The translations under genes were made by a program, and so were the position numbers. A stretch of 37,448 nucleotides of DNA, taken from positions 1 through 37,448 of IMG/VR virus record IMGVR_UViG_3300027498_000076; one strand, 5' to 3'. The stretch comes from a virus. Within the stretch, counting starts at the first letter, position 1. The number at the start of each line of letters is the position of its first letter. Shown here in pieces: positions 1 through 37,448 of the stretch. The notes below the pieces were generated by a model. It was given only the letters and a program-made list of their open reading frames with translations. It was not told the origin of the DNA and made no database searches.

Positions 1-162
1 CTAACAGTTAAAGAGACAGCCAAATTTTTAAAACTTTCCGTTCCAACTATTTACAGCAAAGTAAGTAAGGGAGAGTTGCCATTTATGAAACGCTCCAAGC
101 GGTTATATTTTTCTAAAATGGAATTACTGGAGTATTTGAGGGGAGGTAAGACCAAATATTGA
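1..162 (+). CDS. Helix-turn-helix DNA-binding protein, excisionase/MerR-like (5' partial)
   Basis: The frame is open from base 1 and ends at TGA 160-162, giving the last 53 residues of a protein whose start lies outside the window. The visible part is a compact HTH_17/excisionase-type domain: TAKFLKLSVPTIYSKVSKG is the helix-turn-recognition helix, followed by a basic strand (MKRSKRLYFSK) and a closing helix ending ELLEYL. Proteins of this fold act as phage excisionases or as small regulators in Bacteroidota mobile elements. A terminator follows directly. Whether it belongs to the phage (for example next to an integrase just outside the window) or to flanking DNA cannot be decided here. Confidence 0.75.
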   Translation, partial: LTVKETAKFLKLSVPTIYSKVSKGELPFMKRSKRLYFSKMELLEYLRGGKTKY

Positions 163-172
163 TTAAATAAAA

Positions 173-207
173 ATCCCAATACAGATTAGTGTATTGGGAT
201 TGTTTGT
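173..207. terminator. Bidirectional intrinsic terminator
   Basis: A perfect 10-bp inverted repeat (ATCCCAATAC at 173-182, GTATTGGGAT at 191-200) with an 8-nt loop is preceded by an A-rich run and followed by TGTTTGTTT. It lies between the rightward HTH gene and the leftward gene that ends at 246, so it can serve both convergent transcripts. Confidence 0.75.
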
Positions 208-245
208 TTCAAGCCTTTAATATTTTTTCTCGTTTTTGAGTTGGA

Positions 246-626
246 TCACTCAATCCAACTCAATTCATAAAGTAATAATAACATCGAAAAATTGTTGCAT
301 TTGCTCTCAAAGTGTGCAATGTCTATTTCGCCCAATTGTGCGCCTAACCAAGCTGCAAAGGATAGAATGTCTCTATCAAATTCGCCGCTTTTGATGGTGT
401 CGCCCATGCTTTGAATGCTTTGTAATAATCTTTCTTTGAGGGTTTCCCCCAATAGTTCGTTGATTTCGACTTGTTCTTTTAGGAAATCAAAAAAATCCTG
501 AAAATACCTGTTGTAATCTTCTTCAAAAAGATTCTCTAAATTTTCGTGTGGCGTCAAGTCTTCGCTGACAATCCACACTTTGTACCATGTCTGTGGTACA
601 ATAGTACGATAAGTACTCGTTTCCAT
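246..626 (-). CDS. Hypothetical acidic protein, 126 aa
   Basis: I do not recognise this protein. The open frame extends back to 764, but its first 46 codons read through the 676-774 repeat element and look like translated repeat DNA, so I chose the internal ATG at 624-626 (METSTYRTIVPQTWYKVW). The product is acidic and probably mostly helical (ENLFEEDYNRYFQDFFDFLKE), soluble, with no signal peptide. It is transcribed leftward, opposite to the early genes and in the same direction as the repressor, which is typical of accessory cargo beside a lysogeny region. It could equally be host DNA. Confidence 0.6.
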   Translation of the reverse strand: METSTYRTIVPQTWYKVWIVSEDLTPHENLENLFEEDYNRYFQDFFDFLKEQVEINELLGETLKERLLQSIQSMGDTIKSGEFDRDILSFAAWLGAQLGEIDIAHFESKCNNFSMLLLLYELSWIE

Positions 627-675
627 GTTGTATACCAATTTAAAAAGTTGTTCAATAATTAATTTTATAAGTAGA

Positions 676-774
676 GAACGGTCGGGAGCTTCGTCGTGAC
701 GCATGGTCCCGCTATCCGTTCTTATGGAAGGCATGCGTTCAATGCCTTTCTGCTTCCATACCACTGCTATCGGG
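676..774 (-). repeat. Left copy of an inverted ~90 bp intergenic repeat
   Basis: Read on the minus strand, this copy begins CCCGATAGCAGTGG and ends with AACGGATAGCGGGAC, then CGTCACGACGAAGCTCCCGACC. The plus strand at 931-1014 has the same modules in the same order with scattered differences. The long upstream extension of the 246-626 reading frame is a translation of this element. Confidence 0.7.
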
Positions 775-853
775 TCTAGTTGGGTGTGGTTGGAACCTTT
801 CCATCAATTATTTAGCCGGTTTAAATTGGCTTTGTTCTCTTGTCTGTTTTTTA

Positions 854-908
854 TGTCTGTTTAGTAATATGATTTTATTTGTGTCTGTTTAGTAATACGG
901 TTTTGTTT
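854..908 (+). repeat. Two tandem 27-28 bp direct repeats
   Basis: TGTCTGTTTAGTAATAYG followed by a T-rich block occurs at 854-880 and again at 882-908, with a period of 28 bp and three or four differences. A truncated copy of the first seven bases begins at 841. The repeats sit between the two inverted elements in a non-coding stretch (627-1034) where I see no gene. Function unknown. Confidence 0.6.
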
Positions 909-930
909 ATGTTGTGACTATCCAAAATAG

Positions 931-1014
931 CCCTGATAGTAGTGGAATGCCAAAGCGTAGCGACGCATATTAACGGATAGCAGGACTAGACGTAACGACG
1001 AAGCTCCTGACCTT
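931..1014 (+). repeat. Right copy of the inverted ~90 bp intergenic repeat
   Basis: This copy is the partner of the 676-774 element in opposite orientation. Shared blocks are GATAG-AGTGG near 935, AACGGATAGC near 972 and ACGACGAAGCTCC near 994. The segment AGCGTAGCGA near 953 also occurs at 7323-7332, suggesting a dispersed repeat family. Confidence 0.7.
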
Positions 1015-1034
1015 TCGCTCCTTATTTTTAAAGA

Positions 1035-1592
1035 TTACCAATCATCTGTTTTTTTGATTTCAGTTGTTTTGGACATATAGGTTTTCAAATCTTTTAATAA
1101 ATCATTGCCAGCATCCAAGACACCAATTTTGTATTGACCATATAGTTTTTGAAGCCGTTTCTTCTTACTATCAAGATTCAATACTATTTCTTCTATTGGT
1201 GTGGCATCATTAGCTGAAAGTCCACCTAGTAAATAATCAGTTATAACAACTTTATAACGTCCTTCTTTAAAGTAAATTTTTATAGTATATCGAATGGGCA
1301 TATTAGCATTTGCCCCCATTGATTTATATGGAATAGAAGATATTGCTTTGCCTATCAGTTTTCCATTTTCTTTATCCTCTAATTGGAGTACATCCTCTGC
1401 TGATACATATTTAGTTATAAACCATTCTCGTCCTCTATCATATAATTCATCTTTGTTACTGCCTTCTATTTCTACAACTTCTTCAAAACTAATTTTTCCT
1501 GTTTCATCATTTATAGGTAATCCTTCTTTTTCACTTTGTCCATATAGGCTACAGGTGAGGGTTAAAAGCATTAATAATAAAATCTTTTTCAT
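1035..1592 (-). CDS. Secreted DUF4468-like protein
   Basis: The 185-residue product has a clear Sec signal peptide (MKKILLLMLLTLTCSLYGQ, cleavage near residue 18). The mature part has the pattern of Bacteroidota DUF4468 proteins, which carry a TBP-like fold: a strand with VEIEGSNKDELYDRGREWF, then VLQLEDKENGKLIGKA, then RYTIKIYFKEGRYKVVITDY. The molecular role of this family is not established. The gene is leftward, downstream of the repressor gene with a 29-bp gap, and may be co-transcribed from the repressor promoter, that is, expressed in the lysogen as a conversion gene. Family assignment is by pattern, not by search. Confidence 0.72.
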   Translation of the reverse strand: MKKILLLMLLTLTCSLYGQSEKEGLPINDETGKISFEEVVEIEGSNKDELYDRGREWFITKYVSAEDVLQLEDKENGKLIGKAISSIPYKSMGANANMPIRYTIKIYFKEGRYKVVITDYLLGGLSANDATPIEEIVLNLDSKKKRLQKLYGQYKIGVLDAGNDLLKDLKTYMSKTTEIKKTDDW

Positions 1593-1621
1593 AAGTAAAT
1601 AGGTTTGGGGTGAATAATTAA

Positions 1622-2014
1622 CTACGCCTGTTGGGGAACATTTGTAATTTTTTCTTTTAGTTCTTTGATTTCGGAGGACAAATTTTCTATTTTTTGTTGA
1701 AGTCTTTGTTCCATTTTTGAGAGTTGTGGTATCTCTAAAACCACTATGTCTTCACTTTTTTTAGAATTATCTAAGCCAAATACATCATCATAGATATTGT
1801 ATCCATACTTATCCAATATAGCAAATATCATGTTGTCAGGAGTTGATTTTTTGCCTGATATAATATCACTATAATAGGTTGGGCCAACACCAATACTTCT
1901 ACAAAAATCAGCTTGATTCTTTACTTTCTTATCCTTATGTAATTTTAAATAAAATGCCTCCAATTTTTCAGCCTTTTTTGCATTTAATTCTTGTTTTGTT
2001 GTAATTGCTTTCAT
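1622..2014 (-). CDS. XRE-like phage repressor with coiled-coil tail
   Basis: The 130-residue protein has a helix-turn-helix at about residues 33-65 (NQADFCRSIGVGPTYYSDII, then SGKKSTPDNM), matching the XRE/Cro-CI fold. The C-terminal third (SKMEQRLQQKIENLSSEIKE) is a predicted coiled coil, presumably for oligomerisation; there is no LexA-like protease domain, so induction by RecA-mediated self-cleavage is unlikely. It is divergently oriented to the early operon at 2181, and three similar A-rich boxes lie just beyond its start. This is the most likely lysogeny repressor of the element. Confidence 0.75.
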   Translation of the reverse strand: MKAITTKQELNAKKAEKLEAFYLKLHKDKKVKNQADFCRSIGVGPTYYSDIISGKKSTPDNMIFAILDKYGYNIYDDVFGLDNSKKSEDIVVLEIPQLSKMEQRLQQKIENLSSEIKELKEKITNVPQQA

Positions 2015-2018
2015 ATTA

Positions 2019-2074
2019 TTCTAAAAAATATTTATTAAATAATTCTAAAAAATTAGAAGTTTGTTCTAAAAAAA
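2019..2074. promoter_or_regulatory. Three putative repressor operators (TTCTAAAAAA boxes)
   Basis: TTCTAAAAAA begins at 2019, 2043 and 2064. The middle copy is part of a perfect dyad, TTCTAA-N4-TTAGAA (2043-2058). The third box ends just upstream of the -7 element at 2078. Placement between the divergent repressor and early genes is what operators would require. Binding is inferred. Confidence 0.55.
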
Positions 2075-2077
2075 GTT

Positions 2078-2085
2078 TATATTTG
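2078..2085 (+). promoter_or_regulatory. Bacteroidota-type -7 promoter element, early promoter
   Basis: TATATTTG matches the Bacteroidota -7 consensus TAnnTTTG exactly. A TTTG lies 14 nt upstream (2060-2063), shorter than the usual -33 spacing, so the upstream element is doubtful. The direction is toward 2181, with a leader of about 90 nt. The adjoining TTCTAAAAAA box would let the repressor block it. Confidence 0.5.
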
Positions 2086-2180
2086 TGTAGGAATAAACAA
2101 CAATATACTACACATATACTACAAATAACGTTCATTTTGCCGAGAAATGAAACATTAAAGAACCAAAAATTTAGTAGAAA

Positions 2181-2585
2181 ATGAGTTTTGAAACACAATT
2201 TGAGCGGGAACTCAAAGCCTCCGCAGTAAAGGAGGCGGTAAAAGAGAGCCGAAAGGCAGTAAAAGCCTTGAGTTTGAAGTACAAAGACAGCGACGTTGTA
2301 ACAGATGCGCTTGCGGCTGAGATAACAGATATTCACAGAACGACCTTGCATCGGTGGCGTAAAGAAGGGCTATCAGACACCGCCACCATTGGAGAAATTC
2401 GCAAGCATCAATTGTTATCCATCAAGGCGAGTAAAATTAGACGAAAACTAAAAAAAGAGCCTTATTTCCTCGTTTTGAGTAGAGAAGACATTGTACAAAT
2501 GTATTATGACCAGAAGATTAAGGAGATTACCCTTGATGCGATACTGTCATGGCATGAAGCCCAAGAGAAAAAAGAAGAAAAATAA
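2181..2585 (+). CDS. Small HTH protein, first early gene
   Basis: A 134-residue, highly charged protein. Residues about 42-63 (AAEITDIHRTTLHRWRKEG) form a helix-turn-helix with the Arg/Trp-containing recognition helix typical of phage Cro- or excisionase-like regulators. The flanking regions are Lys/Glu-rich helices. As the first rightward gene opposite the repressor it could be an antirepressor or Cro-like switch protein, or the regulator of the following single-gene transcription units. The family is not identified more closely. Confidence 0.65.
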   Translation: MSFETQFERELKASAVKEAVKESRKAVKALSLKYKDSDVVTDALAAEITDIHRTTLHRWRKEGLSDTATIGEIRKHQLLSIKASKIRRKLKKEPYFLVLSREDIVQMYYDQKIKEITLDAILSWHEAQEKKEEK

Positions 2586-2586
2586 C

Positions 2587-2611
2587 ATTTTATCACTTTA
2601 AAAAATGCAAT
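2587..2611 (+). repeat. 25-bp direct repeat, copy 1, with a 4-codon leader ORF
   Basis: A 25-bp sequence, ATTTTATCACTTTAAAAAAT followed by GCAAT, is identical here and at 3068-3092. In this copy the ATG inside the repeat (2605-2607) opens a four-codon frame (Met-Gln-Leu-Leu) whose TGA overlaps the ATG of the 2616 gene. The repeat probably supplies a shared translation-initiation signal, perhaps with regulatory binding. Confidence 0.6.
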
Positions 2612-2615
2612 TATT

Positions 2616-3005
2616 ATGATACACAATTTAACGCAAGCCGACCTACAACGATACAATGACATAGGTATTTTATTAGAACAGATAGGCTACTATATGACGA
2701 TTACACCCCACGACAAGAAATATGTAGAGGTCAATTTACATGATGATGATGGAAATGTGATTGAAGATGTCATCATTTATCGCAAATCCGAAAGTACGCC
2801 AGGCAATGACGCTTACAACAAAGGTCAATTTGCAAAAATCTACAAAGTCTATCAGACAGAGAAGGCATATATAGAAGAGGAAGATAGCGACAAAGAAGTA
2901 TGGAAGGAATATGTTGAGCGAGTAGAAGCGGAGCGAGAGACAGCACGTCAGGAAGCTATCAACTATGAGTTAGAGCGATTGGAGGGAATGAGAGCGACAG
3001 CCTAA
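2616..3005 (+). CDS. Hypothetical early phage protein, 129 aa
   Basis: I do not recognise this protein. It begins with a helix (NLTQADLQRYNDIGILLEQI), has a mixed strand region with an acidic turn (EVNLHDDDGNVIEDVIIY), and ends in a long charged helix (VEAERETARQEAINYELERL). It is soluble with no signal peptide. It follows the first 25-bp repeat and is closed by a perfect hairpin terminator seven bases after its stop, so it appears to be its own transcription unit or the end of one started at 2181. Confidence 0.6.
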   Translation: MIHNLTQADLQRYNDIGILLEQIGYYMTITPHDKKYVEVNLHDDDGNVIEDVIIYRKSESTPGNDAYNKGQFAKIYKVYQTEKAYIEEEDSDKEVWKEYVERVEAERETARQEAINYELERLEGMRATA

Positions 3006-3011
3006 AATTAA

Positions 3012-3040
3012 AAAAGCCAGTATTGGTACTACTGGCTTTT
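3012..3040. terminator. Intrinsic terminator
   Basis: A perfect 11-bp stem (AAAAGCCAGTA at 3012-3022, TACTGGCTTTT at 3030-3040) with a 7-nt loop. The A/T-tract pairing makes it bidirectional in form. Confidence 0.8.
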
Positions 3041-3067
3041 AAGTTTCAAAAATTATTAGTTAAAACA

Positions 3068-3092
3068 ATTTTATCACTTTAAAAAATGCAAT
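3068..3092 (+). repeat. 25-bp direct repeat, copy 2
   Basis: Identical over 25 bp to 2587-2611. Here the ATG within the repeat (3086-3088) is the start of the long reading frame itself, which marks the repeat as an initiation region shared by two neighbouring early genes. Confidence 0.6.
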
Positions 3093-3562
3093 ACAAAGCT
3101 ATGCAAAATTCCGACAAAAATCAAAAAAATCTCCTTTGGATAAATAAGCGAGGTTTGACCCTGAGCGAATTTACAGAAACGAATATGCCCCCACAGGTTA
3201 TTCGTAATTACAATACAGACATATTACGGAACAGTCCTTATGGCAGTTGGCAATATTGGTTTTGTGAAGCGGTTCGATTGGGAGATGAATCCATTCTTAC
3301 CCAAGTACAAGGAATTTCCGAAGATACAGAAAGCTTCCTTCGTTACAACTGGGCAATTTGCCACTTTGCTGAAGACCATCATAAAACAGTAGAACGCCAA
3401 CGCCCAAACGGAGAAGAATATACCCACACCTTATTTTATCATAAAACACTTGGAGGAAGTGTTACTTGGACAGTAGAAGAACGACGAAAGTGGAAGATTG
3501 AGCACCTTCAAAAGTGCGCCAAGTACATGCCCCAAGAAATGAGTTTAACTATATTAGGTTAA
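3086..3562 (+). CDS. Hypothetical early phage protein, 158 aa
   Basis: Not recognised. The product is rich in aromatic residues (SPYGSWQYWFCEAVRLGDE, then FLRYNWAICHFAEDHH) and contains a histidine pair, but no motif I can tie to a family. A second ATG at codon 6 is possible; I kept the first because it lies inside the 25-bp repeat shared with the upstream gene. It is flanked by terminators on both sides, so it is probably transcribed alone. Confidence 0.6.
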   Translation: MQYKAMQNSDKNQKNLLWINKRGLTLSEFTETNMPPQVIRNYNTDILRNSPYGSWQYWFCEAVRLGDESILTQVQGISEDTESFLRYNWAICHFAEDHHKTVERQRPNGEEYTHTLFYHKTLGGSVTWTVEERRKWKIEHLQKCAKYMPQEMSLTILG

Positions 3563-3579
3563 GCAGCTTTTTCCACTGA

Positions 3580-3626
3580 GGGTCGGGCAAAATCATAATG
3601 GGGAACAAGTCCCGACCCTTTTTTTT
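3580..3626 (+). terminator. Intrinsic terminator
   Basis: GGGTCGGG (3580-3587) pairs with CCCGACCC (3611-3618), followed by eight T residues. The 23-nt loop is longer than usual. Confidence 0.8.
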
Positions 3627-3664
3627 AAGGTAAGTAAAACCATTTTTTTTTAGTGTCTGATTAG

Positions 3665-3737
3665 AAGAGGGACGTACATTCCTACCAACTTACTCACCTT
3701 TTGTTTATCCGATTTACCAAATCGTCCCTCTTTTTTT
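3665..3737 (+). terminator. Second, long-loop terminator
   Basis: AAGAGGGACG (3665-3674) pairs with CGTCCCTCTT (3723-3732), followed by more T residues. The 48-nt loop is unusual for a simple terminator and may fold further. It lies 38 bp after the preceding terminator with no gene between, so it could end a short RNA or act as a backup. Confidence 0.55.
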
Positions 3738-3765
3738 AAGTCTTACTAAATAAAATATCATTAAA

Positions 3766-4245
3766 ATGAAAAAATCTAAAGTAATAGAAATTAAGGAGTT
3801 AACATCTTGGTATAATGAGAAATACAGTAATACTATTTATAAGTTTGATGTGTTTTTTGAAAATGGTGAAGTGGCACAGTTTCATACAACAAAAGAACAA
3901 CAAGCAAGGTTTGTGGTTGGAAAGGAGGCAGAGTATGAAATTGAGATTAAAGAACTTGCAAACGGTGCAAAACTCAAGAAAATTAAATCTCTAAAATCAA
4001 ATAACAATTACATCCCCAATAAATATGGTTATAGAGAAACAGAGAAAGATTATCATAAACGCCAACGTTACATCATAGCTCAGTCCTGCCAAAAATCAGC
4101 AGTTCAATTGGTAGGAGAAAAAGATTTAGGTGAAATAGAAAGAGTAACTACGACCCTTTTTGGACAAATTATGAACCTTGTTAATGGCTGTGGGTTATCA
4201 GAAACTTTGGATATAGAAACAGAAAAAATAGAAATACCCGCATAA
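3766..4245 (+). CDS. Putative OB-fold/ssDNA-binding-like early protein
   Basis: The 159-residue protein has an N-terminal beta-rich domain (residues 20-75: YKFDVFFENGEVAQFHT, then RFVVGKEAEYEIEIKE) whose strand pattern resembles a small OB-fold. The C-terminal helix (RYIIAQSCQKSAVQLVGEKD) followed by LGEIERVTTTLFGQIMNLV resembles the tail helix found at the end of many phage ssDNA-binding and recombination proteins. A role at the replication fork fits its place ahead of the initiator gene. The fold is inferred by eye. Confidence 0.5.
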   Translation: MKKSKVIEIKELTSWYNEKYSNTIYKFDVFFENGEVAQFHTTKEQQARFVVGKEAEYEIEIKELANGAKLKKIKSLKSNNNYIPNKYGYRETEKDYHKRQRYIIAQSCQKSAVQLVGEKDLGEIERVTTTLFGQIMNLVNGCGLSETLDIETEKIEIPA

Positions 4246-4300
4246 CTGAGAATATCCAATGCGCCAAGCTATATTATTTCACCTATAAACAGTCAAGCCA

Positions 4301-4516
4301 ATGACCGACGAAAAAACGCCCGAAGAAGGCACAGAAACGCCCAAAAAAGGGACAGGAAAGACAGAACTATTGGTAGCGGATCGCTGCCAAGAACGAGCCT
4401 TGAAAATACTTGATAAGACGTATTTTGAAACAGATATGGACAAGTATATTGAGGAACTTGGGAAACGAGCCACAGAGCTATACAGACAAGTACAAACGGT
4501 TGCAAAGCGAGAGTGA
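4301..4516 (+). CDS. Small hypothetical early protein, 71 aa
   Basis: Not recognised. The product begins with a low-complexity acidic/Lys segment (TDEKTPEEGTETPKKGTG) and continues as a charged helical protein (DRCQERALKILDKTYFET, then YIEELGKRATELYRQV). A longer overlapping frame from 4410 reads through the same DNA, but its upstream part lacks sensible composition and I take its gene to begin at 4608. Confidence 0.5.
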   Translation: MTDEKTPEEGTETPKKGTGKTELLVADRCQERALKILDKTYFETDMDKYIEELGKRATELYRQVQTVAKRE

Positions 4517-4556
4517 GAAAATAGTTAACACATATAATAAAGCCCATGCCAGTTAT

Positions 4557-4605
4557 GTCGGAGTTCTGGTGTGGGTATATTTTTACGCTCCGACAAAACT
4601 CCGAC
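4557..4605. promoter_or_regulatory. Iteron-like boxes upstream of the replication initiator
   Basis: GTCGGAGTT (4557-4565) is inverted relative to two direct copies of CTCCGAC (4588-4594, 4599-4605) separated by AAAA, and the second ends two bases before the initiator ATG. The block TCCGACAAAACT is identical to the first 12 bases of the core of the first iteron inside the gene. Such initiator-gene boxes are commonly autoregulatory in iteron replicons. Confidence 0.6.
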
Positions 4606-4607
4606 AA

Positions 4608-5042
4608 ATGAATACAAGATTAATAGTAATAGATAACCTTCGAGCAGACGAGTGGGATTTGACGCTCTCAGAACGTTATCTATTTGGCTTTTTACACCGC
4701 TCAAAAGAGTGGGCGGAGAAGGTGAGCAAAGACCGTAATGGTATATGGTACTTTGTATCCAGAACCGTCGTAATAGCCCAAATTCCCTGCCTTACAAACA
4801 AGGCTGATACAGTATACCGTTTATACAAATCTTTGGAGAAAAAGGGTGTTTTATGTTATGCTAAAGATGGTAAAAAAGACTGTATTCAGTTTACCAAAAT
4901 GGGCGAGAGATGGAAACAAAAACGCGGAACTAAATCCGACAAAACTCGGAATCAAATCCGAGAAAACTCGGAAATGAATCCGAGAAAACTCGGAATGAAA
5001 TCCGAGAAAACTCGGAATGAAATCCGAGAAAACTCGGAATGA
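4608..5042 (+). CDS. Replication initiator, winged-helix domain plus iteron-encoded tail
   Basis: I chose ATG 4608, which gives 144 residues. The first ~105 residues form a winged-helix domain of the phage/plasmid replisome-organiser type: FLHRSKEWAEKVSKDRNGIW, then RTVVIAQIPCLTNKADTVYR (helix-turn-helix), LYKSLEKKGVL, and the wing ending FTKMGERWKQK. The remainder (KSDKTRNQIRENSE and variants) is the translation of the 22-bp DNA repeats, read in all three phases. The gene ends in the repeats at TGA 5040-5042. The matching C-terminal domain lies in the next frame (5017-5604). Having the origin inside the initiator gene resembles lambda O. Boxes upstream of the start suggest autoregulation. 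Confidence 0.8.
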   Translation: MNTRLIVIDNLRADEWDLTLSERYLFGFLHRSKEWAEKVSKDRNGIWYFVSRTVVIAQIPCLTNKADTVYRLYKSLEKKGVLCYAKDGKKDCIQFTKMGERWKQKRGTKSDKTRNQIRENSEMNPRKLGMKSEKTRNEIRENSE

Positions 5043-5072
5043 AATCCGAGAAAACTCGGATTTAAATCCGAC
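4932..5072. repeat. 22-bp iterons, putative replication origin
   Basis: Six copies of a 19-bp core (AAATCCGAGAAAACTCGGA) start at 4932, 4954, 4976 (one base altered), 4998, 5020 and 5042, an exact 22-bp period, followed by a half copy at 5064-5072. The first and last have TCCGAC in place of TCCGAG. Each core holds a perfect dyad, TCCGAG-AAAA-CTCGGA. Helically phased dyad repeats inside an initiator gene, followed by an A/T-rich stretch (5073-5150), are the usual anatomy of an iteron origin. Confidence 0.85.
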
Positions 5073-5604
5073 ATATAAAGAAGAATATAATAAAGGGGAA
5101 TATAATAAAGAGAGAGAGGATAAAAAAAACACTCACTCACAAAAAAAAATGAGTGAAAAAAAATCTAAATCTAAATCTGAGCAAGCGAATTCAAAAAAGT
5201 TGCGTCAAAAAAGAAAAAATCAAATGTTGATTGATGATTCAAACTTGGAGGAAGAAATCAACTTGGCGAAAATGGATGAGAGTTGGATTCGCATCAAAAT
5301 TAATTTTTTCAAAACCTTTGTGGGTGTGGAGATGGAGAAGGCAGAATTTCAAGAATGGATTGAAAAATTTTATTTGATGCAAGCGGGCAACGGAAAGACC
5401 TGGCCCAAGACCTCAGAGCTTCGAGGCAATATCGTAAACTGGATAAAATTAGAATTACCCAAAAAACAAAAAACCAATGGCAGATCCAAAATCAATAGCA
5501 AATTTAATTCAGCGACCAAAAGAGAGGGAGGCGCAAATGAGCATAGTTCCACAAAATTCGGAAGGGCAAATGCAGACGACCTCACTAACTGGGTTACAGG
5601 TTGA
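5017..5604 (+). CDS. C-terminal part of the replication initiator, in a shifted frame
   Basis: The frame is open from ATG 5017 inside the iterons; ATG 5149, after a run of nine A residues, is an alternative start giving 151 residues. The N-terminal part is a charged linker. From about residue 75 (numbered from 5017) there is a compact domain (MDESWIRIKINFFKTFVG, FQEWIEKFYLMQAGNGKTW, LRGNIVNWIKLELPKK) like the C-terminal domains of phage replication proteins. It ends DDLTNWVTG. Removing one 22-bp repeat would join it in frame to 4608-5042, so the two probably derive from one protein. It overlaps the preceding frame by 26 nt and the next gene by 68 nt. Confidence 0.7.
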   Translation: MKSEKTRNEIRENSDLNPTYKEEYNKGEYNKEREDKKNTHSQKKMSEKKSKSKSEQANSKKLRQKRKNQMLIDDSNLEEEINLAKMDESWIRIKINFFKTFVGVEMEKAEFQEWIEKFYLMQAGNGKTWPKTSELRGNIVNWIKLELPKKQKTNGRSKINSKFNSATKREGGANEHSSTKFGRANADDLTNWVTG

Positions 5605-6343
5605 AATCTTGGAAGCAAAAAAAAGTCCTATGATTGGAGAGGCGAGTGACCAGGATATTAAGAAAATTTTTGCGAATGTGATTGTGATGGTTGGAATTAA
5701 GCAGTTGCCAGATGAAGTTGCTACAATCAAACTTTTAAACCACCTTAGAAGGCGACACAGAGGGCTTACGCTTGCCGAAATAGAATTGGCGTATGACTTA
5801 GCTATAGCGAGAGAGTTCGAGTGCGAGATACGCCCATTTGGTTTTTTGAGTTGTGAGTATGTCGGAGGTGTATTGGCGGCTTACAAAGCCTACAAAAAAA
5901 GAAAGATTAGTGGCGACGTTCTTTCCAAAGCATACCCACAGCCAGAGGTTTTAGTATTGGAGCAGAAAAAGAGTAAGAGTTACCAAGAAGAGTTAGATAA
6001 ACAAGCAGTTGAGTATGCTCATTATAGATACCTAAAAGGTGAAACTAATTTATATATGCCTCTATGGAATCTTTATCTACACCATTCTAAAACAATAGGT
6101 GTTTGTAATTCAAAGGGGGAATTTCCAAAGAAAAAAATAAAGCGAGCGGCAGTCAAACAATTTATATTACAGCATTATAAAACCCGTTGCAATCCATTTA
6201 AATCTAAGCAGGAATTTGAGCAAATGCTACAAGAAAATAAACAGGTAATCAGGGTTATGGCAGGTGAGCTTTCAGTTATTTGGCTTTTTGAAAAATGGAA
6301 AAGTGAAGGGTGGAAACTAAACGACCAAGAAACCAATGGATAA
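5537..6343 (+). CDS. Replication-associated protein, helicase-loader-like
   Basis: The open frame begins at 5477, but ATG 5537 is preceded by GGAGG at a suitable distance, giving 268 residues. The central region (residues 50-120: VGIKQLPDEVATIKLLNHLR, then LTLAEIELAYDLAIA, FGFLSCEYVGGVLAAYK) has the helical pattern of a protein that commonly follows the initiator in Bacteroidota phages and may be the functional counterpart of a lambda P/DnaC-type loader. No Walker motif is visible. The C-terminal half is helical and Lys-rich. The start overlaps the end of the initiator frame and the stop overlaps the next gene by 8 nt, so they are one operon. The function is inferred mainly from position. Confidence 0.6.
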   Translation: MSIVPQNSEGQMQTTSLTGLQVEILEAKKSPMIGEASDQDIKKIFANVIVMVGIKQLPDEVATIKLLNHLRRRHRGLTLAEIELAYDLAIAREFECEIRPFGFLSCEYVGGVLAAYKAYKKRKISGDVLSKAYPQPEVLVLEQKKSKSYQEELDKQAVEYAHYRYLKGETNLYMPLWNLYLHHSKTIGVCNSKGEFPKKKIKRAAVKQFILQHYKTRCNPFKSKQEFEQMLQENKQVIRVMAGELSVIWLFEKWKSEGWKLNDQETNG

Positions 6344-6881
6344 AAAAACAAGATATTATCCTAAATCAAAAATGAGAAAACCAAGCGAAAAACAAAAAGC
6401 AATATTGAGATTCTTACTTGATGGAGATAAGAAGAAAAGCGAGATTGTTGAGCAGTTCGGGCGTTGGTACTATGCGAATGCTTCTCACCATGTCGGACAA
6501 TTGCTACATCGGATGATTGATAGAAATTTGATTGTGAGAGTCCGACGTGGCGTGTATGGTAGGCGGACAAGCCCTGTTCAGGTCAAAGGGCAATATGCTT
6601 TGTTTTTTGAGGAAATTGACGGAACAGCAGAAGTATTGCGACTTGAAAAACATGTGAATGCCATCGTTACGGGTGGCAATCAGATGATCGCATCAGAGCA
6701 CAAGATGGTAGAAAAGCTAAGCAGTTTGATTTCAGACGATTTGGAATGCTCCATTAGTTACAATGGAGAGAATGGTGTTGAAGTGCGTATGAAACATGAG
6801 GGAAATTGGATTGATCTCGAACTCGAAGATATTAAGGCTGTTTTGAAAACAGGTAGGAAATTTAATTCGCAAGATTTGTAA
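6336..6881 (+). CDS. Winged-helix DNA-binding protein
   Basis: A 181-residue protein with an N-terminal winged helix at about residues 13-75: KPSEKQKAILRFLLDGDKKK, then SEIVEQFGRWYYANASHHVG and LLHRMIDRNLIVRVRRGVYG, the last ending with the wing. The second half is a mixed alpha/beta segment with no recognised family. It is coupled to the upstream gene by an 8-nt overlap and followed closely by 6884. It may act as a regulator of late transcription, given its place at the end of the replication operon, but that is inference. Confidence 0.6.
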   Translation: MDKKTRYYPKSKMRKPSEKQKAILRFLLDGDKKKSEIVEQFGRWYYANASHHVGQLLHRMIDRNLIVRVRRGVYGRRTSPVQVKGQYALFFEEIDGTAEVLRLEKHVNAIVTGGNQMIASEHKMVEKLSSLISDDLECSISYNGENGVEVRMKHEGNWIDLELEDIKAVLKTGRKFNSQDL

Positions 6882-6883
6882 AT

Positions 6884-7183
6884 ATGAGCGTTGCATCATT
6901 TGTACAAGGAAATCCATTCGACAGATTCAATGAGATGGAGTCAAATTTGCTTTTCTACGCATACAAAAATCCTACAAAAAGAAACGCTGAAATGTTAGCA
7001 GCGTTTCCATGCGCAAGTGAATGGTGGCGAAACATGCGGACAATGAAACATCGAGGGTATCACAGGGAAAATGTGATAGCTATAAGATATATGACCGAAG
7101 CAGAAAAGTTTGAAATACAAAATGGAGGATTGGGGGATGTTTCGATACACATATTGGAGGTATTCCAACTTAGGGCTATTTGA
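6884..7183 (+). CDS. Hypothetical protein, 99 aa
   Basis: Not recognised. It starts two bases after the previous stop. It has an N-terminal helix (RFNEMESNLLFYAYKNPTKR), a Trp pair (ASEWWRNMRTMKHRGYH), and a C-terminal part ending EIQNGGLGDVSIHIL. The last ~16 codons overlap a second small frame at 7137-7244 that also looks coding, so either this gene is shifted near its end or two genes overlap. Confidence 0.55.
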   Translation: MSVASFVQGNPFDRFNEMESNLLFYAYKNPTKRNAEMLAAFPCASEWWRNMRTMKHRGYHRENVIAIRYMTEAEKFEIQNGGLGDVSIHILEVFQLRAI

Positions 7184-7244
7184 GGAAGATGAAAAGGCAA
7201 TTGGGGCTGATCTGACTGTACCGAATATGTACTTTCTTTCTTGA
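7137..7244 (+). CDS. Small overlapping ORF, 35 aa
   Basis: This frame begins at ATG 7137, preceded by GGAGG at 7125 and a run of G, and encodes MFRYTYWRYSNLGLFEEDEK followed by AIGADLTVPNMYFLS. The composition is plausible for a small protein. It overlaps the end of the 6884 gene in the +1 frame. The stop lies inside a hairpin (7236-7253). It could be an independent small gene or the true C-terminus of the 6884 product after an indel. Confidence 0.4.
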   Translation: MFRYTYWRYSNLGLFEEDEKAIGADLTVPNMYFLS

Positions 7245-7349
7245 AAAAGAAAGGATTCAGAAGTGGAAGCTATCAGGCTAGTCTTTTATAGCTTCTAATG
7301 AATAAATGTATCTGCTGTATGAAGCGTAGCGAAATATAGACAGATACAT
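7236..7349. other. Three consecutive hairpins in the early/late intergenic region
   Basis: Stem 1: CTTTCTT (7236-7242) and AAGAAAG (7247-7253) closing a GAAA tetraloop. Stem 2: GAAGCTAT (7266-7273) and ATAGCTTC (7288-7295). Stem 3: ATGTATCTG (7306-7314) and CAGATACAT (7341-7349), whose loop carries AGCGTAGCGA, a 10-mer shared with the repeat at 931-1014. None has a T-tail, so these are not ordinary terminators. Apart from hairpins I see nothing else between 7245 and 7468. Confidence 0.55.
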
Positions 7350-7501
7350 AATGTTATGCTTTTTATTTTCAACTTAAAGCAAAAAAACGAAATAAATACA
7401 AAACCACCCAAACCAAACCTTTGGACAGATGGTGAGAGTGGTTATTCATTAAAAATTAACAATTGGCTATGTTTACAACGGAGATGACGGAATCTCTTCT
7501 A

Positions 7502-7587
7502 TTTCGACGATAAGCCATACTTTTCGTCGAAAAATTGGAATGAGAATTTAGATGAGTTTGATTCTATCATGTTCGATAGAATCAAAC
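7502..7587. other. Two perfect hairpins overlapping a gene start
   Basis: TTTCGACGA (7502-7510) pairs with TCGTCGAAA (7524-7532). A 13-bp perfect stem (GTTTGATTCTATC at 7556-7568, GATAGAATCAAAC at 7575-7587) has a 6-nt loop, ATGTTC, that presents the ATG of the 7569 frame. If transcribed, the second hairpin would enclose that start codon. Confidence 0.55.
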
Positions 7588-7766
7588 TTAAAACCTTCAA
7601 GGCAATTGAAAAACTCTACCTGATCCACGATTTCACAGCTCGTGAAATTTGCGAGTTGTATGGAGTTGCCTTTGAATCTCGTTACAATAAGTTGTTTTAT
7701 ACAGTTTTCGGTTCAAAAGGAAAGGGGCATGGAGGGAGCAGGAAAGGGGCAGGAAACAATCTTTAA
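7569..7766 (+). CDS. Small HTH-like protein with a GSRKGAG tail, possibly frameshifted
   Basis: The frame from ATG 7569 gives 65 residues: a helical core with an HTH-like segment (YLIHDFTAREICELYGVAFE) and a tail GGSRKGAGNN, a basic Gly-rich motif often seen in phage DNA-packaging and DNA-modification proteins. The frame is open upstream to 7488 with coding-like sequence (FYFDDKPYFSSKNWNENLDE) but no start codon. An ATG at 7469 lies in the neighbouring frame (MFTTEMTESLL), so a +1 shift near 7487 would make a protein of about 98 residues. The gene ends in a strong terminator at 7798. Confidence 0.5.
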   Translation: MFDRIKLKTFKAIEKLYLIHDFTAREICELYGVAFESRYNKLFYTVFGSKGKGHGGSRKGAGNNL

Positions 7767-8017
7767 CTATTAGTAATAACCCAAGAAGGTTTAATGAAAA
7801 TACGCAGCTCCTTTTGGGAACTCCGTATTTTTTTTTCGTTCAATTGTATTATACGTGTATTATATTGTCTCTTTAAACTACACTTGCATCTCATAAGTTG
7901 TCTATGACTTTTTTTTATCCTATATTGCAATTGTAGTTCTTTGCCAGGTACTTTAAGCTGGGTATGTGGTGAGCAATTAGTGAGAATAAGCGATGTGGTT
8001 AAGATGAGGTACTGCAT
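7763..8017 (-). CDS. Doubtful leftward small lipoprotein-like ORF
   Basis: The 84-codon frame begins MQYLILTTSLILTNC, which resembles a lipoprotein signal with Cys 15, although Asn before the Cys is atypical. The rest is basic. Against it: the frame runs through the rightward terminator at 7798-7836, its start lies in the stem of a second rightward terminator, and it opposes the whole early operon. It overlaps the 3' end of the 7569 gene by 4 nt. I list it because nothing else is coded in this gap. Confidence 0.2.
   Translation of the reverse strand: MQYLILTTSLILTNCSPHTQLKVPGKELQLQYRIKKSHRQLMRCKCSLKRQYNTRIIQLNEKKIRSSQKELRIFIKPSWVITNS
7798..7836 (+). terminator. Intrinsic terminator of the early operon
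   Basis: AAATACG (7798-7804) pairs with CGTATTT (7824-7830); the inner part (AGCTCC with GGGAACT) continues the stem with two mismatches, and nine T residues follow (7828-7836). Confidence 0.8.
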
Positions 8018-8027
8018 CGCTTTTTTT
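7989..8027 (+). terminator. Second rightward intrinsic terminator
   Basis: AGCGATG (7989-7995) pairs with CATCGCT (8015-8021), and seven T residues follow from 8021. It lies about 150 bp after the previous terminator with no rightward gene between, so the 7837-8027 interval may be a separate small RNA; otherwise it is a backup terminator. Confidence 0.65.
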
Positions 8028-8054
8028 AATCCTACCTAAATTTAAATTGTTCTA

Positions 8055-8633
8055 ATGGCTAAGAAGAAAATAACTATCAAAATAGATCCAAATAACCCAC
8101 GACATCACAGTGATCGTAACAAGGAGCTTATAAGTAAATCATTAAAAGATAATGGTGCTGGGCGGAGTATTTTAGCTGATGCCAATGGAATTGTTATTGC
8201 AGGCAATGGAACCTACGAACAGGCACAAAAACTTGGAATCCCTATCAAGGTCATCAAAACCAACGGTGACGAATTGGTTGTAATACAGCGAGAGGATTTG
8301 AGTACAGATGATGCCAGAAGAAAGAGCCTTGTTATTGCTGATAATGCAACAACAGATACGAGTACGTGGGATTTTGAAAAGTTAGAGAATGAATACTTTG
8401 ATGATATTGATTTTGAAGAATGGGATGTATTACCATTTGAAGAAAAAAAGGCTGAAAGTGCAAAAGATGATGGTTTTGTTCCATCGGAAAAAATACAAGT
8501 TAGCGTCAGTCGTGGAGATTTGATGGAGTTTGTTTGCCAAGATGGTCGTGTACATCGCCTTTTATGTGGTGATTCTACGAACTTAGATGATTTAAATCTA
8601 TTGATGGGTAATGTATTGGCTGATCTTGGATAA
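8055..8633 (+). CDS. ParB-like N-terminal half of a frameshifted DNA methyltransferase
   Basis: The 192-residue frame has a ParB-like nuclease-fold domain (residues 7-100: KIDPNNPRHHSDRNKELISK, LKDNGAGRSILADANG, IVIAGNGTYEQAQKLGIPIK). An acidic linker (FDDIDFEEWDVLPFEEKK) and the start of a methyltransferase domain (VHRLLCGDSTNLDDLNLLMG) follow. It then hits TAA 8631-8633 just where motif IV should begin. This arrangement is common in phage adenine/cytosine-N4 methyltransferases. The catalytic part continues in another frame at 8611-9291. The ParB-like domain is complete and could still be made, but the protein cannot methylate as written. Confidence 0.75.
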   Translation: MAKKKITIKIDPNNPRHHSDRNKELISKSLKDNGAGRSILADANGIVIAGNGTYEQAQKLGIPIKVIKTNGDELVVIQREDLSTDDARRKSLVIADNATTDTSTWDFEKLENEYFDDIDFEEWDVLPFEEKKAESAKDDGFVPSEKIQVSVSRGDLMEFVCQDGRVHRLLCGDSTNLDDLNLLMGNVLADLG

Positions 8634-9291
8634 CAGATCTCCTTATGGTGTAGATTATACTGATGACAAGAACAGAAAGATTAAAAACGATAATGGCAAA
8701 GGAGAAGACATGGAGGTTTTCTGGTCTTCAGTTGCTTCTAATGTTATTGATAAGTGTAAGGATATTTGTTCCTTTTATTGGTTTTTTGCGAGTGGAGGTG
8801 GACTTGCAAGACATAATTTGAATGCTTTGAATAAATCAGGATGGCATGACAATCACATTTTAATTTGGTTTAAAAATTCGCATGCTTTTAGTAGAACAGA
8901 TTATACTTGCCAACATGAGCCCATTGTGTATGGTTGGAAAAAGGAAGGAATACATAAGTTCTATGGTGGTTTCAAAACGAGTGTATTGGAGTTTGATAAG
9001 CCTCATCGAAGTGAGCTACATCCAACGATGAAACCGATTGAATTGATTGGTGAACTTATCAATAATTCAAGTCTGGAAGGCATGGTAGTTTTAGATACTT
9101 TTTTGGGGAGCGGTTCAACAATGGTCGCAGCTCACCAGTTGAAAAGAACTTGTTATGGAATGGAGTTGGATGAGTTGTATTGTCAGGTGATTATCAATAG
9201 AATGTTGGGATTAGATGAAGGTATCATCGTCAAAATCAATGGAAAAGATGAGACGAAGAAACAGCGAGAAATTCTTGAATTACAAAAATAA
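8611..9291 (+). pseudogene. Catalytic half of the frameshifted DNA methyltransferase (N6/N4 type)
   Basis: The frame resumes the methyltransferase with SPYGVDYTDDKNRKIKNDNG, keeps the FWSSVAS and DICSFYWFFASGGG region, LHPTMKPIELIGELI, and motif I (DTFLGSGSTMVAAH, residues about 165-178) followed by YGMELDELYC. Motif order IV before I fits the beta class. The catalytic DPPY is damaged: the frame reads RSPY. Restoring one base near 8629 and one C near 8640 turns the junction into A-D-L-x-I-T-D-P-P-Y-G-V-D-Y. No further stop or indel is visible. The start listed (8611) is only the nominal frame opening. Confidence 0.75.
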
Positions 9292-9312
9292 CAGTCGAGA
9301 AACAGTCGAGAA
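9290..9312 (+). repeat. Tandem 11-bp repeat before the small terminase gene
   Basis: ACAGTCGAGAA occurs twice in tandem, immediately before ATG 9313. It could be a packaging or TerS-binding site, or chance duplication. Confidence 0.4.
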
Positions 9313-9684
9313 ATGCCAGGAGGAGACAAAAATATCAGACCATCAGATAACCCAAAGCCCTTTAAGAAGGGAGCGAGTGGCAATCCAAATGGTAGACCCA
9401 AAAAACTACTAACCCAATTCAAAGGACAGGGCTATAAAGCAGAGGAAGTTAGAGAGGTGATGTCGTTTGTTTTGACAATGACTAAAGAGGAAAGGGCGAA
9501 GCATCTTACAGATAATCCAGATGGTTTAGAAACTCTTTGTATTCGATCTCTCGAACGAGCCATTGCGAAAGGTGATTACTCAAAAATGAGAGATGTTATT
9601 GACATTGTGGTAGGAGGAAAGAAGGTAGATATTTCAACAGGAGGAGAACCCTTAAATGTAACATTTTCAAAAAGGAAAAAATAG
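9313..9684 (+). CDS. Small terminase subunit-like protein (DUF5681 type)
   Basis: A 123-residue protein with the motif KPFKKGASGNPNGRPKK (residues 14-30), a hallmark of DUF5681 proteins found directly upstream of large terminase genes. The remaining part is helical (MTKEERAKHLTDNPDGLETL, LCIRSLERAIAKGDYSKM) and would form the oligomeric DNA-recognition subunit that delivers phage DNA to the motor. The gene ends three bases before the GTG start of the large subunit. The assignment rests on the motif and on context. Confidence 0.72.
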   Translation: MPGGDKNIRPSDNPKPFKKGASGNPNGRPKKLLTQFKGQGYKAEEVREVMSFVLTMTKEERAKHLTDNPDGLETLCIRSLERAIAKGDYSKMRDVIDIVVGGKKVDISTGGEPLNVTFSKRKK

Positions 9685-9687
9685 TGA

Positions 9688-11124
9688 GTGAATGTCAATA
9701 TTGAATGGAATGAGAAACAGGAAGTAGCACTTGGCTACCTTCTTCCTCATTTTATGGCGGATGCAATGGGCATTCCAACGGCTTCGTCAAATGATAAAAT
9801 AAAAGAAGTTGGATTTGGGGGAGCTGCAGGTGGAGGAAAGTCTTTTTTTGGTACAGGTTGGACTTGGACGATGTGTACTGCTTTTGATAATGTGCATTAT
9901 TTCTGGGGGAGGAACGAGATAAAGAAAATCAAGGATACGACTTTTGAAAGTTACATGGAGTTTTGCGATAAGTATCAAATTCCGAAAAATTGGCGAGGAG
10001 AATATAAGGAACAAAAAGGAAAAATCTATTTTCCCAACGGTTCTAAGATTTCCATGATAGAGTTAAAATACAAGCCATCAGATCCATTTGGTACAAGTTT
10101 AGGTTCTTTGCTTTTCACAGGTGGATTCATAGACCAGAGTGAGGAAGTTGATAGTAGGATGGTGGACAAGATTTATACTCGTGTTGGAAGATGGAAAAAT
10201 GACCACCGATTAGGATTTATTTCTGCTAAGATATTGGAGAGTTTTAATCCACTAAAGAATCATGTTCATCAGCGATTTATCAAAGAAAATAGACCCAACA
10301 GGGCATTTGTGAAAGCTTTAGTAACAGATTGGCTAAAGTATCCAGATTATTTTTTTAAAAACCTACAGGTTCACCCATCGGAGGAAAAGACATGGTATGG
10401 TCAATATATTCTTGGTTTGTTGGAAAGAGACATGGTTACCGTGCAAAGATTGCTTTATGGCAATTTTAACTATGATGATGATCCAACCAGGTTAATTGAG
10501 TATGACGCAATGACTGACATGCTCACCAACAATTTTAGATTTATCTATGAAGGTGAGCAAAGGTATATCACAACAGATATAGCAATGTTTGGAGCGGATA
10601 AGTTTACGATTTGGGTGTGGCAGGGATGGAAGGTGTTAAAGATTATCGTGATAGATAAGTGTGGGGGCAGAAAGATTGTGGAGAAATTAAATGAGGTAGC
10701 GAGTGAGTACGGCGTCCCTCGCTCCAATATCTGCTATGATGCAGATGGTATCGGGTCATATTTGAAAGGAGATGAGGGGTATTTTTCAGGAGCAATGAGT
10801 TTTCAAAACAACGGGAAAACTATAAAGGAGGTGGGGCAGGTTCAAGAATACAAGAATCTACGAAGCCAATGTTGGTTTGGAGTTGCTCGAAAAATCAATA
10901 ATAATGAGGTGTGGATTCCTGGTGAGGTTTTAGGAGAATATAAACAGGAATTATTTGAGGAATTGGAACAGATAAAGAACCACAGACCTGATATGGATGA
11001 AAAACTAATGGCAACGCCTAAGCCTGATATAAAAAAGAATATTGGTCGATCAACAGATTTAGCCGACCCACTAATGATGAGATATATTTTCGACCTGAAA
11101 GGAGGTTGGTCGAGTTATGCTTAA
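9688..11124 (+). CDS. terL: Terminase large subunit (TerL)
   Basis: The 478-residue packaging motor starts at GTG 9688, three bases after the small-subunit stop. The N-terminal ATPase has Walker A GGAAGGGKS (residues 44-52) and a Walker B-like stretch LLFTGGFIDQSEEVD (about 141-155). The C-terminal RNase H-like nuclease has its acidic residues in ITTDIAMFGAD (D297), ICYDADGIG (D351) and STDLADPLM (D457/D460). The protein cuts concatemeric DNA and pumps it into the prohead through the portal. Length and domain order are normal. It separates the early region from the late structural genes. Confidence 0.93.
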   Translation: MNVNIEWNEKQEVALGYLLPHFMADAMGIPTASSNDKIKEVGFGGAAGGGKSFFGTGWTWTMCTAFDNVHYFWGRNEIKKIKDTTFESYMEFCDKYQIPKNWRGEYKEQKGKIYFPNGSKISMIELKYKPSDPFGTSLGSLLFTGGFIDQSEEVDSRMVDKIYTRVGRWKNDHRLGFISAKILESFNPLKNHVHQRFIKENRPNRAFVKALVTDWLKYPDYFFKNLQVHPSEEKTWYGQYILGLLERDMVTVQRLLYGNFNYDDDPTRLIEYDAMTDMLTNNFRFIYEGEQRYITTDIAMFGADKFTIWVWQGWKVLKIIVIDKCGGRKIVEKLNEVASEYGVPRSNICYDADGIGSYLKGDEGYFSGAMSFQNNGKTIKEVGQVQEYKNLRSQCWFGVARKINNNEVWIPGEVLGEYKQELFEELEQIKNHRPDMDEKLMATPKPDIKKNIGRSTDLADPLMMRYIFDLKGGWSSYA

Positions 11125-11136
11125 CAAAAGATTAAA

Positions 11137-11616
11137 ATGAATAATACAAAGATACTATCTCAATTGGACGCACTGCTAACGGCAGCGGCAAGTGCAAAGC
11201 CAGCGAGTCAAAAAAATGCAAGTTTTTACGGCTCTATTAAGAAAGCTGCAAAGCTTTTGGACCCGAATTTTAAGCCCAAAACAATCTATCCTTATAGAAA
11301 GATTAAAGAGGGAGGAGAAATAGACAAGGGCATTCTTGATAAAATAAAAGATAAAAAAAAAGTAGCTCTGATTGGTGTATCGGATGCCAAAATTGAAGCC
11401 AAAAAGGAGAAATCAGAAGAAAAGAAAGCTGTTGTAAAAGAATATTCTCTACCACAAATGAAAAAGTATGTTCAGAATAATTTTGCAGCATCAAAACAGC
11501 TAGCCATTGATGATGGAGCGGTGAAAGCCCAAGAAGTTAACGCCTTGAGCGAGGAAGCATTGGCGAAAACATTATTTGATTTTTACCAACTAAAGAAAAA
11601 AGCGGATGCCAGTTAA
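11137..11616 (+). CDS. Hypothetical Lys-rich structural-region protein
   Basis: Not recognised. The 159-residue product is Ala/Lys-rich: helical N-terminus (QLDALLTAAASAKPASQKNA), a basic middle (LIGVSDAKIEAKKEKSEEKK) and a helical C-terminus (NNFAASKQLAIDDGAVKAQE). It lies between the terminase and the chaperone-like gene, which it overlaps by 11 nt, suggesting translational coupling. The composition suggests a scaffold-like or accessory assembly protein rather than an enzyme. Confidence 0.6.
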   Translation: MNNTKILSQLDALLTAAASAKPASQKNASFYGSIKKAAKLLDPNFKPKTIYPYRKIKEGGEIDKGILDKIKDKKKVALIGVSDAKIEAKKEKSEEKKAVVKEYSLPQMKKYVQNNFAASKQLAIDDGAVKAQEVNALSEEALAKTLFDFYQLKKKADAS

Positions 11617-12280
11617 ATTAACAGTATTCAACAAGGCGATTGAATCAGACGAAGTTATTGAAATAACGTATGAGTTGGAGAAATTGAACCTTAAAAAATA
11701 CATTAGCCTGATTCAAATATCAGAAGGATTGGAAAAGGAGGGAGTGAGCAAAAATGATAAGATTGTAGGCGTATTCAAAATGATTCTTCTTCTTTCTGAT
11801 AGTCCAGTAAGAACCACAAAGTTCAATACTACCGAAACCATCGAAGTATGGAAGGCTATACTGCCCGAAATAACAGACCATAAACCAGATATCAAGGAAG
11901 CTGAAAACATAGAAATTGATGGTGTGGTGTATGGAGTTTCTCCTGTTATTGTTAATCAAGTCAGTGGCAAGGAGGATTATTTGGAGAACGGAACGTTGGG
12001 TGAGTTTAGCGAAGCAAGCCAGTACAGTGACTTGTACGGACAGTTAGAGAATGGGGCTTATGAGGTTTTGCCATCATTGGCAGCGATTTTGTGCAGACGC
12101 AAAGGTGAGCAGCTTCCAGAAGGAGACCATCAGCGAGAAAAATTTATTCAGGAGCGAGCGAAATTGTTTGAAGAGAAAATGTCAATGTCTCAATTGCTTT
12201 CTATCGGTTTTTTTTTGGGCGGGCTAAAGAGGCAATTAATGAAAGATATAGTCCTGTATTTGCAAAGAGTACAGATTTAG
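11606..12280 (+). CDS. Tail assembly chaperone-like protein, zero-frame product
   Basis: The 224-residue zero-frame protein has a beta-rich N-terminus (LTVFNKAIESDEVIEITYEL) and a helical part with VLPSLAAILCRRKGEQLPEG, EKFIQERAKLFEEKMSMSQL and LLSIGFFLGG, the pattern of tail-chaperone-like proteins of Bacteroidota phages. At the FF codons the DNA is T TTT TTT in the right register for -1 slippage, and the -1 frame is open and coding-like to 12477. A short form plus a -1 extended form is the classic organisation of siphophage tail chaperones (lambda G/GT). The zero-frame residues beyond the slip site (GGLKRQLMKDIVLYLQ) may be a natural short ending. Confidence 0.65.
   Translation: MPVKLTVFNKAIESDEVIEITYELEKLNLKKYISLIQISEGLEKEGVSKNDKIVGVFKMILLLSDSPVRTTKFNTTETIEVWKAILPEITDHKPDIKEAENIEIDGVVYGVSPVIVNQVSGKEDYLENGTLGEFSEASQYSDLYGQLENGAYEVLPSLAAILCRRKGEQLPEGDHQREKFIQERAKLFEEKMSMSQLLSIGFFLGGLKRQLMKDIVLYLQRVQI
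12208..12214 (+). other. Putative -1 ribosomal frameshift site (T TTT TTT)
   Basis: The zero-frame codons are GGT TTT TTT TTG inside a run of nine T residues (12208-12216). The heptamer T TTT TTT is in the X XXY YYZ register. Slipping back one base gives TTT TTT TTT GGG CGG and enters the 12214-12477 frame. A homopolymer length error in the assembly would look the same. Confidence 0.6.
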
Positions 12281-12477
12281 ATACTGTCTCCAAATCAAAA
12301 AAACTGTTTAAAAAATTTGGGCATTACACTACCATACATAGAGTAATGGAAGCAGGATGGTTTAACGGCACACGTTCAACGCCTTACGAATCAGCTTATT
12401 TTGCGCCGTTACACGCAGCGATGCAGGCCCTCGCATACGAATCAAATGTTAATGTTTTAAATGAAGTAAATACATGA
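12214..12477 (+). CDS. Minus-one-frame extension of the tail chaperone-like protein
   Basis: This frame has no start of its own. Read from the slip site it encodes GRAKEAINERYSPVFAKSTD, then VSKSKKLFKKFGHYTTIHRV, MEAGWFNGTRSTPYESAYFA and a terminal helix (LHAAMQALAYESNVNVLN), with a normal amino-acid mix for 87 codons and a stop (12475-12477) that overlaps the ATG of the next gene as ATGA. That overlap is strong evidence that it is translated. The fused product would be about 290 residues. Confidence 0.65.
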   Translation, partial: FGRAKEAINERYSPVFAKSTDLDTVSKSKKLFKKFGHYTTIHRVMEAGWFNGTRSTPYESAYFAPLHAAMQALAYESNVNVLNEVNT

Positions 12478-13529
12478 TGAAAAATAAACGATACTTACAG
12501 TCTTTAATTTTTGCCATGATAAATGGACTTAAAGGTGACGAGCAAGACAAGCGATTACTTGACATATCTTCTAAGTATAAAGCTGTTTTTGGTATCATCA
12601 ATCAATTGGCAAGTAATGGGGAAATTGTCTATTCGACGAGCAAGGCTTATGTCATCAATGGCAGTGATTATTTTAAGAAATACATCACAATTCGCTCAAA
12701 AATACTTGACATAGTTACGAAAACGCAAAGACGCCCTTATCAGTCGCAGCAACATGAAATAAACCTGCTCAAAGAAGAACATGGAACCTCCCTTGTGTCA
12801 TACCACTTAGAAACAATGACAGACGAGCGCATCTTTATTCATGATGAATCAAAAAAAACATACTCTATTTTTGCCGACTTTGATAGTCGTGATTTGCCGC
12901 TAACATCTTGTCCACGGTCACTGTACCAAATGACCCTTGATGAAATCAAAGACAACATCTTAGATATTATTGGGAGCATCAAAGAGCCAAGCTCTCAAAA
13001 AGAAGAACTGGATAGATTCGCTGTTTATTCTGGAATTGATTTGACCGATTCCCTTGCTGGGCTTTTTGCCAATGAAGATATTGAGTATATCGGCTGCACA
13101 CCGTTACATGGTTATAGAATTCCAAAGCCACCACTTTTCAAAGAAGGGGACTTGGTTTATTTGAAGTCGGGTGGTCCGATGATGACGGTTAGCATGGTAG
13201 GGTTAGATTGTGGCATTTCGATTGCTACTTGTGATTGGTTTAATGGAAATGTATTTAATGAACGGCAATTTCACCCCGATACATTGGTGAAGCATGAACC
13301 CATCAAGTCAGAAGAAGGATGGATTACAAAAACAGCAGAAACAGAAATAGAAACCGGTGACAGTGCTCTGATGGATATGATGCACGATGAAAATTGCAGA
13401 TGTTTAATGTGTAATACTTGGAAAAATGCTGACTTTGGAAAGGCAACGACTTATCTCCACCGCCCAAAAACATGGCAGGATAACATTTCAAAACCCCAAA
13501 AAGAGCAAGACTCAAATAGGAAATTATGA
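12474..13529 (+). CDS. Winged-helix protein with a DUF2158-like domain
   Basis: A 351-residue protein. The N-terminal part is helical and winged-helix-like (LLDISSKYKAVFGIINQLAS, then NGEIVYSTSKAYVIN). Residues about 222-273 (FKEGDLVYLKSGGPMMTV, then VGLDCGISIATCDWFNG, ERQFHPDTLV) match the DUF2158 (YodC-like) pattern: KSGGPxMTV followed by C-x-WF and a closing F-x-x-x-x-L. The C-terminus has a Cys pair (ENCRCLMCNTW) that could bind metal. It is coupled upstream and downstream through ATGA overlaps. A DUF2158 module in a phage morphogenesis operon is unusual; its role is unknown. Confidence 0.65.
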   Translation: MMKNKRYLQSLIFAMINGLKGDEQDKRLLDISSKYKAVFGIINQLASNGEIVYSTSKAYVINGSDYFKKYITIRSKILDIVTKTQRRPYQSQQHEINLLKEEHGTSLVSYHLETMTDERIFIHDESKKTYSIFADFDSRDLPLTSCPRSLYQMTLDEIKDNILDIIGSIKEPSSQKEELDRFAVYSGIDLTDSLAGLFANEDIEYIGCTPLHGYRIPKPPLFKEGDLVYLKSGGPMMTVSMVGLDCGISIATCDWFNGNVFNERQFHPDTLVKHEPIKSEEGWITKTAETEIETGDSALMDMMHDENCRCLMCNTWKNADFGKATTYLHRPKTWQDNISKPQKEQDSNRKL

Positions 13530-13765
13530 CAACAATACTATCAACACTCGGACAAATCGCAATGCTTTTGTTCTTCATCTTCGCCATCATTGCCTTGTTG
13601 GTGATTTTGATTTCTGGAATCGGACTTGGTTGGACATGGTTTGTCCAATTCATTAAGGCGAAATTCAAGACACCAAGAAGGGAGCTTTCTGTTCTTGAAG
13701 ATATTGATAGAGTCAATAGGAAGCGTAACGGATCCAGTGAATCACCATTCCAATATTTTGTTTAA
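13526..13765 (+). CDS. Small single-pass membrane protein
   Basis: A 79-residue protein with one long hydrophobic segment (residues about 8-35: LGQIAMLLFFIFAIIALLVI, then LISGIGLGW) and a basic, presumably cytoplasmic tail (KAKFKTPRRELS). It overlaps the previous stop as ATGA and its end overlaps the next small gene. It is not near the lysis cassette, so I do not call it a holin. The function is unknown. Confidence 0.6.
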   Translation: MTTILSTLGQIAMLLFFIFAIIALLVILISGIGLGWTWFVQFIKAKFKTPRRELSVLEDIDRVNRKRNGSSESPFQYFV

Positions 13766-13895
13766 TCCTGTCACAAAAGAAGTGTTCGACCAGCACAGAA
13801 ACAAGATGGGGCATGGGGAATTGGATGGCAAGGGAAATCTAACACTCATATTACATGTTCCAAAAAATCCACTATTGAGCGATACGAGAATATGA
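13737..13895 (+). CDS. Small hypothetical protein, 52 aa (GTG start)
   Basis: The frame is open from 13626 but the part before GTG 13737 merely shadows the membrane protein gene. From GTG the product reads VNHHSNILFNPVTKEVFDQH, then NKMGHGELDGKGNLTLILHV, a plausible small beta-rich protein. Its TGA overlaps the ATG of the next gene, which argues that it is translated. Not recognised. Confidence 0.5.
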   Translation: MNHHSNILFNPVTKEVFDQHRNKMGHGELDGKGNLTLILHVPKNPLLSDTRI

Positions 13896-14584
13896 ACCCA
13901 CTAAATATACAAACAGCAGCAGGAAAGATTGCACGAGCAATGAAACCGCCAAAAGACACGCCACACCCATGCTTGGCATTGCAGGGATTTGGCGTCGGAT
14001 TTGACGACGATTTGGAAGCGGACAATTTTGAAAAAACAAAAATCTACAAAAATAAGGATTACTTCTACTCTCAGGAGTGGGAGGACAGTGGGTACAATCC
14101 TGCTAATCTTTGTCTAAGCTATCCGCTTCTTTTAATGCCACCACCGAACGAACAGTGGTGCATCAAAAATAGATTTGTTGATAAAGAATACTTTGACCTC
14201 ACTTTTAAAGTGCTTGACAGAATGTACGGCGATTATAGTGGCGGCTGTTTGCCTTGCATCGAAAATGATTACTGTTCTAACAGGACATGGGAACAGCAAT
14301 TACAAGATACCCGAAACATTTTAAAATCATTTATAGAGCAGCTTTTAGGCTTTGATTTCGGGGCATGTTTTCCTGATATCGAAGATAGTGCTTGCAAAAA
14401 GATGGGTTTGGCAGAAGATTCAAAAATCCAAATTACCACCTTGTATGATTATACCACAAAGTGTCTAGTCGGAACTTGTGCGAGGCTTAGAATCTGGACG
14501 CATTCGGAATGTGATAATTTTGAATATGATTTTGAAACACCACGACCTCCCATTACGGATCAGGAAGGGTGCGTAGACTGTTAG
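13892..14584 (+). CDS. Cys-rich neck/tail-region structural protein
   Basis: The 230-residue product is not recognised by family. It has 13 or so cysteines, including CLPCIENDYCSN, and a strand-rich C-terminus ending in an acidic tail (ECDNFEYDFETPRPPITDQE). The middle has a helix with LFNNL-like packing (RNILKSFIEQLLGFDFGACF). Position before an HK97 gp10-like gene suggests a neck or tail-completion component. ATGA coupling ties it to the small gene upstream. Confidence 0.55.
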   Translation: MNPLNIQTAAGKIARAMKPPKDTPHPCLALQGFGVGFDDDLEADNFEKTKIYKNKDYFYSQEWEDSGYNPANLCLSYPLLLMPPPNEQWCIKNRFVDKEYFDLTFKVLDRMYGDYSGGCLPCIENDYCSNRTWEQQLQDTRNILKSFIEQLLGFDFGACFPDIEDSACKKMGLAEDSKIQITTLYDYTTKCLVGTCARLRIWTHSECDNFEYDFETPRPPITDQEGCVDC

Positions 14585-14586
14585 GG

Positions 14587-15087
14587 ATGAGCATAGACAA
14601 TACATTAAACGAACTTGGCAGGATTGCCACGGAAAAAATCATCAATGAGTTGATTCAGCAGGGGCATCGTACCACTGGAAAATTGATTGATTCGGTGCAA
14701 TACAAGGTGTATAAGGATTTGTTTGAAGATGGTTTAGAGGTCTCTTTATTTAGGTATGGAATCTATGTAGACAAAGGAGTGAGTAGCCAGAGATTCAAGA
14801 TAAGTAGGGCTTATATAACTGCTATCGTTAGGTGGCTCAGGGTAAAGCAGTTTGTTGGAGATGACAAAAAGCTCCGCTCAATAGCCTGGGCAATCGGGAA
14901 AACACATGAAAAAGAGGGCATTCCTACGCTTAATTCCTACCAACATTCCAAAAATGGGCGAAGGCTCAATTTCATAGGTGTTGCCACTCGTGACATAGGA
15001 GAGGCGGCGAGAAAGGCGGTGGGCGATGCAGGTGAAAAAGAAGTATTAATCAAAATTGATAACATCATTAGAAAAACAACAGCATGA
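14587..15087 (+). CDS. HK97 gp10-like tail-completion/neck protein
   Basis: A GTG at 14569 opens the frame, but ATG 14587 (MSIDNTLNELGRIATEKIIN) is the natural start, three bases after the previous stop, giving 166 residues. The helix-then-strand pattern QGHRTTGKLIDSVQYKVYKD followed by FRYGIYVDKGVSSQRFK is that of HK97 gp10-like neck proteins, which join head and tail. The C-terminal half is helical (RDIGEAARKAVGDAGEKEVL). It overlaps the aspartic protease gene as ATGA. Confidence 0.65.
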   Translation: MSIDNTLNELGRIATEKIINELIQQGHRTTGKLIDSVQYKVYKDLFEDGLEVSLFRYGIYVDKGVSSQRFKISRAYITAIVRWLRVKQFVGDDKKLRSIAWAIGKTHEKEGIPTLNSYQHSKNGRRLNFIGVATRDIGEAARKAVGDAGEKEVLIKIDNIIRKTTA

Positions 15088-15497
15088 TACGAAAAGCAAA
15101 AATAAAATATACTGAATCTGGACATCCAATTGTACCTGTTACAATTAATGGAGAAAGTACAAATTTGATTATTGACACAGGTTCGGATGTGACCTGTCTG
15201 GATTCTTCTAAGTCGGCTGAATTTAAGATCGAGATGGTGGAAGATGAAGAGAGTGAGACGATTGGAGCATGTGGCAAGAAGATTGAAAATAACAGATCGG
15301 CTGATTCCGTCCTTCTGAAAATTGGAGGAGGGCATGCCCCTTTTACTACAACGATGAGAGAGGTGAATTTAATGGACATGACCGACATTATTCCTCATAT
15401 TTCTGAAAAAGAAAGTATTGGAGGAATTATCGGAATGGACTTTATTAGAAGCAAATGTATTATTGATTTCCATAAAGGTATTTTAACTATTAAATAA
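15084..15497 (+). CDS. Retropepsin-like aspartic protease
   Basis: A 137-residue protein with the single-lobe pepsin fold of retropepsins: a strand pair ending LIIDTGSDVTCLD with the catalytic D31-T32-G33, a flap region, and the C-terminal signature SIGGIIGMDFIRSKCIIDFH then KGILTIK, in which the hydrophobic-hydrophobic-Gly motif precedes the conserved helix. One Asp per chain means it must dimerise to be active. It lies between the neck protein (ATGA overlap) and the tail protein at 15498 (adjacent), so it is in the virion morphogenesis operon and may process a tail or neck protein. A separate ClpP-type prohead protease exists at 25591. Confidence 0.85.
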   Translation: MIRKAKIKYTESGHPIVPVTINGESTNLIIDTGSDVTCLDSSKSAEFKIEMVEDEESETIGACGKKIENNRSADSVLLKIGGGHAPFTTTMREVNLMDMTDIIPHISEKESIGGIIGMDFIRSKCIIDFHKGILTIK

Positions 15498-16643
15498 ATG
15501 GCAGAAATTACGAATCAGCCAAATGGAATTATTGTATCGGCGTACTGTCCTATTGGTTTCAATGTGAAAACTGATAATTTAGGAGGTACAGGAATACAGT
15601 ATGAGGTCTTTGTCAATGGACAAAGTAAAGAAATATTCTGTACTGATTGCCGATTTATTCAAGATGGAGAGCAGTTGGTTTATTTTAGTATTGATGTTAG
15701 TGGAGTGGTTCGTGATTGTCTTGGTTGTAATTTCCATGCTTTAACAAATAGTGGGTCTGTTTTTGATAATCCAGACACCTACTTAGAGTTGCAAGTCGAA
15801 TTTAAAGATATTTATGAAGATGCGGATGGTTGCGTAAAGATAAATGAAGACACCGCCGTGATGTCCAGTACAGTAATTGTAACAAATTCAAAAATTCAAA
15901 AAAACAACCTACCAAGACAAGCACCTGAATCAAACAATTATAATTTTGATGCACCCGTAGACTGGATTCATACCAATAAAAGAAAAGTAAGTATTTGTTG
16001 GAATCAAGATGAATTTTTAACGGTTATGCCTGTTAGTCAAACAGGGGGCTATGTTACAGCTTATGATGGTGACGGGAATTCAATATTTAACTCCCCGTTG
16101 GCGTTTCCTGCATTACAGGCAACCAGTTACAATGTTGGTCCTGCTGCATTGGGGCTGCCTCTCAATGCTTGCTCTTATAAAATTGTTTTTTTTGGAGGTG
16201 AAGCAACTGAAAAGCTTGTCTATAAGATTGAAAAAAAATGCTGTACGGAGGTTCGCATTCATTTCAAAAACTGCTTTGGCAAGCAAGACTCCTTTAATTT
16301 CGAGAAAGCTGAAAAGATAAATGATACAACATCAAAAATATTTAAAAAAGGTGAATTCCGTGAGTGGAAAAGAATTAATGACATCAACACAATTAGATAT
16401 AATATTACAAAGCAAGATACTTGGAGATTGTCATTTTGCAATCCAACATCTTGCGAATTAAAATGGTTGAAAGAGCTACAAGAAACAGAAATGGCTTTTA
16501 TAGAGGTTGAAACAAAAGAACCTTACCAACAGAAACAAAAACATTATTGTCAAGTCAGGGTTTTGGATGGCACACAATCCTATTATAAGACGAATCGCAA
16601 TTCATCAGATTTTGAATACTCCATTGAAATTGAAATTTTATAG
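15498..16643 (+). CDS. Tail protein, Cys-rich, upstream of the tape measure
   Basis: A 381-residue beta-rich protein with many cysteines (FCTDCRFIQDG, RDCLGCNFH, KKCCTEVRIHFKNCFGKQDS). The RIHFKNCFGKQDSFNF segment resembles a sequence pattern in Bacteroidota phage tail proteins encoded just before the tape measure gene. The start is immediately after the protease stop. It may be a tail tube or minor tail protein; the N-terminal half could hold a beta-sandwich. The function is inferred from position. Confidence 0.6.
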   Translation: MAEITNQPNGIIVSAYCPIGFNVKTDNLGGTGIQYEVFVNGQSKEIFCTDCRFIQDGEQLVYFSIDVSGVVRDCLGCNFHALTNSGSVFDNPDTYLELQVEFKDIYEDADGCVKINEDTAVMSSTVIVTNSKIQKNNLPRQAPESNNYNFDAPVDWIHTNKRKVSICWNQDEFLTVMPVSQTGGYVTAYDGDGNSIFNSPLAFPALQATSYNVGPAALGLPLNACSYKIVFFGGEATEKLVYKIEKKCCTEVRIHFKNCFGKQDSFNFEKAEKINDTTSKIFKKGEFREWKRINDINTIRYNITKQDTWRLSFCNPTSCELKWLKELQETEMAFIEVETKEPYQQKQKHYCQVRVLDGTQSYYKTNRNSSDFEYSIEIEIL

Positions 16644-16647
16644 ATAG

Positions 16648-19600
16648 ATGGCAACAGAAAGAGAAATAGTATTTAGGGTCAGAATCAAAGATTTTGAAAA
16701 GCTTTTTTCTAATTTAGATGAATTAGAAAAGGATATTTCAAAGGTGAATACTGTGCTCAAGCAGACCGATAACGCACAAAATATCGGGGCATTAACCACA
16801 GAATTAGCAGCTCTCAAAGCACAACAAAAACAGGTCAATACAGAAATTAGAGTCCAAACCAAGTTGTTTCAAGGATTGGATGAAGCGAAAGGAAGCTTTA
16901 AGTCGATTAAAGCGGAAGCAGATTTTTTAAAAAATGCGCTCAAAGGTTTGGGAAAAGATACCAATTTAGATGAGTTTCAACAACGTCTGGAGGAACTTTT
17001 GCCATCTACAAAGTCTTTGAATTTGGAGACATTGGATTTTGAACAAACTCAACGAGCTTTAGCTACAAGAATTGTAGATAATCAGGTGGCAATGAAGGAG
17101 TTTAATAAGTCCATTTCTGCAAATGCCCAAGTTTTGGAATTTGCAGAAGGTTCTTACAAGAAACTCCAACAACAAACAGGTAGCTTGTCAAAAGAATTGA
17201 GGTTATTAGGAGACGAGCTTCCAGAGGGAGATTTGCGCCAACTTCAAAAAAGATTAGAGGAAATAGAGCCACGACTCAAAAAACACTCACTTTCGACGAA
17301 AGACCTCACCCAAACTAAAGACATTCTCTCTCGCCAAATTAATGAAAATAACGTTGAGCTTTCCGATTTCAATCGCAACCTTTCCGCATCCGACGAACTG
17401 GTGGGCGAATATAGTCGTGGTATTCTGAACGCCTTTGGAAAATTAGGGCTAACGGATAACTTGGAAAAAGGGCTTCAATCTCTTAATTCTCAAAAAAAAC
17501 TATTAAATGAGCAACTAAAGCAGTCTGTCAAATTGTATGATAGTCTTGACGACAAAGGGAGCGAGTCAGCAAACGCAATCCGTCGAGAAATTACTCGTCT
17601 TAACACGACCTTAGATAAGACGGATAGTCAAATTGATGAGATAAACAAGTCTTTAAAAAATAGTGCTGCTGAAACAAAAGCGGCATTTGGCGGCATTCAA
17701 AGCACACTTAATGCAGGACTTGGATTATTTGTTGCACAAGTCGGATTGCAGGGTGCAGATGATGTGATTCAGCAATTGAAAGACATTAGTGACGCAGAAG
17801 CTGATGCGGCCAAAACGACTAACTTAACCATTTCCGAAATAAGAGAGCTTAACAAGGAGCTTAAAAAGATAGATACCCGAACTCAGGAAAAGGATTTATT
17901 GGCACTTGTGGCGGCAGGTGGGAAGTTAGGGCAACAAGGCGCAGATAATTTATTAAGGTTTGCGGAATCGGCAGATAAAATCAAAGTAGCATTAGGCGAA
18001 GATTTGGGGGGAGATGATGCAATCAAAAGCATTGCCAAACTTGTTGAGATTTTCAATATAACTGATGATTTTCCTATCAATGAAGCTCTCTTAAAAGCAG
18101 GCTCTGTTATCAACTCACTTGGCGCAGCAGGAACAGCCAATGAGCAATTCATTGTCGATTTTCTTAGAAGAACGGCAGGAGCAGCCAAAACTGTCAAAGT
18201 GTCGTTTGAAGAATTAGCTGCAACAGGTGCTGTATTAGATGAAATCGGACAAAATAACGAAGCCGCCGCAAGTGCTTATCAAGCTCTTTTAATTGAAGTG
18301 GCAAAAAACCAAGAACGGTTTACTTCTTTGGTTGTAGATGGCGGGTTTGCAACAGCCGAAGGATTCAAGGAGCTATTGAGCAATAGTCCTGCTGAGGCCT
18401 TGAATTTAGTTTTGGAATCAGTAAAGTCTAGCGAAGAAGGTTTTAATTCGCTTGCAGACACATTGGCAAAGTCAGGCATTGAGTCAAACAGAGCTGCAGG
18501 AATTATTACAGCACTTAGTCAAAATGTTGATAAGCTTAGAAAAAGCCAAGAATTTTCAAGAAAAGAGTTTGAAAAGGGCGACTCAGTACTTAAAGAGTTT
18601 GAGACAAAAAATAACAACCTTGCAGCCGTAATTGAGAAAGTAAAAAAGGAGATAGCGAGCGTATTCACCGACTCAGGATTTTTGGAGGAAGCTGAAGGTG
18701 CAGGCACAGCAATTTTGGCACTTGCCAGAAATGCAAGCGGACTGTCAAAATTTCTACTTGCAAATAAAGACGTTATCAAGGCCCTCATTGTGGTTTACGC
18801 AGGATATAGAACAGTTCTGCTTGCTTCAAATGCCGCCACTATTGTAAACACGGCAGCCATAAAATTAGAAAACCTAGCACTTAGATTGAATCGTGCTGAT
18901 ACGTTGGCAGCAAGTGGCGCAAAGGTCACGATGGCCGCAGCTAGCGGAAACCTAAGAACGGCAGTCTTAGCACTTTGGACAGCCATGAAAGCTAACCCGT
19001 TGGGACTCATTACTGTGGCGGTTGGAGCGGTAGTTGGAGCGTTTATCATTCTTAATAGAGAACAAAGCAACACAGTCGCCAAATACAAGAGCCTTCAAAA
19101 AGCAAGCAAGGAAATAAGCCAAAAATTCACCAACGAAAAAAGAGTATTAGACCAATTATTTAAGTCCGTTCGTGAGGGAATTAAGGCGGCGGGTGATGAT
19201 GTACAAGCGAAGGCAAAGCAGGCACGAGCCATTGATACTATTAATGGAGTCTATGGAAAATACTTGCCAAATCTACTAACAGAAAAAACAAGCATAGACG
19301 AACTTGAAAAAAGCTATAAGTCCCTTAACAAACAGCTTCTCAATAACATCGTAACCGAAGCAAGAAAAGCCGAAGCAGACCAATTATTACAGCGTTCTTT
19401 AGAAGTTCAGCGAGAAATCACAGACATAAATAAGCAAGGATTCGCTAATACTACAGGATTCTTTGACGGCGTAAGTGAAACGTTGGGACAAATTGCAAAC
19501 CTTGATTTCACCGCCTATACAGAAGGTATAGACAGTGCTGCCATTAAGCAGCGAGAGGAAGAACTAGCAAAAATCAACAAAGACCTAAAAGAACTTAATG

Positions 19601-21966
19601 GCACATTTATCGATGTTGAAAAAAGAACATTAAAGCAATTTGAAAATCTTAATCTAACGGAAATTTTTGGAGAGGATGGAGGAAGTGAGGCGGCAGGTAA
19701 TTTGGGCGTCAATCTCGATCAAACGAAAACGAAACTTGAGAATCTTCAAAAAGCTTATGTCGACCTAAAGCAGAAGCAACAAGAAAGCGATGACTTGAAT
19801 GAAAAACAAGTTATTGGTAAGGAATTGAAAAAACTTGAAAAAAACATAAAAACCGCAGGTGGAAGTATCAAAAAAGTAGGTGATGATACCCGAAAAGCTT
19901 TGGAAGGAAGCATTAATTTCCTCAAAGATAAAATTTCGGAATTAAATGAGGAATTAGGTTTTGCTACCACCGATGAAAAGAGGTTTGAGATTGAAGCTAA
20001 AATAAAAGTCGCTGAAAACGCATTGAGCGAATTAGAGGGCGAAGCCAAAGAAAAAGTAATTGAACTACCCGTCAAAATTGAGGTGTTAGATAAGGAGATT
20101 GAGGAGCTTAAAGAAAAATTGAAAAGTGCGAGTGAGACAGATAAAATAGAAATCTTATCTGAATTAAAGCTAAAAAGCGAGGAATTAGACACACTCAAAA
20201 CTGAACTTTCCGAAATTGAGGATTTTGAAATTCTGTTAAAAATCAAAGTGCTTGATGAAGAAAAACAGAAATTAGAACAAGAACTTTCCCTATTAGAAGA
20301 TAAGGAAGTTGAAATTAAAACCCGAATAACCGAAATTAATGAGACCGTCACTTCTGCTACGACAGTTAGTGACGCAACAGGCGTGCCAGTAGAGACTTTT
20401 GAGCTAACTTTTGCCAAACAACAATTAGAGGAATTACAAGACTCCCTTGATGCCCTACAATCTGAAAAAACCAAGATTGAAGTAGAGATTGAAACCACTC
20501 AGACAGGTACAGCAGAGTTAGAGACAGGGCTATCAGAGGACGTACAAGCTGAAAGAATAGAAGTCAGAAAAACGGCAAAACAAGCAGAAGCCGACGCAAT
20601 ATTAGAGATACAACAGGAGCAAAAAGCAAAAGAGGAATCTTTGAGAGAGGAAGCCTTTGCCTCTATCGAATTTGATTCACAACGAGAAATCAATATTGCC
20701 ACGCAAGCCAAATCGCAAAAGCTTCTTGGATTGCTTGAAACTTTTGATAACGAGCTAATAACAGAGGAACAGTACAGGCAGCAAAGAGAACTAGCGGAGC
20801 AGGAACACCAAGATAGATTGGCGGAAATTCAGCTTGAAAAACTTAATGACCAATCCACATTGGTTGAAGAAGGGTCTATAGAATTCCTGACATCACAAGC
20901 TCAAATAAACGACCTTGAGTTTCAGCAGCTGCAAACACAGGAGCAGAGAAAAAGAGACGAGATCCAGAGAACTGTCGATTATGAAAAGGCGTTGCAAAAT
21001 GCCAGACTTGACCTAATTGGTACATTTGTCAGTGGTGCAAAAGATTTATTGAGTCAAGATGAATCAAACAGAAAAAAATACGCTGCTGTCATCAAGGCGT
21101 TGTCTATAGGAGAGATAGTTCTTAATACAGTTCGTGAGGTTTCTGCTATCAACGCAAATCCATTAGTGAATGCAGATATTAGCCAAGCACTTAGAATCAC
21201 ATTGACAGGTGCCGCCATTACCCGTGCTGCTATTGCAACAGCAAAAGTATTGTCACAAAAATTTAAAAAAGGTGGTGTCATAAACGGCAAAACCCCTGTA
21301 GGGCAGACAACCGACAACGGCTACGTTGATAGCGAGGGCGTGGCACATGGCGACCGCCACAAAGATAGCGAAAAGGAGCCTGGGGGAATTGGTGTAATGG
21401 TTGGCGGTCAAAGATATGAAATAGAAGATGGTGAAATGATTGTTGAAAATAATGGCGAGGTAATTATTCTAAACCGAAATGTTGGCAGCGATGCAGCTTT
21501 ACGGCAAAAAGTTTGGAGTATAAGAGATCATGTAGATCTTACACCACAGCAGAAAAAAGAAAAGCTATCTAAGATAAATGAGGAAAATGGGGGCGATTCT
21601 TTTGTCGGAGAAAGGGCGCATTCTTATTCTTTTGCCGCTCAAAATAGACCCGATAGTATCCAAATTCCTTCCATTTCTGCGATGTTAGGCGTTCCGACGG
21701 CAATTCCCTACGGAATAATAACCAGAACAATTGAAACGCAAACCTCAAATAAGCAGGTGGTAGAATCAAGCAGGGTGACAGGCAGTCAAATGATGTCTAT
21801 GTCAAAAAAGATACAAGAAAACATCGAGGGCATTGCTCTCAAAATTGACAGGAAAACCGATTCTATAAATAAGCGTATAGATAGAATTGAGGTGAATCTT
21901 TTCGTTGGTGAATTGTCTAAAACGCAAAACAGCATAAAAGTCAAAGCACAAAAAGGAAGAATATGA
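16648..21966 (+). CDS. Tail tape measure protein, 1772 aa
   Basis: This is the longest gene in the window. The N-terminal ~340 residues are heptad-like helices (KLFSNLDELEKDISKVNTVL, LEEIEPRLKKHSLSTKDLTQ). Residues about 350-620 match the TP901-type core, with GLFVAQVGLQGADDVIQQLK and LVAAGGKLGQQGADNLLRFA. A hydrophobic segment follows at about 781-800 (NPLGLITVAVGAVVGAFIIL), as is common in tape measures that reach the membrane. Residues about 1070-1330 are Glu/Lys-rich coiled coil. The C-terminus contains a Gly-rich part (GGVINGKTPVGQTTDNGYVD). At about 0.15 nm per residue the tail would be near 265 nm. No lysozyme or peptidase domain was seen. Confidence 0.92.
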   Translation: MATEREIVFRVRIKDFEKLFSNLDELEKDISKVNTVLKQTDNAQNIGALTTELAALKAQQKQVNTEIRVQTKLFQGLDEAKGSFKSIKAEADFLKNALKGLGKDTNLDEFQQRLEELLPSTKSLNLETLDFEQTQRALATRIVDNQVAMKEFNKSISANAQVLEFAEGSYKKLQQQTGSLSKELRLLGDELPEGDLRQLQKRLEEIEPRLKKHSLSTKDLTQTKDILSRQINENNVELSDFNRNLSASDELVGEYSRGILNAFGKLGLTDNLEKGLQSLNSQKKLLNEQLKQSVKLYDSLDDKGSESANAIRREITRLNTTLDKTDSQIDEINKSLKNSAAETKAAFGGIQSTLNAGLGLFVAQVGLQGADDVIQQLKDISDAEADAAKTTNLTISEIRELNKELKKIDTRTQEKDLLALVAAGGKLGQQGADNLLRFAESADKIKVALGEDLGGDDAIKSIAKLVEIFNITDDFPINEALLKAGSVINSLGAAGTANEQFIVDFLRRTAGAAKTVKVSFEELAATGAVLDEIGQNNEAAASAYQALLIEVAKNQERFTSLVVDGGFATAEGFKELLSNSPAEALNLVLESVKSSEEGFNSLADTLAKSGIESNRAAGIITALSQNVDKLRKSQEFSRKEFEKGDSVLKEFETKNNNLAAVIEKVKKEIASVFTDSGFLEEAEGAGTAILALARNASGLSKFLLANKDVIKALIVVYAGYRTVLLASNAATIVNTAAIKLENLALRLNRADTLAASGAKVTMAAASGNLRTAVLALWTAMKANPLGLITVAVGAVVGAFIILNREQSNTVAKYKSLQKASKEISQKFTNEKRVLDQLFKSVREGIKAAGDDVQAKAKQARAIDTINGVYGKYLPNLLTEKTSIDELEKSYKSLNKQLLNNIVTEARKAEADQLLQRSLEVQREITDINKQGFANTTGFFDGVSETLGQIANLDFTAYTEGIDSAAIKQREEELAKINKDLKELNGTFIDVEKRTLKQFENLNLTEIFGEDGGSEAAGNLGVNLDQTKTKLENLQKAYVDLKQKQQESDDLNEKQVIGKELKKLEKNIKTAGGSIKKVGDDTRKALEGSINFLKDKISELNEELGFATTDEKRFEIEAKIKVAENALSELEGEAKEKVIELPVKIEVLDKEIEELKEKLKSASETDKIEILSELKLKSEELDTLKTELSEIEDFEILLKIKVLDEEKQKLEQELSLLEDKEVEIKTRITEINETVTSATTVSDATGVPVETFELTFAKQQLEELQDSLDALQSEKTKIEVEIETTQTGTAELETGLSEDVQAERIEVRKTAKQAEADAILEIQQEQKAKEESLREEAFASIEFDSQREINIATQAKSQKLLGLLETFDNELITEEQYRQQRELAEQEHQDRLAEIQLEKLNDQSTLVEEGSIEFLTSQAQINDLEFQQLQTQEQRKRDEIQRTVDYEKALQNARLDLIGTFVSGAKDLLSQDESNRKKYAAVIKALSIGEIVLNTVREVSAINANPLVNADISQALRITLTGAAITRAAIATAKVLSQKFKKGGVINGKTPVGQTTDNGYVDSEGVAHGDRHKDSEKEPGGIGVMVGGQRYEIEDGEMIVENNGEVIILNRNVGSDAALRQKVWSIRDHVDLTPQQKKEKLSKINEENGGDSFVGERAHSYSFAAQNRPDSIQIPSISAMLGVPTAIPYGIITRTIETQTSNKQVVESSRVTGSQMMSMSKKIQENIEGIALKIDRKTDSINKRIDRIEVNLFVGELSKTQNSIKVKAQKGRI

Positions 21967-24593
21967 GAGCGCAAATTTTAATAAATGGCTTTGGTGCTGA
22001 TTTTTTATATGAAGATATAAAAGACTACTTCACGATTGAAAAAGGAGTGGAAGATGATGACCCAACAGGTCAGCCGTCGGATCAAACCATTAACTTGAAA
22101 TTACCCAATACGCCAAGAAATAACAAGATATTTGGGTTTAGTGCTGACAATGCAAGTAAAGACAAAGGAGAATATGAGATAAAGATATTAGGAAGTGGTT
22201 TTATTGTATTTGAGGGAATTGGATGCATTTCCGATATTGGCAAGAAAAAGTGCGCTAACTATGTTCTGGATGCTTGGGGAGGACAGGCACGTTGGGTATT
22301 TCCGCTTGAGGACATGAATCTGTGTGACTGTATCCCTGTTACAGCAGGCCATCAATTAAACGCCCAGACAATCGTTAATAGCTGGTCTGGAAATGACGAT
22401 TATGTTTATTATCCAGTGGGATATGACTTCATAAAGTGGCATGAGGGAATAAAGCCAACAGATTTAAGACCAGCAATTTTTATCTATCCAATAATAAAAG
22501 AGGTTTTTAAAAAATTAGGATTTAAAATAAAATCCTCACACATCGAATCTAATGATTTTAAAAGAAAGACTATTCCTTTTGTGTGGGGACACTTTGGCAA
22601 GGGAGCCACTTATTATGAAGAAAATACTCATTGTGACGAGTCACTTGTTTCTTTGAATCAAAATTCAGTACAATTTAGTGAATATATAATAGGACGAACC
22701 GATGGGCTTGTTTGTACCGTGTCCGAAAGTGGGAATTATTGTTTTTGTGTGGACCTTTTACTTGCGGGTAGAGATGATAATAACTATCCCATGAACTATC
22801 AGTTTTGTTATGAGGTTTTGCCTGCTGGCTTTTCCTATCCGACAGCAGGAGGGATAGAGCCTTCTCCAAATGGTACGCAAATTCCTTTTGCAACTCACAA
22901 AGCAGATAATGAAGAGGATTTTACTATTGAGGAAAAATTTACCGTCACGCTGCAAGTGGGGGAGTCACTTGTGATTTGGATGAAAACAGGAGATAATGCT
23001 TTTCTAACATTTGTTAGAGATGCAAGGTTGCAAGGGACAAAAATCGGATATCACTACTCGCAAAATCAAGGAGAGGGCGATATTATTAATTTCAAAAATT
23101 TCATGCCAAGAAATTTAAAAGCGATTGACTTGATAAAAGATTTGAAAAAACTTTACAACTGGCGTTTTGAAACTGATAATTACAGAAAAACTATATGTAT
23201 TGAAATTAGGCATGGAGGCGAGCAGAGTGGAGAGGTGTTTGAGCCATTTTTTAAAGATGGGCAAATACAAGATGCAACGTCTAAAATGCTCAACAACAAC
23301 GATGTAAACACGAAAGCAAGATATAAAAATAATACTGCAAAGAGAGATATATTTGGGTACAAAAACGACGGAGATGATCATTATCAAAAAAGGCATAAAG
23401 AAAATTATCCCGATACACTATATAGGGCAAAATTTGAAAGTAAAAAGACTTTGGCATCAGGCGAGGACAAGTGCGTTACTAGTTTTTTTGCAGGAACTAT
23501 GCACAAAAGATATGGATGGGAAGGCCGTGTAAGGGTTGTAGTGAATGGCATCCCTTCCTATGTTTCGGCAAATGCAAATGGTATAATTCCATTTATCATG
23601 TCAGAGGAGCAGACCTTGACAGAAGGAATTGACATAAAAGATTATGGCGAAACGTTTTGTCCAAGAATATTGCACTATCACGGAATGAGCCGACCTGAAA
23701 ATGACAAAATCTTAATGATAGACCCGTTAACGGGAAACTTAATGGATGACTATCCTTTGGCTTATATGGTGAATTATGACGACCCGACAGCTAGTGACCC
23801 AAATCTGGGATTTTCTGATGATATTGTTCTTGGTGGAAGCATTAAGGGGTTGGCAAGTAAATATCATTTGCTTGAATTGATATTAAAAAGAAGTCGACAC
23901 CTAGATAGCGTTCAAATGCTCTTTGGCCCTCACGAAATACATAAGTTCTCTTTTCGTAAGATGTGGTGTATTAGAATGGACACAGACTCATCTCCTACTA
24001 AATGGATTCCGTTAAATTTCAAGGATTTTACCACTATTGTAAGATGCCCTCTCTCTATGGAGTTTCAGCGTTACAGGCTTCCAACAAAAGAAGAAAAGCA
24101 AAGTCTTTCTTCTTGGACATGCACAGGGCTTGTTGGCAAATCACCTGTACAGATTCAAACCGGTTGTACTGCTATTAGATTTGAAATGATAGAACTTTTT
24201 GGAACGCCAGGTGGTAGAGTGGGACGTGATGGTTTTAGGATGGCGGATAGGTTGCCAACAAGCCGAATGGGATCTGGTGATTTGCAAGGGTGGTGTTTGA
24301 AAATTACAAATATTAACGATTTTGATGACCAACAAAATCATATTGTTGTACCAGAATTTGGAATTGATGCTTGGGTGACAGACCCATTTTGCTGCGTAGG
24401 AATTGACGGTCCACCGAAAACCTGTGAAATGAGGTTTTGGAAATGTGACAAACTTTTGGAAATTAGAATAGAATTAACGGATAATTTAAATTATTCGATA
24501 TATTCAAATGATGGCACTGGCAAAATTTTGGCTTTACAGGTTGTAAATGGAGAAGAAATAATTAACTTAGACCTTTTAAAAATATGTTGTTAA
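21963..24593 (+). CDS. Distal tail/baseplate protein
   Basis: An 876-residue protein that begins 4 nt before the tape measure stop (ATGA). The N-terminal segment (DQTINLKLPNTPRNNKIFGF) is a conserved feature of the baseplate-like protein that follows the tape measure in Bacteroidota phages. The middle has beta-rich domains (TVTLQVGESLVIWMKTGDNA) and a hub-like region (LIKDLKKLYNWRFETDNYRK). The final ~165 residues (starting WTCTGLVGKSPVQIQTGCTA) form a separate Cys-containing module that could bind the receptor. Cysteines are frequent. The assignment is from position and pattern. Confidence 0.7.
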   Translation: MRAQILINGFGADFLYEDIKDYFTIEKGVEDDDPTGQPSDQTINLKLPNTPRNNKIFGFSADNASKDKGEYEIKILGSGFIVFEGIGCISDIGKKKCANYVLDAWGGQARWVFPLEDMNLCDCIPVTAGHQLNAQTIVNSWSGNDDYVYYPVGYDFIKWHEGIKPTDLRPAIFIYPIIKEVFKKLGFKIKSSHIESNDFKRKTIPFVWGHFGKGATYYEENTHCDESLVSLNQNSVQFSEYIIGRTDGLVCTVSESGNYCFCVDLLLAGRDDNNYPMNYQFCYEVLPAGFSYPTAGGIEPSPNGTQIPFATHKADNEEDFTIEEKFTVTLQVGESLVIWMKTGDNAFLTFVRDARLQGTKIGYHYSQNQGEGDIINFKNFMPRNLKAIDLIKDLKKLYNWRFETDNYRKTICIEIRHGGEQSGEVFEPFFKDGQIQDATSKMLNNNDVNTKARYKNNTAKRDIFGYKNDGDDHYQKRHKENYPDTLYRAKFESKKTLASGEDKCVTSFFAGTMHKRYGWEGRVRVVVNGIPSYVSANANGIIPFIMSEEQTLTEGIDIKDYGETFCPRILHYHGMSRPENDKILMIDPLTGNLMDDYPLAYMVNYDDPTASDPNLGFSDDIVLGGSIKGLASKYHLLELILKRSRHLDSVQMLFGPHEIHKFSFRKMWCIRMDTDSSPTKWIPLNFKDFTTIVRCPLSMEFQRYRLPTKEEKQSLSSWTCTGLVGKSPVQIQTGCTAIRFEMIELFGTPGGRVGRDGFRMADRLPTSRMGSGDLQGWCLKITNINDFDDQQNHIVVPEFGIDAWVTDPFCCVGIDGPPKTCEMRFWKCDKLLEIRIELTDNLNYSIYSNDGTGKILALQVVNGEEIINLDLLKICC

Positions 24594-24613
24594 CCCTTTA
24601 ATAATTAATACTT

Positions 24614-24919
24614 ATGAAAAAGTTTTTATTTGTTTTTCTATTGTCTTTTATAGCGTTTGTTGGATGTGCCAAAGATGAAAATGATACTTGTGATATTACA
24701 GGTAGTTATGTTAGTTGTGATAATGAAAATCATCTTTTAGATATAACTTCAAATTCTATGAAAAGTACAATAATTATTTTTGACGATACTTCAGTATCTA
24801 GTATAGGCTATCAGCTTGAAGATTGTGAATTTATCACTTTTTCAGGTATGACAGAGGGAATTAGTTTTACAGATAGTACGCTATTAATTGGTATAAATCA
24901 ATGGTGTAAAATACAATAG
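24614..24919 (+). CDS. Small lipoprotein
   Basis: A 101-residue protein with a signal peptide and lipobox (MKKFLFVFLLSFIAFVGC, lipidated Cys 18). The mature part is a beta-rich domain with three further cysteines (CDITGSYVSCDNEN). It begins 20 bp after the baseplate gene and may be expressed late, or independently. Phage lipoproteins in this location often act in superinfection exclusion; that is a possibility only. Confidence 0.7.
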   Translation: MKKFLFVFLLSFIAFVGCAKDENDTCDITGSYVSCDNENHLLDITSNSMKSTIIIFDDTSVSSIGYQLEDCEFITFSGMTEGISFTDSTLLIGINQWCKIQ

Positions 24920-24926
24920 ATCTCTT

Positions 24927-25211
24927 ATGAATCAAATACAAAAAATCAATAAACTTCACAATCAGGCTAGCTTTGCAGACAAGGGCAATTTTCTTAGAAT
25001 TGCCGACAGTCCTGCGCCCTACATTGAAGAAGATGTGGTTATAATGATTAAAATCTTTAATCATTACTTGACTAATTATGATGATACTTGGACGATTGAA
25101 TGCGTTTTTTGTATAGGCAAAATGTACAACCAAGCTCCTAATCTTGCCAATCTATTAAGAGAGCATTACCCAAATCATTATCCCCCAAAAACTATCAAAG
25201 ATGAAGAATAG
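24927..25211 (+). CDS. Hypothetical protein, 94 aa
   Basis: Not recognised. A soluble, mostly helical small protein (NQIQKINKLHNQASFADKGN, VVIMIKIFNHYLTNYDDTW). It starts 7 bp after the lipoprotein stop and overlaps the next gene by 11 nt, so the three form one small cassette at the junction of tail and head modules. Confidence 0.55.
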   Translation: MNQIQKINKLHNQASFADKGNFLRIADSPAPYIEEDVVIMIKIFNHYLTNYDDTWTIECVFCIGKMYNQAPNLANLLREHYPNHYPPKTIKDEE

Positions 25212-25434
25212 TAAAAGATGGTACACTCCAAAAGAATTATGTGAGATGTTCAGTTGTGGACTGTCTCCTGTGGATATTGGGAGACTGAAAACATATGGCG
25301 TTCTCAGAGCCAAATACTACTCCAGTAGGCAGTATGAAATATGTATAGATTCGTTTATGCTTTATCTCAAAATCACTGAAGCTACGAAGGAAGGAAAAGT
25401 TTTATCTGTATTAGAGGAAGAAGCCCAAGTTTAA
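25201..25434 (+). CDS. Small HTH protein, excisionase/MerR-like
   Basis: A 77-residue protein whose first 50 residues have an HTH_17-type pattern: RWYTPKELCEMFSCGLSPVD, IGRLKTYGVLRAKYYSSRQY, then a strand and closing helix EICIDSFMLYLKI. Such proteins serve as excisionases or small regulators. It ends inside a terminator (25424-25450) followed by a second one, so it is the last gene of this transcript. It might regulate the adjoining head operon. Confidence 0.6.
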   Translation: MKNSKRWYTPKELCEMFSCGLSPVDIGRLKTYGVLRAKYYSSRQYEICIDSFMLYLKITEATKEGKVLSVLEEEAQV

Positions 25435-25450
25435 CGACTTGGGTTTTTTT
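25424..25450 (+). terminator. Intrinsic terminator overlapping the HTH gene end
   Basis: CCCAAGT (25424-25430) pairs with ACTTGGG (25437-25443), followed by seven T residues. The stem includes the last codons of the HTH gene. Confidence 0.8.
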
Positions 25451-25459
25451 ATTGCCCTA

Positions 25460-25503
25460 AAAAAGGCATGTGCTTGTTTGAATGAACAAGCACATGCCTT
25501 TTT
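25460..25503. terminator. Strong bidirectional terminator between tail and head modules
   Basis: A perfect 19-bp stem: AAAAAGGCATGTGCTTGTT (25460-25478) and its complement at 25485-25503, with a 6-nt loop. With A- and T-ends it can work in both directions. The remaining 25504-25590 is a leader with no gene; a promoter for the head operon is expected there, but I see no clean TAnnTTTG. Confidence 0.88.
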
Positions 25504-25590
25504 GCTTTACATCTCTTTGGTGTTGAGCGTTATTTGTATATCAATCGCAAGAATTAAATTATTGCATAACCCAAAAACGAGAAAAATGTA

Positions 25591-26838
25591 ATGTCTTTTG
25601 AAGTAACAAACGAAAACAAATTGACCGTTTATATTGACGGAGATATAGGCGGATGGTGGGGGATAAACAAGCAGGAATTTAGATGGTATTTACAGCGTTA
25701 TGGGCGAGGAAAGGATATTGATTTGCTTATTTCTTCTCCTGGTGGAAATGCTGATGATGCGTTAAACATCTATGACTTATTATCTACTTGTGAAGGAAAT
25801 ACAACTGCATACCTTTCTGGTTTTGTTGCTTCAGCAGCGACGATTGTAGCGTGTGGGTGTAAGAAAATTGTAATGACTGAGCAATGTATTTACATGTATC
25901 ATCGTGCAAATGGATGGGCAGAGGGAGATCGAGATGATATGAGAAAAGCCGCTAATACGCTTGAAAAAGTAGATAATATCATCAGCAATATTTATCATAA
26001 AAAAACAGGTATGAGTGATGAGCAGCTTCAAGAGCGCATGAAAGAAGAAACCTATCTAAGTTCTGCTGAAGCTGTAAGTGATAAGTTTGTAGATGAAGTT
26101 GTTCCTAACTTTAGCGGAATGCAAGTTATGAACAAAGCCAATTTATCAAGCATTGAAAATAAATATGGTAAAATTCCAGAAAATTTAATGCCTAAAGCTT
26201 CAAGTAATCCAAAAATCGAAAACAAAAATTTCTTTACAAAAATGGAAGAAAAATTTAACAAGTTATTCAAAAACTTACAAGAAAAATTCAATATCACACC
26301 TAAAAACCAACAAGATGATAAGGGTGATATTGGTGCTCAACTTGAAGAAATTGTCAAAAATACTCTTGGTGATACTGACAATCCTTCAACCATTGAGGAT
26401 GCAATTACCAATAGTGGTAAAGACCGTTCTTTGATTATTGCAGAAATCGCAGAAGAAGCCGACTGTCGAATCTCTGAGGTGAAAAATGCCTTAGAAGGAA
26501 AAGGAGGTAGTGATGATATTTTGGCTGCTATTTCCAATGTTTTGAATATTGAGAAAAGTGTTATTCCTAAACCTCAAAATAGTGGTGAAAGCTCTGATTT
26601 GTCGGCTGATGATATTGCAAAAATCATTGACCAAAAGTTTAAGGAGCAAAATCAAAACATCCAAAACAAACTCGACGAAGCAATACAAAAAGCGGGAGGA
26701 GGAAGTATTACTAATGGCGGTGATGGTGATTGGGGCAATGGAGAAGAATCCGCAGAATTAGATGGTTTAAGCCATCTTGGAAAGGCGGGAGCTAAAGCTA
26801 TGGGAATTACTAACAAAAAGAAAAAAGGAGGTAAATAA
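25591..26838 (+). CDS. ClpP-like prohead protease with scaffold-like C-terminus
   Basis: A 415-residue protein. Residues 1-170 are a ClpP/S14-type serine protease: YIDGDIGGWWGINKQEFRWY, LLISSPGGNADDALNIYDLL, catalytic Ser81 in GFVASAATIVACGC, His104 in YMYHRANGW, and the closing YLSSAEAVSDKFVDEVV. Residues 190-415 are charged, helical and coiled-coil-like with a Gly-rich end, as in protease-scaffold fusions in which the tail helps assemble the prohead and is cleaved. A long scaffold fits a phage with no separate scaffold gene. The stop overlaps the next start (TAATG). Confidence 0.88.
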   Translation: MSFEVTNENKLTVYIDGDIGGWWGINKQEFRWYLQRYGRGKDIDLLISSPGGNADDALNIYDLLSTCEGNTTAYLSGFVASAATIVACGCKKIVMTEQCIYMYHRANGWAEGDRDDMRKAANTLEKVDNIISNIYHKKTGMSDEQLQERMKEETYLSSAEAVSDKFVDEVVPNFSGMQVMNKANLSSIENKYGKIPENLMPKASSNPKIENKNFFTKMEEKFNKLFKNLQEKFNITPKNQQDDKGDIGAQLEEIVKNTLGDTDNPSTIEDAITNSGKDRSLIIAEIAEEADCRISEVKNALEGKGGSDDILAAISNVLNIEKSVIPKPQNSGESSDLSADDIAKIIDQKFKEQNQNIQNKLDEAIQKAGGGSITNGGDGDWGNGEESAELDGLSHLGKAGAKAMGITNKKKKGGK

Positions 26839-27668
26839 TGGCATACGGAAAAGAGTTAAAAGTACATCGGCTCAATACAGGAGCGAGTAAAGGCAACGCC
26901 TTGAATCTTTATAGCAATATGGGAATTTGTCCTTGTGGTCAGGGACAGTGTTATCCTTATCTAGCTTACGAATTTTCAGAGGATAAAAAAAGTATCACTT
27001 TCAAAGACTTGTCTGCTACACATGGCGATGATGAAGTGAAATCTTGGTACACAGAAATTTTTGATGAAAATTCGGAGGTAGCTCAAGCAGACCACAGCCA
27101 ACCAATGGCTGATGTATCTGCCCTTTCTACTATGGGTAATTGGACAATCAACCATTACATCACCACAAAACAAGGTTGTAAAGGAGAGACAAAAACCCAA
27201 ATAGGAGCTTGCTGCGGAGGTAGTGGAGATAATCTTCCTCCTGTTAAAGCCAATGATGACCACTTTGCGTCTGATTTTTCTGCTCCAATGACATTGGACA
27301 TCTTAAAAAATGATCAACAATCTTGTAAAGAACCTACAATTACTATCACCAAAGAGCCAGAAGTTGGAAGTGTGAAAATTGAAAATGGAATGGCTGTTTA
27401 TACGCCACCTGAAATTTTACCTTCAGACTTCAAAGGAGTCGAGTTTGAGTATGAGTTAGAATGCTGTGGTAAAAAATCTACTGCAACAGTCATGATTGAA
27501 TTCAATCCACCTGAAGCACCAGAAGGCGAAGCTCCAACAGGCACAGTGAGCGTTGAATGCTCAGAGGAAGAAGCAAAAATGATTGAAGAAAGTAGAGCAG
27601 CAACGAAAAAAGCAGCCGAAGAAGAAGCGAAAAAAGCAGCTAAAACCAAGAAAAAGAAGACGACATGA
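26838..27668 (+). CDS. Head-associated protein with an Ig/cadherin-like domain
   Basis: A 276-residue protein. The N-terminal ~135 residues are unknown and include GICPCGQGQCYPYL. Residues about 136-220 (VKANDDHFASDFSAPMTLDI, ILKNDQQS, SVKIENGMAVYTPP, KGVEFEYELECCGKKSTATV) match the cadherin-like/Ig-like repeat pattern (N-D-D-x-F ... D-I-L-x-N-D ... Y-T-P) seen in bacterial surface proteins. The tail is an Ala/Glu/Lys-rich helix ending in KTKKKK. There is no signal peptide, so it may decorate the head or bind surfaces. It is coupled at both ends (TAATG and ATGA). Confidence 0.65.
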   Translation: MAYGKELKVHRLNTGASKGNALNLYSNMGICPCGQGQCYPYLAYEFSEDKKSITFKDLSATHGDDEVKSWYTEIFDENSEVAQADHSQPMADVSALSTMGNWTINHYITTKQGCKGETKTQIGACCGGSGDNLPPVKANDDHFASDFSAPMTLDILKNDQQSCKEPTITITKEPEVGSVKIENGMAVYTPPEILPSDFKGVEFEYELECCGKKSTATVMIEFNPPEAPEGEAPTGTVSVECSEEEAKMIEESRAATKKAAEEEAKKAAKTKKKKTT

Positions 27669-30031
27669 GATTTCTAACAACCTTATTAATATTACTTCTA
27701 TCATTTTCTTCTTTGGTTTTCAGCCAAGAAACTTGCGTGATAGTTACAGATGTGAATCTTGGCGAATGTGAAGGTGCGAAAATACAATTTGTTTCAAGCG
27801 AAAACTTCCAAGTCTTTGAGTCTCCTGATGGTATGACCTGGACCAACCAAGTCGATGAAGCAACCATCAACTACGATGTAGTGGGTGATGTGATTGCCTT
27901 TGAGTCTGAAAACGGACTTATCACCTATGATGGGACTGATATTTCTATTGTGAGTGGTAGTGATGCACCCTATTACATAATCTATTACAAGGTCTGCAAA
28001 ACCTGTGTCTATAACGGCTTCAACAAAACTCTATGCAGCGAATTTGGCTGTACAGTAATTAAGGGAGGAGGTGAGTATAACCCTTGCGAGGGGGTTATGT
28101 GCGAACCGCCTTTGGTTTGTGTAGATGGGGAATGTATAGACCTATGCGCAGATGTGAAATGCGATGAGGGATATGCATGTGAAGATGGGGAATGTGTAAT
28201 TACAGATCCTTGTGCCGATGTGTCCTGTGAAGAAAATGAAATCTGTGATGGCGGTGAGTGTATTGGCAAAACGCCATCACTCACGATTGAAAAACAAGCC
28301 AATACAGAATCAACAACAGCAGATGGGACGCCAGCCTACAAGGATGGTATTGAATATAGTTACACGATTACCGTCATCAATGATGGAGATGTAGACCAAA
28401 CAGATGTAATGGTCTTTGACCAGCTTCCTATGGGATTGACAATTGTTGGCGACGACTCAGGAGGGGCTTATATAGCTCCTGATTGGACTATTGGCGATTT
28501 GGCTGTTGGAGAAATGGCAACATTGACCATTGACGTGATGCCCAATACAGATGGCGAGATAGATCTGCTTAACCTGGCTTCTGTCAGTTCAAGTGAATTG
28601 CCAGAAATCATCGAGGTAGAGAGCCTACTTCCAGAAGTACCTTGTACAGAATGTTGGAAGTTTCCACATCACGATAATGCAACATTTCATGATGGCAGTG
28701 CATACATTCCTGTTCCTTTGCCCAACTTCACTGGATCCCATACAGGACAAGGTTCTGTAATGATGGGAGTTGATAGCGGTCAAGGCATCGTTTCAAATCA
28801 ATATTTTTGGAACTTGGGCGGACAAAATGCAATTGGTTTCAAACGAGGGCAGGAATATTCTATATCAATTATTAGGACTAATTGCGCCGAAGATTGCGAA
28901 ACGGATATAAGGTTTTTGGGAGAGAAAAAGGCATGGTCTTTTCTCTTAGCCCAAGCCTTAACTGATAATCTTAATGGCACATATGCCTTTGGGGTTAATG
29001 GTACTGTCGGAACAGGAGCGAATTTGTTAGGTGGATTTGGGGGGTATGTACATGGAACGCCTGTTAATTGTGAATCGTGTGAATTGGAATCTTACAGAGT
29101 CAATCCAGTGAACAAGCAAGGAGAAATCTTGAAAGATATTTGGGTTGAAGTCGTGGTGGGATATACCACCTACCAACTTTGCGAAGAAGCACCCGAACCA
29201 GTCACAAGCATAATTAATTGTGAGGGAGGCGAATGTTCATGCGAGTTCCAATTAGTAGACCACAACAACGGAAACGAACCCGTAACAGAACTGTCACTTA
29301 GTTGTAAGGGAGAATATCATGTACTTGTAGATGATTGTACAAGCGTAACATCAATATCTTTGGTTCAAGGCGAAACGGTCATTGAAGGTGTTGTTACTGA
29401 AAACGGAAATGGAATATTGCAATTAGATGGCGTAGAAGCAGGAAGTTATCTTTTTTCTTTGGGAATTGATGGATGTGATGATGTTCGCTTGAAAGCTGTT
29501 GTTGATTGTGAGAAGTGTAGAAATGTTTGCGTCTGGTGTGCTGCTGACAACACGCCTAGGTTTGCAAAGCAAAATGGTGAAATTTTGAACTTGACAAAAG
29601 ATTTGAATGGAAATTACTATGAATCAGGAGATTGTAGTGGAAATTCAAAAAACCTGAATGAAACTATTATAGATGGAGAAACATTTGTAAGCACTTGGAT
29701 GGAAGTTGATTGTAATCAACGTGTGTTTACTGTTGATAATGTAATTTCTTTGAGCCAAACCACAAATTGGATTCTACGTGATTGCAATGGCGTTAACGTC
29801 TCATCTTCTTTTAGTGGCAATATTAAGGACTTTTTTGATTTTTTGGGACTTAATTATTCCGTTGGGAGTCCCGTAAATCAAAATAGTACTGTTTCTTATA
29901 TCATTGATAACTTTGATTCTGTTTTTAGCTCTTTTTGCTTTGACTCTAACGACCTTTCACCATTCTATCAAGGCACGCCGCCAAATGAGTTAGATAGAAC
30001 CTTCCCAAAATGCAATTGTAATTCCAAATGA
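27665..30031 (+). CDS. Secreted Cys-rich protein with DUF11 domain
   Basis: A 788-residue protein with a Sec signal peptide (MRFLTTLLILLLSFSSLVFS, cleavage after residue 20). Residues about 138-202 hold three Cys repeats of the CxxVxCxxxxxCxxGxC type (CADVKCDEGYACEDGECV). Residues 203-325 match DUF11 (LTIEKQANTESTTADGTPAY, YSYTITVINDGDVDQTDVMV, LPMGLTIVGDDS). The rest has further Cys-rich beta domains. Such modules are typical of Bacteroidota surface or secreted proteins. It is coupled by ATGA overlaps both to the Ig-like gene and to the metalloprotease, inside the head operon. It could be an exported adhesin or envelope-modifying factor; phage virion proteins do not normally carry signal peptides. 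Confidence 0.7.
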   Translation: MRFLTTLLILLLSFSSLVFSQETCVIVTDVNLGECEGAKIQFVSSENFQVFESPDGMTWTNQVDEATINYDVVGDVIAFESENGLITYDGTDISIVSGSDAPYYIIYYKVCKTCVYNGFNKTLCSEFGCTVIKGGGEYNPCEGVMCEPPLVCVDGECIDLCADVKCDEGYACEDGECVITDPCADVSCEENEICDGGECIGKTPSLTIEKQANTESTTADGTPAYKDGIEYSYTITVINDGDVDQTDVMVFDQLPMGLTIVGDDSGGAYIAPDWTIGDLAVGEMATLTIDVMPNTDGEIDLLNLASVSSSELPEIIEVESLLPEVPCTECWKFPHHDNATFHDGSAYIPVPLPNFTGSHTGQGSVMMGVDSGQGIVSNQYFWNLGGQNAIGFKRGQEYSISIIRTNCAEDCETDIRFLGEKKAWSFLLAQALTDNLNGTYAFGVNGTVGTGANLLGGFGGYVHGTPVNCESCELESYRVNPVNKQGEILKDIWVEVVVGYTTYQLCEEAPEPVTSIINCEGGECSCEFQLVDHNNGNEPVTELSLSCKGEYHVLVDDCTSVTSISLVQGETVIEGVVTENGNGILQLDGVEAGSYLFSLGIDGCDDVRLKAVVDCEKCRNVCVWCAADNTPRFAKQNGEILNLTKDLNGNYYESGDCSGNSKNLNETIIDGETFVSTWMEVDCNQRVFTVDNVISLSQTTNWILRDCNGVNVSSSFSGNIKDFFDFLGLNYSVGSPVNQNSTVSYIIDNFDSVFSSFCFDSNDLSPFYQGTPPNELDRTFPKCNCNSK

Positions 30032-31959
30032 AAAAACTAATCTACATATTATCAATCCTTTTCGCTTTTTCCTTACAAGGGCAAAATTGCGAATTGAAAG
30101 GCGATGCTGGCGAATTGTGCAATTGTGCAGGAGCGAGCCACAACGACGAAGCCGACAGGAAGTTTGAACGCTTATTTCTTGCTTCTCCGATTGACGAGCG
30201 TGAAAGCAGTAGCGTTGAGACACCTATTATTACGGAAGTATTACAGCACTTTCCAATGTCATTTTCTTTTCGATTCGAAGCAGGAAAAGCGGACGGATTC
30301 ACGTACTACATCTATCAAGGCGACAAACGCCTAATAGCTAAAGCACTAAGAGGTGACAGAAGTACAACTTCGTATCTAAGTGCAGAAGATTTGCAGCTAA
30401 CAGATTATGATACGCCTTTGACAGTTCAAATCAAAGCAAGGTACAAAGGCAAGGAGAGCAAGAAAGGGAGTATTGAGGTTATGCCGATTAAGAGGAAGCC
30501 ACTTGCACACAAATCTTATGAATTTCAATATAGATGGAATCGTGAATATGGTATTGATGGCAGAACAGGCGACAGGACAGAAGGGTGGACGCAAGCAGAA
30601 ATAAACGAATTAGAGCCAAAGGTGAAATATATCATTAAATGGCTTGAAAAAGCCTATGGCAATCCTGCCAGCGACTTACCTTTTGTATTTACAAAATTCG
30701 AGAACTCTTCTAAGGCATATAAAATTCCTGCTTATGGAGAGCTTAGGTTTTCAAAAGATATTGATATTCGACTGTTGGGTCACGAATTAGACCATGCTTG
30801 GTGGTGTCCTACGAATCTCACTGTTGATGCCAATTGGAAGTATGATAGTGCCAATAGTTTCTTAGAAGAAAGCAGGGCTGAATATATTGGTCGCCAGATT
30901 GCAAATGAATATAATTGGAACGGTCATCTATATGACTACTATAATACGTCTGCAATAAGAGCCAATGAATTCTTTTTTGCAGATGGTGCAATGAATGAGC
31001 AGTACGTTCAATATGGAATTGGTGCAGAAGCTGTGAAAAAGATGGAATACTCAATACCTGATATTATTTCAAATTTCTATGAAATAGTTTGTACATCACT
31101 CACCAGAAATCCAGAGACAATAACAAAGGACTGGATTCGCTACAAGTTGATTGAAGCAAGCGAGGGAGAAAGAGTTGAGGGAATGGGGTTTGCTGATTGG
31201 TACGATGCTCAACACATATTTGATGGGGGCGTTTTTGAAGGGGAGAGAATTTACCAAACTATCGATTATACAAGTATTAATGATTTAGAGACTTTATGTG
31301 AGAATCGATTTTACCTGATAGATGTATTTGATAATGGGAATGCTTGGGAATCTGATGATGGACAGAAATACAATAAGAATGGAGAGATAGGACATATTAG
31401 GGTAACAAAACATTCTGGTGAAGTTGTATTTGATGAAGATTTACAAATTACACCGATTGAGCATAAAAGAAAAATAGGAAAGGTGCGTATCACCCTATCA
31501 TCAGCAGATGAAGAAAATAGTTTTACTTCTCGTCGAAGCAATTTCGATGACCATCACATAATCTTTGTAGAACCAGAACTGAACCTTTACAAGATTGAGG
31601 TAGAGTTCGGAGAAAATACATTAAAGACTTATCGAATTTTTGGAAATATTGACGATGAATCTGACCTGATACTTGTTGGAGTACCTAATGTACGAAATGG
31701 CACATTATGGACAACCGGTGATGATGGATTTGATTTGGAAAACGGCGTTGCCGTCGTGAATAACTTCGAGGGCGGAGAATTGGCGACAAACTTTGGCACA
31801 AGAATTCTACCAACAAGCAAATACACTCAACACGTCATCTTTGAAGGGCAAAAAGCACCAACAGAAGAAACGCCAACAGAAACAACACCTGAAGAAGGCT
31901 GCGAAAACGAAGTAATCTTAAAAGAATTGAGACGGCTTATAAACAAATTTGAAAACTAA
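30028..31959 (+). CDS. Secreted zinc metalloprotease (HExxH)
   Basis: A 643-residue protein with a signal peptide (MKKLIYILSILFAFSLQGQ). An Ig-like beta region precedes the catalytic domain, in which LLGHELDHAWWCP supplies the HExxH zinc motif (His252, Glu253, His256). The glutamates in FLEESRAEYIGRQIA (Glu281 or Glu285) are spaced like the third ligand of gluzincin peptidases. The C-terminal part is beta-rich and ends with a Thr/Pro/Glu linker and a helix (NEVILKELRRLINKFEN). It is coupled to the secreted Cys-rich gene by an ATGA overlap and precedes the capsid gene. A likely role is cleavage of host envelope or extracellular protein during release or superinfection control; its substrate is unknown. 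Confidence 0.75.
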   Translation: MKKLIYILSILFAFSLQGQNCELKGDAGELCNCAGASHNDEADRKFERLFLASPIDERESSSVETPIITEVLQHFPMSFSFRFEAGKADGFTYYIYQGDKRLIAKALRGDRSTTSYLSAEDLQLTDYDTPLTVQIKARYKGKESKKGSIEVMPIKRKPLAHKSYEFQYRWNREYGIDGRTGDRTEGWTQAEINELEPKVKYIIKWLEKAYGNPASDLPFVFTKFENSSKAYKIPAYGELRFSKDIDIRLLGHELDHAWWCPTNLTVDANWKYDSANSFLEESRAEYIGRQIANEYNWNGHLYDYYNTSAIRANEFFFADGAMNEQYVQYGIGAEAVKKMEYSIPDIISNFYEIVCTSLTRNPETITKDWIRYKLIEASEGERVEGMGFADWYDAQHIFDGGVFEGERIYQTIDYTSINDLETLCENRFYLIDVFDNGNAWESDDGQKYNKNGEIGHIRVTKHSGEVVFDEDLQITPIEHKRKIGKVRITLSSADEENSFTSRRSNFDDHHIIFVEPELNLYKIEVEFGENTLKTYRIFGNIDDESDLILVGVPNVRNGTLWTTGDDGFDLENGVAVVNNFEGGELATNFGTRILPTSKYTQHVIFEGQKAPTEETPTETTPEEGCENEVILKELRRLINKFEN

Positions 31960-31976
31960 GAAATATACTTATAAAC

Positions 31977-33143
31977 ATGAAAACTATTCCTATTCAAAAA
32001 ACAAAGGTTCATGTGGTGCTACTTAGAGCCAATGTTGGCTCACTCATCACGACAATCAACAACGACTCAACGACTCAGCGTCAGGTCATTTTTGAACCGA
32101 TGTTCACCCACAACAATCCATTGAACATGGATAGTTATCTGTACAGGGTATTTAGAAATGTTGAGAAAAAAATCCCAATGACCTACATTGGAGGTACTAA
32201 GATTGTGATGGGTGCGCCACAGCGATGTAATAAAAAGTACATTAGCGGCTCAACTGGCAGACAAGGAGAGTTAAACGTCTGTGATTGGGCGACTTATCTC
32301 AAGCAATGTATTGATGAGTTTTTGCCTTGCATGGAAGACTACATTTCTGGAGAATTAAAAGGACTCCGTTTTTGGTCGGATAACCAAAAAGCTCGTGCTT
32401 TCTGGTTTGCCTTTACTAGTTGGATTCGGAATTCTTTGCAAAACAATATTTATCAATCCATCTGGTTTGGTGACACTAATTTAGAGTTAAAAGACTGGAA
32501 ACATTGCCCGAATCTCACTGACAAAGAAAATCAACGCCTGTTTTTCATGCTTAGTCGTTGCAAAGGGATTTGGCAAGATCTATTGGAGCATGGAAGAATT
32601 TTCCTTGATATTCCGAAAGGTGAGCTTCCCGAAGAATACGCAATCACCCTTTTTGAAAAAATGTGGAAAAAACGTTCTTTGCTTCTGAAAACATTCCCAA
32701 AGAACCAGATTTGTTTTGTTGTATCTGAAAGCGTTTTTGATAACTACATTGATTGTCTCAAAGACCCTAAAGGACAAATTAGCGAAACCTACAACTTGTT
32801 CATTAATGGGACGCCAATAGATGGAGTCTACAAATGGTGCGGCGTAAATGTGATAAGAAAATCTGATTGGGACTTTTTTGATATGGCGTACATGTGCCAA
32901 GAGGAAGATGATCAGTACCATAGAGCTATATTAACAGCGCACAATAACTTTGGAGTCGGTACTAATATTCGTTCAACAGTGCCGCAAATGGAAATTTGGC
33001 AAGGATCAAGGGAAGCTCTTAACCACGAATGGATGTATTCAGAAAGCGAGTTTAAAATTGGTGGCGGTCTTGTTAATCCAGAACTTTCTGTCGCTGCCCG
33101 AACTGGCGCAAATTCAGACAGCAAAAAATTAATTGCCTTATAA
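31977..33143 (+). CDS. Major capsid protein
   Basis: A 388-residue protein with the pattern of Bacteroidota phage major capsid proteins: an N-terminal arm, a helical middle (EFLPCMEDYISGELKGLRFW), the P-domain-like strand region (KNQICFVVSESVFDNYIDCL, YNLFINGTPIDGVYKWCGVN, VIRKSDWDFFDM), and a typical C-terminal segment (AILTAHNNFGVGTNIRSTVP). The position after the protease/scaffold gene supports this, although two exported proteins and an Ig protein lie between. The fold is presumably HK97-like. It is unusually rich in cysteine (about 10). Confidence 0.8.
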   Translation: MKTIPIQKTKVHVVLLRANVGSLITTINNDSTTQRQVIFEPMFTHNNPLNMDSYLYRVFRNVEKKIPMTYIGGTKIVMGAPQRCNKKYISGSTGRQGELNVCDWATYLKQCIDEFLPCMEDYISGELKGLRFWSDNQKARAFWFAFTSWIRNSLQNNIYQSIWFGDTNLELKDWKHCPNLTDKENQRLFFMLSRCKGIWQDLLEHGRIFLDIPKGELPEEYAITLFEKMWKKRSLLLKTFPKNQICFVVSESVFDNYIDCLKDPKGQISETYNLFINGTPIDGVYKWCGVNVIRKSDWDFFDMAYMCQEEDDQYHRAILTAHNNFGVGTNIRSTVPQMEIWQGSREALNHEWMYSESEFKIGGGLVNPELSVAARTGANSDSKKLIAL

Positions 33144-33162
33144 ATTAAATTTCAAAATAAAT

Positions 33163-33825
33163 ATGAAAAAAATATATAAAAAAGAAGATATTGAGGTAGT
33201 TGGGCAAAAAAAAGTTCACGTACTTTTGTTTCTTTCGAATTACAAACTCGGCACAACAACAGCCGATGGTGCAAAAAATTGCAAAAGCTGTAAAGCAGGT
33301 GTTGCAGCCATCTATCTTAATGAAAAATCCAATGTAGATGGCTATGTCTTAGATATTGACGGGTCTATTCGTGCCACTTTTATAAATCCTGCACAGCCTG
33401 AGCCACGGTTTAAATGTTACGAGTTTGAAGAAGACACGGCTTACTGGACACAGACCTACACAACAAAAAATAAAGGCTGTAACTCAAATATTGCACATAA
33501 AATTGAGTTCAAGGAAAGCTGTATGTCAATTGAAATGTGGGAACTCCTAACTTCCCTTCAAGATGAATCTTGTTGTGGAATGTTGGCAATCGTGAAAGAT
33601 TGCAACGGCAAATACTGGCAGGTAGGAGCTGACTACGACGAAACGCCTGGGCTTACGGCACGAGAAGCATTTATTTGTAGTAAATTGTATTTGGCAGATG
33701 GAACATCAACAACCACAGGAGTGAATCCAGAAAATGATTCCAACGAAGGAGTAATTACGCTCAATACAACAACCCAAAAATGGGCGAGATGCATCCAAGC
33801 GGGTGCGTTCCCAATTGCGGCTTAA
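33163..33825 (+). CDS. Cys-rich structural protein, decoration or tail-tube candidate
   Basis: The frame opens at 33133 but ATG 33163 is the natural start (MKKIYKKEDIEVVGQKKVHV), 20 bp after the capsid stop, giving 220 residues. The product is beta-rich with some 12 cysteines (NCKSCKAG, ESCCGM). The stretch GKYWQVGADYDETPGLTARE suggests a tube-like or decoration fold. Not recognised by family. Confidence 0.55.
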   Translation: MKKIYKKEDIEVVGQKKVHVLLFLSNYKLGTTTADGAKNCKSCKAGVAAIYLNEKSNVDGYVLDIDGSIRATFINPAQPEPRFKCYEFEEDTAYWTQTYTTKNKGCNSNIAHKIEFKESCMSIEMWELLTSLQDESCCGMLAIVKDCNGKYWQVGADYDETPGLTAREAFICSKLYLADGTSTTTGVNPENDSNEGVITLNTTTQKWARCIQAGAFPIAA

Positions 33826-33862
33826 ACCATATTTTTAATTTTTTGAAAACTCATATAAAGCT

Positions 33863-34294
33863 ATGAATAATAAATATCGGGTTAATCCAGATGGTAGTCC
33901 GCAGATACATACAGACAATCTATTTAGAGGAAGGTCTATCATAATTGCTGCCGAACCGTTAAGAGCTGGAGCCTATAAAGATAAGCCTGTCGCCACCCAA
34001 AAGGAGCTTAAAGCGATTCACTTAGCCTATCCTGGTCTTTACAGTGGGCTAATTTTGCGACCTGACAATGAGGTGAAGAATGAGCAAGATGATTTGGTGG
34101 ACAAGTTACTTGAGCAGTTGGAGGCCAAGGAGAAAGAGGAAGCAATGATCAGGGAAGCAGAAGACAAGGCGAGAAAGAAATTTGAAGACAAGGTGAAGCG
34201 ATTAGCTAAAGAAGCCGAGGATAGAGCCAAAGCGGAAATGGAAGCGGCAAGGGCCAAGGAGGAAGGGAATAAGACTGGTAATGAAGGGGAATAA
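33863..34294 (+). CDS. Head-associated protein with C-terminal coiled coil
   Basis: A 143-residue protein. The N-terminal ~65 residues form a small mixed domain (YRVNPDGSPQIHTDNLFRGR, KAIHLAYPGLYSGLILRP). The rest is a charged helix (DKLLEQLEAKEKEEAMIREA, KARKKFEDKVKRLAKEAEDR), a likely coiled coil. Not recognised; its place before the portal suggests an accessory head or internal scaffold protein. Confidence 0.6.
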   Translation: MNNKYRVNPDGSPQIHTDNLFRGRSIIIAAEPLRAGAYKDKPVATQKELKAIHLAYPGLYSGLILRPDNEVKNEQDDLVDKLLEQLEAKEKEEAMIREAEDKARKKFEDKVKRLAKEAEDRAKAEMEAARAKEEGNKTGNEGE

Positions 34295-34307
34295 TAATTG
34301 ATTATTT

Positions 34308-35768
34308 ATGGCGAAAAAACGCTCAAATAGAAAAAGGGGAAATCAAAATAGGAGCAAAGAAATCCAGCATGAAAATGCTGGATTTCTTTTGCCTGTTAAA
34401 AACATAGCTCCTTCTGCCCCATTGCCAACAGAAGATGATGGTACTCATAACACCAATCGTTATGATTATCATCGTTGGTATAACAATGGAACTGATTTTG
34501 TCAGAAATCTTCAATGTCTTGCAGAACTTTCTCCGACACGTTCAGCTTGTATTGGAGATAAAACTTGGCTATCAATGGGAGATGGCTTCACTATTAATCG
34601 TAGAAGCCGTTCAGGTATTTTTGCAGCTTTTCAATTTTTCAAAGAGCATATTGTTGGCATTGAAGATAAGGGTAGAGATTTGGTTGCAGACTTCTTGGAG
34701 TCTAAGAACAATGACGGTGAAAACCTGTATGAATTACTAGAACAATCTTTCAGGAATTATTACGGACTTGGAAATGTTGTTGTTGAACTTGTTAGAGGGT
34801 CGGTTTTAGGGGAGCGATATTTTAAGGTATATGTTCACCAAATAGCTGACTGTGTTTTGTCTAAGCCAAAAAAGCAGAGGGGAAAACAATATGTGCTAAT
34901 TGCCAAAAAGAAAAATGTCTTTTCTTCTAACGGACACCCTCCAACAAAAATACGATTAGGAGAGTGGGAGCGAAATGGAAAAGAGGAGCGTATGGCAATT
35001 TGGATAAAAGATGAGAAGATAGGACGTAAAATTTATGGTGTTCCTTCAGGAGCGTCATCTATTAAATGGCAAATGTTAGAATGTCTTTCTCCTTGTCATG
35101 TTATTCGTCGGGTTGAGGACGGTTTTGCCGCAGATACTTTTATCGAATTGGTTGAGCGAAAAACGCTCACTAAAAAACAGCAAAAAGCCATTAAAGATAT
35201 GTTTCTCCAAAAGTTTACCAATATGGAGATTGAAGGATTGGAAGATGTGCAGAAGGAGAGTGTTATTACCCGATTTGTTCAGGATCCAGAGATGTTCTCT
35301 AAAGTGCACAATCTGCAACGTAATGATGATTATAGTTACATCAAAGAGTCTCTTTTAGATGCAGAGCGTAATATCTTAAAGTCGGAACATTGGTCGCCTA
35401 TTTTATTAGGTGTTTCAAAGAATAATTCCATTGGGCGAAGTAGAGAAATATCGGATGCCATTAATTTGGCAACAATAAAGATAATTAGGCCCACTCAAAA
35501 TAAAATATTAAGCAGATTTATAAATACTGCTTTGAGAGAATGGGGGCAGTGGATGGGTCATGATAAATCTATTAGTGGATATAGTGTAGATGTTTCAAAA
35601 GGCATTAATCCATTTGTGGAAATGAATCCATCTGGTACCATGACTATTAATGAAGTTCGAGCGATGAATGGAATGCCACCGCTTTCTGATGCCAAAGGGA
35701 ATTTGCGACCAGAAGGTTTTGAACTTGCTACTCTTAGACAAACCAATCAAAATGTCAAAGTCAGTTAA
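34308..35768 (+). CDS. Portal protein
   Basis: A 486-residue protein with the pattern of phage portals: basic N-terminus, then SPTRSACIGDKTWLSMGDGF and SFRNYYGLGNVVVELVRG (wing strands), the stem-type region (ALREWGQWM, preceded by RPTQNKILSRFINT), and a C-terminal crown-like segment with MTINEVRAMNGMPPL. The PxxxNxxR-like ending MTINEVRAMNGMPPLSD is common in portals. It forms the dodecameric ring through which TerL packages DNA. Its gene lies after the capsid rather than before it, a rearranged order. Confidence 0.8.
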   Translation: MAKKRSNRKRGNQNRSKEIQHENAGFLLPVKNIAPSAPLPTEDDGTHNTNRYDYHRWYNNGTDFVRNLQCLAELSPTRSACIGDKTWLSMGDGFTINRRSRSGIFAAFQFFKEHIVGIEDKGRDLVADFLESKNNDGENLYELLEQSFRNYYGLGNVVVELVRGSVLGERYFKVYVHQIADCVLSKPKKQRGKQYVLIAKKKNVFSSNGHPPTKIRLGEWERNGKEERMAIWIKDEKIGRKIYGVPSGASSIKWQMLECLSPCHVIRRVEDGFAADTFIELVERKTLTKKQQKAIKDMFLQKFTNMEIEGLEDVQKESVITRFVQDPEMFSKVHNLQRNDDYSYIKESLLDAERNILKSEHWSPILLGVSKNNSIGRSREISDAINLATIKIIRPTQNKILSRFINTALREWGQWMGHDKSISGYSVDVSKGINPFVEMNPSGTMTINEVRAMNGMPPLSDAKGNLRPEGFELATLRQTNQNVKVS

Positions 35769-36423
35769 AAAAAAAGGAATATTTGATTTTTACAAAAATC
35801 TAATTACTCCTGATGAAGTCAAATCAAAGGGGCCATTCTCAAAAACATATGACCCAAATTTGGTATGTCCTTTCATCCCTGTTGTTGTCGGAAGTTGGTG
35901 TGATTGTTTTGGATTGGAGTTTCTAATGGAGGTGTATAAACACAAATGCGAGAACTGGGAAAATGATGTGCAGCCTGAACCAGAAGGGATTTTTGGAGGA
36001 TGTGGGTATTTCCAGTATATGTGGGAGACTTTCATGTGTCCTTTTTTGGCTTTTGCTATTGCCCGAAAAAATCTATATCCTTCTACATACCGCCATACGT
36101 CGAAGGGAACGGCTAAATTGGATGATGGGTCAATGAAAGCACTTGATGGCAAAGAGCTTGCCACCTATAGTCGGGAGCTGCAAACTGATGTACAGATTCT
36201 TTTTAACAACCTCCATCAATTTCTTTGTCAATTTCCAGAAGGGTACTCTAATTATTTAGGACTTCCAAAAGTGGAGACAGGGGGATGTGGGACTGAGGAA
36301 AACAATAATTGTGCTACAGAACCGACAGGCGGTTTTGCCTTTGAAATTCCAACGGATAAGAAAGAGGAGAAAAAGGGATGTTGTAAAAAAAGAAAGTCAA
36401 AACAGAAAAAGTGGTACACATGA
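35752..36423 (+). CDS. Head-tail adaptor-like Cys-rich protein
   Basis: The frame is open from 35668, but ATG 35752 (MSKSVKKKGIFDFYKNLITP) overlaps the portal stop by 17 nt and is the probable start, giving 223 residues. It is Cys-rich (VGSWCDCFGLEF, GGCGYFQYMWETFMCPF) with helical segments (LQTDVQILFNNLHQFLCQF) and ends in a basic Cys tail (KKGCCKKRKSKQKKW). Adaptor-type proteins often follow the portal. Not recognised more precisely. Confidence 0.55.
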   Translation: MSKSVKKKGIFDFYKNLITPDEVKSKGPFSKTYDPNLVCPFIPVVVGSWCDCFGLEFLMEVYKHKCENWENDVQPEPEGIFGGCGYFQYMWETFMCPFLAFAIARKNLYPSTYRHTSKGTAKLDDGSMKALDGKELATYSRELQTDVQILFNNLHQFLCQFPEGYSNYLGLPKVETGGCGTEENNNCATEPTGGFAFEIPTDKKEEKKGCCKKRKSKQKKWYT

Positions 36424-36656
36424 GAAAGGTGGTACAAAAAATAGCAGAAACTGTTGCAGAAAATTTAGGAGAGTTGGTATCTAAGCAGGAGCGATACCGT
36501 CGGCTTTCAATTTGCCTGAAGAACACCTGTGAAAAATTGAATGAAAAAGAAGAGTGTGAGGGGTGTTGGTGTAAAGTGAGAGAAAAAACGAAATACAAAA
36601 CTATTGAATTACCAGGTAAAACGGTAATAATTCATTGTCCAGCCAAGCTATGGTAA
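36420..36656 (+). CDS. Small Cys-rich protein, 78 aa
   Basis: ATG 36420 overlaps the previous stop as ATGA; a GTG nine bases upstream is an alternative. The product has an N-terminal helix (RKVVQKIAETVAENLGELVS) and a Cys cluster (KNTCEKLNEKEECEGCWCKV) that may bind zinc or form disulfides, followed by a short strand pair (YKTIELPGKTVIIHCPAKLW). Not recognised. Confidence 0.55.
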   Translation: MRKVVQKIAETVAENLGELVSKQERYRRLSICLKNTCEKLNEKEECEGCWCKVREKTKYKTIELPGKTVIIHCPAKLW

Positions 36657-36662
36657 AATATT

Positions 36663-36860
36663 ATGAATAAATTGAAAACAACATATAATTACTTATTAGA
36701 AAAAGCAGGTGCTTGGTGGGCAGGACTGTGTTGTTGGAGTTTGTCTCTTGCAGATGTAATCCAATATATTCAATTTACAACAGCATTACTAGGATTTTTC
36801 TTTATGGCTGTACAAATCATCTATTGGTGGAAACACCGAAATAACAATAATAATGGATAA
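36663..36860 (+). CDS. Putative holin (small membrane protein)
   Basis: A 65-residue protein with a hydrophobic N-terminal segment (AGAWWAGLCCWSLSLADV) and a clear transmembrane helix (FTTALLGFFFMAVQIIYWW), followed by a basic/Asn tail. Size, two membrane segments, charged end and position one gene before the endolysin fit a holin. It overlaps the next gene by 8 nt. Confidence 0.55.
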   Translation: MNKLKTTYNYLLEKAGAWWAGLCCWSLSLADVIQYIQFTTALLGFFFMAVQIIYWWKHRNNNNNG

Positions 36861-37086
36861 TCAAGATTTTATATATGAGCTTTTAGGGCTTGTTTTAGCA
36901 CTTTATGAAATTGTAGTGGCTTATTACCCAACAGTAAAGAATTATTCTGCAATTACAGCAATATTCAAGGTATTACGTCTTGTTTTGCCAAATAGAAAGT
37001 CGGGAGGTGGTCATCACAGACTCAAAGAGAAAACTCGGCTTGAGCCAATTAGAGGAATTAAGAAACTTTTAAGAAAGGCATCATGA
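36853..37086 (+). CDS. Small lysis-cassette protein
   Basis: A 77-residue protein with a hydrophobic N-terminal helix (IYELLGLVLALYEIVVAYYP) and a basic C-terminus (GGGHHRLKEKTRLEPI). It resembles small proteins with a conserved YPTVKNYSAI core that precede endolysin genes in Bacteroidota phages. It may be a second holin component or a spanin-like accessory protein; the ATGA-type overlap with the endolysin (37083) supports membership of the lysis cassette. Confidence 0.55.
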   Translation: MDNQDFIYELLGLVLALYEIVVAYYPTVKNYSAITAIFKVLRLVLPNRKSGGGHHRLKEKTRLEPIRGIKKLLRKAS

Positions 37087-37448
37087 CACTATCGAATAAG
37101 CAAAGAATATTTACCAGGAATATTTCCCTACTTATACAATTTGCCTACTCAATAGGGTATGAGGGTGTATTGGCAGAAGTAGCCCGAACAGATTATCAAC
37201 AAGAAAGGTATGTTGAACTTGGGTTAAGTAAAACGTTAAACTCTCTCCATAAAAAAAGATTGGCAGGAGATATTTTCTTTTTCAAAATTGGAGGTAAAAA
37301 AGTTATTGAAAATAAAGAAGAGCTTCAGCAAATTGGCGATTTTTGGGAGTTTCTTCATCCTCAAAATGAGTGGGGAGGAAATTGGAACTCTTTTTATGAT
37401 TCGCCACATTATCAAATGAATGAGAATCGTGCAAGAAAATCAAAGTAG
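37083..37448 (+). CDS. Endolysin, M15-type peptidase
   Basis: A 121-residue protein matching phage M15 (VanY/L-Ala-D-Glu-type) endopeptidases: SLHKKRLAGDIFFF carries the zinc ligands His56 and Asp63 of the SxHxxGxAxD-type motif, GDFWEFLHPQNEWGGNW is the conserved middle, and YDSPHYQM holds the third ligand His109. It would cut peptide cross-bridges in host peptidoglycan. It has no signal peptide, so it needs the holin upstream. The stop codon is the last three bases of the window. Confidence 0.87.
   Translation: MTLSNKQRIFTRNISLLIQFAYSIGYEGVLAEVARTDYQQERYVELGLSKTLNSLHKKRLAGDIFFFKIGGKKVIENKEELQQIGDFWEFLHPQNEWGGNWNSFYDSPHYQMNENRARKSK

Follow-up and report, generated by a model that had tools for sequence, protein, structure and literature searches.

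The locus considered here raises the question of whether a virus can use the number of repeats in its replication origin to decide if its initiator is made as one protein or as two, or whether the initiator gene is simply broken. It lies in a linear record of 37,448 bases, the whole of which was analysed and is referred to below as the window, and consists of a replication-initiator gene in two frames with an iteron array mid-gene (4608–5604). A sequence-only reading had placed these iterons inside an initiator gene and suggested that their copy number acts as a switch, with a one-repeat expansion or a misassembly as the alternative. The placement holds, and we consider it very probable that the window contains an initiator of the usual single-protein kind, carrying its own origin, to which slippage or an assembly error has added one iteron. 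The features of the locus are as follows.

4558–4604, + strand: three half-iterons upstream of the start codon (TCGGA at 4558–4562, TCCGA at 4589–4593 and at 4600–4604)
4608–5042, + strand: N-terminal half of the initiator, a winged-helix domain (about residues 1–105) followed by an array-encoded linker, from profile matches and AlphaFold
4927–5071, + strand: iteron array, six full sites AATCCGA-N6-TCGGA with a period of 22, and a terminal half-site
4977–5060, + strand: exact 22-periodic stretch of 84 nt, the place of the probable surplus iteron
5017–5604, + strand: C-terminal half in the shifted frame, with a C-terminal domain of no assigned family, from translation and the junction match
5072–5131, + strand: AT-rich stretch beside the last half-iteron, a candidate DNA-unwinding element by analogy with ori lambda
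5537–6343, + strand: next gene, which overlaps the initiator gene and is placed as lambda P or helicase genes are, with a weak match to phrog_26016 (function unknown)

Tandem Repeats Finder reports a period of 22 bp at 4919–5071 (7.0 copies, 91% matches), and the units of the array start at 4927, 4949, 4971, 4993, 5015, 5037 and 5059, the last being a half-site. The full sites, AATCCGA-N6-TCGGA, start at 4933, 4955, 4977, 4999, 5021 and 5043 (span 4933–5061), and the closing half-site is TCCGA at 5067–5071. With the start of the initiator set at ATG 4608 (a longer ORF from TTG 4410 is a mechanical extension by the ORF tool), the N-terminal frame (4608–5042, 144 aa) reads through the first five array units and ends in the sixth, where the iteron gives a TGA at 5040–5042. 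The C-terminal frame, one frame on from it, is open from 4999, and from its ATG at 5017 it runs to 5604 (195 aa). The sequence-only reading had both the coordinates and the offset of the two frames right. Because the unit is 22 bp, each iteron gained or lost changes the frame, and the array has the property looked for in phase-variable loci, a repeat unit that is not a multiple of three within a coding frame. When 0 to 8 identical units were put into the array in silico, a single 324-aa frame resulted from two of them, which bring the array to five full iterons, so that one repeat fewer does join the halves as had been claimed; the remaining eight of the nine numbers tried (0, 1 and 3–8) gave a stop within the array at 134–144 aa. 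As only one copy number works, the array does not behave like a toggle that would be on at every third number of copies. The TCCGA motifs of the window fall in phases 0,1,2,0,1,2,0 of the N-terminal frame, with the last site one phase too far, which is what one surplus 22-mer predicts. Iteron 3 (4971) is read in the phase of iteron 6, and a variation in its sequence avoids the stop, as expected of a frame under selection.

The repeats themselves are unusually uniform. The units at 4993, 5015 and 5037 are letter-identical, and the self-match run at a lag of 22 (62 nt) ranks first among the 185 listed family members, of which the second has 33 nt and the median is 18 nt; by arithmetic, it would still be 40 nt with one unit fewer. 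The window array has probably been expanded recently, and is probably the one most prone to slippage or to a miscount by an assembler.

The N-terminal half matches the profiles phrog_25527 (E 1.8e-24) and phrog_11527 (E 5.1e-19) and, more weakly, phrog_428, a replication initiation protein (E 1.2e-8), while a family N-domain HMM matches the window at E 1.1e-30; no Pfam family was found for it at E up to 1. AlphaFold, run on the N-terminal half with 24 relatives, predicts a winged-helix-type fold (mean pLDDT 90.3). A Foldseek search with this model placed the RepA_N initiators 4pql, 4pt7 and 5kbj among the first six rows, with 4pta also near the top, and a search of the solved structures by sequence gave nothing useful. 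The top solved structure, 4pql_B, has a Z of 9.0 (107 aligned, rmsd 4.8) and is followed by MarR-type rows at Z 8.8–8.9. With MarR-type regulators so close behind, the fold backs winged-helix DNA binding and does not prove descent from RepA_N. The N-terminal half probably binds the iterons.

By its sequence, the gene is a broken member of a phage-initiator family with in-gene iterons, of the phrog_25527/phrog_11527 type. It has the N-domain profile, TCCGA..TCGGA iterons of about 22 bp after the N-domain and an AT-rich stretch next to these, and it lacks the single open frame from N-domain through array to C-domain; N-domain identity between the window and aligned relatives is 22–47%. Proteins of the two profiles, labelled 'unknown function', have the N-domain and the in-gene iterons (ATCCGA..TCGGA) of the window, as in Psychrobacter phage pOW20-A and the Pseudomonas phages phiAH14a, LKA5 and F116, whereas the C-domain of the window is not clearly common to them. 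In F116 (AY625898, locus L283 201–1217) the 1017 bases of the gene form a single open frame, which the annotation gives as two short ORFs.

The C-terminal frame reads the last half-iteron as N-P-T, as the relatives do, and the window sequence at the junction, SDLNPTYKEEY, is matched by L024, a relative with a single ORF (phmmer E 6.6e-8). Past the junction no clear homologue of the C-terminal half was found, and neither Pfam nor PHROG gave a match to it at E up to 1. The gene that follows appears to start at ATG 5537, with GGGAGG ahead of it at 5526–5531 (the first start given by the tool is 5477). Gene order is as in the relatives, and in the two annotated ones the next gene is labelled a replicative DNA helicase or replication protein P and overlaps or abuts the initiator gene. 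The stretch at 5072–5131 is 77% AT, as against 59% in the N-domain DNA, and in 179 of 183 listed family members the 60 nt past the last half-site are likewise AT-richer than the N-domain DNA; by analogy with ori lambda, it is probably a DNA-unwinding element. The half-iterons at 4558–4604 are a possible operator for self-repression. In the 100 nt ahead of the start codon, more than one half-site is present in the window alone among 169 listed family members. The idea that the whole family represses itself in this way was considered and rejected, the upstream half-sites in relatives occurring at 0.08 per 100 nt against a background of 0.13; as they are not enriched there, self-repression is at most a feature of the window.

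Iterons within the gene, an AT-rich stretch and a further replication gene next to it give this locus the anatomy of phage lambda O or pSK41 Rep. Lambda O likewise has its iterons mid-gene with an AT-rich stretch adjacent to them, and the replication gene that follows overlaps it; the four lambda iterons lie at 1035–1119 of locus L278, within O (687–1586), and P follows. The window differs from lambda O in its iteron sequence and its N-domain, and in having its array out of frame. Phage_rep_O (PF04492) matched neither the window nor six relatives (lambda O itself, 5.7e-36), and direct homology to lambda O was rejected when an hhalign profile comparison gave nothing; the only sequence link is the profile phrog_678, which is matched by both the relative L005 and lambda O. 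RepA_N proteins such as staphylococcal pSK41 Rep have a winged-helix N-terminal fold that the modelled N-domain of the window may share. In pSK41 Rep the binding sites are central in the gene, and an origin-encoded linker and a separate C-domain are described in the available part of the source (PMC5703833). The window differs from RepA_N in sequence membership, in its iteron and in being a phage and not a plasmid.

Whether such a gene is normally one frame or two can be read from its relatives. Iteron pattern scans, together with protein and annotated hits, gathered at least 252 loci including the window; with the 67 of these 252 that have no N-domain match left out, at least 185 genes with the N-domain were obtained (115 from viral contigs, 60 from genome contigs, nine from phage records, and the window). 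All 185 listed genes have iteron-like sites after the N-domain, and in the relatives, whether from Pseudomonas, Pasteurellaceae, Flavobacterium or other hosts, iterons of the same kind occur at the same position within the gene. Thirteen of the 185 are cut by the end of a locus or contig, which leaves 172 that can be evaluated (171 relatives and the window), a gene being taken as intact if one frame runs at least 50 residues past the array. Among the matches listed, 167 of the 171 evaluable relatives are intact through the array, and all nine genes from phage records (L005–L013) are single ORFs; the five of 172 that are not intact are the window, L063, L152, L173 and L233. The last TCCGA stands in the N-P-T phase in 163 of the 167 intact listed genes, despite varying numbers of sites and varying spacers (35-22-22-23, 35-22-22-22-22 and 22-22-22, for example). 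Compared with related phages, as the sequence-only reading had proposed, the two halves are thus a single gene in 167 of 171 listed relatives, and a set of relatives all with separate genes was not what was found.

The pattern scans demand two good iterons, and arrays worn down to one site are therefore under-sampled. In the Pasteurellaceae, which were sampled by protein and so free of this demand, 17 of 140 genomes matched with 18 genes, four of which are broken: L260 and L267, which are the genes already listed as L152 and L173 respectively, L276, with its break in the N-domain, and L273, with its break after the array. The Bacteroidota were tried as a host group and set aside, as the sole match in 395 sampled genomes of that one phylum was the centre genome itself. 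No near-identical relative of the window was found: protein look-ups in viral contigs with both halves, the downstream gene, a terminase-like ORF and the head protease gave distant relatives or none, a megablast of window bases 1–25000 against phages gave no match, and a distant blastn with the initiator gene as query matched no plasmid and hit a Mannheimia phage alone (two records), in its array region. In consequence, the intact state of the window itself is one that we infer from the family.

The way in which arrays change between close relatives is more telling. Among pairs with at least 90% DNA identity in the N-domain and neither end cut (1267 pairs, not independent of each other), the length from the start of the N-domain to the last site differs in 111 pairs of listed members, and in 110 of these 111 the difference is a multiple of three. 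The sole exception is the intact L138 against the split L152, which is without 31 bp of the array. In Hollowayvirus, 36 records match, and in the 31 of them with a coverage of at least 80% the gene lengths are 1005, 1017, 1023 and 1035, all multiples of three, and seven aligned genes representing all four lengths are open throughout; one has an extra 18-nt iteron unit, and a 15-nt repeat varies in others. In Flavobacterium an identical gene of 717 bases occurs in nine records. The length changes of close relatives in threes indicate that the frame is held by selection and that copy number is not freely varied. The O genes of Stx phages have six iterons, two more than lambda, and this gain makes O longer by 13 residues without a change of frame, according to the available part of the source (PMC7466680), which provides a known precedent for iteron gain that keeps the frame.

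As far as assembled sequences can tell, rare frame-breaking changes of the array do occur in relatives. A pattern over the last half-site of the window and its AT-rich stretch found two contigs, L024 and L284, which over 5137 bases have one difference in length, of 23 bases; in the part compared base by base there were no mismatches in 1746 columns, and one gap. The array of L284 is without 23 nt (one iteron and one base), so that its N-terminal frame stops in the array, where L024 has one frame. The array of L284 lies about 220 bases from the end of its contig, where misassembly is likelier. In L063 the phases run 2,0,1 where 2,0,1,2 is found elsewhere, consistent with the loss of one iteron. 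L173 is a decayed gene in which the frame changes again farther downstream, and in L233 the break comes after the array.

In the most probable reading, a one-iteron expansion of a single-protein initiator, the biochemical steps are drawn by analogy with lambda O and pSK41 Rep, as treated in the available parts of the sources (PMC7466680 and PMC5703833). The winged-helix N-domain would bind the iterons, which also encode the linker between the N-domain and the C-domain; the AT-rich stretch beside them would melt, and the C-domain would recruit the next replication protein. In its functional state the gene would have five full iterons and encode a single protein of about 324 aa. One surplus, identical iteron, arising from slippage in the phage or from an assembly error, would then have cut the initiator into a DNA-binding piece and a C-terminal piece. 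The expansion or misassembly that the sequence-only reading gave as its alternative is in this way supported by the single-frame relatives and by the last site of the window, which is one phase off.

Between slippage and error, the evidence is mixed. The exact stretch of 84 nt could be spanned by ordinary reads of 150 bases, which weakens the case for an assembly error. The contig has another split gene, a ParB-methyltransferase gene of which 8055–8633 and 8611–9291 match positions 43–225 and 230–440 of phrog_498; the break falls at what we take to be the expected DPPY catalytic motif, which suggests a sequence error or gene decay. A second split gene in the contig favours a contig error or a decaying prophage over slippage alone. 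Elsewhere in the window, a weakly portal-like ORF (34308–35768) and the ORF at 35668–36423 overlap by about 100 bases in different frames, and could be a further split gene or an ordinary overlap.

It appears very unlikely to us that slippage in iteron number works reversibly as a switch, which would make this a contingency locus that is on with five iterons and off with any other, the off state being a short iteron-binding protein that blocks the origin and favours dormancy. Such a switch would have one working setting only. The use of copy number in this way, as first suggested for this locus, agrees poorly with the length changes of close relatives, which keep the frame in 110 of 111 cases among listed members, and with the 167 of 171 evaluable listed relatives that are intact; the other array-broken alleles are isolated, and one of them is a decayed gene. 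Most arrays are moreover made of diverged units (median self-match 18 nt among listed members), in which slippage should be damped. The switch would be helped by the 84-nt exact 22-periodic stretch of the window, which is the longest self-match of the 185 listed, by the single-iteron alleles of the otherwise identical L024 and L284, and by the in-frame ATG (5017) that the array offers to the C-terminal half. Also in its favour, lambda replication can be silenced by iterons on a plasmid in combination with oop transcription, and among the mechanisms discussed in the available part of the source (PMC3349717) is that the O protein is sequestered. A literature search by titles and the openings of abstracts, with most subscription journals outside its scope, did not find iteron copy number described as a reading-frame switch. 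A more pointed form of the idea, that slippage at an origin contingency locus makes the initiator alternate between its full-length, activating form and a truncated form that binds iterons and blocks, we hold to be highly improbable. If true, the same repeat would set both the number of origin sites and the frame of the protein binding those sites, and the choice to replicate or stay silent would be heritable and reversible.

It is likewise highly doubtful that the initiator is truly made as two proteins, a DNA-binding piece to 5042 and a C-terminal piece from ATG 5017 or ATG 5149, acting in concert. Both frames are open and complete as written, and the C-terminal frame overlaps the downstream gene, as the initiator genes of relatives do; yet none of the examined relatives comes from a group in which two genes are fixed, the split ones standing isolated among intact ones. 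By eye, there is no ribosome-binding-site-like sequence at the usual distance before ATG 5017, and the C-terminal frame still reads the end of the array in the family frame, like the remnant of a fused gene. In favour of two proteins, the linker of pSK41 Rep can be removed in frame with the protein still able to rescue, as reported in the available part of the source (PMC5703833). A programmed +1 ribosomal frameshift that joins the halves in the overlap at 4999–5042 is scarcely credible: the frames do overlap there and the shift needed is +1, but inspection of the overlap found no recognised +1 slippery stop context, the relatives need no shift, and an Rfam search of 4200–6400 gave no element at threshold.

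Read as a broken single-protein initiator, the locus has a meaning beyond the window. A widespread family of phage proteins of 'unknown function' is placed with the initiators that have an origin of their own, and its iteron is conserved across phages and prophages of Pseudomonas, Pasteurellaceae, Flavobacterium and others. Since a 22-bp binding repeat and the triplet code share the same DNA, the size of the origin can change only with a compensating shift or in threes. Alleles that break this rule (the window, L284 and L152) make the rate at which replication is lost and regained by iteron slippage directly testable. They also carry a warning for annotation, as such split genes are probably not two genes.

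The region around the origin also has signs of exchange. Bases 4980–5105 of the window and 1259–1384 of L024, covering the end of the array and the AT-rich stretch, are 84% identical in DNA over 126 bases, and no DNA match to the compared part of L024 was seen outside the array region, as if the origin segment had been exchanged between phages or were strongly constrained. In the Pseudomonas phages Atpa001 and vB_Pae_CF63a, the match to the LKA5 initiator does not begin until about base 531–540, and the differing N-domain side looks like a modular exchange near the origin, comparable to that in the pPR9/pSK41 chimera described in the available part of the source (PMC5703833).

Follow-up and report, generated by a model that had tools for sequence, protein, structure and literature searches.

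Why would a tailed phage carry the gene for a retropepsin-like aspartic protease between its neck and tail genes? The question is raised by IMG/VR virus record IMGVR_UViG_3300027498_000076, a stretch of 37,448 bases (positions 1 to 37,448 of the record) that is called the window below. A preliminary description of this DNA had proposed that the protease processes a neck, tail or tape measure protein. Retropepsins in tailed phages have been little discussed: full-text literature searches returned no paper treating them, and an annotated "aspartyl protease" is carried by crAss-like genomes.

The retropepsin gene and its surroundings

The large terminase subunit encoded in the window has counterparts at 31-33% identity in Flavobacterium phage 11b, Polaribacter phages P12002L/S, Cellulophaga phi10:1 and Bacteroides phages, and the window is therefore assigned to a phage of the Bacteroidota. 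Among bacterial contigs, the closest terminase (37% identity) is found on a Chitinophagales MAG contig. About 23 kb separate the large terminase gene (9688-11124, plus strand) from the portal-like gene (34308-35768, plus strand; phrog_12, E 3e-4), which lies downstream of it, beyond the tail genes and the gene of the ClpP-type protease; this order is unusual when compared with phage 11b. Two plus-strand ORFs, one ParB-like (8055-8633) and one for a DNA methyltransferase (8611-9291), overlap in different frames; both are matched by a single ORF in each of the relatives L012, L038, L052, L053, L066 and L108. A frameshift, either programmed or an assembly error, may split a ParB-methyltransferase fusion at 8055-9291.

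Table 1. Positions of the retropepsin gene, its motifs and selected virion-related genes in the window
Feature	Position	Strand	Basis
230-aa protein upstream of neck gene	13892..14584	+	Gene order in relatives
Neck / tail-completion-like protein, 172 aa	14569..15087	+	phrog_5 and homologues in related loci
ATGA overlap, neck stop TGA / retropepsin start	15084..15087	+	Sequence
Retropepsin-like aspartic protease gene, 137 aa	15084..15497	+	Pfam, family HMM, Foldseek
Catalytic motif D31-T32-G33-S34	15174..15185	+	Translation and alignments
Flap-like segment TIGACG, residues 59-64	15258..15275	+	Alignments; phmmer
Second core motif I115-I116-G117-M118-D119-F120 (hydrophobic-hydrophobic-Gly)	15426..15443	+	Translation and alignments
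381-aa tail-region protein	15498..16643	+	Comes after neck gene in relatives; weak profile match
Tape measure protein, 1772 aa	16648..21966	+	phrog_25337 E 4e-46; PF10145
ClpP-type head maturation protease	25591..26838	+	phrog_94 E 9e-50; PF00574 E 9e-26

The identification of the ORF as a single-lobe retropepsin-like aspartic protease is firm. The protein passes the gathering scores of PF13650 (34.5 bits against a cut-off of 24.3; E 3e-8), PF13975 (31.5 bits, cut-off 28.2) and RVP (24.1 bits, cut-off 20.7), and it is scored at 83 bits (E 3e-24) by a family HMM built without it; with NCBIfam TIGR02281 (clan_AA_DTGA) it reaches 20.8 bits and misses the cut-off of 57.95. D31, T32 and G33 are invariant across our alignments A3, A6 and A7. 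They lie in the context LIIDTGS (residues 28-34), where a hydrophobic strand precedes the motif, and the residue following DTG is serine, as against the alanine that is usual for the family. In the flap-like segment, which phmmer pairs with the HIV-1 protease flap, G61 is invariant in A3 and A7. The IIG of the second core motif (residues 115-117) is part of GGIIGMDFI, in which G117 and D119 are invariant or near-invariant in A3 and A6.

The protein is also predicted to adopt a retropepsin fold. Its AlphaFold2 model has a mean pLDDT of 75.7, with a poor flap (residues 57-70, pLDDT under 50), and the best solved matches of this model in Foldseek are Rickettsia APRc (PDB 5c9b/5c9d/5c9f; best E 1.6e-5), the retroviral-protease-like domains of Ddi1 (TM 0.5-0.6) and retroviral proteases. 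APRc is a retropepsin-like aspartic protease from an unrelated bacterium; both it and Ddi1 are only about 14-19% identical to the window protein and have different cellular roles. Three Pfam families, the HMM and Foldseek thus confirm the earlier recognition of DTGS at residues 31-34 and of IIGMDF, which occupies residues 115-120, and speak against chance occurrence of the motifs. No signal peptide or membrane segment was detected in the protein, and its N-terminal hydropathy is low. Judged from its sequence, it is probably soluble, active and homodimeric. By description, not by sequence, it can be likened to RimB of Pseudomonas fluorescens, a cytosolic A2-type retropepsin that has a DTG motif and has been modelled as a dimer; RimB removes glutamates from ribosomal protein RpsF and has no phage link (PMC11957791).

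The gene is tightly packed on both sides. The translational coupling to a neck gene that had been noted earlier is borne out by the ATGA overlap, and at the other end the TAA of the retropepsin is followed immediately by the ATG of the 381-aa gene (TAA|ATG, 15495-15500). The 172-aa neck-like protein itself matches phrog_5 ("tail completion or Neck1") weakly (E 0.024), and three of its homologues in related loci match the same family at up to 5e-8. The preliminary description had placed the protease next to a tail protein. The adjacency stands, while the tail label of the 381-aa gene rests on position and a weak hhalign match to the proteins in the relatives' slot (E 0.029), the protein having no family match. 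The ClpP-type prohead protease is present as described. The composition of the retropepsin gene (GC 0.357, GC3 0.30) and its codon likelihood are ordinary, and a recent foreign origin is unsupported by codon usage.

The neck-tail slot in related phages

Related loci were fetched from viral and genome contigs by the terminase alignments A1 and A2, giving 153 loci (2.17 Mb). These kin are distant, with terminases 32-38% identical to that of the window. A recurring order of terminase, small gene, p224-like gene, p230-like gene, neck and tail protein is present in L009, L074, L011, L015, L023, L103 and L104. The gene order in L009, L074, L011, L015, L103 and L104 identifies a positional counterpart of the 230-aa protein. 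Outside the window, the neck HMM found 39 neck-like ORFs among the 153 loci. In 30 of the 39, a tail-type gene directly follows the neck; the next ORF is 165-1061 aa long, counted from the first Met and with some ORFs cut by contig ends, and the gap is -23 to +92 nt. In four others the slot is taken by another gene, about 140 aa long, and the remainder are cut off or spaced.

Apart from the window's own gene, the retropepsin HMM detected no retropepsin in the 153 terminase-selected loci; a near-twin of this HMM, used as a control, recovered 44 of 44 held-out chromosomal and 4 of 4 held-out phage members. Compared with its kin, in which this slot is otherwise closed, the window has the retropepsin as an additional gene. 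From this pattern in distant kin we infer a gain in this lineage, not many losses. The proposed role in processing neck, tail or tape measure proteins is weakened accordingly: the conserved linkage to virion genes that would mark a morphogenesis protease was not found within the related phages.

Single-protein scans of viral and genome contigs gave no close homologue of the retropepsin or of its neighbours. Searches by tblastn gave no match in plasmids, and in phages just chance-level partial matches in Pseudomonas phages. A 351-aa protein with a DUF2158 domain (12474-13529, plus strand; PF09926, E 2e-11) is encoded between the p224-like and p230-like genes of the window, and a phmmer search of the relatives found none except for a weak match in L120. 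The block that holds this gene and the retropepsin may carry several lineage-specific insertions.

Retropepsins in Bacteroidota chromosomes and their phages

Relatives of the window protein are found in the chromosomes of Chitinophagales, Flavobacteriales, Bacteroidales and Cytophagales-type genomes. Of 248 genomes from the order to which the Chitinophagales MAG belongs, 29 have a match with an E-value of 1e-3 or lower; at stricter limits, matches occur in 24 of 395 genomes of the Flavobacterium order, 14 of 393 of the Dysgonomonas order, 6 of 291 of the Hymenobacter order and none of 300 of the Pedobacter order. All of the 43 chromosomal loci that were inspected by eye have ordinary chromosomal surroundings and none lies in a phage block; frequent neighbours are tatD (Flavobacteriia) and ribBA (Chitinophagales). 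The chromosomal proteins (PF13650/PF13975) resemble the window protein in architecture, in length (142-177 aa, compared with 137), in a conserved IxGIIGxDxL...IDY C-terminus and, for the most part, in lacking a signal peptide. The window protein is up to 31-33% identical to them, which is also about its best identity to any relative. They differ from it in their conserved non-phage neighbourhoods and in having DTGA instead of DTGS.

Phage-borne retropepsins occupy varied positions. In the crAss-like phages (crAss001 gp66, cr106_1 and cr128_1), the gene lies between those of dUTPase and DNA polymerase I. Like the window protein, these are retropepsins of Bacteroidota phages and are detected by the same HMM; however, they are only 22-27% identical to it, and it has neither their N-terminal hydrophobic segment nor their dUTPase-PolA neighbourhood. 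In Bacteroides phage C3_41T2LP, the gene follows that of the tape measure protein at a distance of 1.9 kb and has an antirepressor nearby. Among the IMG/VR copies, L162 adjoins a DNA polymerase gene, L161 a helicase gene and L157 an endolysin-like gene; L158 lies between the terminase and portal genes; L261 is immediately upstream of the tail sheath and tube genes; and in L156, L262 and L263, which are large phages related to one another, the gene lies upstream of a connector-like 391-aa gene. A signal, lipobox or membrane segment is present at the N-terminus in crAss001 gp66, cr106_1, L155, L156, L157, L159, L161, L261, L262 and L263, and is absent from the window protein, L158, L162 and C3_41T2LP, as it is from most of the chromosomal proteins.

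The closest parallels in placement are L261 and L156/L262/L263, in which a phage-encoded retropepsin is likewise found next to virion genes. These are contractile-tailed large phages, however, their retropepsins are signal-bearing or lipoprotein-like, and the neighbouring genes are not homologous to those of the window. The L156/L262/L263 retropepsins are 33-40% identical to one another, whereas the 391-aa neighbour is 81-88% identical and a 520-575-aa neighbour 52-70%. Such fast change at a fixed position fits better with a non-virion target than with an assembly step under conservation, although relaxed constraint would look alike.

Late genes make up about half of many phage genomes. The placement of phage retropepsins shows no clear excess beside virion genes, in a sample too small for a formal test. 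The idea that such genes might be conserved beside tail genes elsewhere holds in part: L261, L156/L262/L263 and L158 lie in structural blocks, but replication and lysis modules are represented equally. Given this spread among many modules, location alone is weak evidence for a role in morphogenesis.

Two further arrangements were observed. In L158, a prophage-like contig, the retropepsin gene (5905-6405) is of the chromosomal type and overlaps the end of the terminase large-subunit gene. In the tree it nests among chromosomal Flavobacteriia-type proteins, which suggests that a host copy entered a late operon by a separate capture, in parallel to the gene of the window, or alternatively that the contig includes host DNA. 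The near-identical phage contigs L159 and L160 have tandem signal-bearing retropepsins (5348-5815 and 5905-6369).

Origin and role of the protease

A phage-borne retropepsin is of a known kind, and the neck-tail position is new. We consider it probable, at roughly 0.6, that the product is a soluble retropepsin of one lobe and that its gene was inserted at the neck-tail slot in this phage lineage and retained as an accessory gene. Its family is that of the short aspartic proteases, which are common across Bacteroidota chromosomes and turn up repeatedly in Bacteroidota phages. The protein would be translated late, through its coupling to the neck gene. Because one 137-aa lobe has one catalytic aspartate, two copies would form a homodimer to which each contributes its DTG aspartate, and because there is no export signal, limited proteolysis by this putative dimer would occur in the cytoplasm. 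The target would more likely be a host protein or a non-structural protein than a part of the virion. Since a ClpP-type head protease is present, the retropepsin is not needed in that role. Some points speak against the accessory-gene reading. The tight packing on both sides and ordinary codon usage are those of a well-integrated gene and not of a recent insertion with its own promoter; retropepsins near the tail sheath (L261) and near connector-like genes (L156, L262 and L263) make a virion role recur as a possibility; and the kin from which the gain is deduced are distant.

Such a role would be that of a maturation protease: produced alongside the neck and tail proteins, it would cleave one of these during assembly, the 1772-aa tape measure protein being one candidate. 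The position of the gene, its coupling to the neck gene, the intact DTG motif and the L261 and L156/L262/L263 placements, the latter near a head-tail-adaptor-like gene, are all consistent with this. Nevertheless, we regard it as unlikely. None of the related loci found has a retropepsin in the homologous slot, and homologues or counterparts of the neighbouring genes occur in its absence; replication and lysis modules contain other phage retropepsins; in L156/L262/L263 the virion genes have changed far more slowly than the protease; and a ClpP-type head protease is already encoded by the phage. A more specific version, in which a captured host housekeeping protease became a dedicated tail or neck maturation retropepsin, with L261 and L156/L262/L263 as parallels in contractile-tailed Bacteroidota phages, is less probable again.

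Another possibility is that the window protein belongs to a separate phage lineage of retropepsins, together with crAss001 gp66 and its lipoprotein-type kin, that acts on the host envelope or on host regulators, its placement in the tail operon being incidental. In a tree cleaned of spurious rows, the window protein groups with 11 phage rows (99/96), and the recurrence of phage retropepsins in many modules would agree with such a lineage. However, a branch of the same tree also leaves the window protein and the chromosomal rows on one side (95/87), and when four long rows are removed, no starred set contains the window protein. In the cleaned trees it falls between the phage and chromosomal groups, and its placement shifts with the rows used. 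In addition, the window protein has none of the N-terminal elements (signal, lipobox or membrane segment) that most members of this group carry. We consider this explanation improbable as well. An AU test that rejected a clade of chromosomal proteins and the window protein (p 0.0099) was set aside, as L158, which is nested in that clade, had been left out; with L158 added there is no conflict with the clade.

The least likely explanation is a catalytically idle passenger or assembly adaptor that keeps the retropepsin fold for binding and not for cleavage, as might be read from the divergent sequence (about 30% identity to anything found), the serine in place of the usual alanine and the low-confidence flap, but DTG, the hydrophobic-Gly motif and G61 are all retained, and a serine after DTG is also found in crAss-like cr128_1 and occurs in pepsin-type enzymes.

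The distribution as a whole suggests repeated acquisition of short retropepsins by Bacteroidota phages, both in soluble and in membrane-anchored form, with insertion near replication, lysis, packaging and tail genes. This recurrence is the more interesting lead. A phage retropepsin that did cut virion proteins would represent a new type of maturation protease in phages; if phage retropepsins cut host proteins, they would form a new class of phage effector.

The window also encodes a 643-aa protein (30028-31959, plus strand) for which searches of Pfam and PHROG gave no match. It begins with a signal-like segment and has an HExxH-type motif (LLGHELDHAWW ... EESRAEYIG), which suggests a zinc metalloprotease.

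Follow-up and report, generated by a model that had tools for sequence, protein, structure and literature searches.

The window analysed here, the complete 37,448 bases of a virus record, carries a gene for a predicted exported zinc peptidase of a previously undescribed family. The reading that we favour, with a probability of about 0.42, is that the product is a late exported zinc endopeptidase, representing a new gluzincin family, that would cleave host envelope proteins and aid lysis or release. The features needed to follow the argument are these, in window coordinates:

1622-2014, minus strand: repressor-like HTH ORF, read from the sequence
9688-11124: terminase
16648-21966: tape measure protein (PhageMin_Tail, 9e-13)
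about 25459-25504 (approximate), no strand assigned: probable terminator, a near-perfect inverted repeat with A/T-rich flanks, read from the 156-nt gap before the head operon
25591-26838, plus strand: ClpP-type head maturation protease, opening the operon (PHROG 94, E = 9e-50; Pfam CLP_protease, 9e-26)
26838-27668, plus strand: Ig-like protein (Big_9, below cut-off) with no signal peptide, overlapping the head protease gene by 1 nt
27665-30031, plus strand: exported Cys-rich protein with EGF-like repeats and a DUF11 domain (E = 7e-15), ATGA-coupled to the peptidase gene
30028-31959, plus strand: predicted exported gluzincin-type zinc peptidase, 643 aa (from signal peptide, family conservation and motif)
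30781-30795, plus strand: HELDH zinc-binding/catalytic motif, residues 252-256 (H252, E253 and H256 invariant in 13 sequences)
30868-30870, plus strand: E281, predicted third zinc ligand within ExxA (invariant in 13 sequences)
31977-33143, plus strand: major capsid protein (MCP), from weak homology plus synteny
34308-35768, plus strand: portal protein, from weak homology plus synteny
36663-37086, plus strand: holin candidates, two small membrane-protein ORFs (36663-36860 and 36853-37086), from position before M15 and hydrophobicity
37083-37448, plus strand: M15 endolysin (Peptidase_M15_4, 1.5e-6), its stop codon being the last codon of the contig

The window is a phage of Bacteroidota. Annotated relatives of its terminase are mainly phages of this phylum; the closest match is a locus of Lewinella sp. 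W8 (41% identity), and the terminase of Flavobacterium phage 11b is 33% identical to it. The repressor-like HTH ORF on the minus strand suggests that the phage is temperate. From 25591 to 37448 every gene lies on the plus strand with no gap above 37 nt, in the order ClpP-type head protease, Ig-like protein, exported DUF11 protein, peptidase, MCP, ORFs 33133 and 33863, portal, ORFs 35668 and 36411, the two small membrane ORFs and M15, the peptidase gene being co-linear with both the capsid and the lysis genes. The holin candidates matched no family, and a scan for the promoter consensus TTTG-N-TAnnTTTG found no plus-strand match. The initial annotation had placed the peptidase gene in an ATGA-linked chain with head genes, and so it proved: it sits between the head protease and MCP genes, the Ig-like and DUF11 ORFs and then the DUF11 ORF and the peptidase gene being joined by ATGA overlaps, with 17 nt between the peptidase and capsid genes.

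The further suggestion, that the phage's strategy lies in the coupling to the capsid operon as such, is not supported. The window MCP and portal are weak homologs of those of a Hymenobacter prophage, in identical order, and the same is true of a Spirosoma locus. In both of these, and likewise in L199, a further locus whose head protease is homologous, the gene in the MCP position directly follows the head protease (gaps of 70, 103 and 58 nt), an order that marks the three ORFs at 26838-31959 as an addition in the window phage. In two other phages, moreover, the peptidase gene lies behind holin and endolysin genes. On this comparison of gene orders, capsid coupling is peculiar to the window phage, and linkage to lysis genes recurs. 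What stands of the earlier proposal is a phage-encoded peptidase with a signal peptide, HExxH and a downstream Glu, co-linear with capsid genes, for which action on the envelope around lysis is plausible.

The protein begins with MKKLIYILSILFAFSLQGQNCE. It comprises a signal peptide (residues ~1-19), an FN3/Ig-like region recognised by eye (~70-150), the catalytic domain (~155-425) and a C-terminal Cys plus heptad-like tail. N-terminal hydrophobicity reaches 2.75 over 11 residues, on a par with the window's other exported-looking proteins, and the protein is probably exported via a cleavable signal peptide. The signal peptide and the HExxH at 252-256 had been noted before, as had a candidate third Glu ligand; three residues (E280, E281 and E285) could fill that place, and E281 alone is invariant in the relatives. 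By chance, HExxH arose in 487 of 20,000 shuffles of the protein, and as such is weak evidence on its own. The fuller pattern HExxH-(14-45)-ExxA[EDSA][YFW] arose in one of 20,000 shuffles and in none of 4,777 other ORFs of at least 100 aa (1.0 million residues). AlphaFold models built without an alignment had a pLDDT of 33 for the whole protein and 35 for the domain alone.

The zinc-peptidase assignment rests on a conserved family and not on the motif only. No entry in Pfam, NCBIfam, PHROG or PDB matched the peptidase. Searches with the single protein gave no homolog in phage, plasmid and IMG/VR collections (scans of viral and genome contigs; tblastn of phages and plasmids) and no real homolog in a phylum-wide sample of 396 genomes, where matches at E values of 0.01-0.08 were taken as chance; scans of viral contigs with peptidase and MCP profiles likewise found nothing. 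Clear homologs were present among 299 genomes of Lewinella's order. Profile searches placed the family in 6 of 20 genomes of one bacterial family and in 7 of 399 of the order, and whole-genome searches found 12 homologs in the order of Lewinella. When the 13 sequences were aligned only 14 positions were invariant, H252, E253, H256 and E281 among them; A284 is conserved in at least 90%. The family thus shows both gluzincin hallmarks, HExxH and a Glu at least 14 residues downstream lying within E-x-x-A. That the peptidase represents a new gluzincin family, with chromosomal and phage members, is well supported by this pattern of conservation together with the profile comparison described next.

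The domain is similar to peptidase family M1 (Pfam PF01433, clan MA gluzincins) in its HExxH, its downstream Glu in ExxA and its active-site profile. When aligned with M1 peptidases at the active site using hhalign, the domain profile gave a probability of 70% (E = 4e-5), while four unrelated control profiles gave <1%; the invariant Y329 may, we presume, correspond to the catalytic Tyr of M1. However, HExxH and Glu are separated by 18 residues in M1 and by 24 in the window peptidase (H256 to E281), which also lacks the GxMEN motif; given this spacing and the absent motif, we do not class it as an M1 enzyme. The window protein gave no match to the M1 entry of Pfam, and the best homolog (E = 0.044) fell short of the cut-off. 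The region around HExxH in two chromosomal homologs matched DUF5700 (Pfam PF18958, a putative zinc-dependent peptidase; E = 1.7e-4 and 6e-4), with scores of 21.5 and 19.7 bits against a cut-off of 25. These sub-threshold matches speak for the peptidase reading; the window protein itself did not match, and the hhalign comparison with a true DUF5700 protein was insignificant. Matches to the DNA pattern for GHELxHAW were unrelated proteins only. Zincin-like ORFs bearing HELAHATW...EFWAE occur in gut Bacteroidota loci with related terminases (L086, L099, L120-L124, L126-L128, L132, L135 and L144); their spacing differs, they gave no blast match, and they were treated as unrelated.

Most homologs are chromosomal, and several of these have no signal peptide and appear cytoplasmic. 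One chromosomal copy (L257), with an apparent T9SS C-terminal domain in addition to its signal peptide, adjoins another secreted HExxH protein. The family is also carried by three other contigs that contain phage genes, all within genome assemblies: L229 (G484:C153), L230 (G503:C268) and L255 (G503:C211). The first two have most genes in common (the L230 terminase matches PHROG at 3e-23); their head genes showed no detectable homology to those of the window, but the window M15 is homologous to theirs (1e-21 for L229 and 1e-19 for L230). In both, the order is holin, M15, peptidase: the L229 gene preceding M15 matches a holin family (E = 8e-4), and the peptidase starts ~17 nt after M15 in L229 and ~4 nt after it in L230, counted from the lipoprotein start codon. 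L255 is a different phage (terminase 4e-23, integrase 9e-23, Erf 6e-37, portal 2e-6). Directly behind its gluzincin gene lies one for a lipoprotein matrixin (L255:11560-12408; Peptidase_M10, E = 2e-19), giving tandem exported metallopeptidases. The L230 and L255 copies have a lipobox and the window copy a signal peptide, so that three of the four phage copies look exported; the fourth, in L229, lacks a signal peptide, and the genes after it are of structural type. In a maximum-likelihood tree the phage copies fall apart: a single origin was rejected for all four (AU p = 3e-4) and for those of the window, L229 and L230 (4e-11). The simplest reading is that the gene has moved repeatedly between phages and hosts, although the end branches are long and the details of the tree unsure.

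The course of events that we propose is as follows. The peptidase would be a late product, encoded in the operon that also includes the capsid, holin-like and endolysin genes, and would cross the inner membrane by Sec. Zinc would be held by H252, H256 and E281, with E253 as the catalytic base. The enzyme would then cleave host periplasmic, outer-membrane or surface proteins, and the loosened envelope would allow the holin and M15 endolysin to complete lysis, or progeny to leave the debris. Action on the envelope late in infection is suggested by the late operon shared with lysis genes, by the signal peptide or lipobox that three of the four phage copies carry, and by the gene order holin-M15-peptidase in two phages. 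The matrixin beside the L255 copy and the signal peptide and apparent T9SS domain of L257 speak for the same reading. The gene, its conserved catalytic residues, the operon, the repeated carriage by phages and that gene order are observed; we infer export, activity, substrate, timing and a benefit to lysis. Counting against a role in lysis, the window gene adjoins that of the MCP and not M15, although the operon is shared. Export is not universal in the family either; the strongest points against a role confined to the envelope are the leaderless L229 copy and the leaderless chromosomal copies.

Some features of the peptidase recall phage spanins: it is late and envelope-targeted, it lies near holin and endolysin genes, and the L230 and L255 copies are lipoproteins. 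It differs from them in being a predicted catalytic peptidase, not a membrane-fusion protein; the signal peptide of the window copy has no lipobox, and the L230 copy has a lipobox with no later transmembrane segment. A simple, crude scan found no convincing spanin candidate in the window, L229 and L230 contigs, which favours the lysis reading; a point against it is that, according to a later survey, the spanins of Bacteroidetes phages are exclusively unimolecular (PMC12596118). The way in which the outer membrane is opened by phages that have no recognisable spanin is a stated open question, and the published list of such phages includes Bacteroides and Croceibacter phages (PMC6139136). For this step, a family that phages of one order gained more than once, with the gene placed after holin and endolysin in two of those phages, offers a concrete candidate. 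A stronger version of the proposal, in which holin, M15 endolysin and exported gluzincin form a lysis cassette of Bacteroidota phages and the peptidase replaces spanins by cutting envelope proteins, is doubtful at present; if true, it would be a previously undescribed route to disruption of the outer envelope.

Proteolysis at the envelope could serve lysis, release from debris or the removal of receptors, and the data fit all three. The last of these, put forward in the initial annotation together with the detachment of progeny, underlies an alternative that we consider unlikely, in which the enzyme is the same as in the lysis reading and the benefit is different: by removing a receptor or adhesin, it would keep sister phages from re-adsorbing to infected cells or debris (surface remodelling or superinfection exclusion). 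The export signal, the late operon and the second exported metallopeptidase beside the L255 copy agree with this, but nothing points to a receptor or substrate, and the recurrent place beside holin and endolysin fits lysis at least equally well.

A peptidase carried on the virion or tail, perhaps through its C-terminal Cys and heptad-like tail, and cutting surface proteins at entry, is distinctly less probable. That tail is found in the window, L229 and L230 copies and is absent from the chromosomal copies compared, and the leaderless L229 copy with the structural-type genes behind it would suit such a role; however, the signal peptide or lipobox of the other three phage copies would take the protein out of the cytoplasm, where virions are assembled.

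Slightly more improbable again is lysogenic-conversion cargo, that is, a host peptidase acquired by phages that benefits the lysogen (in nutrition or competition) and plays no part in the phage's own cycle. The predominance of chromosomal homologs speaks for it, as does the nearest relative of the window copy being chromosomal (L228, 30-33% identity). So does the tree, in which the phage copies do not form one clade. Against cargo, the late operon around the gene leaves no space for a promoter or terminator of its own, such as a moron would have (an ATGA overlap before it and 17 nt after it), and two other phages have the gene beside their lysis genes. A known example of exported proteases spread by mobile elements in this phylum is the C10 group of Bacteroides fragilis (PMC2873492). 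These differ in being cysteine peptidases, and they are described for mobile elements in general, with no mention of a late phage operon.

An intracellular role, with leaderless members acting in the cytoplasm on, for example, components of host conflict systems, is very improbable: the nearest homolog, L228, is leaderless and lies 58 nt behind an EAD11-trypsin gene, but the window protein starts with what looks like a typical signal peptide, and lipoboxes mark two of the other phage copies. The L228 neighbourhood (L228:2286-6254; G513:C413) contains, besides the EAD11-trypsin gene (Trypsin_2 4e-22, EAD11 8e-16), a second EAD11 gene, and is possibly a bacterial conflict locus; domains of the EAD11-trypsin kind have reportedly been described in such systems.

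Several other genes deserve mention. Exported Cys-rich proteins that recall the window DUF11 protein are encoded in L229 (1526-5626) and L230 (11201-12901), just upstream of the gene that precedes the one in the MCP position; one of those in L229 is DUF11-like by eye. The match between the window DUF11 protein and the L230 exported protein lies mainly in the EGF-like repeats, and orthology is not claimed. Judging from these loci, the placing of exported proteins next to head genes may be more general among these phages. Conserved in both L230 (13522-14787) and L229 (1-946), on the opposite strand next to the head module, is a gene for a di-haem cytochrome c peroxidase-like protein (CCP_MauG, 1.8e-10). 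In the window, the tail region encodes a retropepsin-like aspartyl protease (15084-15497; Asp_protease_2 3e-8, RVP 5e-5), and a small lipoprotein-like ORF of 101 aa (24614-24919), with an FVGC lipobox and no later transmembrane segment, precedes the head operon. An N6/N4 DNA methylase gene (8055-9291) is seemingly split into overlapping ORFs (8055-8633 and 8611-9291), which appears to be a natural frameshift or an assembly error. Finally, an exported DUF4468 protein (1e-15) is encoded on the minus strand at 1035-1592, and a homolog of it (1e-18) occurs in the Hymenobacter prophage (L200:10666-11247, minus strand), just before the head protease.
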